Below are positions 1 to 64,000 of a DNA stretch of 64,000 bases, one piece after another. Below the pieces are notes generated by a model. The model saw only the letters and a program-made list of their open reading frames with translations. It was not told the origin of the DNA and did not search any database. A program made the position numbers and the translations under genes. Numbering within the stretch: the first letter of the stretch is position 1; each line of letters opens with the position of its first letter. Origin of the DNA: Mayamaea pseudoterrestris (Eukaryota > Bacillariophyta > Bacillariophyceae > Sellaphorales > Sellaphoraceae); contig BROI01000026.1 in the NCBI GenBank assembly GCA_027923505.1, positions 310,001-374,000 of the forward strand. Direction: 5' to 3'.

Positions 1-754
1 TGGGCGGCACATCGCGTCGATATTCCAGAGCTCTTGGAGATCCGCAAGCAGTTTCGCGCCAAGTATGGCAAACAGTTTGAGGAGGATGCACTATCAAACG
101 CTGGGGGAGTTTTAAACGAGCGCGTCGTGACCAAACTCAGCGTGCATCCGCCAGCGGCGTACTTGGTGCAAACGTACTTGGAGCGCATTTGCGAGCAATT
201 CGAAGTAACCTGGAGCCCAAAGGTCAAGCTCAGTACGAACGAAATGATTGAGCCAATGGCGGCACCGATTGGATATAGTGTCCAGGTGAGTCGACGCAAG
301 AATGTCTTGTTTAACGTTGAACATCGTTTGACAATTTACGTTTCGTTTCCAATAGGTTGCTCAAGGAACAGGACTGGGTTCAAAGCTTGCACCGCACAAC
401 TATGCTTACACGGGAAGTGAATCAGGGGCTCCTTCTGGAAGTATACCTTCGCCAATGGATCACTATCACTGGCCAGACGAAAAGAAAGACAATGGAGGCG
501 GCGGAGGTAGCGGAGGAAATGATTTTGCAGAAGTGGATATCTTCGTACCCAGCGCGCCAAGTGGTCCAGCGACGCCGACAAGCACCATGGCATCACCGAC
601 GACGGGTAATAACAAGGACGACGACGATCATTATGATAATAACGGTGAAGGACACGACGAACACAACAATGGAGCCTCTGGGGCCGGCTCGTCAGGTAGT
701 GGTGGAGCAACGTACGATGACTTGGCGGCTCGGTTCCAAATGCTAAAGAAATAA
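1..754 (+). CDS. IST1: IST1 homolog (ESCRT-III regulator), 3' part
   Basis: Regulator of ESCRT-III and Vps4 in multivesicular-body sorting and membrane scission, on cytosolic endosome surfaces. The 5' end lies outside the window. Exon 1 (1-285, frame 1) reads the second half of the IST1/DUF292 helical core: DIPELLEIRKQF, KYGKQFEEDA, then VTKLSVHPPAAYLV. A 70-bp phase-0 intron (286-355, gtgagt...aatag) precedes exon 2 (356-754). Exon 2 is a Gly/Asp/Asn-rich low-complexity tail ending in YDDLAARFQMLKK. That C-terminus fits a MIM1 motif (LxxRxxxLK), which in IST1 proteins binds MIT domains of Vps4 and spastin. About 227 residues are visible, so roughly half the usual helical core is missing at the left edge. 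The core motifs and the C-terminal MIM together make the assignment firm. Confidence 0.9.
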
Positions 755-1132
755 AGATTTAGGTTTAGTAATGGAATTGAAACGGATTTTCAGTTGCTGC
801 GAGTATGATTCTTCCACAGCAACACTTGGGGCGCCAGGTTGCATTTGCAGTTTCCCTATACAATATTGGGATTGAAAGCCTAGGTAGGTAGTCGTCGGGT
901 GTGACCAAACAGGCTAGGCTGGACGCGCTCGCGATGGTCGAAAAGTTGGCGCGTGCCAGCCGCTGCTCATTTTCCGCGAACAGAAATTTGGATCGAGGGT
1001 CGACTCACCTCATCATCTGCAGCATTCACCTTTTTTGTAGCTTCTTGGCTGTAACTGATTGACTACTCTCTCGTTCAGCGCTCGATCTTTTCGACCGAGC
1101 AATAATCTCCCGATTCTAGGCAAGAAAAGAAC
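755..1132. other. Intergenic spacer, IST1 to PhoX-like 1
   Basis: 378 bp between two genes on the same strand. I see no ORF, RNA gene or repeat. It should hold the IST1 3' end and the promoter and 5' leader of the next gene. Confidence 0.6.
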
Positions 1133-2626
1133 ATGAATTCGTCAAATTCAGCAAATGAAACTACAAACGATACACCCGCTAAGGAATTCGGCAGATGCCG
1201 AAGCTTCCGCGATAAACCAGTCGTTTCGGCTGGTCTCCTTCTATTGATAGTTGCTCTAGTCGCTATTGTGGTGACATTGCCGATTGTTCTTCCTCGTGAC
1301 ACATCCGGCACTTCCAAGGACTTATCATCGACGTCGTCACAATCTGAGGCAGGCTTTGATTCAACACAAGCACCTTCGCCGTTGCGAGCATCGGCTGCAC
1401 CAGTGCCACCGTCTGCTTCTATCGCCGACCTCACAGATTCTCCAACAGAATCTCCAATCGAGATAGTCTCAACTTCATCTCCCACACTCGCGGCCACCGC
1501 CGCTGCAACTTCCTCAACTTCAGTGACGTACAGACCTGGAATCATCAGTCCCTCCGCCGAGAATCAACTTTACCTCGCTGAAGGTCTCTCCTCTAAAGTT
1601 ATAGCCAATTCCGGTCAGCCAGTCCAATACCCAACAATAGGCGGCACGTCGGACGAAACTTGCCATTCAAGTTTAGACTTTGGAGCTACTTTTGCGGATC
1701 CCAACAATGACGGCGGTTGGATTTACGTGAGCAACTCGGAAGATTCGCCCGGAGGTGTTGGCGCCTTTACCTTTTCTGCAAATGGGGATGTGATTGATTA
1801 CCGCATGCTCCTTACCGAGTCAACGCAAAACTGCGGGGGTGGCAAGACACCTTGGAATGCCTGGATCACTTGCGAGGAGAAGAAGAACGGACGATGCTAC
1901 CAGGTTGATCCTACGGGACAGCGTGAGGCACAGATCATTACAGTTGGCGAAGAGACGGACGGTGGTATGTTTGAGTCCTTTGCCTATTGGATAAAGGACG
2001 AGTCGGCGCCGCAGTTTTTTATTACGGAAGATGTCGCGTACAATACGGTACGCCGTTTCATACCGGATTCACCCGATTGGTCCGATCCATGGAGCATTCT
2101 TCTCGGTCAAGGTGAAACGATGTTTTTGCTAGTCAATCCCTCGGATAAAACCTTCACTTGGACGTCCGACGTGGAAACTGCCAGAGAGAATGCGCAGGAG
2201 AACTTCCCGGGAACGGAAGGGCTTGACCAGTACAACGACCTCTTGTACATTATTTCCAAAAATCGCAAGGTCATGCTTGTGCTTGACTTGATCAATGGCA
2301 CATACACTGAAGTGTACACTCAAGTAGGCCGATTCAATGGACAACCAGACCAGATTACGAGATTCAAGACATCAACTGCCGATGACACGATTTTCTTCGC
2401 CGAAGATGAGGACACCAACTGTGGCGTCTTTGGCCGTAATGTGGATGGTACCTATGCCGTGCTTACGACCGTTTCACGCGACGATGATTCGGTGACTGGC
2501 TTGGCGTTTTCGCCGGATGGGAAACACATGTACATTGGTATTCAGAACGCCGGAATCCTGTACGATATCACGAGAGACGACGGCTTGAGCTTTGAGTCCG
2601 AACCATCCAACGTAATTTACGAGTAA
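1133..2626 (+). CDS. Membrane-anchored PhoX/DUF839 family protein
   Basis: Single-exon 497-aa protein. The start at 1133 gives a short basic cytosolic tail (RCRSFRDK), then a hydrophobic segment at about residues 30-53 (VVSAGLLLLIVALVAIVV), which looks like a type II signal anchor. A Ser/Thr/Pro-rich stalk (about 56-135) precedes the PhoX-like DUF839 domain (about 140-497). Family signatures are GGVGAFTF, NCGGGKTPWNAWITCEE, FNGQPDQI and FAEDEDTNCGVFGRN. PhoX enzymes are Ca/Fe-dependent alkaline phosphatases that release phosphate from phosphoesters; whether this one keeps that activity is inference. The domain should face the lumen or cell surface. A secreted paralogue follows at 3535 on the same strand, so the two probably arose by tandem duplication. 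Identity with the DUF839 family is confident; substrate is unknown. Confidence 0.88.
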   Translation: MNSSNSANETTNDTPAKEFGRCRSFRDKPVVSAGLLLLIVALVAIVVTLPIVLPRDTSGTSKDLSSTSSQSEAGFDSTQAPSPLRASAAPVPPSASIADLTDSPTESPIEIVSTSSPTLAATAAATSSTSVTYRPGIISPSAENQLYLAEGLSSKVIANSGQPVQYPTIGGTSDETCHSSLDFGATFADPNNDGGWIYVSNSEDSPGGVGAFTFSANGDVIDYRMLLTESTQNCGGGKTPWNAWITCEEKKNGRCYQVDPTGQREAQIITVGEETDGGMFESFAYWIKDESAPQFFITEDVAYNTVRRFIPDSPDWSDPWSILLGQGETMFLLVNPSDKTFTWTSDVETARENAQENFPGTEGLDQYNDLLYIISKNRKVMLVLDLINGTYTEVYTQVGRFNGQPDQITRFKTSTADDTIFFAEDEDTNCGVFGRNVDGTYAVLTTVSRDDDSVTGLAFSPDGKHMYIGIQNAGILYDITRDDGLSFESEPSNVIYE

Positions 2627-3534
2627 TGTTGATGTCAATTATTTGTTAATCGTACAATGCGATAGCTTCGGGCTCCGCTACAAACCAGCACAGTCTTACT
2701 CGCATCGGCAGTTGGCGAACACGCCCACTGCTCATAAAACACGCAGTCGGCCGCTGGAATCTCGTCAATTTTTTAAAATCTATAGCAAGGCTTCTTTCTC
2801 CATCAATTTCCATTCATTTGCGCCGAGAGTAGCAATCGTTACCACATCATGTTGCACAAGATCTCAATCAAGAGAGATCAACTTCTCGCATGACTCATCT
2901 ATGCATGACCGAATTACGCACGACTGATGCCGTCTGCAAAGATTCGTTGGCGATTGCGTTTGATTCTACGAATCTTCGCGACACAACTACATTCATCGCA
3001 TCCAGATCCCTTTATTCACGCCAACGAATCTTTGATTCTTTTAAAAGGCAAACACGTCGAATGACAAAGGATGGCGCTTGAAATTCTGGCGCAGTGTAAG
3101 AAGAGGGCAATGCCGAAAGAGTTCAAGAAAATAGCACAGCCTCATCCACGATTGTTCGGCTTGAGCCAACCAAGATTGAACGATGGAAGTTTGTCACCAG
3201 CTGCAAGAGTGATTGGACAATGAATTTGCGAGTGATTAAGCCGGACGATCCTGCTGGCATCGGCGTCCCTCTCAAAGCCATTTGCTTTCGCCGTCCATTG
3301 TAAGGCATTATCTTCCGAATCTTTGAATCTTCGTTCGAATGATTGAGCTGCCAAGTACTGAATCTCCACGCCAGAAAGGAGAAAGAGAAATGGCATCGAC
3401 GCTTCGGTTGCTCTCATTTTCATTGCTCGGATCAACTTGTGAGTCGATACACGCCAAGTGCATGCACCTAAACCAGGACGTATCTCACACCTGCCTTTCT
3501 TGCCAACATAGCGACTGTCTCCGCTTGATCTACC
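2627..3534. other. Intergenic spacer between the two PhoX-like genes
   Basis: 908 bp. Short open frames occur (for example 2643-2927 and 3339-3752 on +, 3142-3717 on -), but none shows a recognisable domain, targeting signal or family motif. A 5' non-coding exon or leader of the downstream gene could lie here; nothing decides it. Confidence 0.5.
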
Positions 3535-4812
3535 ATGATGATTGCAGGTTTTGCTCCTTTTTGTCTCGCCATTACGGCGCTGGCCGTCTCTTCCGCCAAA
3601 GCTGTCGACCAGGTCGATTCTTCCTATGCGTCGTCTTTGCGATCGCGAGAGCTCGACAAGATCACGTACTACCCTGGACAGCTCACTGTGAAGGAAAATG
3701 GGCTGTTGCTCTCGCAAGGATTGACGGCCAAGATCATTGGACGCAAGGGTGAGGTTGTTGATTACGATATTGGAGGCAGCTCAGTTGACGTCTCGCACGC
3801 CGCACCTGACTATGGCGCCACATTCGTCGATCCGCGCAAGTCCAACAAAGGTGGTTGGATCTACATGAGCAACTCGGAGAACAGAGCACGTGGATCGGGA
3901 GGCGTTGGTGCCTTCACGTTCGATAAAAAAGGCAACTTGATTGAGTACAAGCGAGCCTTGTCTAACACGACTTCGAATTGTGGTGGAGGCTACACGCCAT
4001 GGCAGTCCTACATTACCTGCGAAGAGACTACAAACGGAAGAATCTATCAGGTCGACCCTGCGGGCATTCGCAAGGCCGAGATTATAACTATGGGTCTCGA
4101 AACCAACGGTGGTTCTTTCGAGTCCTTCTCGTCCTACACCAAGAATGCGTCATTTCCTCAGTTCTTCGCCACGGAGGACACTTCGACTGGCGTTGTTCGC
4201 CGCTTTGTTCCTGATAGCCCAAACTGGGAAGATCCTTGGACCATGCTCACTGGAACCGGCTCAGTTGACTACTTGCTGGTTGATCCAGTCACCATGACCT
4301 ACAGCTGGACGACTGATCTTGCCGCCGCCCGCAGCAATGCCAAGCTTTACTTCCCGAACACCGAAGGCATTGACCAGAATGACAAGTACCTTTATTTCGT
4401 CACCAAGGTTTTCAAGTCCATGTATGTCCTCGACTTGGAGTTGAACACGTATATCAACGTCACCACTCTCTCCGGGGCTTTCAACGGGCAGCCCGACCAA
4501 GTCATCAATCTTCTGGGCAAGACAAAGAACTACTTTGAGGAAGACCAGTGGCTTTTCTTCACCGAAGACGGAGAATCTAACGCCGGCATCTTTGCGCGCA
4601 ACAAAGACGGCGATTTCTACACCATTCTTGAGAATGCTAACCCCAATTTTAAGGACGACGAGACGACTGGGCTCTACTTTTCTCCCGACGGCATGCACAT
4701 GTACTTTGCTCTCCAAGGCGCCGGTCTTATCTACGACGTTACCCGCTTGGACGGTCGCGCGTTCCAGGCCAAAAACTTCAATGTCATGTTTCATGCGTCT
4801 GCTGAGCTCTAG
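3535..4812 (+). CDS. Secreted PhoX/DUF839 family protein
   Basis: Single-exon 425-aa protein. It starts MMIAGFAPFCLAITALAVSS and has a classic signal peptide with likely cleavage after AKA (about residue 23), so it should enter the secretory pathway. There is no membrane anchor. The rest is one PhoX-like domain matching the 1133-2626 gene along its length: GGVGAFTF, NCGGGYTPWQSYITCEE, FNGQPDQV, FTEDGESNAGIFARN. Potential N-glycosylation sites (NTTS, NASF, NVTT) fit export. Two adjacent ATGs (3535, 3538) could serve as the start with little effect. A phosphoesterase role in phosphate scavenging is an attractive reading for an alga, but it follows only from family membership. Confidence 0.88.
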   Translation: MMIAGFAPFCLAITALAVSSAKAVDQVDSSYASSLRSRELDKITYYPGQLTVKENGLLLSQGLTAKIIGRKGEVVDYDIGGSSVDVSHAAPDYGATFVDPRKSNKGGWIYMSNSENRARGSGGVGAFTFDKKGNLIEYKRALSNTTSNCGGGYTPWQSYITCEETTNGRIYQVDPAGIRKAEIITMGLETNGGSFESFSSYTKNASFPQFFATEDTSTGVVRRFVPDSPNWEDPWTMLTGTGSVDYLLVDPVTMTYSWTTDLAAARSNAKLYFPNTEGIDQNDKYLYFVTKVFKSMYVLDLELNTYINVTTLSGAFNGQPDQVINLLGKTKNYFEEDQWLFFTEDGESNAGIFARNKDGDFYTILENANPNFKDDETTGLYFSPDGMHMYFALQGAGLIYDVTRLDGRAFQAKNFNVMFHASAEL

Positions 4813-4824
4813 AAGATAATGTGG

Positions 4825-4832
4825 TACCGGTA
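4825..4832. promoter_or_regulatory. TACCGGTA palindrome between convergent genes
   Basis: Perfect 8-bp palindrome in the 81-bp gap between two convergent genes. It belongs to the ACCGGT series seen in many spacers here. Its place at gene ends shows the motif is not limited to promoters. Confidence 0.35.
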
Positions 4833-4893
4833 GCAGTTTCGAATATAGCCAATGTAACGTAGTTTAGTCAAAGAAATGGTAGAAAACATAAGG

Positions 4894-5955
4894 TTACATG
4901 CTAAGTATCTGCTCAATCATGCCTCTTGCTTGACTTGCGTATCCGCCGCCAAACAAGACTTCATGGTTGAGAATGTGATACAAATTGTACACCATTTTGC
5001 GCTTTTCAAAATCTGCTAGCAGCGGCCACTCGTCGTTGTAACCCTTGTAGAAATCACCGTTGAAGCCTCCAAATACATAGGTCATGGCAACGTCGGCTTC
5101 CCGGTCTCCGTAATACGTCGCTGGATCGAAAATGCATGGAATCGCCTTGCCCGACTCTCGGTCCTTGACAAATCCCTTATTTCCGCCCCATAAATCGCCG
5201 TGCAGCAGGCTTGGAAGTGGCTTATGCGACAAAAGTTGCCTCGTCTTATCTCGCAATGCTTGTGCCTTGTCTAACGAGAGCCCAGCGTTGTTTGTTAGCT
5301 TCAACATGTGTCCAAGTCTGTGGGTGTCCCAAAACTCTGCCCAATCATCCATCCATGGCAAGTTGGGTTGTGGCGTCGCCCCAATGGTATTGTCGACGTG
5401 AAAACCAAACTTGTCTGCCTGCTTGCGATGCATTTTCGCCAACTGTTGTCCGAGCTCGTACTGCGAGCCGCCGCCTGTGAATTCCAAGTATTCAAACAAG
5501 ACAAAGGAGGTTCTTCCATTGTTGTAATCGCCATAGGCAATCGGACGAGGACACTTGATCGTATTCGTATCGGCCATTTCCTTGACGCCAAGATACTCGG
5601 CGTACAACATGTTTGATTTGTCTTTGGTAGCCGACTTGACAAAGTATTTTGTGCCAGTGGAGGCATCGAGGACTGCACTGGTCGAAGCGCCACCTCCGCC
5701 AGATCCGCCGCCACCTTGCGTTGGTTCAAGATTGACTGGACGACCGAGGGCATCCGCCGCAGCTTTTGATATTGCTTCGGTGAAGGAGATGCTACTACTT
5801 GATGACGATGACATTGACTGGCAAGTGTTTCTCCTGGAAAACAAGGATTTGAATGGAAATTGGGCGGGTCGACGAATGGGCGACGTGAATCGAAAGGCTG
5901 CCGTGAACGACAAAAGCATTAACATGAGCAAGATGTCGCACAGCTGGCGGGGCAT
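4894..5955 (-). CDS. Plastid-targeted fructosamine-3-kinase family protein
   Basis: 353 aa, one exon, ATG at 5955. Fructosamine/ketosamine-3-kinases phosphorylate sugar adducts on glycated proteins so that the adduct falls off, a protein-repair reaction. The kinase-like fold shows KYFVKSA (ATP-binding Lys), catalytic loop HGDLWGGN near residue 255, and FDPATYYGDREADVAM (the metal-binding Asp region). The tail GGFNGDFYKGYNDEWPL is typical of the family. The N-terminus MPRQLCDILLMLMLLSFTAAFRFTSP is a signal peptide ending in an AAF cleavage motif, followed by an Arg/Ser-rich stretch, which is the bipartite leader for diatom plastids. A Gly-rich insertion (GGGGSGGGG) lies near residues 77-86. 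Its 5' side shares a spacer with the ALY-like gene and contains the 42-bp repeats. Family assignment is firm; plastid location is inferred from the leader. Confidence 0.9.
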   Translation of the reverse strand: MPRQLCDILLMLMLLSFTAAFRFTSPIRRPAQFPFKSLFSRRNTCQSMSSSSSSSISFTEAISKAAADALGRPVNLEPTQGGGGSGGGGASTSAVLDASTGTKYFVKSATKDKSNMLYAEYLGVKEMADTNTIKCPRPIAYGDYNNGRTSFVLFEYLEFTGGGSQYELGQQLAKMHRKQADKFGFHVDNTIGATPQPNLPWMDDWAEFWDTHRLGHMLKLTNNAGLSLDKAQALRDKTRQLLSHKPLPSLLHGDLWGGNKGFVKDRESGKAIPCIFDPATYYGDREADVAMTYVFGGFNGDFYKGYNDEWPLLADFEKRKMVYNLYHILNHEVLFGGGYASQARGMIEQILSM

Positions 5956-6503
5956 GCTTGACTGATCAAGCGATCCTTGGCTTGCTTGCTTATTCTACGA
6001 TGGCGCAGCAGCACTTCCACGCCAGCATGGTGTAAAGTGCAAAAAGATCCATCGGGAAGTCGATCCGAGGAAGTCGTGTCGTGACTCTCTCCATGTTGTC
6101 AGTCGCACAAAACAAGTGCCAGTGAAAACTGCGTCACGACGCAATAGTATGAAACAAGTGCCAGTGAAAACTGCGTCATAAGGCAATAATGCGAAACGAA
6201 TGCCAGTGAAAACTGCGTCACAAGGCAGTAGTACGAAACGAGTGCCAGTGAAAAATGCGTCACAAGGCAATATTGAGAAACGAGTGCCAGTGAAAACTGC
6301 GTCATCAGGCAATAGTAAAAAGGACTGACGGAATCCGGAATTCACGTGGTTGGCCTTGCGCGAGTGAACTGGCTTCATCACCATGAGCAGATCGCCCTGT
6401 TTGTCACACAATCCGGCTTCGTTTCAATCACTGCTTCTACTTTGCCATCATGACGCTCCTAGGTTTCGCCGTAGGCACTGCTCCGTCCGCTGCGCCGATT
6501 AAC
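5956..6503. promoter_or_regulatory. Divergent promoter region of the FN3K-like and ALY-like genes
   Basis: 548 bp between two genes that start in opposite directions. The middle is taken up by the five-copy 42-bp tandem repeat. A minus-strand open frame (5995-6411) runs through it only because 42 is a multiple of 3. I see no separate gene. Confidence 0.55.
6114..6323. repeat. 42-bp minisatellite, 5 copies
   Basis: Five head-to-tail units begin near 6114, 6156, 6198, 6240 and 6282. Each contains GTGCCAGTGAAAA followed by TGCGTCA, then a variable AGGCAATA-like part. All five keep TGCGTCA, which reads TGACGCA on the other strand and resembles bZIP/CRE-type sites. The copies differ mostly outside the core, so they are not a fresh duplication. 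Position in a divergent promoter suggests a regulatory role, which is inference. Confidence 0.85.
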
Positions 6504-7178
6504 ATGTCACTCGGTAAGAATACAGCACGCGCGTAGCTTTGGCGTACCTACTCCTTTGATTTGTTCAGCACGTCTCATTCTCACACGAATAGCATGCATT
6601 ATTGCTCCGCAGATGAACTCATTGCATCTCGCAAAAAGGAAGCGAGCAAGTCAGTTAAGACTGTCTCTAACGCTGATCGCTCCATTGCAACCAGTCGCGC
6701 CAAGCGTAACGCCAAGCTGAATGCTCGTCGTGGAATTGCCTCTTCGGACAAGCCGACTGCTATGGAGGTTGAGCAGCAGGTACAAATGCAGCACAAGCAA
6801 ACTATTACCAAGAAGGCTGCTGCCATCGAAAAAAGCAAAAACAATCAGCAGAGTAATCCAAATGAAACTGTAGCGGAAAAGAACCAGCGTCGTCGTCGCA
6901 ATCGTCAAATTCTTAACGAAGCAAAGAAGATTAAACAGGAACAGCAGCCAGCCAAGACTGGAGGAGCTGCCAGCAGCAAGCATGTAGTACAGACTGCCGT
7001 GATTGGTCGTCCTCCCTCCAAAAAGGCAATCAAGGCTGCTGTCGCTGCCATGGAGGAAAAGGGCTTTCAGATGCCGGAAGGCATGCACATGGTTATTTCC
7101 TTCGCGCCCAAGCCGCAGGCTCACAAGGCACCCAAGTCGACTCCGACGACGCAACAGCAGATGAATAATAATAACAAT

Positions 7179-7218
<40 letters not shown>

Positions 7219-7277
7219 CTGGACGGGGTGGACGAGGCCGAGGAAGAGGAAGAGGTGGCCGTGGAGGAAGAAAATAG
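6504..7277 (+). CDS. ALY/REF- or UIF-like mRNA export adaptor, RGG tail
   Basis: Spliced gene of about 224 aa. Exon 1 is only 10 coding nt (6504-6513, ATGTCACTCG). The intron is 6514-6612 (gtaaga...ctccgcag, 99 bp) and exon 2 is 6613-7277. Splicing gives the N-terminus MSLDELIASRKK, a UAP56-binding motif (compare MSLDDII of ALY/REF), which links mRNPs to the export helicase UAP56/Sub2. The middle is Lys/Arg-rich (ATSRAKRNAKLNARRG) and helical. A short conserved block (GRPPSKKAIKAAVAAMEE, then GMHMVISFAPKPQ) follows, then N5-Q13 and an arginine-glycine tail (GRGGRGRGRGRGGRGG). No RRM is present, so it is closer to UIF/CHTOP-type adaptors than to true ALY. The exon 1 choice rests on the exact motif match after splicing. 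Function is inferred from motifs. Confidence 0.78.
7179..7217 (+). repeat. (CAG)13 polyglutamine tract
   Basis: Uninterrupted run of 13 CAG codons inside the export-adaptor gene, preceded by five Asn codons. Pure triplet runs like this usually vary in length between strains. Confidence 0.9.
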
Positions 7278-8123
7278 CGTTCTTGGAGGTATTTCGTTTA
7301 TCAACCCTTGGATCCTGTACTAATCGTGTGGCTTTTAGCGACGAACCAAGGTGATACTTTCATCTAGCCGTTTATTGTTTTAAATGAATCGCATTTACTC
7401 GTATGACAGTTTACGCTAATACGATTCCCATAGTGCTTCAGCTCTTTTCTCGCTAAAAGCCACCCAGTGTCGCCTGCATCTTTAACTACTTGCACCGCTG
7501 CATGGCGCTGAAATACAAGCATGCGTCGGACTATGTCGATAGCTAAAAGCAATTGTGATGTTTCGACCTGCCTTGTTGCCGTCGCCGGTCACATTGTGAC
7601 AATCTACGAAAGCACCGCTGGGACAGTCATTTTCGGAGGAACTCATTGGAACGCTTCCGTTTCGTGACCCGGCACGCGCCCATAAAAATGCACCGCCTTG
7701 CTGACTCGGTCGGAGAAAATGACTCACTTGACGTCACCGCGAAACGCCATCGCCAGAACAGGCAAAGTTCGGGAAGGCAATGCTCGAAGAGTCACTTGAC
7801 AGATTGAACGAAGACGTTCTTTGTATCATAGTGCTTCGTTTCGGAATTTGGTGCACCGCAAAGGAACCGCCTCGATCGACCTCCACGAGTCGCGCGCCAA
7901 ACCCACCTGGCAGGCGTTGCGAAGGACGGGCCTATTCGCGCTCCATCGTCGTCCATCGTTGGGACTCGAGAGCGAGAGAGTGCCAAAGTTTGATTGAATG
8001 AAAGGTAACAAGAGTGGAAGTCAAAGAAATCAACAGTAGAAGCCGGTCCAAGCCGTCTTTCGTTACACGTGTCGAACGGTTGAGTAAATTCTGGCGCAGC
8101 GACGAGAGGGTCATTGTACTGCA
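7278..8123. other. Intergenic spacer upstream of the CCCH gene
   Basis: 846 bp. Small open frames (7364-7552 and 7482-7727 on -, 7780-8001 on +) have no recognisable domain or leader. I see no RNA gene or repeat. Probably the 3' end of the adaptor gene and a long promoter or leader of the zinc-finger gene. Confidence 0.5.
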
Positions 8124-11100
8124 ATGTCGAGTGTCCGAAGTGCTTCCTCTTGGGATCATTATTTAGCATCAGACGCCTTGCAGAGCAGTCATCGGCAATA
8201 TTTATTGTACCAAGAGTCGTTGCATCGCAGAGAGGACAAACGAGACGTGGAGGGTGAGGTGCAGTTTGTTGCGGATGCTGCTGATTCAATGGAAGCACGA
8301 TTGGAGTCAACCGAAGAAGAACGTCACGAGCGACGGTGGGGTGACACGTTCGGCTCACAAATTCCATCCCAAGTGATCGAATCCCTTGGAACGACGAGTA
8401 ATAGTGAGCGAGTCGAACTTTCTTTACTTGACGATTACCGGTTTTACAATCAGAGACGTCAAACGACCTTGTTAGAGTCTGACAGACCGATCAGTTTCTT
8501 GGGTGATCCCGAACGTAACACTTTCATCCAGAACGACTCGAACTCGGAAGAGGAACCTGCTCAAACAATTGACACTACTTGCATCACGAGTCAGTCCACG
8601 CTACACTTGCCGTCACAAGAAATTGAAGCAAGTCAATCAGCAGCAGAAGCAGCAATTTCGTCATCAATGGGCGTGAGCTCTTGGAAGCAACAGCCAACCG
8701 CGTGGTCGTGGAGCAACATGGCAGCGGTCCGCAGCGAAAGTCGTCGCGCCCATTGCGACGAGGACAAGATGGAGGAGGCTACGGCACAGACTGCGACTTC
8801 CATCTCGCTACAGAAGGAGGATGATGAAACGATCGATTCTGCTACTGTTTCCAGTCCGCAAAGTATGCGGCCTGTGCCTTGTCCGGAGCATCAGCAAGTA
8901 CCATCACTTCATGTACGCGTCCCTTCGACGACTTCGACAGCCGCTTCCACTGTCGCAGATGACGGCTCGTTTCATCATCAGCAGCAATATCAGCAGCAGC
9001 AGCATCAACGAGCCCCATCTTGGGACTCCTTGTCGCTGGAGCAGCTACATCAGTCATTTCCAAGTTCATCGCAGCAATCATCTTCCTCCTTCCAACCTTG
9101 GCAGCAGCAACATCAGGCGCCGCAACCTGACAGGCATTTTTTCAGAAGCGAAACAATGATTACAGATAACAGATGGGATCAGCGGCAGCATAACATGTAT
9201 CAGCAGCAACAGCAGCAGCATATTTATCAGCCGCAGCAGAGAATCGGCAGTGGAGGTGGCCCGCCTCAGCATCCTTTGCTAGTGGGGCAAAGGGGAGCTT
9301 CGACGCATCCATCAGCGGTTGACACTACCAAAATGCAGCGAGGGTCACAGCAATTCCAACCTTCCATGGCGTTTCCGGTTCTATCAATGCAGCAACGTCA
9401 CTCGCCCGCAAACGGAGCTGACCGAAGCTACAGTGCGCTCGCGCAACAGCAGCAACACTTGCCTCCTTCAGCTCCGCCTCGGCAGCCATCGACTAACGCG
9501 CAACAGCAACATTCTCTGGTACATTCACATGCGCGGCCTCCTCATCGCATGCCGCAGCAGCAACAGCAACCAGGCAGTCCTATGCACCAATCATCATCGG
9601 CACCACTTACTAGTGGCGGCGCGCGATCTGCGTCAGAAGTGCTCAAGACGTTGCTTCGCAAGAAAGCATGTTTATACGAACCTGACACGTCGAGAGCAGT
9701 TGCGTTGGTCACGTGGTTGGTTGGTCGTGAACTTGCCTTGGAGTTTGGTTTCTTTTCGCGCCAGCAATTACAGGCTGGTGTACATGCCTGCGTTGCGCAA
9801 AAGATTGATTCAAACATGATTACTCGAACTAAGGTGAATCGATGTATGCAAATTATTTTGAACTCTTGCTTTCACTACATTATTCCTCGACCTGACGGAA
9901 CGGAAGAGAATGGAAGTTCCTTTTCGAAAACCTTTGCTAGAGAGTCGAGCGACAATGATGCGGTGTTGCTTAACGTTTTGCCCGACGCGTGGAGGAATAT
10001 TCACGTAGATCGTGAGGAAGTCTTGCAGGCTATCGCTGATTTAGACGATGGAGCTTCTCAGACGCCATCGGTGGCAACCATGCCTACACGGCCTCAGCAA
10101 GGCATGGTGACACCGCAACAATCGCCTCGAGTATGCAGCCAGACGCCCGATAAGAGCCCCGGAGGCTTGTCGCTCGATGGCGATGGGAGTGATCAACACA
10201 AGCGAGCCGTTCTCTTGTGCTTTAACGAGAACGTCCGGACTGCGGAAGATGTATTTCGATGCCACAACGAGTTCATTCGAGACACGGCACATGCCTCACA
10301 TTTGCAGCTGACAGCGCAGGAGTGGCGACACTTTTTTGGGAACGATGCTGCGAATAGCCCATATCTCTGGGGCAACGTTGGAGTTCCTGTGCCGTATACA
10401 GAGTTTCACGGATCATCTCGCATGGATGCGCCGGGAAGGATGGCGCCAGAAGAGGTGTGCAAATTTCGCACGTCATGGTGCACCAAGCGATATGAGCATG
10501 ACCATGAGCTCTGTGGGTTTGCCCATGTTGAAGTAAATGGAGGATGGCTACGACGCAATCCGCGCATGAACGCTTATAAGGATGAAATGTGCCAGGCGAT
10601 ATCGATGGCAGTGGACCAACGGGCGAAGGATCAATGCTACGTAATTCATGAATGCCCTCATGGCAACACTTGCCAGTATGCTCACTCCATGGAGGAGATG
10701 ATGTATCATCCGCGTCGCTACAAGTCGAAGGTATGCACTTACTCGGGTCGTGCTGGTGGCTGCCCACTCGGTGAGGTGTGCAGCAATTTTCATCCCACCG
10801 AGACATACCGGTTCCCCAAGAAAGTTGATGGTCGCTCGGCACGTCACGGAAAGCACTCGCACCATCCGCCAACTTCCAGTGCTGGTGGCACTAAAGCACA
10901 GGGCGTTGTTCCAGCACCATCGCCAATTCTGTATTGCGAGCCAGCTCCGATTTCGAGTTTTGAAGACCATCTCGGTTTGCCTGGCTTGAAGAATCTCTTT
11001 CGACGACAATGCTTTGTTGTTCGTACGCACTTGCGCAAGAACGGAGCTTGCACTTGCTGCTATACCCACTTTGGTAATGAGACACCAGTGTTTGAAAGCG

Positions 11101-11162
11101 TTGCCACCAGACCTACGCCTCCTCAGTCACTGGGACTCCCATCTCGACGAAGCCGACCCTGA
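8124..11162 (+). CDS. PolyQ-rich tandem CCCH zinc-finger protein
   Basis: 1012 aa, one exon. Residues about 1-500 are low-complexity, rich in Gln, Ser and His, with many CAG/CAA runs. A compact unknown domain lies at about 508-590 (LLRKKACLYEPDTSRA ... VALVTWLVGRELALEFGFFS ... IILNSCFHYIIPRPDG). A CCCH array at about 775-890 follows: CKFRTSWC...CGFAH, then CPHGNTCQYAHSMEEMMYHP, then YKSKVCTYSGRAGGCPLGEVCSNFHP. The pairing of C-x-YAH, a block ending in HP, and Y+xxxC resembles the tandem zinc fingers of plant RR-TZF proteins, which bind mRNA and act in decay or translational repression in cytoplasmic granules. The Gln-rich region fits condensate formation. RNA binding is likely; target and process are unknown. 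The start at 8124 is the first ATG; a later start inside the disordered region cannot be excluded. Confidence 0.82.
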   Translation: MSSVRSASSWDHYLASDALQSSHRQYLLYQESLHRREDKRDVEGEVQFVADAADSMEARLESTEEERHERRWGDTFGSQIPSQVIESLGTTSNSERVELSLLDDYRFYNQRRQTTLLESDRPISFLGDPERNTFIQNDSNSEEEPAQTIDTTCITSQSTLHLPSQEIEASQSAAEAAISSSMGVSSWKQQPTAWSWSNMAAVRSESRRAHCDEDKMEEATAQTATSISLQKEDDETIDSATVSSPQSMRPVPCPEHQQVPSLHVRVPSTTSTAASTVADDGSFHHQQQYQQQQHQRAPSWDSLSLEQLHQSFPSSSQQSSSSFQPWQQQHQAPQPDRHFFRSETMITDNRWDQRQHNMYQQQQQQHIYQPQQRIGSGGGPPQHPLLVGQRGASTHPSAVDTTKMQRGSQQFQPSMAFPVLSMQQRHSPANGADRSYSALAQQQQHLPPSAPPRQPSTNAQQQHSLVHSHARPPHRMPQQQQQPGSPMHQSSSAPLTSGGARSASEVLKTLLRKKACLYEPDTSRAVALVTWLVGRELALEFGFFSRQQLQAGVHACVAQKIDSNMITRTKVNRCMQIILNSCFHYIIPRPDGTEENGSSFSKTFARESSDNDAVLLNVLPDAWRNIHVDREEVLQAIADLDDGASQTPSVATMPTRPQQGMVTPQQSPRVCSQTPDKSPGGLSLDGDGSDQHKRAVLLCFNENVRTAEDVFRCHNEFIRDTAHASHLQLTAQEWRHFFGNDAANSPYLWGNVGVPVPYTEFHGSSRMDAPGRMAPEEVCKFRTSWCTKRYEHDHELCGFAHVEVNGGWLRRNPRMNAYKDEMCQAISMAVDQRAKDQCYVIHECPHGNTCQYAHSMEEMMYHPRRYKSKVCTYSGRAGGCPLGEVCSNFHPTETYRFPKKVDGRSARHGKHSHHPPTSSAGGTKAQGVVPAPSPILYCEPAPISSFEDHLGLPGLKNLFRRQCFVVRTHLRKNGACTCCYTHFGNETPVFESVATRPTPPQSLGLPSRRSRP

Positions 11163-11444
11163 ACATAATTACTGTCGCGTATTGATTGAGATTTAACTTA
11201 TAAAAAGTGGAAAAGGGCGAGATGCTATGTTGCTGAGTGCCACATTTAGAGCCAAGTCCGTAGCACTATTCTGATGGATTGTCGCATTAATGATTCATGA
11301 TCTGACAAACGAATGACTGCTATCTTTACCCTGCTATATATACACATTAGTAAATTTATAATTTTAGTAAAAAATGCATACTCTTTCTATAGTACTGTAC
11401 GTCTAAGTTTCGCCGTGCGTGTGATGCTTAGTTTTCTCGAATGG
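11163..11444. terminator. AT-rich spacer between convergent gene ends
   Basis: 282 bp between the CCCH gene (+) and the methyltransferase gene (-). The segment around 11335-11375 is strongly A/T-rich with TATATATA and ATAATTTTAG runs, fitting 3' processing signals for either strand. No gene seen. Confidence 0.4.
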
Positions 11445-12767
11445 CTACAACTTCGGCCGCCAAGACTCTGGGAAATCGTAAAAACTCATATCGTTGTACA
11501 CTCCTCGTCGAAACCTTTGATAGTTAGTTTCTTTGGCAGCTTCTGCCTCGAGAGCAGCCTCCAGAGCTAGGTCTTGAAGAGTTTTGACAGGCCGGCTGAT
11601 GATTGTAAGCATCATCAATTTATCACCCAATGAGTATTTGACAACTTGACTACTGTAAGCTCTCTTCGCTATACGTACGTTGGATCTTGCATCTATTATC
11701 ACTTACCTAATCGGTTTTTGATCTGGCTGCCATAGTGATTTTGTGACGCGATGCACAAACGCAGTGGAAGCTCCGCCTGTCAACCAGCACCAACCTTCGA
11801 TGCGTTCCACAAGCTCGAGTTCGAACGACCCATCACCGGCTATGCGACTATCATTCTCCACACCATTCACATGCCCAGTGAGTGGTAGCATGAACTCGGT
11901 TGTAATGACAATGGTTCCTGGTTTGCACTGACGGCCAATGTTCTCAGCCAGCGCAGGAAGCGGCCCATTTCCCATGCACGCGGCAAAGCAAAAGACAATG
12001 TCAACGTCGCCTAGATAAATGTATGGGTCATCAAAGGAGCCGCATATTAAGGTGACGGGTGCCATGGGTAGATTAGATTGTTGGTTATCGTTGCTTGACG
12101 AAAGGCCGCGTTTAGGTAACGACGTATTGCCATTCTCCTCAATGATTGTGCAGGCCTGCAGTTTTTCTTGCGCCGCTTCATGAATAGTGGGCAGCAGCTC
12201 CACACCTCGACACTCGCCAAGATCTGGATGCAAAGCAGCGGCGGCCAAGACCAATCGTCCCGTTCCACTGCCAACGTCACAAAAGACTTCCGGTAGCTTG
12301 TTGGCATGTTGGTTAAAAGTTTTCAGCAAAGCTCTAGCCTTGTCGAGTAGCTGGGCGAAAAAGTAAAAGTCAAACTCTCCATACGTTAATTGCAAGGGAG
12401 GATCCTCTCCTTTTTGAATGAATGGCCAGTAGCCATCGGTTCGGCTGAGTGCGTTGCGTCGCTCAAGGTCCGTTGGTGGGTAAAGATTATGAATGCCGGC
12501 GAGGACATCATTGTAGTAAACGCCAGCATGAGACTTTGCGTGTGGATCCAAATTAGGATTCTCTTCTGGTATAAGAGGAGGTGGAGGTGAAAAACTGGAA
12601 AGTAAAAGGTTTGTTGGCGTTCTTGTTGTAAAGCTGGGATGAGTGATGGACGTCAGTCGGAATGCATGATGTACGTCAGTGATCAATGCCGTCAAGGTGA
12701 TTGTAAGGAGCATCGTAAAGGTCGTTGAGATTGAGAAGACCGTAGGAGTCCTGGGTCGCATTCGCAT
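11445..12767 (-). CDS. DOT1-like SAM methyltransferase with plastid-type leader
   Basis: Two exons on the minus strand: 12767-11707 and 11652-11445, with a 54-bp intron (11706-11653, gtaagt...gcttacag). About 422 aa. Without splicing the frame would end just inside the intron; splicing continues in frame to FYDFPESWRPKL. Motif I is DVGSGTGRLVLAAAAL, followed by CRGVELLP, preceded by LTYGEFDFYFFAQLL. This YGE...DxGSGxGxxV order matches the DOT1-type class I methyltransferase fold. I chose the ATG at 12767 because it gives MRMRPRTPTVFSISTTFTML... ending in HHAFRLTS, a signal peptide plus HAF motif expected for plastid import; an in-frame ATG at 12878 would hide the leader. A plastid location argues against a histone substrate, which remains unknown. 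It is divergent from the uL29m gene. Confidence 0.75.
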
Positions 12768-13020
12768 ATTGCTAAAGCTATTGTGTGCACTTAGTGCTCT
12801 GTATTCGTCGACAACACCCCTTCGATGATGCCATGGCAAATTAATGCGACTGATTTGAAAGATGGTGTGATCATCCACATTATCGAGTACCGATGCGACG
12901 TTGCTCCCGACGCAAAGACGGCCGCGACCACGAGAAACGCACCATGGGAATTGTTCTTGCTCATCTCACACATCGTTGCAACTCATAACAAGAAGAACTA
13001 CCGGTAGGAAGCAACTTAGC
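12768..13020. promoter_or_regulatory. Bidirectional promoter with CTACCGGTAG
   Basis: 253-bp spacer between two genes that start in opposite directions. It holds the perfect 10-bp palindrome CTACCGGTAG at 12998-13007, 13 bp before the uL29m start codon. Its palindromic form would suit a protein acting in both directions. Confidence 0.5.
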
Positions 13021-13530
13021 ATGTTTCGCGCCATAACTCGCCTATATCATCCACGAGCAAGTGGAACTTATCGTCCATTCAGCTCCATGCTTGATCAATT
13101 TCGAGATCTTGTTCCTCGAGCGCAGCGCATGTCCGATCCAGTTGGTCGATCATGGTCCGTCGCGGAACTACGTCGAAAGTCCTTTCAAGATTTACACAAA
13201 CTGTGGTACGTCTTTGTCTGGCAGCTGCTCTGATATTCTTCATGCATGTCGTCGTGTCTCATCAATCCTTCACTATGCATCCGAACGAACACATAATTCA
13301 GGTTTGTATTGTATAAAGAACGCAATATGTTACTCACCGAGAAGCAGCTCAGTCGACGCAAAGGTGCCATATTTCCTCAGCCAGAACGATTTAAAAAGGT
13401 TCAAAAGAGTATGGGAGCGATTCGTCATGTGCTGGGTGAACGAAAGCGAGACAAGCTATCCTCGCTCGCTTTGGGTGGTATGGATCGCGATGCAGACGAC
13501 ACGGATAATGAGAAGGATATAGCTGTATAA
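13021..13530 (+). CDS. MRPL47: Mitochondrial large-subunit ribosomal protein uL29m
   Basis: Two exons, 13021-13205 and 13302-13530; the intron 13206-13301 (gtacgt...aattcag) is 96 bp. 137 aa. Splicing joins DLHKL and WFVLYKERNMLLTEKQL exactly as in the MRPL47/uL29m family, with GRSWSVAELRRKSFQDLHKLW before it and PERFKKVQKSMGAIRHVLGER after it. The N-terminus MFRAITRLYHPRASGTYRPF is Arg-rich and lacks acids, as expected of a mitochondrial presequence. It sits at the peptide exit of the mitochondrial ribosome. The acidic C-terminus (DRDADDTDNEKDIAV) is not a usual family feature. Identification is firm. Confidence 0.93.
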
Positions 13531-13578
13531 ATGTTAAGCTATATTAATACTATGAAATGACATGTGTTTTGGTCCGCG

Positions 13579-14727
13579 CTACTCTTTATAACCCAGTAAA
13601 TGCTCCGTCGCAAAATCAACATGCTCCTCCACATACTTGCGAAAGTCTGGATCAATGACACGTTTATACAAACGCTCCGGCTGAGGAGGACTTGGTCGAC
13701 AATGAGCTGGCAAGGCATTCAAACCAAGTATTCGAGCAATCTCCTCCAAAACAAAGCTTGTTCCATTACGAAGCAAGTCCTCGTAGCGCACAGCCACGTA
13801 GCCACCAAGCCGGACTAGCAAAGGAAGCTCCAATGCAAAGTTAACAATCTTGTCACGCCTCAAATCAAGAATGTTGCGAAACGGCAAACCAGACTGGTCG
13901 CGACGTAACTCGTAGATTGGCTCGTAGCCGCGAAACCGATGGACTGGAATCTGATGCATTGACAAATTGTCCGTTGTCAAATTGAAGCGACAAGGCATAA
14001 CTTCATGAAAGGCAAAGTCTTGTGCACAAATGTCGCCGCTTAACGTTTCATCGCTTCGTCCATGTTGTATCAGCTTCTTGTCAAAGGAGCTTCGTTGCGT
14101 CGTCCATTCAGTTTCCACAAAGCTGCGCCAAGGCATGGGAACCACGCGGCGTTCTGGCGTCTCGTCGAACCCAAGCGAGTGACGAGGACTATGATAAGGC
14201 GCTTCCCGCATCGCAGCGACCCAGTCAACTGGATTCCGATACAAGGTGACGATAATGGAGTTGGTCTTGTCTTTGCCGAGCCGAATGGGCTGGAAAAAAT
14301 GTTTGCTTCGTATAAAGTCTCTTCTGACTTTGAAATGGTAGCGATGCCGAGGAAAGCACTTTTGCAGCTCATCCTGAAGCCATTTGGTGCCGCTGTTGCG
14401 TTCCCCGACAATGTGAACCGTGTAATTCTGTTTCTTGTCAATGGGAACGAATGGACCAGTCAAACATTTTTGAAGATCTTGCCATGTCTCCACTGCATCA
14501 CAAGCACTTGATAACGTTCGTACATGCTTACTTGGATAACAACGTCGGATGTCATTGACTGTGCGTAGGACTTGACAAGAAGTGGAAGTGAAATTGAGAG
14601 TTGGAAACAAGACGTTTGGTTCCCGTCGTGGAATGTCAACCTTTTGAAAGAGAACCAAGTTACAGAGAGTCATGACAGCGCCAGAAATGAAGAGCAGTTT
14701 TACCATTAAACTGCTTGGAATTCCCAT
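13579..14727 (-). CDS. Golgi-type sulfotransferase-like type II membrane protein
   Basis: 382 aa, one exon, ATG at 14727. A signal anchor at about residues 7-27 (LMVKLLFISGAVMTLCNLVLF) indicates a type II Golgi or ER protein with a lumenal catalytic domain. GERNSGTKWLQDEL (about 108-121) matches the 5'-phosphosulfate loop that binds PAPS. TLYRNPVDWVAAMREAPYHS (about 161-180) matches the 3'-phosphate site (RxPxxW...S). Such enzymes move sulfate from PAPS to glycans or other acceptors. NFTS and NLTT are possible glycosylation sites. It converges on the uL29m gene, with 48 bp between the stops. Acceptor unknown; close diatom relatives are often left as hypothetical proteins. Confidence 0.75.
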   Translation of the reverse strand: MGIPSSLMVKLLFISGAVMTLCNLVLFQKVDIPRREPNVLFPTLNFTSTSCQVLRTVNDIRRCYPSKHVRTLSSACDAVETWQDLQKCLTGPFVPIDKKQNYTVHIVGERNSGTKWLQDELQKCFPRHRYHFKVRRDFIRSKHFFQPIRLGKDKTNSIIVTLYRNPVDWVAAMREAPYHSPRHSLGFDETPERRVVPMPWRSFVETEWTTQRSSFDKKLIQHGRSDETLSGDICAQDFAFHEVMPCRFNLTTDNLSMHQIPVHRFRGYEPIYELRRDQSGLPFRNILDLRRDKIVNFALELPLLVRLGGYVAVRYEDLLRNGTSFVLEEIARILGLNALPAHCRPSPPQPERLYKRVIDPDFRKYVEEHVDFATEHLLGYKE

Positions 14728-14997
14728 ACTAATACTGGTCTCGTTGGAACAAGACAGCCGGTGATATCGTTATATTCCTTGTCGTCTTTCCATCATTTTG
14801 TTGGACCTTTGTACTGTAACCGTCATGATGGTGATGGAGCATCAATCATTTCCGTGCATCGTAGCGGTTTTCAGTGGTCCACAGTACCTGTGCGACAGCA
14901 CCTCACAGCCGCTGCTTGATCGCGCGTTTCACCATGGCCTCATCACTTGTGCCTGTCAGAGCCGCAGCTATTTCGTTCTTTTAAGTCGATCGCTACC
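14728..14997. promoter_or_regulatory. Divergent promoter of the sulfotransferase and RPB2 genes
   Basis: 270 bp between the two start codons. No ACCGGT motif, repeat or RNA gene is seen. Confidence 0.45.
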
Positions 14998-17900
14998 ATG
15001 GAAGTCGAATATATGCAAGACGATGATGTCATGGATGTGGAGGATGGCAATATTGATGACATGCCAGTCACGCAAGAAGATGCGTGGGCAGTCATTAGGT
15101 AAGATTTATCTCGAAGATTTCGATCTAATAATGGCATATGGCACCGCTTCTGCACCCGCAGCATTTTTGATGCCTGCCGAGAAGGATAATGGGGAGAAGA
15201 ATATTTTAGTATGCAAAAAGATTCGGATTGTCTGACTATTTGTTCCTATTGCTTTATCAAATACATAACAGCGCATACTTTGAGGAAAAGGGTCTCGTCA
15301 GACAGCAGCTTGACTCGTTCGACGAATTCATTCAAAACACCATGCAGGAGCTCGTTGACGACTCGGGCGATATTCGCGTCAGTCCCGAAGTCCAGCACAT
15401 GATTGGCTACGACGATGAAGCCTACGACAAGGATGCGGAGCAAGACACCAAGGTGGTTTTTGAGGTACACTTTGGTCAAGTATATCTCTCCAAACCAACT
15501 ACCGTCGAAAAGGATGGAACGGTGACCAACATGTTTCCACATGAAGCAAGACTTCGCAATTTGACATACTCGGCGCCACTATACGTGGATGTTCAGCTCA
15601 ATCAGTATCGCGTGCCGAAGGAACTAAATGTTTACGATCCAACCGAGGAGCTTGGTGAACCGATTGCGACGGAACACGCCAAAAAAGAGTTTCTTGGATA
15701 CGTACCAATCATGCTGCGATCGCTCTTTTGCGTACTATCCGACAAGGATGATGCTGATCTGTCGGATCTTGGTGAATGTATTTACGATCAAGGTGGATAC
15801 TTTGTCATTAACGGATCGGAAAAGGTCATTATTGCGCAGGAACGACTCAGCAATAATCATGTGTATGCCTTTCAAAAGAAGCAGCCTTCCAAGTTTAGTT
15901 GGGTTATTGAAACTCGCAGTCAAGTTGAAAACTCTACGCGGCCTGTCAGTACGCTGTACATGCAAATGTATCACAAGGGTGGGCGAGGAGCTATCGAGGG
16001 CAATCAGATTCGGTCAACTTTGCCATACATTCGAACAGATGTTCCTGTGGTAATTGTTTTTAGGGCACTTGGATTTGTGGCGGATCGCGACATTATAGAG
16101 CATGTCGTTTATGACTTGACGGATGGAGAAATGATGGATATGTTTCGACCGTCGCTCGAGGAAGCATTTGTCATTCAGCGCCAAGATGTTGCGCTGGATT
16201 TTATTGGGCGACGTGGAAGCGCCCGCGACGTGACCAAGGAAGATCGCATGCGTTATGCGCAGGCCATTTTGCAGAAGGAAGTTTTGCCGCACGTCGGAAC
16301 GGAAGACCATTGCGAGACGAAGAAGGGATTTTTTATTGGATACGCAGTGCACAAGTTATTGATGTGTCGCCTCGGTCGAGCCGAGGAGGACGATCGGGAT
16401 CATTTTGGAAAGAAGCGATTAGATCTCGCGGGTCCCCTACTTGGTGGACTATTTCGTGTCTTGTTCCGCCAGTTGACAAAAGACGTTCGCAGACACTTGC
16501 AGCGATGCCTCGACGAAGGGAAGCATTTCAATATTGGAACGGCTATTAAAAGTAACCACATCACAGACGGTTTAAAGTACAGTCTTGCAACCGGAAATTG
16601 GGGGGCGCGTGGGGGTGCAGGGTCCAAGGCTGGAGTTTCGCAAGTGCTCAATCGTTTGACGTATGCTTCGTCGCTGTCACATTTGCGCCGCTGTAACACG
16701 CCTCTGGCTCGGACGGGCAAGCAAGCGAAGCCTCGACAGCTTCATTCGACTCATTTTGGAATGGTTTGTCCAGCGGGTACGTGTTCTGCTTTGCTGCTGA
16801 TGTTCGGCGCCAAATATTGTTTCGTTTATTAACGCTTTGATCGTCGTTTCGCAGAAACGCCGGAAGGACAAGCAGTTGGCTTGGTCAAAAACTTGGCACT
16901 GATGGCTTACATAACCACAGGTACAGCTCAAGTTCCTGTCCTGGAGTTTTTGGAGGAATTTAGCACCGAAAACTTGACTGACATCTTGCCGTCAGTAATT
17001 GCCGAGCCAAACACTTGCAAGATTTTCGTCAACGGTAATTGGGTCGGCATTCATCGTGATCCCAAGGCGCTTGTTGATACTTTCCGATCGCTTCGCCGGA
17101 TGGTTGATATTGACGCCGAAGTCTCGATCGTACGAGACATTGCTGCGAAGGAAGTGAGAATCTACACGGACGCTGGGCGTATCTGTCGCCCACTCCTTGT
17201 CGTTACCGATCAGCAACTCGTCCTCAAGAAGAGTCATATAATGGGACTACAGGGACTTAATCCGTCCGAGAAAAAACTTACGTGGACTGATTTGCTCATG
17301 GAGGGTACAGTTGAATTTGTCGACACGGAAGAGGAAGAAACGACAATGATTGCCATGCAGCCCGAGGACCTTTCATCAGATGATACGTACTCCTCTTCGT
17401 ATACACATTGCGAGATTCACCCATCCATGATCCTCGGAGTTTGTGCGTCGATCATTCCGTTTCCTGATCACAACCAGTCGCCTCGTAACACGTATCAGAG
17501 TGCAATGGGCAAGCAGGCGATGGGGATTTACGCCTCCAACTATCAAGTGCGAATGGACACCATGGCGCATGTACTGCACTACCCTCAAAAGCCGCTGTGC
17601 ACAACGCGCTCTATGGAGTTCCTCCATTTCCGAGAGCTACCAAGTGGTGTGAATTGTGTGGTTGCTATTATGATCTATACAGGTTACAATCAGGAAGATT
17701 CCCTCATTCTGAACCAATCTGCCGTTGATCGAGGACTCTTCCGGTCGTCATACTACAGGTGCTATGTTGACCAGGAACGCGCAAGTGCGGGTGGGACCAT
17801 CGGATCCTTGTCTTCGGAGGTGTTCGAGAAGCCAACGATGGACGCCACGCGAGGAATGAAGCACGGCGAGTACGGCAAGCTTGACGAAGACGGTTTGGTT

Positions 17901-18857
17901 GCTCCTGGCACTCGAGTTTCGGGAGATGACGTGCTTATTGGAAAGACTGTTCCGCTTGAAGGAACTGCTGGAATGCCTTCGCGGTTTACAAAGCGAGATT
18001 GCAGCACGAGCATGAAACCGAACGAGAATGGAATTGTCGACAATGTGTTAATCAGCACGACGAAAGAAGGATACCGCTTTACGAAGGTGCGCATTCGCAA
18101 CGTTCGAGTGCCTCAAGTCGGGGACAAGTTTGCTTCGCGCCACGGACAGAAGGGTACAATTGGAATGACCTATCGACAGGAAGACATGCCTTTCACTGTT
18201 GAAGGCATCGTTCCTGATATTATTGTCAATCCGCACGCGATTCCATCTCGAATGACAATCGCACAGCTCATCGAGTGCCTTCTTGGAAAGGTCGTCGTCT
18301 TCCAGGGCTGTGAAGGCGACGCGACGCCATTTACAGATGTAACTGTCGACGACATCAGCACCCGCCTTCATGCCATGGGCTACCAGAAGCATGGAAACGA
18401 AGCTCTCTATCAGGGGCATACCGGTCGTCCGCTGTGTGCTCGCGTCTTCATAGGTCCAACCTTCTATCAGCGCCTTAAGCATTTAGTTGACGACAAGGTA
18501 CACTCTCGTGCTCGCGGTCCGGTAGCTATGCTGACTCGACAGCCTTTGGAAGGTCGCAGCCGAGATGGAGGCCTGCGCATGGGAGAAATGGAGCGTGACT
18601 GCTTGATTACTCATGGCTGCGCGGCCTTTATGCGCGACCGCTTCTTTGTCAATTCCGACCAGTATCGTATACATATCTGCGAGCGCTGTGGCCTTACAGC
18701 GCAGTCGAACCTCAAGAAGATGACTTATGAATGTCGCAGCCCAATGTGTGTCGGGCAGCCGTCGCAGATTTGCCAGGTCGAGATACCTTACGCCGCGAAA
18801 CTGTTGCTGCAGGAGCTTGCTTGCATGTGCATCCAGACTCGCATATACGTCAAATAG
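14998..18857 (+). CDS. RPB2: RNA polymerase II second-largest subunit RPB2
   Basis: Three exons: 14998-15098, 15272-16776 and 16855-18857. Introns are 15099-15271 (173 bp) and 16777-16854 (78 bp). 1202 aa, near the 1224 of yeast Rpb2. Splicing gives the expected joins [25 protein letters not shown] and [21 protein letters not shown]. Other signatures: [35 protein letters not shown] (active-centre Asp), [18 protein letters not shown] (hybrid-binding), [21 protein letters not shown], and a C-terminal zinc site with CERCG then ECRSPMCVG. It forms the cleft wall and part of the active centre of RNA polymerase II, in the nucleus. Family distinction from RPA2 and RPC2 rests on overall resemblance of the [17 protein letters not shown] block and length. 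No defects seen. Confidence 0.95.
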
Positions 18858-19315
18858 TGGACGAATAATACTCGCATTGTGTGGTGCATTTAGTGATAGG
18901 TTAAGGTTTCATAGGACTTATAGCTTTTGTCGGATTTTCACTGCCAATCCACGAATCCAGCTACCGGTACCAATAGGCAGTTGTCAGGTTTGCGTTGTTG
19001 TACCGGTGGGTTCTTCGATCGGTTATGATCAATGCAAAGTGCTCTATAAACTCAGTTCGACGAGGCTTGCCGCAGCGTACCGAAACTTGTTGTCCATTGC
19101 AGTGAAACCCGCAACATTCCACAGCATGACGTCACTGTGACACATATAGTACGCTAGCATTGGCCTTGATCCTTCGCACAGGATTCGACCATGACAAATA
19201 CGACGACGCACAAAGCTATACACAACCAGCTTCTCATCAAATTGCTACTTGTACTGCATCAACCGGTAGTTCCTCCTAGTAACGACTTCACTTAACGTAT
19301 CTCCTTGACTTCGCC
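18858..19315. promoter_or_regulatory. Spacer between RPB2 and MND1 with three ACCGGT sites
   Basis: 458 bp. CTACCGGTAC lies at 18961-18970, TACCGGTGGG at 19001-19010 and AACCGGTAG at 19261-19269. The last is 46 bp before the MND1 start. No gene or RNA seen. Confidence 0.5.
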
Positions 19316-20090
19316 ATGGCCGGATCAAAGCGAATGTCGGCGGACGAGAAGCGCAAGACAATCCTCGATATCTTTCACAAAACCAAGTCGGTGTACACAG
19401 AGAAGGAAATTATTACGCTCGCCACAAAATCCGGCGTCAACACAAACACGTAAGTAGAAATTTCCGACTCATGGAGATAATTGTCAAGTATGCGAATGCT
19501 GGGAGGTCTCATGTGGTCGATGTTTCATGAGCAACGCATAATACTCACTCAACAAACACTCAACAACATGACAATGCCTCCTTTACAGCGTCGCCGATCA
19601 GCTTCAGTCTCTCATTGATGATAGCTTCGTCGAAAAATCCAAGATTGGAGGGTCAAACTACTTTTGGTCGTTCCCTGCCAAGAAAGATGCAATGCTGCAG
19701 GTTGAACACTCGCAAAACCTTGAAGCCTTGGAGAAGGTCAAGGAAGCTGTTCTGGACGCAACGGCCAAGCTTGCCGACGCCAAGCGAGGACGCGAGGAAA
19801 GTGAAGATGGAGAGCGCGCCAAGAAGCTTGCCCGTTTGAAGGAAATTGCTGCTGAAAAGACGACATTGACGGCCGAACTTGACAAGCTCAAGGAGAATGA
19901 TCCGCAAGCCTTGGCCGACTTGCAACAGGAGCTCAAGCTTGTCACTGAAGCTGCGAATCGCTGGACGGACAATATCTTTAACGCACGTGACTACATGGTC
20001 AAGAAGCGCGGAATGGACCGTAAGGATGCGAACAAAATGCTCGGTATCACGGGCGACTTTGATTATCCGGAGGACAAGATTCCAAAGTAG
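19316..20090 (+). CDS. MND1: Meiotic nuclear division protein 1
   Basis: Exon 1 is 19316-19449, the intron 19450-19588 (gtaagt...ctttacag, 139 bp), and exon 2 19589-20090. 211 aa, near the family's usual 205. The winged-helix N-terminus reads MSADEKRKTILDIFHKTKSVYTEKEI; across the splice, VADQLQSLIDDSFVEKSKIG leads to GSNYFWSFPAKKD, a clear MND1 signature. Long coiled coils follow (about 80-160, rich in Glu/Lys/Ala/Leu), ending in GITGDFDYPEDKIPK. MND1 pairs with HOP2 to stimulate RAD51/DMC1 strand exchange in meiosis, so the species probably keeps a sexual cycle. Firm identification. Confidence 0.95.
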
Positions 20091-20502
20091 ATGGCGGCAC
20101 AGTGGATGCCAAATGCTTGCAACTTAGAAATCAGTCTTTACGATTGGCATTACCGGTGTAAAATTGGCGCGTCAAATACTTGACCGGTCGAGCGGCAAAT
20201 GTGATGTAGTACCGGCGCAAATCAACCCGTGGGCGAGCACCTTTACCGTCAGGACTACCGACTAGAAACGTTTACATATAATGACAACTGCATTGCTTGG
20301 AAATCTTTGTACTTAATATTATAGGCAAATGATTAGCTTGCAGTGTGGTTAGCTATCATACCGTTATCGGCCAAGGTGGATGATGGTCCTCCTGCATGTG
20401 TGACGTGTCAGATTCGACGGAATTGACTGTGAATCATCAGCCATCCGTGTCGGCACATCCTTTTGTCACAATGGCCATCGACATCAAACGAACCTCGGCA
20501 CA
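20091..20502. promoter_or_regulatory. Spacer upstream of the plastid sigma factor
   Basis: 412 bp. TACCGGTG at 20151-20158 and the palindrome GACCGGTC at 20182-20189 lie near the MND1 end, with TACCGGC further on. No gene or RNA seen. Confidence 0.45.
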
Positions 20503-22065
20503 ATGATACAGACTAATGATAACCCTTTAATGGATAGACCAAAGAGAAGCGTTGATAAAGGGGATCGTATTGGTGGATCTTATAAGCTTGCTCTTGCTCT
20601 CGTAGGGTCGGCGCTCCTAGTTTCGCCCGTTCAAGGCTTTTCGACACCTTCAGGATTGCGACAACGACAACGAGGGAGGAGACTAACAAAATGGCATGCT
20701 ACGGGAACCAGTGAATATTACAGCCGACAAGTTGCTTTGAAGAAGCGAGAAAAGGATGGGGAGAGATACTCTTCCGCAGCAACAGCAAGTTCCAAACGCG
20801 CAAAGAAACTTCCCCAAGAGTTCAGTCCATGGATGCAACAACTATTTGATCATGACTTGCTTACAAAGGAAGAAGAGCAGCGTCTTGGAATTGACATTCA
20901 GCGCGCTAAAACACTACGAGTCGCATTGGATGCGGCGGTTGCAAGGAAAAAGGAAGAGCAATTATTGCATGACCTGCGACTGGAACAAGCGAGATTGGAG
21001 CAGCTTGATGATGAATTAGAAGACGAGGACGAGGACGAACTGACTAGATTTTCCATTTACGGGGAGTCATCGTCGGAGTGGTTTGTCGACGAGATGCTAG
21101 CAGATACTGATGGTTGGTCGCCGGAGCACACTCGTGCACTCTCGGTTCAGCAAATATCATTAGACGAATTAGACTTGTTCACCGATGCAGAAATCATTTC
21201 ACAGCTCAATCTTACCGGAGGACGCAGTGAGTTGCAGCAAATTCTCCGCGATGGATTCGACGCTCGACAAACCATGCTTGCTGGCAACTTTCGTCTCGTC
21301 GTGAGCATCGCCAGAAGCTTTGCCACTCGCAACAAAGGTGTAGGAACGTGGGGTCGTCCGACCTTTGAGGAAGTCATACAGGAGGGGATATTGGGTCTTG
21401 CGACTGCCGTGGATCGATATCAACCCGGAATGGACTTCCGCTTTGCGACGTATGCGACGTGGTGGATCTCCAACTCGGTGCGCAACTGCTTCCAGCATCA
21501 TGCGGCGAATATTCGACTCCCTGCGACATACTATTCGACCAAGAGCAAGTATATGCAGGCTGTTAAGCGACACTTGGATATGGACGGCGAGCTGCCGGAG
21601 ATATATGTGCTGGCAAATGAAGTGGGGGTGTCCGTCGATCAGTTAGAACGTATTCTTCGAATGACACGACCCCTGGTTTCCATCGACGAGAGAGTCGGTT
21701 TTAGCCGAGACAATAACGCAAGAAATGATGAACTTTCGTGGGATCTCCTTGATGACTTTATCGATAAAGAGATAATGCTACCAGAAGACTGCGTTGACTT
21801 GAGCTTTTTGCGTCAAAATTTAGAGAATGCCATGGCCTCGGAGCTTGCACCGCACGAACGTGATGTCATACGACTGCGATTGGGGCTGGACGACGGTGTG
21901 AGACGGACAACTAGGCAGGTTGCGCAAATGTTTGCTCCTATGCTTTCTGTCGCTGATGTTCGGCAGGTGGAGCAGACGGCACTCAGGAAGTTGCGATCCA
22001 AGCATAGTTTATCAACATACAAGCTTGTGGGAGTTGACGAGAACGCGATAAGGATACGACGATAG
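20503..22065 (+). CDS. Plastid RNA polymerase sigma-70 factor
   Basis: 520 aa, one exon. Nuclear-encoded sigma factor directing the bacterial-type plastid RNA polymerase. A hydrophobic stretch (YKLALALVGSALLVSPVQGF) ends in a GF-STP cleavage motif, followed by a basic transit region (GLRQRQRGRRLTK), the diatom plastid leader. The ATG at 20503 or the in-frame one at 20530 could start it. Sigma region 2 (about 258-345) includes GNFRLVVSIARSFATRNKG, FEEVIQEGILGLATAVDRYQ and FRFATYATWWISNSVRNCFQ. Region 3 (about 365-400) has EVGVSVDQLERILRMTRPLVSIDE. Region 4 (about 447-515) has LAPHERDVIRLRLGL and a helix-turn-helix ending VRQVEQTALRKLRSKH. Between the leader and region 2 is an acidic, charged stretch with no domain I recognise. 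Which sigma paralogue it is cannot be told. Confidence 0.92.
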   Translation: MIQTNDNPLMDRPKRSVDKGDRIGGSYKLALALVGSALLVSPVQGFSTPSGLRQRQRGRRLTKWHATGTSEYYSRQVALKKREKDGERYSSAATASSKRAKKLPQEFSPWMQQLFDHDLLTKEEEQRLGIDIQRAKTLRVALDAAVARKKEEQLLHDLRLEQARLEQLDDELEDEDEDELTRFSIYGESSSEWFVDEMLADTDGWSPEHTRALSVQQISLDELDLFTDAEIISQLNLTGGRSELQQILRDGFDARQTMLAGNFRLVVSIARSFATRNKGVGTWGRPTFEEVIQEGILGLATAVDRYQPGMDFRFATYATWWISNSVRNCFQHHAANIRLPATYYSTKSKYMQAVKRHLDMDGELPEIYVLANEVGVSVDQLERILRMTRPLVSIDERVGFSRDNNARNDELSWDLLDDFIDKEIMLPEDCVDLSFLRQNLENAMASELAPHERDVIRLRLGLDDGVRRTTRQVAQMFAPMLSVADVRQVEQTALRKLRSKHSLSTYKLVGVDENAIRIRR

Positions 22066-22122
22066 CTAAAGCTTATAAGTAGCTTTTACAGTTTCACATT
22101 GCATTTTAAACCTTTAGGTGAT

Positions 22123-25100
22123 CTATGCCGTGACACCGTCTTCGAGATCCGGCGCAATTTCCTGACTCTCCATGCCCCATTCTGTGTCACTAATTTTGCG
22201 CATCGCACTTAAAATTGCTTCGCTACTCTCTATGCGCTCTTGCTCGCAAACCAAAGACAGTAAGCTGACCATGAATTGTGTACTTTCGTTGCAATTTGGC
22301 TCGGACTGTTCGTCAAGTTTATTAACGAGATACTTTGCAAGCTCGACGCAGGCTTGCCGACAGGATAAGATCGCAACAACGGCTGTTTTAATGCTTCCTG
22401 TTTTGAAAGAGCAGAGCTCATTAACAGATACATGTCGCTGCTGGGAGCCATTCATATCACGGCGCGAAACTACCTCGAGAGCCGCCTCGACAACAACTTC
22501 CACCGTTGATGCTGTTGTCGAGGCCCTCCGCGGCGACAATAACATACACACTAACTCATGCAGGGAATGATCGGACTCTGACAGATTGTCATCGCTACAT
22601 TCAAGCAATAGACTCTTCAAGAGCATGTTGTTCTGTGCAGTGTTCGTTAGTTGTACGGCCAATCGACTGAACGCGGGAAGCAATGCCGTCTGTGCTTCAA
22701 TTCCGCCTCGTTCAATGCAAAATATCTTGGTCCAACAAACAGCTGCTTCAGTAATTTCTACTCCCCCGGCACATCCGACAGCTAACCATTCAGAGAATAT
22801 GATGCAGGATGCTTGTAGCATCGAAACTGCAAAGGCCCGTGCTACAGCAACGGCAGATTCTTTGTCACGAGTGCTGGCCAATGACGTGCTCGCTGACGAA
22901 TCCGCGCCTTCCTTGCTTGGAGTCATGTTTCGGTTGGTGCGTCGTCTTGGCGGGCCAGTTGCAATCGGTGACATCGGAGAGCTTGGCGGTTTGGCAGAAG
23001 AAAGAGTGTTGAAACCAATATCATCCGTTGAGAGCGAAAATGCTGGGACCACTCGTTTTGTTGTCCAATCTAACAGTTGATGTGCATCATCGTTGAAGCT
23101 TTTACCACCGCCGTATAATGCTTCCTTGTGTAGAGCAAACCGCCCAAACATTTCACAAGCCAGCAAAATGATTTTCAGCTCCGCCTCGTTTATTGTGCCC
23201 GACTAAGGACGAGAAAAAATTTGTGAGCCATCACTTTGGTTGAACGCCAAGCAACTTGAGCTAGACAAACGTACAGTTGTTCCCGTTAGTACAAGTTCAG
23301 CATATCTGATGGCTCGTTGTAAGGCCCTCTGAATTGCGGCTGAAGCTACGACGCTTTCTAGAAGCGACTTTCGCGCCGTGATGCTACTCGGATTCGATCC
23401 CCTAAATATATCTCCAAGCACAGAGAGCGCAAGTAGGGGAGGGAGTTCCGGGAAAAGACTAGACTTGCCTGCATTCTTATTGGTCCTTTCACCTGCTCGG
23501 CGTTTCCGTGAGTGCATGGGAGATGTCTCGTAATGTAGACAATGATCTTGCTCGAACTCCGATTCAATAGAAGCGGCAAGCGATATCCCAACTTGCTCGG
23601 TCATATTCCACAAACACAATAAAGCAATAGAAGCCGTAGCTTGCTGCGATGTCCATTTTGATGCGTTGACCGTGGAAAATGTTTTGAGTTTCTTCGCGAT
23701 ATGTGACACCAGACCACGAATAGCTTTCTGTGGCAAGCGCCCTGCAATGCGAAGAATTGCCGCACACACTCGGTGACAATCTTCTTGCGTTTGCAAAGCT
23801 TCGCTTTCACTTTGCACAACTGTGACGTGAGCTTTTTTCTCAAAATGGGCGAGGATCACCATGAGCGGATCGCCAGAAAACTTCTCAACGAGAAGGTCGT
23901 GGAGGACCTCATTGTCTTTTTGGCTCAGTGCTTTCTCAATCGATTGCCATAAAGTGTCAATTGTTTCAGTCAACGAAGCCATAAGTTGCGTATCTACTGC
24001 GGATGGGAGGGGCACGTCTTTGCGCTTCCCGCCGCTAACACTGTCATCCTCTTGTCCATCTCTGTGACCAGGTTGCTCGTCAAACTGATGCGCTGTTTTA
24101 AACCGACGACGCTTTTGGTCCTTGGGACCATCGCTATCGCCTGTTTTGGCCTTTAACTCAGTCCAGACTCCATGGTTGAGAAGCTTAAATAGTTTGCATA
24201 TAAAGCCGACAACTGAATTGGTCGTCATGTGCTGTGCAATATTGCTGAAAAATACTCGTGCTGCCGATGGATGAGTCGACAAGAAGCATATAATCGTTTC
24301 GCTTTGCGTCGTTCCAGAGGCATCGACCCCTTGGGGGAGAAAAGTATCCGCCATAAGACCGGCCAAAGCAATCGCTACCGGACCGTGCGAATTGTGTTGT
24401 CCCTCCTGCTTCAGCTGGCCCACAAGATTTGCTTCCGGCACAACATGATAATAGCTGATCCCCGGAATTTCCGTTTTTATGAGATTAAGCATCTTGACAA
24501 CTGCCAGGCGAACCTTTTCAACCTTGTCGTGAATGAGATTGCCAACATGAGGAAGTATTGGCCGAAGTACCCCGATAGTCCGTGGGAATCGGAGCAGCTC
24601 ACTGACTGTTTGGACGGCACGGGCGCGCACTTCATACGAACTTGCATCCGACACATGGTTAGTAACTACATCTGCATGATAACAAATTGGTAAGGAAATG
24701 GTTTTGAATTCCGATACAGAAGGGCGTCAACTTGCATGCACTTACAGTTCAAAATACTGTGCATTGTTTCCGTTGGCAAAACGGTCCAATAAACTCCCAG
24801 CACGGCCGCCGACGCTTCCGACGCTGCCATGCGTACACTCGGATGCGAATCTTGCAGCAACAATAGCAAGGCCTTGCAGGCATCCCGAATACTTTGCTCG
24901 GTGCGGCAGTGAGAGCCATCCTGCAAGGGAAAGACTTGGGCCAGCACTTTGGTTCCGTGCAAGCGTACTTGGGAGTTGCGTTCTTCCAGAGATCGCCAGA
25001 GAAGAGGTCCGTAGAGACGATGGAGCAAGTCTTCGACGGCTACGCTCTTCTTTTGCTGTTGATGAAAGGGTATCATAAAGGACAAAAGGTTTGCATGAAG

Positions 25101-26093
25101 TGTAGGGTTCTTCGCGTGCAGCATGCAAAGTATGTACTGTCCAATCAAGTCTTGAATCTCTTCTCGTGCGCATTCGTCGTCATCGGCCAAACCCTTCCAT
25201 GCTAGCAAGTACACTTCTCCGTAAACCTTGACGATAATCGACTTTTGTTGCCGAATCTGCGATCGAATGGCCAAGTGCATGTGCTTTCGCAGATCAGCGT
25301 CGCATTGCAACATGTAAGCCAGCAACTTGATTCCCTCTGTTGTCTTCAAGCAAAGAGGAGACTTGGCCAATGACTGCAGCAATCTACAAAGCTCTCCGCA
25401 GGAATTATCTGCAAAGTCGACCACTTGAAGTGCCTCTCGCATGGCATACAAGCGCTTGACGTCCTTGGCGACGATTGCTTCCTGCGCATGACCAGCGGCT
25501 AGAGCGGCTAGATGAGGGAGGGCCTGCAGTATCAAATGATCGCGATTTGGAACGCCTGCTAGCCAGAGCACTTCGCACATGGAAACAATAGTAGCTTGTG
25601 TTTCCTCGCAGAAATTGAGTTCAAAAATCGCGTCATGAAGGTTGCGAGCGACGGCAAACGTTTCGTCGATCAAATTTAACTTGCTGCTAGTTCTGGAAGC
25701 TAGTAGCCCCGATACGTAGGCTTTGATTGACATGGCGGCATAGTGCAGTGTGTTTGGAGTGTCTGGATTCGTTACAAATGTTTCGCTTTCGAGTAACGCA
25801 TCGACAATGAGGTGCAATCCAGCAAAAAACCGTCGAGCCGATGCCTTATTGAACGACTGAATAGTTTTATATAAAAGTTGCCGCTGTGCGCGAATAGTAC
25901 CAGAACGTATCAAGGTACATGAGGGCTTGCTGACAAAAAGGTTGATGAATGGTCGAGGCGAATGCAAGTCTTCATCAGCATCGTTCGCGGTTGTGCCTTC
26001 GACGGCTTCAAGAAGAGCCTTGCGTGCGAGCGATGCGTCACGTGAGGATTCTTCCTCGACTGCAGTTTCTGCTGTATCAATTTGCTTCTTCAT
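22123..26093 (-). CDS. NCAPG2: Condensin-2 complex subunit G2
   Basis: Three exons on the minus strand: 26093-24746, 24671-23275, 23202-22123. Introns are 24745-24672 (74 bp) and 23274-23203 (72 bp). 1274 aa. It is a HEAT-repeat subunit of condensin II, which compacts chromosomes in the nucleus. Family signatures: LLHRLYGPLLWRSLEERNSQ followed by VRLHGTKVLAQVFPLQD, then LLLLLQDSHPSVRMAASEA, then across the first splice HSILNYVVTNHVSDASS, and LIHDKVEKVRLAVVKMLNLIK. The second splice reads LTGTT-SGTINEAELKIILL. The C-terminus is more diverged, with an SPMSPIATGPPRRRTNR stretch that could carry mitotic phosphorylation. I chose the ATG at 26093 because the frame upstream has no other ATG and the TACCGGTA palindrome lies 130 bp before it; a 5' exon cannot be excluded. 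Stops of this gene and the sigma factor are only 57 bp apart. Confidence 0.85.
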
Positions 26094-26336
26094 TGCTTTC
26101 GAGTCAATAAAATGCCGCTCGTCGAAAGGATGTGGCCATGATGTATGCCATGGTTGACGTGAATCGGTCTCTGTCAATCCGTTGGAAACCGGCCTGGCGT
26201 GCAGTCGGGTCACGAATGTGAGTACCGGTAGGCCTTTCCGGTAATGGAGATCGCGATCCTGCTTGGCAACTTCAACCACGAGATGAACAACTTCATGCTT
26301 TGACAACCAATGTTGCGTTACTCCGGCATGGTCACC
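26094..26336. promoter_or_regulatory. Bidirectional promoter with TACCGGTA
   Basis: 243 bp between the condensin gene (-) and the lumen-type gene (+). The palindrome TACCGGTA at 26223-26230 lies near the middle, followed by TTCCGGTAA at 26236-26244. Confidence 0.5.
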
Positions 26337-26924
26337 ATGAGATCTCTAATTGCAACTGCATGCTGCTGTTTTTCAGTAACATCAGCTCTGATTCCAAACG
26401 TACCTGAATTAACGCAGCGAACAAGCCAGCAAATAGCATCACGGCGCGCATTTGTGTCGGCATCCATTCTTGGCATCTCCCTGGCCCCGAGCGTGACATC
26501 AACGCCTTCGTCAGCTACAGCAGCCACATCCGATGCTTCCATACCCATGCTCACCACCGACGAGTTCATGTTGGTACTTCGTGACTCGTCTAGATCAATT
26601 GCTCAGGTTGAAATATTTAACGGCGCTCGCGTTGTTGTGCGCTTACTTGACGGTACCGCCTTTGGAATAAACGACGTTGTGGAAAGCAGCACGGATCCAC
26701 GATCGGTGCTCAAGATTGCTGCACTATGTCGCGAATACAAAGTGCCCTGCAAGTTTGTTGATATTCAAGCAGCATTGCTCAATACTTCCACCACCAAGCG
26801 AAAGAATTATGCCAACAGTCGAGTACAGGAAGCAAATGTGCGAGAAAAGGAACGACTAGAGCGTATGCAAAAGGATGAAGATGAGAGATTACTAGAATTA
26901 CAGCAGATGCAGAAGAATTATTAG
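26337..26924 (+). CDS. Plastid (thylakoid-lumen type) protein with FtsH N-domain-like fold
   Basis: 195 aa from the ATG at 26337; in-frame ATGs at 26310 and 26328 would only lengthen the leader. The first 20 residues (MRSLIATACCCFSVTSALIP) form a signal peptide. A second leader then reads SRRAFVSASILGISLAPSVT with a following SSATAATS, resembling a twin-Arg thylakoid transfer signal. The mature part has EFMLVLRDSSRSIAQVEIFN, ARVVVRLLDGTAFGINDV and IAALCREYKVPCKFVDIQ, which resembles the small N-terminal lumenal domain of FtsH proteases (EFLxxL...VxxV...DG), with no ATPase or protease part. The tail is a charged helix (EANVREKERLERMQKDEDER). A stand-alone FtsH-type domain is my inference; the protein is otherwise unknown. 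Confidence 0.6.
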   Translation: MRSLIATACCCFSVTSALIPNVPELTQRTSQQIASRRAFVSASILGISLAPSVTSTPSSATAATSDASIPMLTTDEFMLVLRDSSRSIAQVEIFNGARVVVRLLDGTAFGINDVVESSTDPRSVLKIAALCREYKVPCKFVDIQAALLNTSTTKRKNYANSRVQEANVREKERLERMQKDEDERLLELQQMQKNY

Positions 26925-27497
26925 GACAACCGGACATGATACAGCATGGCAAGGACATAATGTTCATTCGACAGGACAAAAGACGCAAGCCATTGACTTT
27001 GGCAACTAACTTATGCAGATCAGCCTTTGCTTGGACTTGTTCGGTTCAAAAGTTATGTAATTAGCACCGGTGACTACCTGATTTATTTAGTAATGTTAAG
27101 CCTTCGTCCCAGCGTGCAAGTTCCTGCTTTTCATCTCCGGTACTACCCTTAACCTGCAAATGCTCTCGCGCTTGCCTGTAGTGATCCAGTCGATATGATT
27201 ATATCGTAATTTGGCAATAGATTATTAATTAGTCCGGTAGTTTGATCAGTATGATAAGGAAATGTGAGCGTGACTGACGTCGCACCGTGATACGTTGTTT
27301 TCGATGCAATCCTGTCGCTGCGCAGGTCAATTGCCATTCGTGCGCATGATAAGGTTTGCCTGCATGCCCAACGACACCGAGTCTTATAGAGTCGACAAAA
27401 GCATTGACTGGAAAGCTCACAACACACCAAGGTTCCGTTAACAACATCAGGGAACGAAGAAAGCGATTTGTAGCTGTAATAGCCAAGTATCAGGAAC
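26925..27497. other. Intergenic spacer upstream of the CRAL-TRIO gene
   Basis: 573 bp with CACCGGTG at 27065-27072 and CTCCGGTAC near 27135. The minus-strand open frame 27149-27574 shows no domain and overlaps the next gene's leader. No RNA gene seen. Confidence 0.5.
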
Positions 27498-28747
27498 ATG
27501 ATAACATTCTTTCCTTGCGCAATCGCCTTGTTGCTCGTGTGGGTGGTCAGCGCAGTCGTCGAGTCGGTACACATACGACCGATAATTCAAGATGCGCTTC
27601 CAGTGGAATGGGCTTTTGAGCGCAATTATGCTTATATATTGAGAGCGAGAGGTGGAAGTAATTTGACATTTGATGCGAGCGTTGCGACGATTGATGCATC
27701 ATCCGAAACGAATACGAATTCTGCGGAGCAAACAACGATAGCGACGAATGAAGCCAGTAGCCCGATCTCGAAAGGAGACATAGTGCGATCCGACAAGTCC
27801 AAAGGGATTTTTTCACTTTACCAAGTCGGTGACGGATCAGAAGACGATCCTGATGGCATTTTGGATCGATATTTACGCATGCAGCTTGGTCATCGCGACG
27901 ATGCCATGCAAGCCATCCAAGCAACTCTAGCTTGGCGAAAGGAACACGACATCGATCACTTGCTTCTCCGTCCGCAGCCAAAGTTTGATGTTTGCAAGGC
28001 TGTCTTTCCTCATTGCTTTATCGGACGCGACAAGTTCAACCACGTTATCCTTTTGCAGCGGCCAGCTTTGATTGATATACCAAAAGCCAAGGCCAACTCA
28101 TTGACGAATGACGAACTGCTCATGCATTATGTCTTCGTGAATGAGTACTTGTGGCAGATTGTCGAGTCGGAGCAAGCGTTGGGCACCATGACGAGTGTAC
28201 TTGATTTGCGTGGATTAAACTTTGGTGTGCTAAAAAAGACTGACTTGATTGGCTTTTGCAAAACATTTATATCAACCATGGATGCTCACTATCCCCAGCG
28301 CGCCTACAAGACTCTCATTATCAATGCTCCGAAATGGTTCAACGCCTTGTACAAGCTTTTTAGTCCGCTGCTACGAGAATCGACCAAGGCAAAGATTCAA
28401 ATATATCCACGTGGCAAGAAACAAGACGCTGCTTTGATGGAGCTTTTAGACAATGCCAAAGATGTGTTCCCTTCGAGTGTTTGGAGCAGTCACAAGGAAT
28501 CAAAAAAGAGGAAGCGCCACAAGCGTGGAGACGATGGCGATGACGAAGAAGTGGACGCGTCTTCTGACAACGCTTGGAAGTGTGATTCGGGAATGGAGAA
28601 AGATCTTCGAGCATATGTACGTATAGTAGACATCCGCGTCGTATATTTGTATAAGTCGTTCTCGGTGGTCTCACTGGTGTGCTTTCTTTTCGTCAGGTCC
28701 TCTCTCGTCTCGAAGTTGCCGGGGAGAAAATGGGGGATGTCAAGTAG
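27498..28747 (+). CDS. Sec14/CRAL-TRIO lipid-transfer domain protein with signal peptide
   Basis: Exon 1 is 27498-28616, the intron 28617-28696 (gtacgt...ttcgtcag, 80 bp), and exon 2 28697-28747 (17 codons including stop, VLSRLEVAGEKMGDVK). 389 aa. Read without splicing, the frame would end at about the same place with a nonsense tail. The CRAL-TRIO N-helix region (about 115-155) reads DRYLRMQLGHRDDAMQAIQ and TLAWRKEHDID. The lipid-binding domain (about 165-320) has GRDKFNHVILLQRPALID, VLDLRGLNFGVLKKTDLIG, FISTMDAHYPQRAYKTLIIN and IYPRGKKQDAALMELLD. Sec14-like proteins move or present phosphoinositides or other lipids. The N-terminus (MITFFPCAIALLLVWVVSAV) is a signal peptide or anchor, unusual for this mostly cytosolic family. 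A Lys/Arg block (KESKKRKRHKR) and an acidic stretch follow the domain. Confidence 0.88.
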
Positions 28748-29456
28748 TTAGCAAGGTAGCGGTCATGACATATTACATGTACTACCGGTGCGCGATCGGA
28801 GTTTGGAACTCGTCTGTCGTATACGAGTTGTGGTCTTTGACGATGGTATACCTGCAACAAACTGATGAACTTTTGCTTTGATTTGCGAAAGCACCACTTC
28901 AGAACAAACTGTTGATGCGAGTATTGCGAAAGCGAGAAAAAAGTAGTCCATCAATCAATCGCAATTGCGTATTACTATGACAAACAACTACATCATACAC
29001 ATGCACCTACCGGTAGAGTAGACCAGTATACTTGCTTGTGAGCTGTCCTGCATCTGAAGTGTGCGTGCCCCATAACTTGGTGAGTAATGCCAAGGCTACG
29101 CAGTTCGTGCAAGGTTTTGGTGTCCCATTAGAAGCACTGATAGAAGCTAGTGAACAAGCTAAGTGCACTTCCAGCATCATAATATGCAACAAGACAAGGG
29201 AGCAACAGTATGCTAGTACCAAAGTACAATGATATTATCCACGTATAGAATGACTGGAATCGCAAAGTGACTGGCATTCATCGACTCCATTGGCTCACGG
29301 CGCGCCATGCGTGACGGTGACGTCGCTCGCGCCTCCCTCCAATGAAGAACTTCGGTTTCTCAAAGGTGCGCCATCACCGATCACCTTGCTTCAAGAAACT
29401 GATATAGAATCGAATCGCTTAGCTGCGTATCCTTGGCGAGTAGCTCTTCTTGAAGT
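28748..29456. promoter_or_regulatory. Spacer with two ACCGGT sites upstream of the unknown 378-aa gene
   Basis: 709 bp. CTACCGGTGC at 28782-28791 and the perfect CTACCGGTAG at 29007-29016. Open frames on either strand here (71 aa or less) show no domain. No RNA gene seen. Confidence 0.45.
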
Positions 29457-30593
29457 ATGTTGCTTTTGACGGCCATTGATGAGTCAATAACTAAGCAGTT
29501 CCTTGGGGTGGGAAGCAAGGGTTTTGTCAAAGCGTCGAAGTCCTTCATGAAACCGAACTATGCGACACCCCCATCAAGTCCTGTGTCGGTTCTTCCTAGC
29601 TGCGTCCCAGGATACTCGCAAATGGAGCAAAAGCGAAGTGGGGTGACATGGAGCGACGAATTCGGAGAATCTCTGGTAGAATTGCGGACCATCCCTCGTC
29701 GAGAAAGGAGCCGATCGTCTGACGCCAAGAAACTTATCATTCTCTTGCTTTCGCCATCGCATCGCAAATACGAGTTCATTTGCTGCGAGTACCAGGTATC
29801 AAATTCCAAGGATGTCAATGACAATGCGAAAATTACAGTCAAGGACGTGTTGGAGCAACTGCCTGCCATGGCATCGCATGACCTCCTACGGCGACAAAGA
29901 TACATTGCTCTATGTAGACGTGACAATACGGAACTTATTAACGCTTTGTCTATGCAAAGTTACGGTTTGAACAGCTTTGAAATGCTATGGGCGGTTCCAA
30001 AGCATCACAAGTCGAAACAGCTTGCGCCTATGGTTTTACGCGTCTTATCCAACAAGGGATTGTTGAAGGCGCTGCGATACTCGCCTGCTCATTGGGAGGT
30101 GCACAAACTGAGAGTGCCACCTGCAAAGAAACAAGCGTCTGACATATTTGATATGTTGAATATCAAGCGCATTCCGAACGATGGTGACGGTGGCATGACT
30201 TGTCCAACGTCAGACAACAACGACGACGACGACGACGACGACGACAATATCAACAACAGCAAAAACAGCGGCATAGACGAAGGGTGGACAAAGGAAACAT
30301 ATCTACTGCGCGCTTCGCCGTCGCCGAAGCCAGAAAGCTTCTGCGTGTTGCCATCATTCATGTCTTTTTTGCACCGAAAGACATTTTCAGTAACTGGGCA
30401 CACGTTGTTTTGGAAAAGCTGGGTGGCAAAGACGCGCACCAACATGTCATGGGAACGCGAAAACCTATTGGTGACACTCTTTACTAAGACGGAATTCTTG
30501 CAGCGCAAGAGTCTACTTGATCGCAAGAGTAAATCGCAACGAGAATCTGGTCGACACTCGGATAAGTTTCTCGAGGAACGGTTTTTCATTTGA
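29457..30593 (+). CDS. Unknown 378-aa protein with acidic Asp run
   Basis: I do not recognise a family. One exon, ATG at 29457. The N-terminal 60 residues are rich in Ser/Pro/Lys. A likely folded region follows at about 65-230: VTWSDEFGESLVELRTIPRR, KKLIILLLSPSHRKYEFICC (looks like a beta strand and turn), TVKDVLEQLPAMASHDLLRR, QRYIALCRRDNTELINALSM and NSFEMLWAVPKHHKS. These blocks look conserved in composition rather than random, so it is probably a real gene. Near residues 250-265 lies a pure Asp run encoded by repeated GAC, then Asn/Ser-rich sequence. The C-terminus is basic (QRKSLLDRKSKSQRESGR). No signal peptide or membrane segment is clear. An intron near the low-complexity region could alter the C-terminal half; the part after the Asp run is the least certain. 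Confidence 0.6.
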   Translation: MLLLTAIDESITKQFLGVGSKGFVKASKSFMKPNYATPPSSPVSVLPSCVPGYSQMEQKRSGVTWSDEFGESLVELRTIPRRERSRSSDAKKLIILLLSPSHRKYEFICCEYQVSNSKDVNDNAKITVKDVLEQLPAMASHDLLRRQRYIALCRRDNTELINALSMQSYGLNSFEMLWAVPKHHKSKQLAPMVLRVLSNKGLLKALRYSPAHWEVHKLRVPPAKKQASDIFDMLNIKRIPNDGDGGMTCPTSDNNDDDDDDDDNINNSKNSGIDEGWTKETYLLRASPSPKPESFCVLPSFMSFLHRKTFSVTGHTLFWKSWVAKTRTNMSWERENLLVTLFTKTEFLQRKSLLDRKSKSQRESGRHSDKFLEERFFI

Positions 30594-30930
30594 TGTGGAT
30601 GATGATGCTAGATGGGTTTTCAATTCGCTATCACGTTTAGTCCGTGCCTAGCTTGTTGCTGCGAGAAATACAAGCTGCTCGGCAATAAAAGTCAACGCCA
30701 CTACTCGTGCTCTTACCCAATCTCTGTTTTGAGCTAGGAAGTTGCGACGTAAATCAGGATTTCCTTTGCTCGAACATGCATGAAATTATACAGGCCGCGG
30801 CGTAGGACGAAACGACATTACTTTTGATATGCTAACGAAATTGATAATTAAAAAAAATTCTGCGTTCTGCGCAGCGGCAGAGTATAGAATGCAAGCGGTC
30901 TATTACGACATTCTCAAAGCAGCGACAATG
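30594..30930. terminator. Spacer between convergent gene ends
   Basis: 337 bp between the unknown gene (+) and the kinase fusion gene (-). It includes an A/T-rich stretch near 30836-30860 with AATTAAAAAAAATT, suitable for 3' ends. No gene seen. Confidence 0.45.
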
Positions 30931-33530
30931 TCATATCCAATCCCATAGGCCTTCGTAAACAAACTCCAGGCTCACCAAGGTCAGCTTGACAGCATCCATT
31001 TGCAGCCAATCATGCTCTAAAGCTCGTCTTGCCGATGGACGGTCAACTGGATCTGGTTGTAGCAACAGTTCGACAAAGGCCCTTGCCTCTCGTGATGGCG
31101 CGTCAAAGCTAAACGGGTATTCAATATACACACTTCTACGCTTAACTTCGACGTCGTCCTTTGATCCGTGGAATGGATCAATCCCGCAGAGGAGGAAATA
31201 CGTGACAATCCCAAGGCTCCATAAGTCCACCTTCTCGTCGTAGGAAAAGTCAGAGTAGACTTCCGGTGCCGTCGACCGGTAAGGTGTTCCACAGTACCCG
31301 GTGAGCGAACGTTCGCCTGGGACGGAGTTGGTTGTGAACGGTGTGTTGCGTAAAATCACACGCTCCGTCCCGTCGTCAAGTTTCTGCACGAACAAGTTGG
31401 TCATGGTGATGCATCGATGCACAACGTTGGACTCGTGGAGGCCTGCGACACACTCGAAGATCATGCGGCAGTACCGACGCGCCGCCGCCTCCGTGTAATC
31501 GGACGCAGTCAATGTCTCGGTAATGTGATTCAACAGTGGTTTCGATGCGCGTGGAAAGTCTGAGCCGACATGCAGAACTGATGGCTCCCAAAAGGTCAGC
31601 CCAGCAACAGCGGGAAACGCAACTGGAGGTGACCACGCTCGTCCCAGCGTTGAAGATCCAGAGAAGCTGACCTGTCGTCTTGTGCTTTCGCTGACAGAGC
31701 TTGTTTGGTTGTCGCTGTAATCGCTCTCGCGCCTGGAGCTGTCACTTATTGGAAGAAGGCGATCATGATCGTAGCCCGGGGCTTGGGGAGTAGTATTGTC
31801 GGGAGAGTCTGATCGCATGCGACCTGAACGCATGCTATCGTCTTGTGTCGAGTATCGTACCCGACTAGACTCCAAAGACACACCAAGCGAGCTAATTCCA
31901 GATTGCAGAAAGTTACGCCGACTCTCGCTTGATTCCGAGTCGTCATCTGAGCTGTCGTTACTCAGAAATGGAAAAAGGTATGAGCAGCAATTGGGTCTTG
32001 CTGATTGGGAAAAATTGTTTGACACTCTTGGTGGTAATCTGGCCGCAATGACTGGAGGTTGAACCGGTGGGCCTTCGCTCACAACCGTCACGTCCTGGTC
32101 GTCTACTCGACCAGCCACTGAAGGCACTATACCATCACCATCATTCGTTGCAGACATTGGTCCAGCGGCTATTCTTTCTGCTGCGGTAGAAATACCAGTA
32201 ACATCGACTTCCGCATCGGACTCATCGTTGTTTGCATAATTTCGCGGCAGCGAATTACTCGTAATACTCTGCGACTCCGAATGGTTTGGCAATAAGCGTG
32301 ATGAACTGTTCGCTTGTGCATCACTAGCCTGGGAGCTACCACTCCGTAGCGACATCTCTCGTTCCAATTTTCTTTCCTCCCGTATCGACCTAGCAATAGC
32401 TCTCGCGTTTTCAGTCAGATCAGGCGTGTCACCGTGCTCATCATGCTGCATCCAATCATGATTTAAAGCTTCCGCCACGGATAATCTGTACTCCGCCCGT
32501 GTCAAAAGCCTCTTCACTAGATGCTTGGCTTTTTTGCTGACACGATTCCAGCTGTCCACGTTTTGTCGATATTCGCAGCGAATCGTTTTGGCCTCAATTT
32601 GGGATTTAGGATAGGATGAAAATGGCTGATAGCCAGCCAGCAGAAAAAACAGTATCACACCAGCCGAAAACATGTCGCTCAGCTCGTTGTATTCTTGTCG
32701 TAGGAACATCTCTGTTAGCAGAATGAGAGTGAGAAGAGAATGTAAATTATCAAGAGCATCGCATTGACATAGCACCGCCAATGGCCACAAAACCTACCTG
32801 GACATCGGTAGCCTGGTGTACCAGTGCATGTTCTAGTTTTGTCCTCATCCTCCCGAAGCATCTTTGACTGTCCAAAGTCGGCTAGCTTTAACGATGTCGG
32901 CTCGCCGCGTATCTGAAGCAATAAATTAGACGGCTTTAAATCACGGTGCAGCACACGCTTCGATTGCATAAATAAAAGGGCACGCAAAAGGATCCGAAAA
33001 ATTTCTCTTACGTCCTGCTCCGAAAACGGTTGACCGTCACGGTTTCTGTCAGCGATGCAATGAAAAAGCTCTCCTCCTTGTAAGAATTCTGTGACAATGT
33101 ACAAGATATTCGCAGCGTTTGCTTGATCGGCTTGTACAAAGTACTCGTGTAAATGAATGATATGCGGCGAGTCACGAAACTCTTTTAGAATAGCGATCTC
33201 GGTCACTTGTTCTTCAACTCCCATGATAAGTCGTTTTTTAGTAGCTAGCTCATTCTGGTCTTGATCCGCATCAAAGTCTGCATGTCGAATCTGTAAACGC
33301 AAGCGTTTCACGGCGACTGGCATTTCATGCACGAAAAGGTGGCAACACTGGTAGACTGTACCAAAGCCTCCACCAGCCAAGGGTTCTGCTTCAAAGTCTA
33401 CATGATATACGTCTTCTATTGAGAAACCTCTGCTAGTGTTCGTTTGCACTCGAAAATTCTCATCAAATGGTAAAACGATCGGACTTTCATCATCTTGCGA
33501 GGACATGCCTTGCTGACATCTGTTTTCCAT
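30931..33530 (-). CDS. Protein kinase fused to a C-terminal pseudokinase
   Basis: Two exons: 33530-32798 and 32711-30931. The intron 32797-32712 (gtaggt...gctaacag, 86 bp) splits the codon in GYRCP-EMFLRQEY, the APE-like site. 837 aa. The first kinase domain (about 45-345) is complete: AGGGFGTVY loop, VAVKRL, Glu in VTEIAILKEF, HRDLKPSN, ADFGQS, then DMFSAGVILFFLLAGYQPF; CAMK-like in look. A Ser/Asp-rich linker of about 250 residues follows. A second kinase-fold domain (about 615-825) keeps the C-lobe shape (STAPEVYSD, DLWSLGIVTYFLLCGIDPF, RPSARRALEHDWLQ). In it HRD-K is replaced by HRCITMTN, DFG by NTP, and no glycine loop is evident. It should therefore not catalyse in the usual way and may regulate the first domain. 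Substrates unknown. TACCGGTA lies 21 bp upstream of the start. Confidence 0.85.
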
Positions 33531-34583
33531 CGAACAAGACCAACGGCGCCTACCGGTATAGTTTCACCGAGACCGTTCTAAGCCAGACTTTAAACTGTCC
33601 GTTCATTTATACGGTAAGGGCGAAGCTTCTCTTGCTGCCGATTGCAGTTTCGCCGAGTTGAGTCCATGGAGCATCACAAGTTGTTGATACGTACTTGCAA
33701 TGTTAATCGTGTTTCTGTTGCTGTGACCGTATGGTGAACCGAGTTCTCACTATCTGGCTGATAGTAAATGCCACGTACGTTGGACAAATTCGTGGAACGT
33801 ATCGTGTGAAACATTTTCCAGAGCAGCATGCTCTTCTCTGTGTATGATACTTGTATGGTGCTTGCAACGGGAAGCAAAGCTAAGGCAGTCCTTTACTGTC
33901 CGTGGTATGCTCAAGGTCCAGCTGAGTCTAACAAATCAAATTACTAAGATGTCCACGGGTAGTCCGGTAGTTTTGTACTGGCAAGACGACAACAAGCCTT
34001 CCAATTTGTCATATTAAACATCCAACATTTGTTCCGCGATTCTAGTAGACAACATCAGTAGTGAAAGTAAGGGCAGTAAAGTGAAAACAATTTGGAAGTA
34101 TCAGAGCTTAAATCTGAGCTGTGGTGCATTGCTAGAAATTGCGTAATCCACTCGATGCACATCTCACCTGCACTAGCATGTACGTATCATGCTGGCGATA
34201 TGGACACCGCCACTCCATCTGTTCCTTCAGCACGTACATCGTCTCATTGGATTCTACCACTTCTCCGCCCGCGAATGTGTTATAATAGCGTCTGCAAGAA
34301 ATTTATCTTGATAGATAATGAATTGGCATCACGAGTCGCAGTGGTCATGCAGCTTATCGGATCGGTACTCACACACCACGAGCCATTGCTCTTCGTACCA
34401 TTCTTCACAATCAAGTCTGTGGATTGAATTATAGTACAAAGAATACAAGAAGCATCATCTTGCATGCCACTGCTTGACGCGTATTGAGCTCAGTATATTG
34501 CAAAACACAGATCCCATATAGCGACTCTTATCATATATGAAGTCATAGGACGATTTTTGCACCTCATTGAATAGCGACATATA
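33531..34583. promoter_or_regulatory. Divergent spacer with TACCGGTA next to the kinase start
   Basis: 1053 bp. TACCGGTA lies at 33551-33558, just upstream of the kinase start codon (minus). Short open frames at 33674-33877 (-) and 34092-34427 (+) show no domain. No repeat or RNA gene seen. Confidence 0.45.
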
Positions 34584-37500
34584 ATGAGCGAGTCATTTAC
34601 TGTCAATCAGCCGAAACCACGTCTTTACGCTAATCTCCAGTTGGCCTTGAGCAGCCTTTACTCGCTTCCTGCACATCCAGGATCATCCGTCATTTCCCCG
34701 AGTAAAGCACACGAATATTTAATGCATCTTCAGTCGAGGAACGTCCGACGAAGGATCCACGCCATTCAACAAAGTTATCGCGATCAGTTGCATGACAATC
34801 ACCAAGCATTACCATCCGCCCAGCAAAGTATCGGTCAACAACAGTTAATCTATCCCCATCAACAAAATTACAATTCTCATCAAAATCAACAATCTTTCAC
34901 GGCCGTCGAAATGGGATCATCATGGCTTGCCTGTCTGTTTCTGCTAGTGTCTGCACAAACGACAACGGAGCAGCTATTTTGCGCGCAGACGCTTCTGCAT
35001 CGAATCAGACGGAGTCGCTTAACGGAAGCGATTGATTGGGAGGTGGAGCATCCACATGACTGCACTGAAAAGGAGATTGTGCAAATGTTTCAATCCATAG
35101 ATCTCCTCCGGATTTCAGACCAATATTGCCACGCCATACGGCAGTTACATCCATTTGTCGGCGCAGTTTTGGATTCTTCTCCGGTGTCGCGTTCCAGCAT
35201 GACTTTAACTGCAAACGATGAGGAACGGTTGAAAGGAGAGTTGACATTACTAACCGTTGCGAGTTTACTTTATCTGCTGCTGTCGCATGCCCCTTCCTTA
35301 AACGATGGTGATAGCAGCCATTCGAGCGGTGTTTCTCCAATCGCGTCGACATTGGGTGCAGTCGTTGCAACATTGGCGCTTCGCCTGCGCTACGCGGTCG
35401 CACTGACTGAACAGCAACATTCGTTAAGGACGATTTTTACTACCATTACCGACGCGTTATCGGTCGTTTGGAATGCAGCCACGAGTCTGGATGGGAGTGA
35501 CGGGAGCGGCAATGCACGCGCCTTTGTTGTCGCTATGCATGCCTGTCTGAGTAGCGTTCCAGATACTGTCATGGGCGGCATGCAGACGAGCGGCGCGCGC
35601 GGAAGATTATCGATGGATCCCAAATGCTTGCAGGCGGCAATGGCTGAGGTACGCTGCACTGGCATGCAGCAACTTTGGGATACTGTGCGGCACGTAGAAA
35701 GCATACATGGGTCTTCAGTGCCCTGCGATACGCTGCTACTCGACACGTGCACTCAGTGGGCCAAGTTTCTGCCGCTGACCAATGAATTTCTTGAATACCT
35801 GTCTCCTCGGATAAACAAATATTTGACTGGCGTTCTTAATCGACATCGACAACTGGTGATGGGCTTAATCATAGCAGTCTTCGACTGTGGCACCTGGACA
35901 GTCGGAGATGTTCTTGCTCGCAGCCTTGGCCTCTCAGAGCAGCAGCAAATGCAGCAGCTAGGTAAGAAGAAGCAATCAAATAAAACGAAAAAGAGAAACA
36001 ATGCCCGGATTGGCTCAAATGCAACTGACAAGCTGGCTGAAGAAGCTGCCGCCGAAGTGCATTGCCGCGGCGAGTTAGCATGTAGCTTGGCAATTCAAAT
36101 TTGGGAGCATCTTAAACATGTCATTAACCAGCAAATCGTTAGCTTGAACGCTGATTTACAAGCTCCTGTCGACGGTGAAGGTTCCATTGGATGCTTGGTG
36201 TCGGCCGCTAATGCATGCCTACCTCATGTCGTCCAAAATACACATATCCGAAACGCAAAAGAACTCGTCTCAGCAATAGTCGCGCCGTTACAGGAGCTTT
36301 GCAGATCAACCAATAAATCTGTGCGTGCTCTAGTGATGGAGGCGCTATGGACTCTTCATTGTTCTGTCGTGACTAGCGGTCCAATCGAGCGCGAGTTTGA
36401 GGAGATTATCGTAGACAACCTCTGCGCTTGTGCCATGGGCCTTGCAGCAGCTTGTGGTTACCCTTCTGACTACTTTGTTGACCTTGGTGCAGTAAACGAC
36501 GAAGATTTAGAAATTGAACGCAACGACGTGCGAGATTTAGTTAGAACCATATCCGGCTCAACAGCAGAGATGGCAAAGTCGGTATATTTTGACGAGGTTT
36601 TGTCGACGAAAGTTCTTGTTCAGCTTGTCGGGGCTTGCAAAGATGCCGCTTCCTTGGCTTATATGAACCGGCATCTTTGCGCTGAGTCTATTGTGCATAT
36701 GTTTTCAGCCTTGGCAAAACCAATAAATCAAATATTAGTATGGGCAAGTGGTGCCCCATCTTCTCTAGCCATGCACCTCACGTTGACTGCCCTGGAAACG
36801 CTTTGTCTCATGTGCAAGAATACTTTGGCTGCTTTTGATCAACCATTTTCTGTGCAAGTCATACTTCCCGTCTGTCGCACGGTTAATATCGCCGTTTGCT
36901 CCCTCTCACCATTTCTTGCCGGGTTCTGTGTTCCATGCAGCGACGCTGATCAACGATCGGAACTGGTCAAGGAGATAACGAAGTCAGCAGTAATGCTAGC
37001 AGCTTTTTCAATTGACCGCTTACCAGAATTGGCTGCGCGGTCACCCCTTGGTCGACATTGCTATGACATCCGTGGAGCAATGCGCGGACCAGGTGGCGAG
37101 GATCACGTTGGATGCTTGGCATTGATGAGGCTTGTGAACGAGACCAGCGACTTGACGCAGACGGTGATTAATGGATCTAGCGATTTTATTCCCCAATTGT
37201 GCAATCTCCACAGGAAACTCCAAATGATTGAGACACAGAGAGGTCAAGGAGTGTGGCACGGAAGCGGGGTTACTCCAAAGTCAAGGCGGATCCTTCTAAG
37301 CGTGCTCTGTCGCCTCGAGGTAGCTTTCGAGGGAGTAACGGCATCAACGATGCTCGGTGATTTATTCCATTCCGCTGTCAATGCAATCGCATCTCACAAG
37401 CGCACGTCGCTGGACCATCGTGTAATCTACGAGATCTGTGAGGCAATTCATGATATTGGTACATTTCCCAGCGGATTTATACGGTCCTTGTTTGAGGCAT

Positions 37501-38795
37501 CAAGCGTGAATCAACGCGATTGCCTGGAAGCCATTACTCGCGCTTGTTTAGAGGGCTATTGGGGCAATCCCATCGGTTGCGACCATGATGCATCGTGTCG
37601 ACAATGGAATCGCCTACGGGCAGCTTTGTTTTATTTATTGACGAGCTTTGGCACTGTTGATGTTCCGGATCGTGCATCCGAAATGATTCAAAAGTTTATA
37701 CAGGCCGAGTGCATGGCTATCAATCGTCAATGCGGAGCTGGTCCTTATAGCCAGAGTAGTATATTTTGCGAAGAAGTTGTGTCAGAAAGTTTTGTTCCTG
37801 CAGGAGTTTTTGTACGATGTTTTAGCGAGATCATACGTCCTCTACCCGCCTCGCCGACAAATAAGCGAATAAACTCTGCGACAAGGACACTCAACGGAGT
37901 TTTGGAGCAGCAAGATGTTGATAATGCAGTTACCTACTCGAAAGCCATTCAGACCATGTATTTATGCCGAGAGGTTGTCATTGCTTCGGTGCGCCATACA
38001 TGTCCAGAGCCACACTCTAACGCCTTCATTGATCCTCGACCGGTGGTCCTTGAAGCTTGGCTTCTAGCGATGGTTGATTTGATGGAGTTAAACATTCCTG
38101 AGTCTCTCTTGTTTCACGTTAAAGTTTTGCTAACGGAGACGCTGGCGACGGTCGTCTCGCTGCTATTATATCCTACGTTAAAGAGGACTGAGGATCGTTC
38201 CGACGACCCAGGGATGAGTTTCGATGGCCCACAGAGTCTAGCTATCATGGAATTTCTTTCTCATTGTCTTGCGCTACCTATGGGACTTGAAATTCTTGAT
38301 TTGACGGCAGCAGTCTTGTCAAAAAGCTTGTCACTCGATTTTGGAGTGCTTGGCTCGGATGCAGATGGCCAGAAAAAGGGCGAAGCAATGATTGCGGCCT
38401 CCCTCTTCCGAGCGGTCCAGGGCGGACTGCCACCTTGGGCTGTGGAGTTTATTCCAGACGTGTACGCTTCATTCTATGCCGCTCTTGATCGCGACGCTGT
38501 CGCCTTTGGCATGGTGTTGCGATTAGCCATGGACGTGCGTTTGCCACTCGAACCAAATGTTAGTTTCGGCGGCTTGCAGCCGGGTAAGCTAGTAGCGGGC
38601 AGGTATTTTGAGTCTTTGAGTAGCCAAGCAAAGGACAAGTTTGCTCAAGAAGCTATGGTGCTGGCCAGCACTGATGATTTAGCGTCTTGGCGGCGACTTA
38701 AGATGTTGATCAAGGCGGCATGCGGCGGCAAGAAAAAGGACTCTGGTTTCCAGCTGAAGCCTTCTCTCACGAGATGGGATTTCGATCGGATTTAG
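34584..38795 (+). CDS. Large helical-repeat protein, candidate importin-13/transportin-3-type karyopherin
   Basis: 1403 aa, one exon with no disruption. Almost entirely alpha-helical, with amphipathic repeats like HEAT/ARM solenoids. Near residues 110-145, SWLACLFLLVSAQTTTEQLF followed by CAQTLLHRIRR resembles the FFAAQTLxxKI block that ends the importin-beta N-domain in exportins, transportin-3 and importin-13. Large Ala/Leu/Val-rich helices follow throughout. The C-terminus (SWRRLKMLIKAACGGKKKDS) has a basic end. A Gln/His/Asn-rich insert lies at about 75-108 and a Lys-rich loop (GKKKQSNKTKKRNN) at about 462-475. If the reading is right it carries cargo through nuclear pores with Ran. The repeats themselves are too degenerate to assign by eye, so other solenoid proteins remain possible. 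The protein is longer than a typical importin-13 (about 960 aa). Confidence 0.55.
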   Translation: MSESFTVNQPKPRLYANLQLALSSLYSLPAHPGSSVISPSKAHEYLMHLQSRNVRRRIHAIQQSYRDQLHDNHQALPSAQQSIGQQQLIYPHQQNYNSHQNQQSFTAVEMGSSWLACLFLLVSAQTTTEQLFCAQTLLHRIRRSRLTEAIDWEVEHPHDCTEKEIVQMFQSIDLLRISDQYCHAIRQLHPFVGAVLDSSPVSRSSMTLTANDEERLKGELTLLTVASLLYLLLSHAPSLNDGDSSHSSGVSPIASTLGAVVATLALRLRYAVALTEQQHSLRTIFTTITDALSVVWNAATSLDGSDGSGNARAFVVAMHACLSSVPDTVMGGMQTSGARGRLSMDPKCLQAAMAEVRCTGMQQLWDTVRHVESIHGSSVPCDTLLLDTCTQWAKFLPLTNEFLEYLSPRINKYLTGVLNRHRQLVMGLIIAVFDCGTWTVGDVLARSLGLSEQQQMQQLGKKKQSNKTKKRNNARIGSNATDKLAEEAAAEVHCRGELACSLAIQIWEHLKHVINQQIVSLNADLQAPVDGEGSIGCLVSAANACLPHVVQNTHIRNAKELVSAIVAPLQELCRSTNKSVRALVMEALWTLHCSVVTSGPIEREFEEIIVDNLCACAMGLAAACGYPSDYFVDLGAVNDEDLEIERNDVRDLVRTISGSTAEMAKSVYFDEVLSTKVLVQLVGACKDAASLAYMNRHLCAESIVHMFSALAKPINQILVWASGAPSSLAMHLTLTALETLCLMCKNTLAAFDQPFSVQVILPVCRTVNIAVCSLSPFLAGFCVPCSDADQRSELVKEITKSAVMLAAFSIDRLPELAARSPLGRHCYDIRGAMRGPGGEDHVGCLALMRLVNETSDLTQTVINGSSDFIPQLCNLHRKLQMIETQRGQGVWHGSGVTPKSRRILLSVLCRLEVAFEGVTASTMLGDLFHSAVNAIASHKRTSLDHRVIYEICEAIHDIGTFPSGFIRSLFEASSVNQRDCLEAITRACLEGYWGNPIGCDHDASCRQWNRLRAALFYLLTSFGTVDVPDRASEMIQKFIQAECMAINRQCGAGPYSQSSIFCEEVVSESFVPAGVFVRCFSEIIRPLPASPTNKRINSATRTLNGVLEQQDVDNAVTYSKAIQTMYLCREVVIASVRHTCPEPHSNAFIDPRPVVLEAWLLAMVDLMELNIPESLLFHVKVLLTETLATVVSLLLYPTLKRTEDRSDDPGMSFDGPQSLAIMEFLSHCLALPMGLEILDLTAAVLSKSLSLDFGVLGSDADGQKKGEAMIAASLFRAVQGGLPPWAVEFIPDVYASFYAALDRDAVAFGMVLRLAMDVRLPLEPNVSFGGLQPGKLVAGRYFESLSSQAKDKFAQEAMVLASTDDLASWRRLKMLIKAACGGKKKDSGFQLKPSLTRWDFDRI

Positions 38796-38953
38796 CAATA
38801 TGCTCAGCACATTTAAGCAATATTTGCGCAATTGCATCTCGCGGTAAAAGGAGCTGTACTTACTGTTAGGTGCTATCGTAATGCAAGTCACGGAAGTATT
38901 ATATGTTACGGAGGAACAACAAACTGTAGGTTGTAGTCGCACCGGTCAAAGGT
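38796..38953. other. Short spacer between the karyopherin-like gene and the copia element
   Basis: 158 bp with GCACCGGTC at 38939-38947. It may include the left edge of the retroelement; no terminal repeat was recognised. Confidence 0.4.
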
Positions 38954-41900
38954 TTAATCGTGGTACAGGTTCAAGATCTTCGAACGTTGACATTCGCTGC
39001 CGCCGCGGGCGTGGGCATGTTCCACGGAAGCTCTTCGCAGATCTTGCCGATACACTGTAATCCCAATCCATCTTGTCAACTGTCGCGTATCGCTCGTCCG
39101 TTGGAATCGAAACGTTGAATCGAATCGCTCCATCCGGGTATCGTCGTAAGTATCCGCGAAATATGCTTCAACCGTTCCAAGTGCCCCGCTTGTGGCGCAG
39201 CTCGGAATCTCCCCATAGTCATGACAGCACAGTGAATGTCGAATCGACATAAACTTACTGCCCATTGCAACGCACCAATGATCGATTGATACTTCGCAAT
39301 TCCGTCGTCGTCAAGTTCTTTCGTTTCGTCGAGTTCCGGATGATCGCCGTCGCGTAGTGGACTGTCTGCGGTCGCGGTTCCTCGCCGAACATTTCTTTGT
39401 AGTTCGCTAGTAGTGCTATACTTCTTCGCTCCGAAGCAGAGTACGCCATCGTCGTCTCGCCAAACGTCTGCGCCCAAATGATATGCCAATGGACCGACGC
39501 CCTTCAACTTGTAGTTGTAGTTCTCAATTAAAAGATCCGTTAGTTCCTTCGGATTCTTCATCGCTATCGCTAAATCGTCGACATACACACAAACGTATTC
39601 GTAGTGCGTGCCTTTATCGCGCATCCACACGTCCGGTTCTGCGATACACGGCGTGAAGCCAATGTCGCGGAGCGTGTCTGCAAAGTGCTCGTGCCAGCGT
39701 GCGCCTGACGTGCGAAGACCGTATAATGCCTTCACGATCGTGAGCGTGTGACCCTCGAGCTCCCGAACTCCGGACCTGCCACGATATAAACCTTCTCTTC
39801 GTTTTCCTTCCGTATGCGTTGCCGACGTCAGCTGCCCACAGTTCCAGACCGTTGAGTTCCGCTAACATCGCTACCATTCGTAGACTTCGCAATGACACAA
39901 CGCCCGAGTAAACTGAATCCTTCGGCGGCTCTGTCATATGTCCTCCTGCGACGAGTCGTGCTTTCCGTCGCAAATCGTGCTTGACATCGAATATCATGTG
40001 CACGTTTATTCGTTTCCATGGCGCCGGCATAACCTTACCGACTCCTTGATCTGCGAACGTGTCGTAATCATTTATCTGATTTAATTCCGTTCGAATCGCA
40101 TCCGTCCACAGCGTGTTGCCGTTGATCTCGTCGAGAGCTTTCGCATCTTTATAATTGCGCGGCAGTCTTACGCCAAATTTGTAGCGTACGCCGTTTGCTT
40201 TCGATTTTCGTTTCGCTGCTGTCACCATCTGTCGAAACTTCTTTCGCTTCCGAGTGTAATGTTCCAGCTGCTTCCATCCTGGCTTGTCGAGTAAGCCGTG
40301 CTTGAGTCCATACTCTGCGATCGTTATCGGATCGTCCTTCTTCATGATCGCGAGAGGCTCCCACGTCGTCGTTCCGTCAGTCCATTCGACGAGAACGTTA
40401 CTTGAACTTCCTTTATATGTCGGATCGTTCGGTTTCAAATTAAGCTCGTGTCCGATTACCTTCGTGAATACCCACTGAGTCGCCGGATCGTTTCGTATAT
40501 CTTCGTCCATCTGTCGTTCGATTAAATCCGACAGTTCGTTGTAACTTATTAAGTCTTTCGCTGGCTCCTCTCCCATCTGGATCAGGAAACCTTTCGTCGT
40601 TTCGAGTAGCTCGTTATCGCGTACTTCGATATATTCGCATACAGTCGCTCGCATTTTCTGACCGTTTTCGTGTTCCCTTACGAACGTGCGTCCGATGAGT
40701 TCGCTTGGAGAGAACAGAGGGCATTTATTCCCTGATTCTTGCTCAGCCCTTCTGAAGAACTTCGCTGGTACGTTGGCGTGGTTCGCCATCGGAATCGTTT
40801 CGTCGTCGTTTCCTTCGTAGTTGTCGTGACTACTTTCTGTCGCATTCGTGCTATGGTAGCGTCCTGTCGCGAGATCTGGAGTTTCAAAACTTTCAAAATT
40901 TCGTTCGCTTGCGCGTGTAGCTTCTTCAGAAATCTCCCCTCCAGACTCAGGGAAGGAAGGCAACTCTCGTGGTAACAAGTAGCTGCGCGAGACCACGTTG
41001 GAGCGCGGAATCGCCTGAAGCGTGTCGTCCGTCAGAACGAGAAAAGTCATGTGCGGACCGCTATTCTCTGCGATGCCCACGAATCGGCCGTTGCCAGATC
41101 GTACCGCCGAGGGAAAACTCCCCTGCGCCTCAAACGTGACCGGTTCCCACCACTTGAAATGTAACAAAGGCGAAATATCCGGCAAATTTCCGAACGCAAC
41201 TTCCGTTGGAGTGCGCCATCCCAGCGATTTCGTCGCGAGGACGTTCAGAATCATGATTACGAATTTAATCAGCAAAACCCAGCAATGGCCTGGCGAACCC
41301 GAATCTCGTTGGAGGTTCTCCATCATTGGCTTAATGTGCGACGTGTGACGTTCGCATGGATTTGGTTCTGGATGACCCGGTTCTGTGGTCACTTGAGGAA
41401 TATTGTACATCCGACAGAGATCCCTCACAGCCTTGCCAGTCTCCGACTTGGCATTGTCGCTGAGCAGTCCGTTAGGAGCGCCCACTTCGCGGATAAAATC
41501 CTCTAACGCGTTTGACATTTCACTTTCCGACTTCATCGGGTAGCCGCGCGTGTAAAAACTTTCTCGTCCAACAAAGAGCTGCATCTTAGTAGCTCCCCCA
41601 TGCCCTAGAATTCCATCATCCAAAGCTGGCGTGTCAGAGTGTATCGTGTCCGTGGCGAATAGTTCGCGCAACCGCGGAACGTTCGCGGCCGGAAATCTCG
41701 ATTTCGTGAGGTGTCGAAATGGTAATCGCGGATGTTCGCTGAGATGATACCATGCTTCCGTGTGACGTAAAGTCTGTTGAACTCGCTCAGTCGGTACCCA
41801 TCCGAGGTACGGCCGAAGAGCATTATAGTCCGGTTCCTTGCTTCGTAGCTTCCGCAAATTAACGCGTGAAAACTGAGCGTGTCGCACGCACCGATTGATC

Positions 41901-44400
41901 AGTACGTCAAGTTCGTCGCCAGTGCGTGTTGGCGTGTGACGATTGCGGTGCGTGATGCCGTCATCGTCGAATCGTTCGTCGAAAAATCCATAATCGTGAT
42001 CGCGTTCATCGAAATCGTCGTGCGCGTGCTCGACATCGTAAACAGTCGGGTCCCACGGCACATCCGACGTCATTATGACGGTCGGATACTTATCCAAATC
42101 ATCGAACGTGGGTTTCGTCACGTCCAAGTACACCAGGCCGTCGCGAATCGCCAATGGCAAAACGTAGCCTCCAATGTTCGTCGTAATTCGTTGCGTTCCG
42201 CCAAACATGGTCGGAATATCGTCGACGCGATGTCCCATTGCGCGCAATTGATTCGGGCAATGAATCGTCGGTCCGTCTCGCTTTAAAGCATACTGGTGAC
42301 ACAAAAGCAGAATGGTTTCGCCACTAAGGGTCTTTGCCAGTCCAGCTGCAGTGCCAATCTTGAGAGCTGGGACAATATGATCGTCAATACCAGTCACATC
42401 CACCTCGGCGTTCGTTTCCGAAACGACGAGCATGTCTCCTCCGCATAAGCCTCCGTTTGCGCCGCTGTCGATGAGCGCACCTTCGTTGATCCGCTCGTAG
42501 TGTGCGCGATTGACGCGCATACGACGATGCATGTTGAAGCTGAATGTACCTCGTCCGGTGTTATCAGTCGTCAACGATCCTGTCACTTGCTGAGTTGTAG
42601 TACTCGCATTATTCGCTTGCAGAACCGATCGTGCAGCCGTTTGGACTGACATTCCACTATTGCCTGGCTGAATATTAATCGTGCCAGGAACGCTTGCGTG
42701 ATCGTTCGCTACAGATTCCGTCGCGTGACGCTCTTGATGCGCCGCGTTGACTTGCGTCTGCGTCGTAGCCGTGCCTCGTTGGTTGCGCGGTCGCCATCCG
42801 TTTTCGGGTGTCTTGGGCGCCGTCGCACGCTTGTCCTTCAACTGCTTTCGCTGATCGAACTTCATCTCCAACCAGACTTCATCCTTCACGCTCGCGTGAG
42901 GTTTCTTCATGATCGCTGCAAATCGTTCCGCCGATAAGCCGCTTGGAGTCGCGCCGCCATTGCCGCCGCCGCCTCCTTTCGTTCCACTAGACTGCGCTTG
43001 ATTGATTGTGCGCTTAGTCTTCGTCGTCGATGGGTGCTTCTTGTCATACTTGATGCAGCACTCTTCTAAGTGCGCGTACAACTGCGCGAAATTGTCTTCC
43101 GAGTCGTGTTGCCCCATGTGTTTCTTGATGGCAATCATTCCGTCAAAACCTGCTAGCGAGGCGCTGAATCCAGTGTGCTCAGAGAAAGCGTCGCGTAGCA
43201 TGTCGTATCGTTGTAAACCTGTCAGAGCTTCTGCGTCCATTTCGAGCAGCCAGATGACTTTCTTGTAGAACAGTGCGAGAAATTCGATCGTCGGCCTTGA
43301 CCACTTCTCGGTCAGCCGCATTCCCTGCAGTTCCGTTCGCGCGCGTTCCTTCTCGATGTGAGCAGTAGCGCCTTCTTCGTATCGCGTTCGCAATCGTTGG
43401 TAGACTTCGCGTCCGTCCATCGTCTTCTTGAACTGCTGTACTGCGAGTGATGCAGACGGAGTTCGACAGTGCGTGAGAAAGATTCTGTATACAAACACAT
43501 TCTTCTTTGCATACGCCTTCTGTTCCTTCGGTCCCTTTTCCTTTGGGTCATAATCGTCGTCAAAGACTTCGTGGAAGTCGTGCAATGTAGCGATGACTTT
43601 CAACTCGGAAATCCACTGTTTCCACGAGGAATCCAGCTTCATTTCTTTACAATCCTTCGCCGAGAACTTGATAGACTTCGTAAATTGGTCTGAATACTTC
43701 TCGTCGTCTTCGTCGTCGCCGAGGTCCAATACGGATGTCGGTGACTGCTTCGTGTCCACGTCCACGCTCGTCGGTGGCACCTTGTCGGCCGAGTCGGGTT
43801 TCGACTCGTCGCCTTCGTTCGTTAGCGTGGAGTCCTTGGATTCGTCCTTCTTGGATTCCGTTTTGCTTTCTTTTGCTGGAGGTTTCGCTCCGCTTCCGCT
43901 GCCCACGCTCGCAATGTTGCGCGCTTGGACTCGTTCCTTCGCTCGTGCTGTGACGAACGTCGCCAGTGTTTCGGTGGTCAGTTGCGACCATATCTTGATG
44001 TCCGGCGACTCTTGCGCCAAATACCATTCGATCGCGTTCGTGATCGTGCGTTGTTTCATCTTCGTTAGCGAGTGTTCGCTCGTTTCCTGCGTGACATTGT
44101 CGCCATCGTCAGTCGTCGTCGTTGTCGTCGTCGTGACGTTCCACTTCGTCGCGAAATCGTCGTACTCCATCTCGATCAATTGCGTAAGCGATTCTACTCC
44201 GAGTTCGTCGAATAACTCCTTGAACTGAGGATCTTGGAAAACGCCTACGTTCTCTTCGTAAACATGCGCAAAAGCCGCGTCTTTCTGCGCGCGAGTTTCC
44301 GCCATCGTTGTCGTCGTGACAATGTTCTTGCTATCACCTGCGGAACTTTCCGGGCCAAGAACCAACGTGCGTCCACGTTACTTCGTAAATCAATAGTACT
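38954..44400 (-). mobile_element. Ty1/copia-type LTR retrotransposon (CoDi-like), broken
   Basis: Retroelement fossil on the minus strand. Parts in order from its 5' end: a gag-like region without a clear zinc knuckle; an aspartic protease (DSGANGG); an integrase with the DDE-type core (SDNAKSETGKAVRDLCRMYN); and a reverse transcriptase with RKARLVAGGH and the YVDDLA active-site box, followed by RNase H-side sequence. Protease-integrase-RT order identifies the copia superfamily; resemblance to the CoDi elements of diatoms is by memory of the family. It is broken, with roughly two or three disruptions and probably a shortened 3' end, yet most of the coding is open, so it is likely fairly young. 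No long terminal repeats were found by eye, and both end coordinates are approximate. It lies at the border between genes and satellites. Confidence 0.85.
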
Positions 44401-44944
44401 CTTCGTCGATAAAGTCTCTATGCCGAGGCAATGAGTCTCAAGACAGTGTTAATCTTGTAACTTGTAAATCAAATCGTTGCACCTTTCGCTTGTAGCTGTC
44501 CTTGGATGGCCAATCCAAGCTTGCAGTTGCTACAATACGAGAGACGAATAAATCGCTTTCTTAACTCTTCAAGCTTAGTAAGTCTGCTTGTTTCTACTCT
44601 ATATCGCACTAGTTTCAGCAATATGCTCGTTGAATCGCTTCGAAGCCGTCGCTGCCACGCATCACGCGATCGTGAGGCTGTGGTGAGCCGCGAGTGCCGC
44701 TGTGTCACCCTATCGGACATTCGGTGTGACTTGCCCGATTTTCGCTGTTTTCGTTCGCATCCTGCAAGACGTGCCGACTCGTCTCACGTTCGCCGTCTGA
44801 TTTTCTTCCACCATGATGAGACACCCTTAGCGTTTGTTACTGCTGCTATCACCATTGACTCTAATATCATCTGCAAACATCTAACAGGCTCCCTTACTTG
44901 GAATTGGTTCTACGTAGTCTATTTCCCATCCGCAACAAGGAAAT
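44401..44944. other. Spacer between the copia element and the satellite block
   Basis: About 540 bp with no convincing gene; open frames on both strands here are short and Arg/Ser-rich by composition. It may hold the 5' non-coding end of the retroelement. The satellite-like sequence starts near 44945. Confidence 0.4.
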
Positions 44945-45590
44945 CATTTGATTTGGGCATACACATGGCTCTGGGTATGGGCGTTTGAAAATTTCGGCAT
45001 CTGCTGGCTGAGACTGGTGACAAGTTGTCACCAATCACATTGCCATCTACTGAGCCACAAGCCAGTCAAATTTTCTTGTAGCGCACCTGAAATAAGGATG
45101 TTAGCACCATTCTAGCTTGATTTGGGCATACACGTGGCTCTACGTATGGGCATTTGAAAATATTGGTATCTGCCGGCTGAGACTGGTGACAAGTTATCAC
45201 CAGTCACATTGCAGACAACCAAGGGACCATCCAGTCAAGTTTTCTTGTAGCCCACCTGAATTAAGGATGTTAGCACCATTCTGGCTTGATTTGGTAATAC
45301 ACGTGGCTCTTGGTGTGGGTTTTTGAAAATAACGGCATCTGCGAGACTGGTGACAAGTTGTCACCAATCACATTGCAAACAAGCCAGTCAAATTTTCTTG
45401 TAGCGCACCTGAAATAAGGATGTTAGCACCATTCTAGCTTGATTTGGGCATACACGTGGCTCTAGGTATGGGCATTTGAAAATAACGGCATCTGTTGGCT
45501 GAGAAGTCAGAGACCATCCAGTCAAAGTTTCTTGTAGCGCACCTGAAAAAGGGAGCACCATTCTGGCCCCTAGATGGGCATTCAATGGAT
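44945..45590 (-). repeat. Diverged inverted copies of the 169-bp satellite (about 4)
   Basis: Copies begin near 44953, 45121, 45289 and 45443. Read on the minus strand they match the monomer of the 48.4-62.3 kb array: GGTGACAAGTTGTCACC palindrome, GGCTGAGACTGG, GGCATCTGC, TTGTAGCGCACCTGAA, AAGGATGTTAGCACCATTCT and TTTGGGCA. They are clearly more diverged than the main array and lack the second dyad (CTACAG...CTGTAG). Spacing is 168, 168 and about 154 bp. They look like an older, opposite-facing piece of the same satellite. Confidence 0.88.
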
Positions 45591-45918
45591 TGCACCAATG
45601 ACTGCATGACCACTGAGCCACCGCAGAAATTTCCTTGTAGCCACCAAACCCTTGTCCAATATGGGCATTTAATTAAGGTGGTGAAGACCCCAATCACTGC
45701 CATGGCATCCAAGTAGCTCAGTGACAGTGAGATCACTGACAAACCTTCTTGAGCGCCAGTTGAAGGCCATCTGCCTAGAAGGCGCCACTGGTGCACCAAT
45801 GGAGCATCAATGAGCACCTGCATGGCCAAACTCCTTGTTCCCATATGTTGCATTTAGTGTGGGAAACCCCGGCCATGGCACCAAGTAGTGGCGATGGTGA
45901 GAAGGAACATACATGATC
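45591..45918. repeat. Heavily decayed satellite-like sequence
   Basis: About 330 bp with scattered satellite words (TGGGCATT, TTTCCTTGTAGC, GGTGCACCAATGGAGCATC) but no clean unit. GCCTAGAAGGCGCCACTGGTGCACC near 45773 recurs, slightly changed, near 45950 at the start of the 515-bp repeat. No gene seen. Confidence 0.55.
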
Positions 45919-48384
45919 TTAGTGCTATGTGGAAGCTAGCCATGTCTGCCTAGAAGGCACCACTGGTGCACCAAGGTGGGAATGCTTCACATAATGGGGA
46001 TGGCCAAAGTTCTGTGGATGCTGCCGCTGCTGCTGCGTGACATACAGTCACATGGAATACAGCATATCTACTCCTGTGTTGCCAGGAACACATGAGTTGT
46101 CCAACATTGAATGTGTCATAGAACCTCAAGTATATCATGTTGAAAGGTGGCATTGGCTAAAATGACAATATGAGCCATAGTTTGATTGGTTTGGATTCAT
46201 AGACTGTGCTGTTGTTCCATTTGGCCCATCTACTCCCACAGCTTCCCAAAACTTGAGCTTGCCAGGTTTGTTTGTCTTTCTAGGCCTCATGGATAGCTTG
46301 GCTGGTGGTGACAATGTCTATATTGATGGGGATGCTCAGCGGACCTGGTGGCGTGGTGTGGTGTGGTGACATGATACTTAGCTATGTGGAAGCTAGCATG
46401 TCTGTTCCCAAAACTTGATGGATTTGCATGACCACCAAGGTTTTAGAGTTTGATAGACCTTACCACTAGCTTGGTTAAAGGTGGCAATGTTGCAGATGAT
46501 GGGGATGACCAAAGTTCTGCTTGCGCTGCCGCTGCTGCTGTGTGACAAACAGTCCCACGGAATACAGTGTCTCTACTCCTGTTTTGCCAGGAACACATGA
46601 GTTGTCCAACATTGAATGTGTCATAGTACCTCACGTATACCTTGTTGAAAGGTGGCATTGGCTAAAATGATAATCTGAGCCATAGTTTGATTGGTTTGGA
46701 TTCATAGACTGTGCTGTTGTTCTATTTGGCCCATCTACTCCCACAGCTTTCCCAAAACTTGAGCTTGTCAGGTTTGATTGGTATTGTTGGCCTCATCAAT
46801 AGTTTGGCCAATGGTGGCAATGTTGGTAATTGATGGGGATGCCCAGCTGACCTGGTGGCATGGTGTGGTGTGGCGACGTATGGGATACGTAGCTATGTGG
46901 AAGCTAGCATATCTACTCCCAAAACTTGAAGGATTTGCATGACCGCCAAGGTTGTAGAGGTTGATTGACCTTACCAAAAGCTTTTTGAAAGGTGGGAATG
47001 CTTCACATGATGGGATGGCCATAGTTTTGCGGGTGCTGTCACCGCTGCTGTGTGACATACAGTCGCAGAAAATACAGCGTATCTACTTCAGTTTTGCCAG
47101 GAAAACATGAGTTGTCCCACATTGAATGTGTCATAGTACCTTATGTATACCTTGTCGAATGGTGGCACTGGCTAAAATGACAAACAGAGCCATAGTTTGA
47201 TTGATTTGGATTCATAGACTGCGCTGTTGTTCTATCTGGCCCATCTACTCCCATGGCTTTCCCAAAACTTGAGCTTGCCAGGTTTGTTTGGTTTTGTTGG
47301 CTTCATTGATAGTTTGGCCGATGGTGGCGATGTTGGTAATTTATGGGGATGCCCAGCGGACCTGGTGGCGTGGTGTGGTGTGATGTGGTGTGGTGTGGCG
47401 ACGTACGGGATACTTAGCTATGTGGAAGCTAGCCATCCCAAAACTTGAAGGATTTGCATGACCGCCAAGGTTGTCAATGATGATTGACCTTACCAAAAGC
47501 TTCTGAAGGGTGGGAATGCTTCACATGATGGGAATGGCCAAAGTTCTGCAAATGCTGTTGCTGCTGCTGCTGCGTGACATACAGTCACATGGAATACAGC
47601 GTATCTACTCCTGTTTTGCCAGGAACACATGAGTCGTCCAACATTGTATATGTCATAGTAGCTCAGGTTTACCTTGTCGATAGGTGGCATTGGCTAAAAT
47701 GACAAACAGAGCCATAGTTTGATTGGTTTGGATTCATGGACTGCGCTGTTGTTCTATTTGGCCCATCTACTCCCATGGCTTTCTCATAACTTGAGCTTGC
47801 CAGGTTTGATTGGTTTTGTAGACTGCATTGATAGCATGACCGATGGTGGCAGTGTTGGTAATTGATGGGGATGCCCATCGGACCTGGTGGTGTGGTGTGG
47901 TGTGGTGTGGTGTGGCGACGTACGGCATACTTAGCTATGTGGAAGCTAGCATATCGACTCCCAAAACTTGAAGGATTTGCATGACCACCAAGGTTGTAGA
48001 CGTTGAAAAAACCTTACCAAAAGCTTTTTGAAAGGTGGGAATGCTTCACATGATGGGATAGCCAAAGTTTTGCGGGTGCTGTCACTGCTGCTGCGTTACA
48101 TACAGTCACATGGAATACAGCGTATATACTCCTGTTTTGCCAGGAACACATGAGTTGTCCAACATTGTATTTGTCATAGTAGCTCACGTATACCTTGTTG
48201 AAAGGTGGCATTGGCTAAATTGACAATCAGAGCCATAGTTTGATTGGTTTGGATTCATAGACTACACTGTTGTTCTCTTTGGCCCATCTACTCCCACGGC
48301 TTTCCCAAAACTTGAGCTTGCCGGGTTTGTTTGGTTTTGTAGGCTTCATTGATAGTTTGGCCCATGATGGCTATGTTGGTAATT
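45919..48384 (+). repeat. Tandem repeat of about 515 bp, nearly 5 copies
   Basis: The landmark CTATGTGGAAGCTAGC recurs near 45919, 46377, 46890, 47413 and 47932; GGCATTGGCTAAAATGA recurs near 46148, 46652, 47163, 47685 and 48207. Period about 505-525 bp, the variation partly from a GGTGT microsatellite of changing length (for example 47371-47397 and 47888-47917). Each unit also carries TGACATACAGTCACATGGAA and CTCCTGTTTTGCCAGGAACA. The last unit is cut by the 169-bp array at about 48385. Open frames on the minus strand (65-96 codons) repeat with the unit and are not genes. Confidence 0.9.
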
Positions 48385-51300
48385 GATGGTATTTGGTGAC
48401 AACTTGCCACCAGTCTCAGCCCGCAGATGCCATGACATTCAAACCTACCTACAGAAGGCCCTGTAGGTGCCCAAATTACACCAGAATGGTGCCAACATTA
48501 TTATTCAGGCTGCGCTACAAGATGGTAGGCTTGGCTGGTGTCTCAGGGGATGGCAATGTATTTGGTGACAACTTGTCACCAGTCTCAGCCCGCAGATGCC
48601 GTGACATTCAAACGCCCCTACAGCAAGCCCTGTAGGTGCCCGAAATACACCAGAATGGTGCCAACATCCATATTCAAGCTGCGCTACAAGATGGTAGGCT
48701 TGGCTGGTGTCTCACAGGATGGCAATGTATTTGGTGACAACTTGTCACCAGTCTCAGCCCACAGATGCCGTGACATTCAAACACCCCTACAACAAGCCCT
48801 GTAGGTCTCCAAATTACACCAGAATGGTGCCAACATCATTATTCTGGCTGCGCTACAAGATGGTAGGCTTGGCTGGTGTCTCAGGGGATGGCAATGTATT
48901 TGGTGACAACTCGTCACCAGTCTCAGCCCGCGGATGCCTTGACATTCAAACGCCCCTACAGCAATCCCTGTAGGTGCCCAAATTACACCAGAATGGTGCC
49001 CACATCCTTATTCAGGCTGCGCTACAAGATGGTAGGCTTGGCTGGTGTCTCACAGGATGGCAATGTATTTGGTGACAACTTGTCACCAGTCTCAGCCCGC
49101 AGATGCCGTGACATTCAAATGCCCCTACATTAAGCCCTGTAGGTGCCCAAATTACACCAGAATGGTGCAAACATTATTATTCAGGCTGCGCTACAAGATG
49201 GTAGGCTTGGCTGGTGTCTCACAGGATGGCAATGTATTTGGTGACAACTTGTCACCAGTCTCAGCCCGCAGATGCCGTGACATTCAAATGCCCCTACATT
49301 AAGCCCTGTAGGTGCCCAAATTACACCAGAATGGTGCCAACATCATTATTCAGGCTGCGCTACATGATGGTAGGCTTGGCAAGTGTCTCAGGGGATGGCA
49401 ATGTAATTGGTGACAACTTGTCACCAGTCTCAGCCCGCAGATGCCGTGACATTCAAACGCCCCTACAGCAAGCCCTGTAGGTGCCCAAAATACACCTGAA
49501 TGGTGCCAACATCATTATTCAGGCCGCGCTACAAGATGGTAGGCTTGGCAAGTGTCTCAGGGGATGGCAATGTATTTGGTGACAACTTGTCACCAGTCTC
49601 AGCCCGCAGATGCCATGACATTCAAACGCCCCTACAGCAAGCCCTTTAGGTTCCCAAAATACACCAGAATGGTGCCAACATCATCTTTCAGGCTGTGCTA
49701 CAAGATGGTAGGCTTGGCTGGTGTCTCACGGGATGGCAATGTATTTGGTGACAACTTGTCACCAGTCTCAGCCCGCAGATGCTGTGACATTCAAACGCCC
49801 CTACATTAAGCCCTGTAGGTGTCCAAATTACACCAGAATGGTGCCAACATCATTATTCAGGCTGCGCTACAAGATGGTAGGCTTGGGAAGTGTCTCAGGG
49901 GATGGCAATGTATTTGGTGACAACTTGTCACCAGTCTCAGCCCGCAGATGCCGTGACATTCAAACGCCCCTAAAGCTAGCCCTGTAGGTGCCCAAATTAC
50001 ACCAGAATGGTGCCAACATCATTATTCAGGCTGCGCTACAAGATGGTAGGCTTGGCAAGTGTCTCAGGGGATGGCAATGTATTTGGTGACAACTTGTCAC
50101 CAGTCTCAGCCCGCAGATGCCGTGACATTCAAACGCCCCTACAGCAAGCCCTGTAGGTGCCCAAAATACACCAGAATGGTGCCAACATCATTATTCAGGC
50201 TGCGCTACAAGATGGTAGGCTTGGCTGGTGTTTCAGGGAATGGCAATGTATTTGGTGACAACTTGTCACCAGTCTCAGCCCACAGATGCCGTGACATTCA
50301 AACGCCCCTACAGCAAGCCCTGTAGGTGCCCAAAATACACCAGAATGGTGCCAACATTATTATTCAGGCTGCGCTACAAGATGGTAGGCTTGGCTGGTGT
50401 CTCAGGGGATGGCAATGTATTTGGTGACAACTTGTCCCCATTCTCAGTCCGCAGATGACATGACATTCAAACGCCCCTACAGCAAGCCCTGTAGGTGCCC
50501 AAAATACACCAGAATGGTGCCAATATCATTTTTCAGGCTGAGCTACAAATTGGTAGGCTTGGCTGGTGTCTCAGGGGATGGCAATGTATTTGGTGACAAC
50601 TTGTCACCAGTCTCAGCCCGCACATGCCGTGACATTCAAACGCCCCTACAGCAAGCCCTGTAGGTGCCCAAAAAACACCAGAATGGTGCCAACATCATCA
50701 TTCAGGCTGTGCTACAAGATGGTAGGCTTGGCTGGTGTCTCACGGGATGGCAATGTATTTGGTGACAACTTGTCACCAGTCTCAGCCCGCAGATGCCGTG
50801 ACATTCAAACGCCCCTACAGCAAGCCCTTTAGGTGCCCAAATTACACCAGAATGGTGCCAACATTATTATTCAGGCTGCGCTACAAGATGGTAGGCTTGG
50901 CTGGTGTCTCAGGGGATGGCAATGTATTTGGTGACAACTTGTCACCAGTCTCAGCCCGCAGATGCCGTGACATTCAAACGCCCCTACAGCAAGCCCTGTA
51001 GGTGCCCGAAATACACCAGAATGGTGCCAACATCCATATTCAAGCTGCGCTACAAGATGGTAGGCTTGGCTGGTGTTTCAGGGAATGGCAATGTATTTGG
51101 TGACAACTTGTCACCAGTCTCAGCCCGCAGATGCCGTGACATTCAAACGCCCCTACAGCAAGCCCTGTAGGTGCCCAAAAAACACCAGAATGGTGCCAAC
51201 ATCATCATTCAGGCTGTGCTACAAGATGGTAGGCTTGGCTGGTGTCTCACGGGATGGCAATGTATTTGGTGACAACTTGTCACCAGTCTCAGCCCGCAGA

Positions 51301-54300
51301 TGCCGTGACATTCAAACGCCCCTACAGCGAGCCCTGTAGGTGCCCAAAATACACCAGAATGGTGCCAACATCATTATTTAGGCTGCGCTACAAGATGGTA
51401 GGCTTGGCTGGTGTCTCAAGGGTTGGTAATGTATTTGGTGACAACTTGTCACCAGTCTCAGCCCGCAGATGCCGTGACATTCAAACACCCCTACAGCAAG
51501 CCCTGTAGGTGCCCAAAATACACCAGAATGGTGCCAACATCATTATTCAGGCTGCGCTACAAGATGGTAGGCTTGGCTGGTGTCTCAGGGGATGGCAATG
51601 TATTTGGTGACAACTTGTCACCAGTCTCAGCCCGCAGATGCCGTGACATTCAAACGCCCCTACAGCAAGCCCTGTAGGTGCCCAAAATACACCAGAATGG
51701 TGCCAACATCATCATTCAGGCTGCGCTACAAGATGGTAGGCCTGGCTGGTGTCTCACAGAATGGCAATGTATTTGGTGACAACTTGTCACCAGTCTCAGC
51801 CCGCTGATGCCATGACATTCAAACGCCCCTACAGCAAGCCCTGTAGGTGCCCAAAATACAATAGAATGGTGCCAACATTATTATTCAGGCTGCGCTACAA
51901 GATGGTAGGCTTGGCTGGTGTCTTTGACTGTCACCCAGCGCAATTTGGTGACAACGTCACCCTCAGCTCACAAGATGGGGCTTGGCCTCAGCGCGAGACA
52001 CTACAGCAAGCCCTGTAGGTGCCCTAATTACACAAGAATGGTACCAACATCATTATTCAGGCTGCGCTACAAGATGGTAGGCTTGGCTGGTGTCTCCAGG
52101 GATGGCAATGTATTTGGTGACAACTTGTCACCAGTCTCAGCCCGCAAATGCCATGACATTCAAACGCCCCTACAGCAAGCCCTGTAGGTGCCCAAAATAC
52201 ACCAGGAAGGTGACAACATCCTTATTCAGGCTGCGCTACAAGATGGTAGGCTTGGCGGATGCCTCAGGGGACGGCAATGTATTTGGTGACAACTTGTCAC
52301 CAGTCTCAGCCCAAAGATGCCGTGACATTCAAATGCCCCTACAGCAAGCCCTGTAGGTGCCCAAAATACACCAGAATGGTGCCAACATCATTATTACGGC
52401 TGCGCTACAAGATGGCAGGCTTGGCTGGTGTCTCACATGATGGTAATGTATTTGGTGACAAATTGTCACCAGTCTCAGCCCGCAGATGCCGTGACATTCA
52501 AACGCCCCTACAGCAAGCCCTATAGGTGCCCAAAATACACTGGAATGGTGCCAACATTATAATTTAGGCTGCGCTACAAGATGGTAGGCTTGGCTGGTGT
52601 CTCAGGGGATGGCAATGTATTTGGTGACAACTTGTCCCCATTCTCAGTCCGCAGATGACATGACATTCAAACGCCCCTACAGCAAGCCCTGTAGGTGCCC
52701 AAAATACACCAGAATGGTGCCAACATCATTATTCAGGCTGCGCTACAAGATGGTAGGCTTGGCTGGTGTCTCAGGGGATGGCAATGTAATTGGTGACAAC
52801 TTGTCACCAGTCTCAGCCCGCAAATGCCATGACATTCAAACGCCCCTACAGCAAGCCCTGTAGGTGCCCAAAATACACCAGAATGGTGCCAGCATCATTA
52901 TTCAGGCTGCGCTACAAGATGGTAGGCTTGGCTGGTGTCTCAGGGGATGGCAATGTATTTGGTGACAACTTGTCACCAGTCTCAGCCCGCAAATGCCAGG
53001 ACATTCAAACGCCCCTACAGCAAGCCCTGTAGGTGCCCAAAATACACCAGAATGGTGCCAACATCATTATTCAGGCTGCGCTACAAGATGGTAGGCTTGG
53101 CTGGTGTCTCAGGGGATGGCAAATGTATTTGGTGACAACTTGTCACCAATCTAAGCCCGCAGATGCCGTGACATTCAAACGCCCCTACAGCAAGCCCTGT
53201 AGGTGCCCAAAATACACCAGAATGGTGCCAACATCATTATTCAGGCTGCGCTACAAGATGGTAGGCTTGGCTGGTGTCTCAGGGGATGGCAATGTATTTG
53301 GTGACAACTTGTCACCAGTCTCAGCCCGCAGATGCCATGACATTCAAACGCCCCTACAGCAAGCCCTGTAGGTGCCCCAAACTACACCAGAATGGTGCCT
53401 TCACTATTGTTAAGGCTGCGCTACAAGATGGTAGGCTTGGCTGTTGTCTCATGGGGTGGCGAAAGTATTTGGTGACAACTTGTCACCAGTCTCAGCCCGC
53501 AGATGCCGTGACATTCAAACGCCCTACAGCAAGCCCTGTCACGTTACACCAGAATGGTGCCAGCATCATTATTCAGGCTGCGCTACAAGATGGTAGGCTT
53601 GGCTGGTGTCTCAGGGGATGGCAAAGTATTTGGTGACAACTTGTCACCAGTCTCAGCCCGCAGATGCCGTGACATTCAAACGCCCCTACAGCAAGCCCTG
53701 TAGGTGCCTAATTATACCAGAATGGTGCCAACATCATTATTCAGGCTGCGCTACAAATGATAGGCTTGGCTGGTGTCTCAGGGGATGGCAATGTATTTGG
53801 TGACAACTTGTCACCAGTCTCAGCCCGCAGATGCCGTGACATTCAAACGCCCCTACAGCAAGCCCTGTAGGTGCCCAAAATACACCAGAATGGTGCCAAC
53901 ATCATTATTCAGGCTGCGCTACAAGATGGTAGGCTTGGCTGGTGTCTCAGGGGATGCAATGTATTTGGTGACAACTTGTCACCAGTCTCAGCCCGCGGAT
54001 GCCGTGACATTCAAACGCTCCTACAGCAAGCCCTGTGGGGTGCCCAAAATACACCAGAATGGTGCCAACATCATTATTCAGGCTGCGCTACAAGATGGTA
54101 GGCTTGGCTGGTGTCTCAGGGGATGGCAATGTATTTGGTGACAACTTGTCACCAGTCTCAGCCCGCAGATGCCGTGACATTCAAACGCCCCTACAGCAAG
54201 CCCTGTAGGTCGCGAAATACACCAGAATGGTGCCAGCATCATTATTCAGGCTGCGCTACAAGATGGTAGGCTTGGCTGGTGTCTCAGGGGATGGCAATGT

Positions 54301-57300
54301 ATTTGGTGACAACTTGTCACCAGTCTCAGCCCGCAGATGCCGTGACATTCAAACGCCCCTACAGCAAGCCCTGTAGATGCCCAAAATACACCAGAATGGT
54401 GCCAACATCATTATTCAGGCTGCGCTACAAGATGGTAGGCTTGGCTGGTGTCTCAGGGGATGGCAATGTTTTGGTGACAACTTGTCACCAGTCTCAGCCC
54501 GCAGATGCCGTGACATTCAAACGCCCCTACAGCAAGCCCTGTAGGTGCCCAAAATACACCAGAATGGTGCCAACATCATTATTCAGGCTGCGCTACAAGA
54601 TGGTATGCTTGGCTGGTGTCTCAGGGGATGGCAATGTATTTGGTGACAACTTGTCACCAGTCTCAGCCCGCAGATGCCTTGACATTCAAACGCCCCTACA
54701 GCAAGCCCTGTAGGTGCCCAAAATACACCAGAATGGTGCCAACATCATTATTCAGGCTGCGCTACAAGATGGTAGGCTTGGCTGGTGTCTCAGTGGATGG
54801 CAATGTATTTGGTGACAACTTGTCACCAGTCTCAGCCCGCAGATGCCGTGACATTCAAACACCCCTACAGCAAGCCCTGTAGGTGCCCAAAATACACCAG
54901 AATGGTGCCAACATTATTATTCAGGCTGCGCTACAAGATGGTAGGCTTGGCTGGTGTCTCAGGGGTTAGCAATGTATTAGGTGACAACTTGTCACCAGTC
55001 TCAGCCCGCAGATGCCGTGACATTCAAACACCCCTACAGCAAGCCCTGTAGGGTGCCCAAAATACACCAGAAGGTGCCAACATCATTATTCAGGCTGCGC
55101 TACAAGATGGTAGGCCTGGCTGGTGTCTCAGGGATGGCAATGTATTTGGTGACAACTTGTAACAGTCTCAGCCCGCAGATGCCGTGACATTCAAACGCCC
55201 CTACAGCAAGCCCTGTATGCGCCCAAAATACACCAGAATGGTGCCAACATCATTATTCCGGCTGCGCTACAAGATGGTAGGCTTGGCGGTGTCTCAGGGG
55301 GATGGCAATGTATTTGGTGACAACTTGTCACCAGTCTCAGCCCGCAGATGCCGTGACATTCAAACGCCCCTACAGCAAGCCCTGTAGGTCCAAAATACAC
55401 CAGAATGGTGCCTCCATCATTATTCAGGCTGCGCTACAAGATGGTAGGCTTGGCTGGTGTCTCAGGGGATTGCAATGTATTTGGTGACAACTTGTCACCA
55501 GTCTCAGCCCGCAGATGCCGTGACATTCAAACGCCCCTACAGCAAGCCCTGTAGGTGCCCAAAATACACCAGAATGGTGCCAACATCATTATTCAGGCTG
55601 CGCTACAAGATGGTAGGCTTGGCTGGTGTCTCAGGGGATGGCAATGTATTTGGTGACAACTTGTCACCAGTCTCAGCCCGCAGATGCCGTGACATTCAAA
55701 CGCCCCTACAGCAAGCCCTGTAGGTGCCCAAAATACACCAGAATGGTGCCAACATCATTATTCAGGCTGCGCTACAAGATGGTAGGCTTGGCTGGTGTCT
55801 CAGTTGATGGCAATGTTATTGGTGACAACTTGTCACCAGTCTCAGCCCGCAGATGCCGTGACATTCAAACGCCCCTACAGCAAGCCCTGTTGGTGCCCAA
55901 AATACACCAGAATGGTGCCAACATCATTATTCAGGCTGCGCTACAAGATGGTAGGCTTGGCTGGTGTCTCAGGGGATGGCAATGTATTTGGTGACAACTT
56001 GTCACCAGTCTCAGCCCGCAGATGCCGTGACATTCAAACGCCCCTACAGCAAGCCCTGTAGGTGCCCAAAATACACCAGAATGGTGCCAACATCATTATT
56101 CAGGCTGCGCTACAAGATGGTAGGCTTGGCTGGTGTCTCACGGGATGGCAATGTATTTGGTGACAACTTGTCACCAGTCTCAGCCCGCAGATGCCGTGAC
56201 ATTCAAACGCCCCTACAGCAAGCCCTGTAGGTGCCCAAAATACACCAGAATGGTGCCAACATCATTATTCAGGCTGCGCTACAAGATGGTAGGCTTGGCT
56301 GGTGTCTCAGGGGATGGCAATGTATTTGGTGACAACTTGTCACCAGTCTCAGCCCGCAGATGCCGTGACATTCAAACGCCCCTACAGCAAGCCCTGTAGG
56401 TGCCCAAAATACACCAGAATGGTGCCAACATCATTATTCAGGCTGCGCTACAAAATGGTAGGCTTGGCTGGTGTCTCAGGGTGTGGCAATGTATTTGGTG
56501 ACAACTTGTCACCAGTCTCAGCCCGCAGATGCCGTGACATTCAAACGCCCTACAGCTAGCCCTGTAGGTGCCCACAGTACACCAGAATGGTGCCAACATC
56601 ATATTAAGGCTGCGCTACAAGATGGTAGGCTTGGCTGGTGTCTCAGGGGATGGCAATGTATTTGGTGACAACTTGTCACCAGTCTCAGCCCGCAGATGCC
56701 GTGACATTCAAACGCCCCTACAGCAAGCCCTGTAGGTGCCCAAAATACACCAGAATGGTGCCAACATCATCATTCAGGCTGCGCTACAAGATGGTAGGCT
56801 TGGCTGGTGTCTCAGTTGATGGCAATGTATTTGGTGACAACTTGTCACCAGTCTCAGCCCGCAGATGCCGTGACATTCAAACGCCCCTACAGCAAGCCCT
56901 GTAGGTGCCCAAAATACACCAGAATGGTGCCAACATCATTATTCAGGCTGCGCTACAAGATGGTAGGCTTGGCTGGTGTCTCAGGGGATGGCAATGTATT
57001 TGGTGACAACTTGTCACCAGTCTCAGCCCCCAGATGCCGTGACATTCAAACGCCCCCTACAGCAAGCCCTGTAGGTGCCCAAAATACACCAGAATGGTGC
57101 CAACATCATTAATCAGGCTGCGCTACAAGATGGTAGGCTTGGCTGGTGTCTCAGGGGATGGCAATGTATTTGGTGACAACTTGTCACCAGTCTCAGCCGG
57201 CAGATGCCGTGACATTCAAACGCCCCTACAGCAAGCCCTGTAGGTGCCCAAAATACACCAGAATGGTGCCAACATCATCATTCAGGCTGCGCTACAAGAT

Positions 57301-60300
57301 GGTAGGCTTGGCTGGTGTCTCAGTTGATGGCAATGTATTTGGTGACAACTCGTCACCAGTCTCAGCCCGCAGATGCCGTGACATTCAAATGCCCCTACAG
57401 CAAGCCCTGTAGGTGCCCAAAATACACCAGAATGGTGCCAACATCATTTTAGGCTGTTCTAAAAAATGGTAGGCTTGGCTGGTGTCTCAGGGGTTAGCAA
57501 TGTATTAGGTGACAACTTGTCACCAGTCTCAGCCCGCAGATGCCGTGACATTCAAACGCCCCTACAGCAAGCCCTGTAGGTACCCAAAATACACCAGAAT
57601 GGTGCCAACATCTCTATTCAGGCTGCGCTACAAAATGGTAGGCTTGGCTGGTGTCTCAGGGGATGGCAATGTATTTGGTGACAACTTGTCACCAGTCTCA
57701 GCCCGCAGATGCCGTGACATTCAAACGCCCCTACAGCAAGCCCTGTAGGTGCCCAAAATACACCAGAATGGTGCCAACATCATCATTCAGGCTGCGCTAC
57801 AAGATGGTAGGCTTGGCTGGTGTCTCACGGGATGGCAATGTATTTGGTGACAACTTGTCACCAGTCTCAGCCGGCAGATGCCGTGACATTCAAACGCCCC
57901 TACAGCAAGCCCTGTAGGTGCCCAAAATACACCAGAATGGTGCCAACATCATTATTCAGGCTGCGCTACAAGATGGTAGGCTTAGCAATGTCTCAGGGCC
58001 GCAATATACGGATGGTAATGTATTTGGTGACAACTTGTCACCAGTCTCAGCCCGCAGATGCCGTGACATTCAAACGCCCCTACAGCAAGCCCTGTAGGTG
58101 CCCAAAATACACCAGAATGGTGCCAACATCATTATTCAGGCTGCGCTACAAGATGGTAGGCTTGGCTGGTGTCTCAGGGGATGGCAATGTATTTGGTGAC
58201 AACTTGTCACCAGTCTCAGCCCGCAGATGCGGTGACTTTCAAATGCCCCTACAGCAAGCCCTGTAGGTGCCCAAAAAACACTAGAATGGTGCCAACATCA
58301 TCATTCAGGCTGCGCTACAAGATGGTAGGCTTGGCTGGTGTCTCAGGGGATGGCAATGTATTTGGTGACAACTTGTCACCAGTCTCAGCCCGCAGATGCC
58401 GTGACATTCAAACGCCCCTACAGCAAGCCCTGTAGGTGCCCAAAATACACCAGAATGGTGCCAACATCATCATTCAGGCTGCGCTACAAGATGGTAGGCT
58501 TGGCTGGTGTCTCAGGGGATGGCAATGTATTTGGTGACAACTTGTCACCAGTCTCAGCCCGCAGATGCTGGACATTCAAACGCCCCTACAGCAAGCCCTG
58601 TAGGTGCCCAAAATACACCAGAATGGTGCCAACATCATTATTCAGGCTGCGCTACAAGATGGTAGGCTTGGCTGGTGTCTCAGGGGATGGCAATGTATTT
58701 GGTGACAACTTGTCACCAGTCTCAGCCCGCAGATGCCATGACATTCAAACGCTCCGCAAAGCCCTGTAGGTGCCCAAAATACACCAGAATGGTGCCAACA
58801 TTATTATTCAGGCTGCGCTACAAGATGGTAGACTTGGCTGGTGTCTCAGGGATGGCAATGTATTTGGTGACAACTTGTCACCAGTCTCAGCCCCGCAGAT
58901 GCCGTGACATTCAAACTCAGCCCCTACAGCAAGCCCTGTAGGTGCCCAAAATACACCAGAATGGTGCCAACATCATTATCTCAGGCTGCGCTACAAGATG
59001 GTAGGCTTGGCTGGTGTCTCAGGGGATGGCAATGTATTTGGTGACAACTTGTCACCAGTCTCAGCCCGCAGATGCCGTGACATTCAAACGCCCCTACAGC
59101 AAGCCCTGTAGGTGCCCAAAATACACCAGAATGGTGCCAACATCATTATTCAGGCTGCGCTACAAGATGGTAGGCTTGGCTGGTGTCTCAGGGGATGGCA
59201 ATGTATTTGGTGACAACTTGTCACCAGTCTCAGCCCACAGATGCCTTGACATTCAAACACCAGAATGGTGCCAAAATCATTATTCCAGCTTCGCTACAAG
59301 ATGGTAGGCTTGGCTGGTGTCTCAGGGGATGGCAATGTATTTGGTGACAACTTGTCTCCAGTCTCAGCCGGCAGTGGCCATGATATTCAAAGGCCCCTAC
59401 AGCAAGCCCTTTAGGTGCCCAAATAATACCAGAATGGTGCCAACATCATTATTCAGGCTGCGCTACAAGATGGTAGGCTTGGTTGGTGTCTCAGGGGATG
59501 GCAATGTATTTGGTGACAACTTGTCACCAGTCTCAGCCCGCAGATGCCGTGACATTCAAACGCCCCTACAGCAAGCCCTGTAGGTGCCCAAAATACACCA
59601 GAATGGTGCCAACATCATTATTCAGGCTGCGCTACAAGATGGTAGGCTTGGCTGGTGTCTCAGGGATGGCAATGTATTTGGTGACAACTTGTCACCAGTC
59701 TCAGCCTGCAGATGCCGTGACATTAACAAACACCCTACAGCAAGCCCTGTAGGTGCCCAAAATACACCAGAATGGTGCCAACATCATTATTCAGGCTGCG
59801 CTACAAGATGGTAGGCTTGGCTGGTGTCTCAGGGGATGGCAATGTATTTGGTGACAACTTGTCACCAGTCTCAGCCCGCAGATGCCGTGACATTCAAACG
59901 CCCCTACAGCAAGCCCTGTAGGTGCCCAAAATACACCAGAATGGTGCCAACATCATTATTCAGGCTGCGCTACAAGATGGTAGGCTTGGCTGGTGTCTCA
60001 GGGGATGGCAATGTATTTGGTGACAACTTGTCACCAGTCTCAGCCCGCAGATGCCGTGACATTCAAACGCCCCTACAGCAAGCCCTGTAGGTGCCCAAAA
60101 TACACCAGAATGGTGCCAACATCATTATTCAGGCTGCGCTACAAGATGGTAGGCTTGGCTGGTGTCTCAGGGGATGGCAATGTATTTGGTGACAACTTGT
60201 CACCAGTCTCAGCCCGCAGATGCCGTGACATTCAAACGCCCCTACAGCAAGCCCTGTAGGTGCCCAAAATACACCAGAATGGTGCCAACATCCTTATTCC

Positions 60301-62287
60301 GGCTGCGCTACAAGATGGTAGGCTTGGCTGGTGTCTCAGGGGATGGCAATGTATTTGGTGACAACTTGTCACCAGTCTCAGCCCGCAGATGCCGTGACAT
60401 TCAAACGCCCCTACAGCAAGCCCTGTAGGTGCCCAAAATACACCAGAATGGTGCCAACATCATTATTCAGGCTGCGCTACAAGATGGTAGGCTTGGCTGG
60501 TGTCAGACATTGCGGATGACATCTTGTCCGAGTCTCAGCCCGACCAGCCCTCCAAGGCATGGCCAATGTATTTTGGGGACGGGTACTTGTCACCAGTCTC
60601 AGCCCCCAGATGCCGTGACATTCAAATGCCCCCTACAGCAAGCCCTGTAGGTGCCCAAAATACACCAGAATGGTGCCAACATCATTATTCAGGCTGCGCT
60701 ACAAGATGGTAGGCTTGGTTGGTGTCTCAGGGGATGGCAATGTATTTGGTGACAACTTGTCACCAGTCTCAGCCCGCAGATGCCGTGACATTCAAACGCC
60801 CCTACAGCAAGCCCTGTAGGTGCCCAAAATACACCAGAATGGTGCCAACATCATTATTCCGGCTGCGCTACAAGATGGTAGGCTTGGCGGGTGTGTCAGG
60901 GGATGGCAATGTATTTGGTGACAACTTGTCACCAGTCTCAGCCCGCAGATGCCGTGACATTCAAACGCCCCTATACAGCAAGCCCTGTAGATGCCCAAAA
61001 TACACCAGAATGGTGACAACATCCTTATTCCGGCTGCGCTACAAAATGGTAGGCTTGGCTGGTGTCTCAGGGGATGGCAATGTATTTGGTGACAACTTGT
61101 CACCAGTCTCAGCCCGCAGGTGCCTTGACATTCAAACACCCCTACATCAGGTCCTGTAGATGCCCAAAATACACCAGAATGGTGACAACATCCTTATTCC
61201 GGCTGCGCTACAAAATGGTAGGCTTGGCTGGTGTCTCAGGGGATGGCAATGTATTTGGTGACAACTTGTCACCAGTCTCAGCCCGCAGGTGCCTTGACAT
61301 TCAAACACCCCTACATCAGGTCCTGTAGGTGCCCATATTACACCAGACTGGTGCCTACATCATTATTTAGGATGCGCTACAAGATGGTAGGCTTGGTTGG
61401 TGTCTCAGGAGACTGCAATGTGATTGGTGACAACTTGTCACCAGTCTCAGCCCGCAGATGCGGTGACTTTCAAATGCCCCTACAGCAAGCCCTGTAGGTG
61501 CCCAAAATACACCAGAATGGTGCCATCATCATTAGTAAGGCTGCGCTACATGATGGTAAGCTTGGCTGGTATCTCAGGGGATGACAATGTATTTGGTGAC
61601 AACTTGTCACCAGTCTCAGCCTGCAGATGCTGTGACATTCAAACGCCCCCACAGCAAGCCCTGTAGGTGCCCAAAATACACCAGAATGGTGCCAACATCA
61701 TTATGCAGGCTACGCTACAAGATGGTAGGCTTGGCTGGTGTCTCAGGGGATGGCAATGTATTTGGTGACAACTTGTCACCAGTCTCAGCCCACAGATGCT
61801 GAGACATTCAAGCGCCCCTACAGCAAGCCCTGTAGGTGCCCAAAATACACCAGAATGGTGCCAACATCAATATTCAGGCTGCGCTACAAGATGGTAGGCT
61901 TGGCTGGTGTCTCAGGGGATGGCAATGTATTTGGTGACAACTTGTCACCAGTCTCAGCCCGCAGATGCCGTGACATTCAAACGCCCCTACAGCAAGCCCT
62001 GTAGGTGCCCAAAATACACCAGAAGGGTGCCAACATCATTATTCAGGCTGCGCTACAAGATGGTAGGCTTGGCTGGTGTCTCAGGGGATGGCAATGTATT
62101 TGGTGACAACTTGTCACCAGTCTCAGCCCGCAGATGCCATGACATTCAAACGCCCCTACAGCAAGCCCTGTAGATGCCCAAAATACACCGGAATGGTGCC
62201 AACATCATCATTTAGGTTGTGGTAAAAAATGATAGGCTTGGCTGGTGTCTCAGGGGATGGCAATGTATTTGGTGACAACTTGTCACC
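48385..62287 (+). repeat. 169-bp satellite array, about 82 head-to-tail monomers
   Basis: Period is exactly 169 bp over most of 13.9 kb, with a few units of 167-172 bp and occasional larger changes. Landmarks in order per monomer: GATGGCAATGTATTTGGTGA, the palindrome GGTGACAA-C-TTGTCACC, AGTCTCAGCCCGCAGATGCC, GTGACATTCAAACGCCC, the dyad CTACAG-CAAGCC-CTGTAG, GTGCCCAAAATACACCAGAA, TGGTGCCAACATCATTATTC, AGGCTGCGCTACAAGATGG and TAGGCTTGGCTGGTGTCTCA. The left third (to about 53 kb) has more variants; much of 55.4-60.5 kb is nearly identical. Variant units occur near 51918-52015, 57985-58030, 59240-59275 and 60500-60600. Because 169 is one more than a multiple of 3, each unit opens an 88-codon frame staggered by one base from the last; these are not genes. 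The length is close to a nucleosome repeat and to centromeric monomers in other eukaryotes, but its role is unknown. Confidence 0.97.
51918..52015 (+). repeat. Variant satellite monomer with both dyads kept
   Basis: In this unit the sequence on both sides of the palindrome is replaced (TTTGACTGTCACCCAGCGCA before it, CTCACAAGATGGGGCTTGGC after it). A dyad remains (GGTGAC-AAC-GTCACC), and CTACAGCAAGCCCTGTAG is unchanged. Unit length about 172 bp. Confidence 0.8.
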
Positions 62288-62359
62288 TGTTCCTGGTAAA
62301 ACAGGAGTAGATACCCTGTATTCCGTGCGACTGTATGTCACACAGCTGCAGCGGCAGCA
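62288..62359 (-). repeat. Inverted fragment of the 515-bp repeat
   Basis: Starting directly after the last GGTGACAACTTGTCACC, the sequence CCTGGTAAAACAGGAGTAGA ... TGTATGTCACACAGCTGCAG is the reverse complement of part of the 515-bp unit (compare 46018-46092). The 515-bp family thus borders the 169-bp array on both sides, in opposite orientations. Confidence 0.8.
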
Positions 62360-64000
62360 CCCAGGCAGGAAGCAGTGACTTGTTTGAATGATCAATGATG
62401 CACTGAAGCCTCCTTCAGGAAGTGGTGGGAGCCTGGTTGGTGTTTGGCAGTCAACTGGTGTGTTTGTGTTCAAACTGTCTCTGGTGCACTGGCCAGAGCC
62501 TGGCCAGAGCGTGGTGCCTGAATCCATTCTTGGGATGTAGAACTGATGCTTACATATATTTTTGAGCTTCTGCGCATGAATGGATTATTCCAAGTGCTTG
62601 TGGGTGCCAGAGCAGTGGCATATAGCAGAAACAATGGCTAGGCCCATCATTTTATAATTCATAAAACATTGAAATGGAGACTATACCAATCCATGGCGCC
62701 CTTCCACAACCATGGCAGGACACCATTGGCTTGTTTGACTGATCATTGATCCACTGAAGCCTCCTTCAGCAAGTGGTGGAAGCCTGGTTGGTGTTTGGCA
62801 GTCAACTGGTGTGTTTGTTTTAATACAGTTTTTGGAGCATTGGCCAGAGCTTGGCCAGAGCTTGGTGCCTGAAATCAATTCTTGGGATGTAGAACAGTCA
62901 CTAACATTTATATTTTGGGTTTCTGCGCAACAATGAATCATTCCAAGTGCTTGTGGGTGCCAGAGCAAGTGGCATATAGCAGGAACAATGGGTAGGCCCA
63001 TCATTTTATGGTTCATAAAACAATGAAATGGAGACTATATCAATCCATGGCGCCCTTCCACTACCAAAGCAGGACAGCAGTGGCTTGTTTAACTGATCAA
63101 TGATGCACTGAAGCCTCCTTCAGCAAGTGGTGGGAGTCTGGTTGGTGTTTGGCAGTCACCTGGTGCGGTCGTTTTCACACAGTCTCTGGAGCATTGGCCA
63201 GAGCTTGGCCAGAGCTTGGTGCCTGAAATCCAGTATTGGCATGTAGAACAGTCACTAACATTTATATTTCGGGTTTCTGCGCAAGAATGGATCATTCCAA
63301 GTGCTTGTGGGTGCCAGAGCAAGTGGCATATAGCAGGAACAATGGCTAGGCCCATCATTTTATGGTTCATAAAACAATGAAATGGAGACTATACTGTGCC
63401 ATGGCGCCCTTCCAGTAACATAGCAGGACAGCAGTGGCTTGTTTGATTGATTAATGATGCACTGAAGCCTCCTTCCGCAAGTGGTGGAAGCCTGGTTGGT
63501 TTTTGGCAGTCAGCTGGTGTGGTCGTTTTCACACAGTCTCTGGAGCATTGGCCAGAGCTTGGCCAGAGCTTCGTGCCTGAAATCCATTGTTGGGATGTAG
63601 AACAGTCACTAACATTTATATTTTGGGTTTCTGCGCAAGAATGGATCATTCCAAGTGCTTGTGGGTGCCAGAGCAAGTGGCATATAGCAGGAACAATGAA
63701 TAGGCCCATCATTTTATGGTTCATAAAACAATGAAATGGAGACTATATCAATCCATGGCGCCCTTCCACTACCATGGCAGGACAGCATTGGCGTGTTTGA
63801 CTGATCAATGATGCACTGAAGCCTCCTTCAGCAAGTGGTGGGAGCCTGGTTGGTGTTTGGCAGTCACCTGGTGCGGTCGTTTTCACACAGTCTCTGGAGC
63901 ATTGGCCAGAGCTTGGCTTGAGTGTGGTACCTGAAATCCAGTATTGGCATGTAGAACAGTCACTTACATATATGTTTGGGTTTCTGCGCAAGAATGGATT
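62360..64000 (+). repeat. 354-bp tandem repeat, about 4.6 copies, continues beyond window
   Basis: CACTGAAGCCTCCTTC recurs near 62401, 62752, 63106, 63460 and 63814 (spacing 351, 354, 354, 354). Other landmarks: TTGGCCAGAGCTTGGCCAGA (an internal short duplication), GGGTTTCTGCGCAAGAATGG, TTCCAAGTGCTTGTGGGTGC, GGCCCATCATTTTATGGTTC. The first unit is the most diverged. 354 is a multiple of 3, so minus-strand open frames of 82-123 codons recur in register; each is closed by stops and looks non-coding. Runs off the right edge. Confidence 0.93.

Follow-up and report, generated by a model that had tools for sequence, protein, structure and literature searches.

The 169-bp satellite that fills much of the right part of the window (the whole 64,000-nucleotide stretch of contig C26 analysed here) probably represents a dispersed family that makes up numerous small islands of silent heterochromatin within gene-rich chromosomes, as judged from sequence features. 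Close to 5% of this compact 30-Mb genome (about 1.4 Mb, or 4.7% of 30.6 Mb) is this one nucleosome-length satellite, designated A, whereas the diatom centromeres so far described, in the available parts of the published accounts, are short, AT-rich and non-repetitive. The A islands are scattered, CpG-depleted and almost identical in sequence between contigs. They offer a small system for asking how satellites move between chromosomes, how sharp silent domains persist between active genes, and whether dispersed arrays can act as many small centromeres.

A sequence-only reading of this DNA had described a 169-bp period and about 82 head-to-tail monomers starting at position 48385. Tandem Repeats Finder (TRF) recovered this array with 82.1 copies, 91% matches and a score of 19614, starting 4 bases further right, and the autocorrelation at lag 169 inside the array was 0.75; within the window's first 40 kb, no lag between 20 and 1499 gave a value above 0.27. 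The unit is about 51% G+C and, as had been proposed, about one nucleosome in length. With a fixed unit, long head-to-tail arrays and many copies, A is a satellite. A protein-coding role for A was rejected, as 169 is not divisible by 3 and the array's longest stop-to-stop frame has 151 codons, and no structured RNA from Rfam matched at gathering score in positions 40001-64000.

The A array is the core of an island of about 22 kb (about 44.95-67.4 kb), the right end of which lies outside the window. The island also contains a 510-bp array (P), a 354-bp array (Q) and, in inverted orientation, two arrays from a related 169-bp family, one to the left of P (B) and the other beyond Q (Table 1). The B and A consensus sequences agreed at 78-81% over their aligned parts. 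Long open frames lie outside both island edges, among the frames listed (about 103.5-107.7 kb of the 114 kb examined was listed in part), with about 250 bp between the last satellite piece and the next open frames, and a copia-like element is present on the left side (Pfam RVT_2, E 6.5e-13; the integrase-core match was under the Pfam cut-off). The long open frames and copia-like element named as neighbours in the earlier reading were thus found, but the A array does not follow directly on the copia-like element, since the B (44948-45504) and P (45973-48389) arrays intervene.

Table 1. Satellite features of the island, in window coordinates.
Feature	Position	Strand	Evidence
B array: 169-type satellite related to the A unit, inverted relative to A, 3.4 copies	44948..45504	-	TRF, consensus comparison, repeat map
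P array: 510-bp satellite, about 4.7 copies	45973..48388	+ (arbitrary)	TRF with longer period limit; genome-wide relatives
A array: 169-bp satellite, 82.1 copies	48389..62287	+	TRF, autocorrelation, genome-wide copies
First perfect A-array copy of palindrome TGGTGASAASTTSTCACCA	48563..48581	none	pattern count versus shuffling
Inverted P fragment, 73 bp, at A/Q junction	62290..62362 (C26:372290-372362)	-	genome-wide P match; repeat map
Q array: 354-bp satellite, 7.3 copies in total, to 64957 (C26:374957), beyond the window	62364..64000	+	TRF; genome-wide relatives

The core of the A unit matched 8,543 places in the genome (4,422 forward and 4,121 reverse), with 0 matches for a reversed-pattern control. 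We sampled these places through variant patterns, and 170 positions (all 128 variant-pattern places, 38 of 115 unit-search matches and 4 of 100 listed core places), merged at 25 kb, gave 75 clusters on 31 of the 41 contigs. The other unit-search matches were left out because they were neighbours of, or partial pieces at, places already included, and the 16 places of one variant pattern all fell inside clusters already found by the unit search. With a Chao1 value of 94, we estimate about 90 loci (88-94), each with about 91-97 units (15-16 kb), or one per 325-345 kb of genome. Array size varies, and the A array at C26:152 kb, for example, is 6.4 kb long.

The sequence-only reading had listed a centromere core among its options and had called for a genome-wide monomer count and a search for one large array per chromosome. 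The count revealed scattered clusters, and 75 sampled clusters in both orientations, seven of them on contig C1, do not support one large array per chromosome, the count depending on correct assembly of C1. Telomere repeats were present at 1 of the 20 contig ends fetched (the start of C11); contigs are therefore not whole chromosomes and the array count is per contig. The roughly ninety similar scattered blocks indicate that the window array is not a chromosome's single centromere. A subtelomeric position, also suggested earlier, did not hold, as the array is interstitial between long open frames and neither end of C26 carries TTAGGG-type repeats. The C11 telomere is adjoined by a different satellite, S181, though this one also lies beside A arrays elsewhere.

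Of 261 unit matches, we left out the 31 that fell short of full length and compared the others. Mean unit identity within arrays was 94.7% in the window, 94.9% on C10 and 97.5% on C14, and units of the window array were 94.8%, 95.7% and 94.3% identical to those on C10, C14 and C9, respectively. At four of the five loci compared, identities ranged over 93.6-97.5%, both inside a locus and from one to another; the second C26 array was more diverged (89.8% within, 92.1% versus the window array). Units of separate arrays are thus about as similar as units of one array, there is little array-specific sequence, and the A units evolve in concert. Copying of whole arrays as blocks was rejected, since unit order gave no prominent diagonal when arrays were compared; nor was any higher-order repeat conspicuous in the A arrays. 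Divergence from the window-array consensus was 0.6-3.1% for units 31-70, 2.6-3.9% for the first 20 and 3.5-6.0% for the last 11, with units 21-25 (7.6%) departing from this interior/edge trend, and 20 consecutive units at least 98% alike on C10, like the 97.5% identity among C14 units, indicate some local homogenisation. Unequal exchange within arrays would maintain uniform interiors, and exchange between loci, by ectopic conversion or re-insertion of excised circles, would spread units and equalise them across chromosomes.

The CpG observed/expected ratio was 0.34 in A, 0.36 in P and 0.21 in Q, versus 1.10 in both flanks. The drop was seen in all 22 of the 1-kb windows of the island (maximum 0.47) and ended sharply on both sides, and unique DNA next to other islands (C14, C21 and C26) had ratios of 0.94-1.13. 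Outside the 9 B units, which were excluded from this count, transitions occurred in 129 of 1,753 cells at CpG positions versus 281 of 17,304 cells at C/G positions outside CpG. CpG depletion and an excess of CpG transitions are therefore confined to the satellite. CpG loss could also have been inherited from one founder, though the transition excess among the units of today points to a process still under way. Because of this CpG footprint, an interstitial heterochromatin-like block, corresponding to the 'knob' among the options raised earlier, fits the array best, and CpG methylation would silence the islands.

Two centromeric interpretations were weighed against this one. In the first, to which we give a modest chance, most A arrays would be passengers and one array or cluster per chromosome would be the centromere, or would surround an AT-rich core. 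This is consistent with a nucleosome-length monomer with dyad symmetry, several satellite families side by side, a CENH3-like gene in the genome and the array-dense contigs C10, C30 and C33. However, no array per contig is singled out by sequence, open frames surround the window island, which is only 22 kb long, and the A unit itself is not AT-rich at about 51% G+C. Across the 114 kb examined, no 500-bp stretch had a G+C below 0.408, so this region has no marked AT-rich core.

In the second, which we consider unlikely, the A arrays would be units of a repeat-based holocentromere, or of polycentric chromosomes: each would carry CENH3 and spindle attachment would occur at numerous small sites, as it does through Tyba arrays in Rhynchospora. 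The A satellite resembles published descriptions of Tyba in its nucleosome-length unit and its many gene-interspersed arrays averaging 15-20 kb: the units are 169 and 172 bp (PMC11538461, available part), and our estimates of 15-16 kb of satellite and 325-345 kb of genome for each locus compare with a Tyba mean of 18.2 kb and mean spacing of 374 kb in R. breviuscula (PMC10954556, available part). The near equality of identity within and between arrays, the conserved dyad and the CENH3-like histone encoded at C2:130 kb also point in this direction, although the CENH3 call is soft, as the 60 of its 177 PDB matches that were listed were all named H3 and none CENP-A. The even distribution of Tyba in the available text of PMC11538461 contrasts with that of A, whose arrays, in our incomplete sample, are not spread evenly over every chromosome. 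Spaces between sampled clusters within contigs (n=44) were shorter and skewed (median 142 kb, mean 217 kb) and not more regular than random (CV 0.94 versus 0.88), and cluster numbers were uneven between contigs (p 0.0045), with the sizes of 20 of the 41 contigs interpolated for these statistics. No array was sampled on C5, C19, C20, C24, C25, C28, C31 or C35-C37, ten of the 41 contigs with about 16% of the total length, in this incomplete sample, an outcome with P of about 2e-6 under an even spread (the same interpolated sizes applying). This uneven distribution and the contigs lacking a sampled array leave centromeric activity of every array a minority reading. It is correspondingly improbable that the A arrays are CENH3-bearing centromere units with a palindromic box, in some 90 small arrays among genes that would have evolved independently of those in sedges, in a lineage belonging to neither land plants nor animals. 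In Phaeodactylum tricornutum, which is likely of the same broad lineage, centromeres are short, AT-rich and non-repetitive in the available text of PMC7082073, unlike the repetitive A arrays of moderate G+C with many per contig.

We also considered whether P, A and Q form a large mobile composite transposing as one block. Junctions of P(-) with Q(+) are repeated on C12, C13, C16 and C26, and the order A, Q, further 169-type array is seen once more at 152-161 kb on C26. Q loci occurred within 20 kb of sampled A clusters more frequently than expected at random (8/21, p 0.001), as did P loci (6/20, p 0.014; 3/20 within 10 kb, p 0.11), where locus counts are lower bounds and some contig sizes were estimated. 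However, the majority of P and Q loci are away from any sampled A cluster, order and orientation differ between loci (C27, C13), and the last array at C26 161 kb runs the opposite way to B in the window. Furthermore, the A array has no long frame, and three islands, with flanks partly fetched, had no common non-satellite boundary sequence in a filtered listing. A composite of this kind is therefore improbable, and dispersed heterochromatin-like islands remain our preferred interpretation.

Within the A unit, a 19-bp palindrome, TGGTGASAASTTSTCACCA, had 83 matches in the window at no more than 2 mismatches (80 in A, 3 in B), versus 0.02 expected by shuffling. Mean conservation of its 17-base core was 98.7%, versus 95.7% elsewhere, which placed it fourth among 152 windows of the unit. 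The retained palindrome is a putative site for a dimeric protein and may help to position nucleosomes or compact the array. Changes on both sides of the palindrome were found in 4/64 cells in 9 B units, and as variants in one C26 block; this evidence comes from few B units. Two other inverted repeats of the A unit paired poorly in B, the first in 57% of 63 cells and the second in 44% of 45. As the first of these also has 17 cells changed on both sides, it may still be a paired feature, but it was given no weight. A hairpin of the whole unit was rejected as a selected feature, since the consensus folded as DNA was not stabler than shuffles (z -0.69). Another satellite, R346, has a palindrome centre in common with A. 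As R346 has no overall homology to A (reverse score 18 versus a shuffled mean of 17.9; forward 25 versus 18.0, shuffled maximum 28), this remains a remark.

Among known satellites, alpha satellite has a unit of 171 bp. A is similar in its near-nucleosome unit length but differs in having no one-array-per-chromosome pattern, little array-specific homogenisation and no standout higher-order repeat. The available text on PpSat1 and PpSat2 of Phytophthora parasitica (PMC7290008) likewise describes stramenopile satellite families with arrays on several scaffolds, but with other unit lengths and hundreds of copies, in contrast to thousands here. Among the titles and abstract openings listed for diatom centromeres, satellites and holocentric chromosomes, none describes the A satellite, and a long-read study of T. 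pseudonana and P. tricornutum (PMC8147415) uses, in its main text as available, no word starting with 'satellite'. As to the host, a diatom is plausible: the genome has 53 exon-level matches to the chlorophyll-binding family, and the best solved relatives of one encoded protein are the fucoxanthin proteins Fcpb5 and FCP-D (249 and 248 bits), which come from Chaetoceros.

The 169-bp array described by the sequence-only reading was confirmed in location and period. This main array, A, comprises 82.1 copies with 91% matches, and autocorrelation at lag 169 reached 0.75 within it, against a maximum of 0.27 across all lags over the window's first 40 kb. Its scope exceeded what that reading could see. 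Reading past the window with a repeat map showed a 22-kb island that extends to the right beyond the window and combines A with a related satellite, B, and two further satellites, P and Q. The consensus units of A and B aligned without gaps (78-81% identity over BLAST-aligned parts; 71-72% for single units). The island's neighbours are, on the left, a copia-like element together with a 1,406-codon frame and, on the right, a 402-codon frame starting ~250 bases past the last satellite piece; the 1,406- and 402-codon frames had no Pfam match. Further right is a frame that we take to resemble leucyl-tRNA synthetase, and the window also holds RNA polymerase frames of the Rpb2 type as well as one for a condensin II subunit. 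The chlorophyll-binding family gave 53 exon-level matches in the genome, and the best solved relatives of one such protein were the fucoxanthin proteins Fcpb5 and FCP-D, suggesting a diatom or a near relative.

Features of the satellite island, in order from left to right, and other loci discussed (positions lacking a contig prefix are in window numbering)
Feature	Position	Orientation	Copies or extent
Island 1: B, 169-type		minus	3.4 copies
Island 2: P, 510 bp			4.7 copies
Island 3: A, 169 bp	48389-62287	plus	82 copies
Island 4: P fragment		inverted	73 bp
Island 5: Q, 354 bp			7.3 copies
Island 6: short A-like piece
Island 7: B		minus	6.7 copies
Island 8: small pieces of P and A
Rpb2-type and condensin II subunit frames	15210-18854 and 24669-26345
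Copia-like frames	39076-44377
Presumed leucyl-tRNA synthetase-like frame	74.4-77.2 kb
R satellite, 346 bp	C26:1-3000
A locus, smallest size cited	C26:152 kb		6.4 kb
42/105/210-bp tandem arrays	C26:~415.6-423.2 kb (105.6-113.2 kb in window numbering)	inverted arrangement	large
A array on C1	C1:609.8-638.2 kb		~28 kb if unbroken (read in part)
Single A array on C9	C9:163064-166233	reverses at ~165,170
Telomeric CCCTAA repeats, then S satellite	C11:1-500
H3 variant	C2:130344-130610

The ratio of observed to expected CpG, 1.10 in each flank, fell to 0.34 (A), 0.36 (P) and 0.21 (Q), and was also low (0.14-0.46) in two further satellites, S (181 bp) and R, and in the other A arrays read. All 22 1-kb windows in the island were at or below 0.47, against one of 81 flank windows below 0.6 (0.39), and the shift was sharp at both island edges. 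C-to-T and G-to-A changes in A units affected 129 of 1,753 CpG cells versus 281 of 17,304 other C or G cells. Loss of CpG together with excess CpG transitions is the known signature of long-standing methylation at CpG sites. The copia-like frames adjoining this CpG-poor island had ratios of 1.45-1.70, above the flanks, suggesting that the element is young or was never methylated; no paired LTR of at least 30 bases was found within 38600-45300.

A 26-base core of A (up to two mismatches) matched 4,422 times in forward and 4,121 times in reverse orientation in the 30.6-Mb assembly of 41 contigs, in which the window spans bases 310001-374000 of C26, a contig of 424,661 bases; the core read backwards matched nowhere in the genome. 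At 169 bases per match, A totals ~1.44 Mb, or 4.7% of the assembly. Loci were mapped through rarer single-base variants of A (38, 9, 18, 16 and 47 places), supplemented by 38 of 115 unit matches and 4 of 100 core-match places listed. The 170 sampled points formed 75 clusters on 31 contigs. Chao1 estimated 94 loci, or 88 using four variant samples alone (38, 9, 18 and 47 places), and matches divided by estimated loci give an average locus of ~91-97 units (15-16 kb). Ten contigs, ~16% of the length (20 of 41 lengths interpolated), had no sampled cluster, with a probability of ~2e-6 under even spread; contigs carried unequal numbers of clusters (p 0.0045); and the 44 gaps separating clusters were no more regular than random. 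The A family is therefore dispersed and uneven. The centromere core listed first by the sequence-only reading was not borne out by this dispersal, with seven clusters in 3.0 Mb on C1; C10 carries seven in 1.07 Mb. This distribution argues against a centromere with one array per chromosome, and some monocentric role for A arrays is unlikely.

We identified a candidate CENH3 on C2, an H3 variant with an H3-alignable histone fold, one additional residue in loop 1, and a loop-1 tryptophan (RWQ where H3 has RFQ). An extra loop-1 residue and a tryptophan are the usual look of CENH3. It is only a candidate because its best 60 of 177 PDB matches were all named H3 and none CENP-A.

A repeat-based holocentromere built of A arrays would resemble Tyba of Rhynchospora, for which the excerpts consulted give a 172-bp unit (PMC11538461) and, in R. 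breviuscula, arrays averaging 18.2 kb at a mean spacing of 374 kb (PMC10954556). A is near Tyba in unit length and mean array size, and the 325-345 kb of genome per estimated locus is near Tyba spacing. However, the measured gaps, with a median of 142 kb and a mean of 217 kb, are shorter and skewed relative to that spacing, and the uneven distribution and array-free contigs also count against this arrangement, which we regard as very improbable. Array size alone proves nothing, because non-centromeric arrays of a centromeric satellite in Luzula also average ~20 kb, according to the portion consulted (PMC11538461). In kind, A is one of the dispersed satellite families and shows features of heterochromatin; it is probably a plain dispersed methylated satellite. 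No description of a comparable satellite in this lineage was found in the partial texts retrieved by our search of the literature on diatom satellites and centromeres.

To compare arrays, we used 230 full-length units from five loci. Mean identity was 94.7% inside the window array, and 94.8%, 95.7% and 94.3% (plus units; 93.6% for minus units) between it and the arrays on C10, C14 and C9, respectively. Internally, the C14 array was tighter (97.5%) and the second C26 array looser (89.8%). Units 31-70 of the window array were nearest the consensus (0.6-3.1% divergence), its ends were more diverged (2.6-3.9% and 3.5-6.0%), and units 21-25 formed one divergent group (7.6%). No unit order common to different arrays was found. 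On C10, 20 neighbouring units ran at 98% or above, and therefore some local amplification occurs there. These unit sequences suggest movement of A units between loci; unequal exchange would act within arrays, with traffic between loci sufficient to blur array-specific variants.

P and Q each have at least ~20 further loci in the genome. Excluding the window, 8 of 21 Q loci (2.2 expected, p 0.001) and 6 of 20 P loci (2.0 expected, p 0.014) had a sampled A cluster no more than 20 kb away; at a limit of 10 kb, 3 of 20 P loci did (p 0.11). Inverted P adjoining Q recurred on C12, C13, C16 and C26, and the fifth family, S, adjoined A inside contigs C1, C10 and C21. Telomere repeats were seen at one of 20 contig ends, with S directly after them; S also occurs at the starts of C4 and C9. 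Orientation switched inside islands on C9 (at 165.17 kb) and C1, and B and A were opposed on C21. All satellite periods fell near multiples of 170-180 (169, 181, 354 as 2x177, 510 as 3x170 and 346 as 2x173), a regularity across few families that may reflect nucleosome spacing. The 42/105/210-bp arrays near the C26 end have several frames open on both strands and a CpG ratio of 0.61.

The palindrome TGGTGASAASTTSTCACCA occurred 83 times in the window at up to two mismatches versus 0.02 expected, copies that are not independent events because nearly all are the array itself. Conservation of its 17-base core was 98.7% versus 95.7%, ranking fourth among 152 windows of the unit. In B units the palindrome was 95% paired, with both arms changed in 4 of 64 cells; two other A inverted repeats were 57% and 44% paired. 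P and S had no inverted repeat with arms of at least 6 and a short spacer, and those in Q, three or four in number, were unrelated. This pattern points to a putative binding site for a dimeric protein. The CpG-poor R satellite that opens C26, without overall homology to A, carries a perfect palindrome of 27 bp that matches the A palindrome at its centre, ACAAGTTGT.
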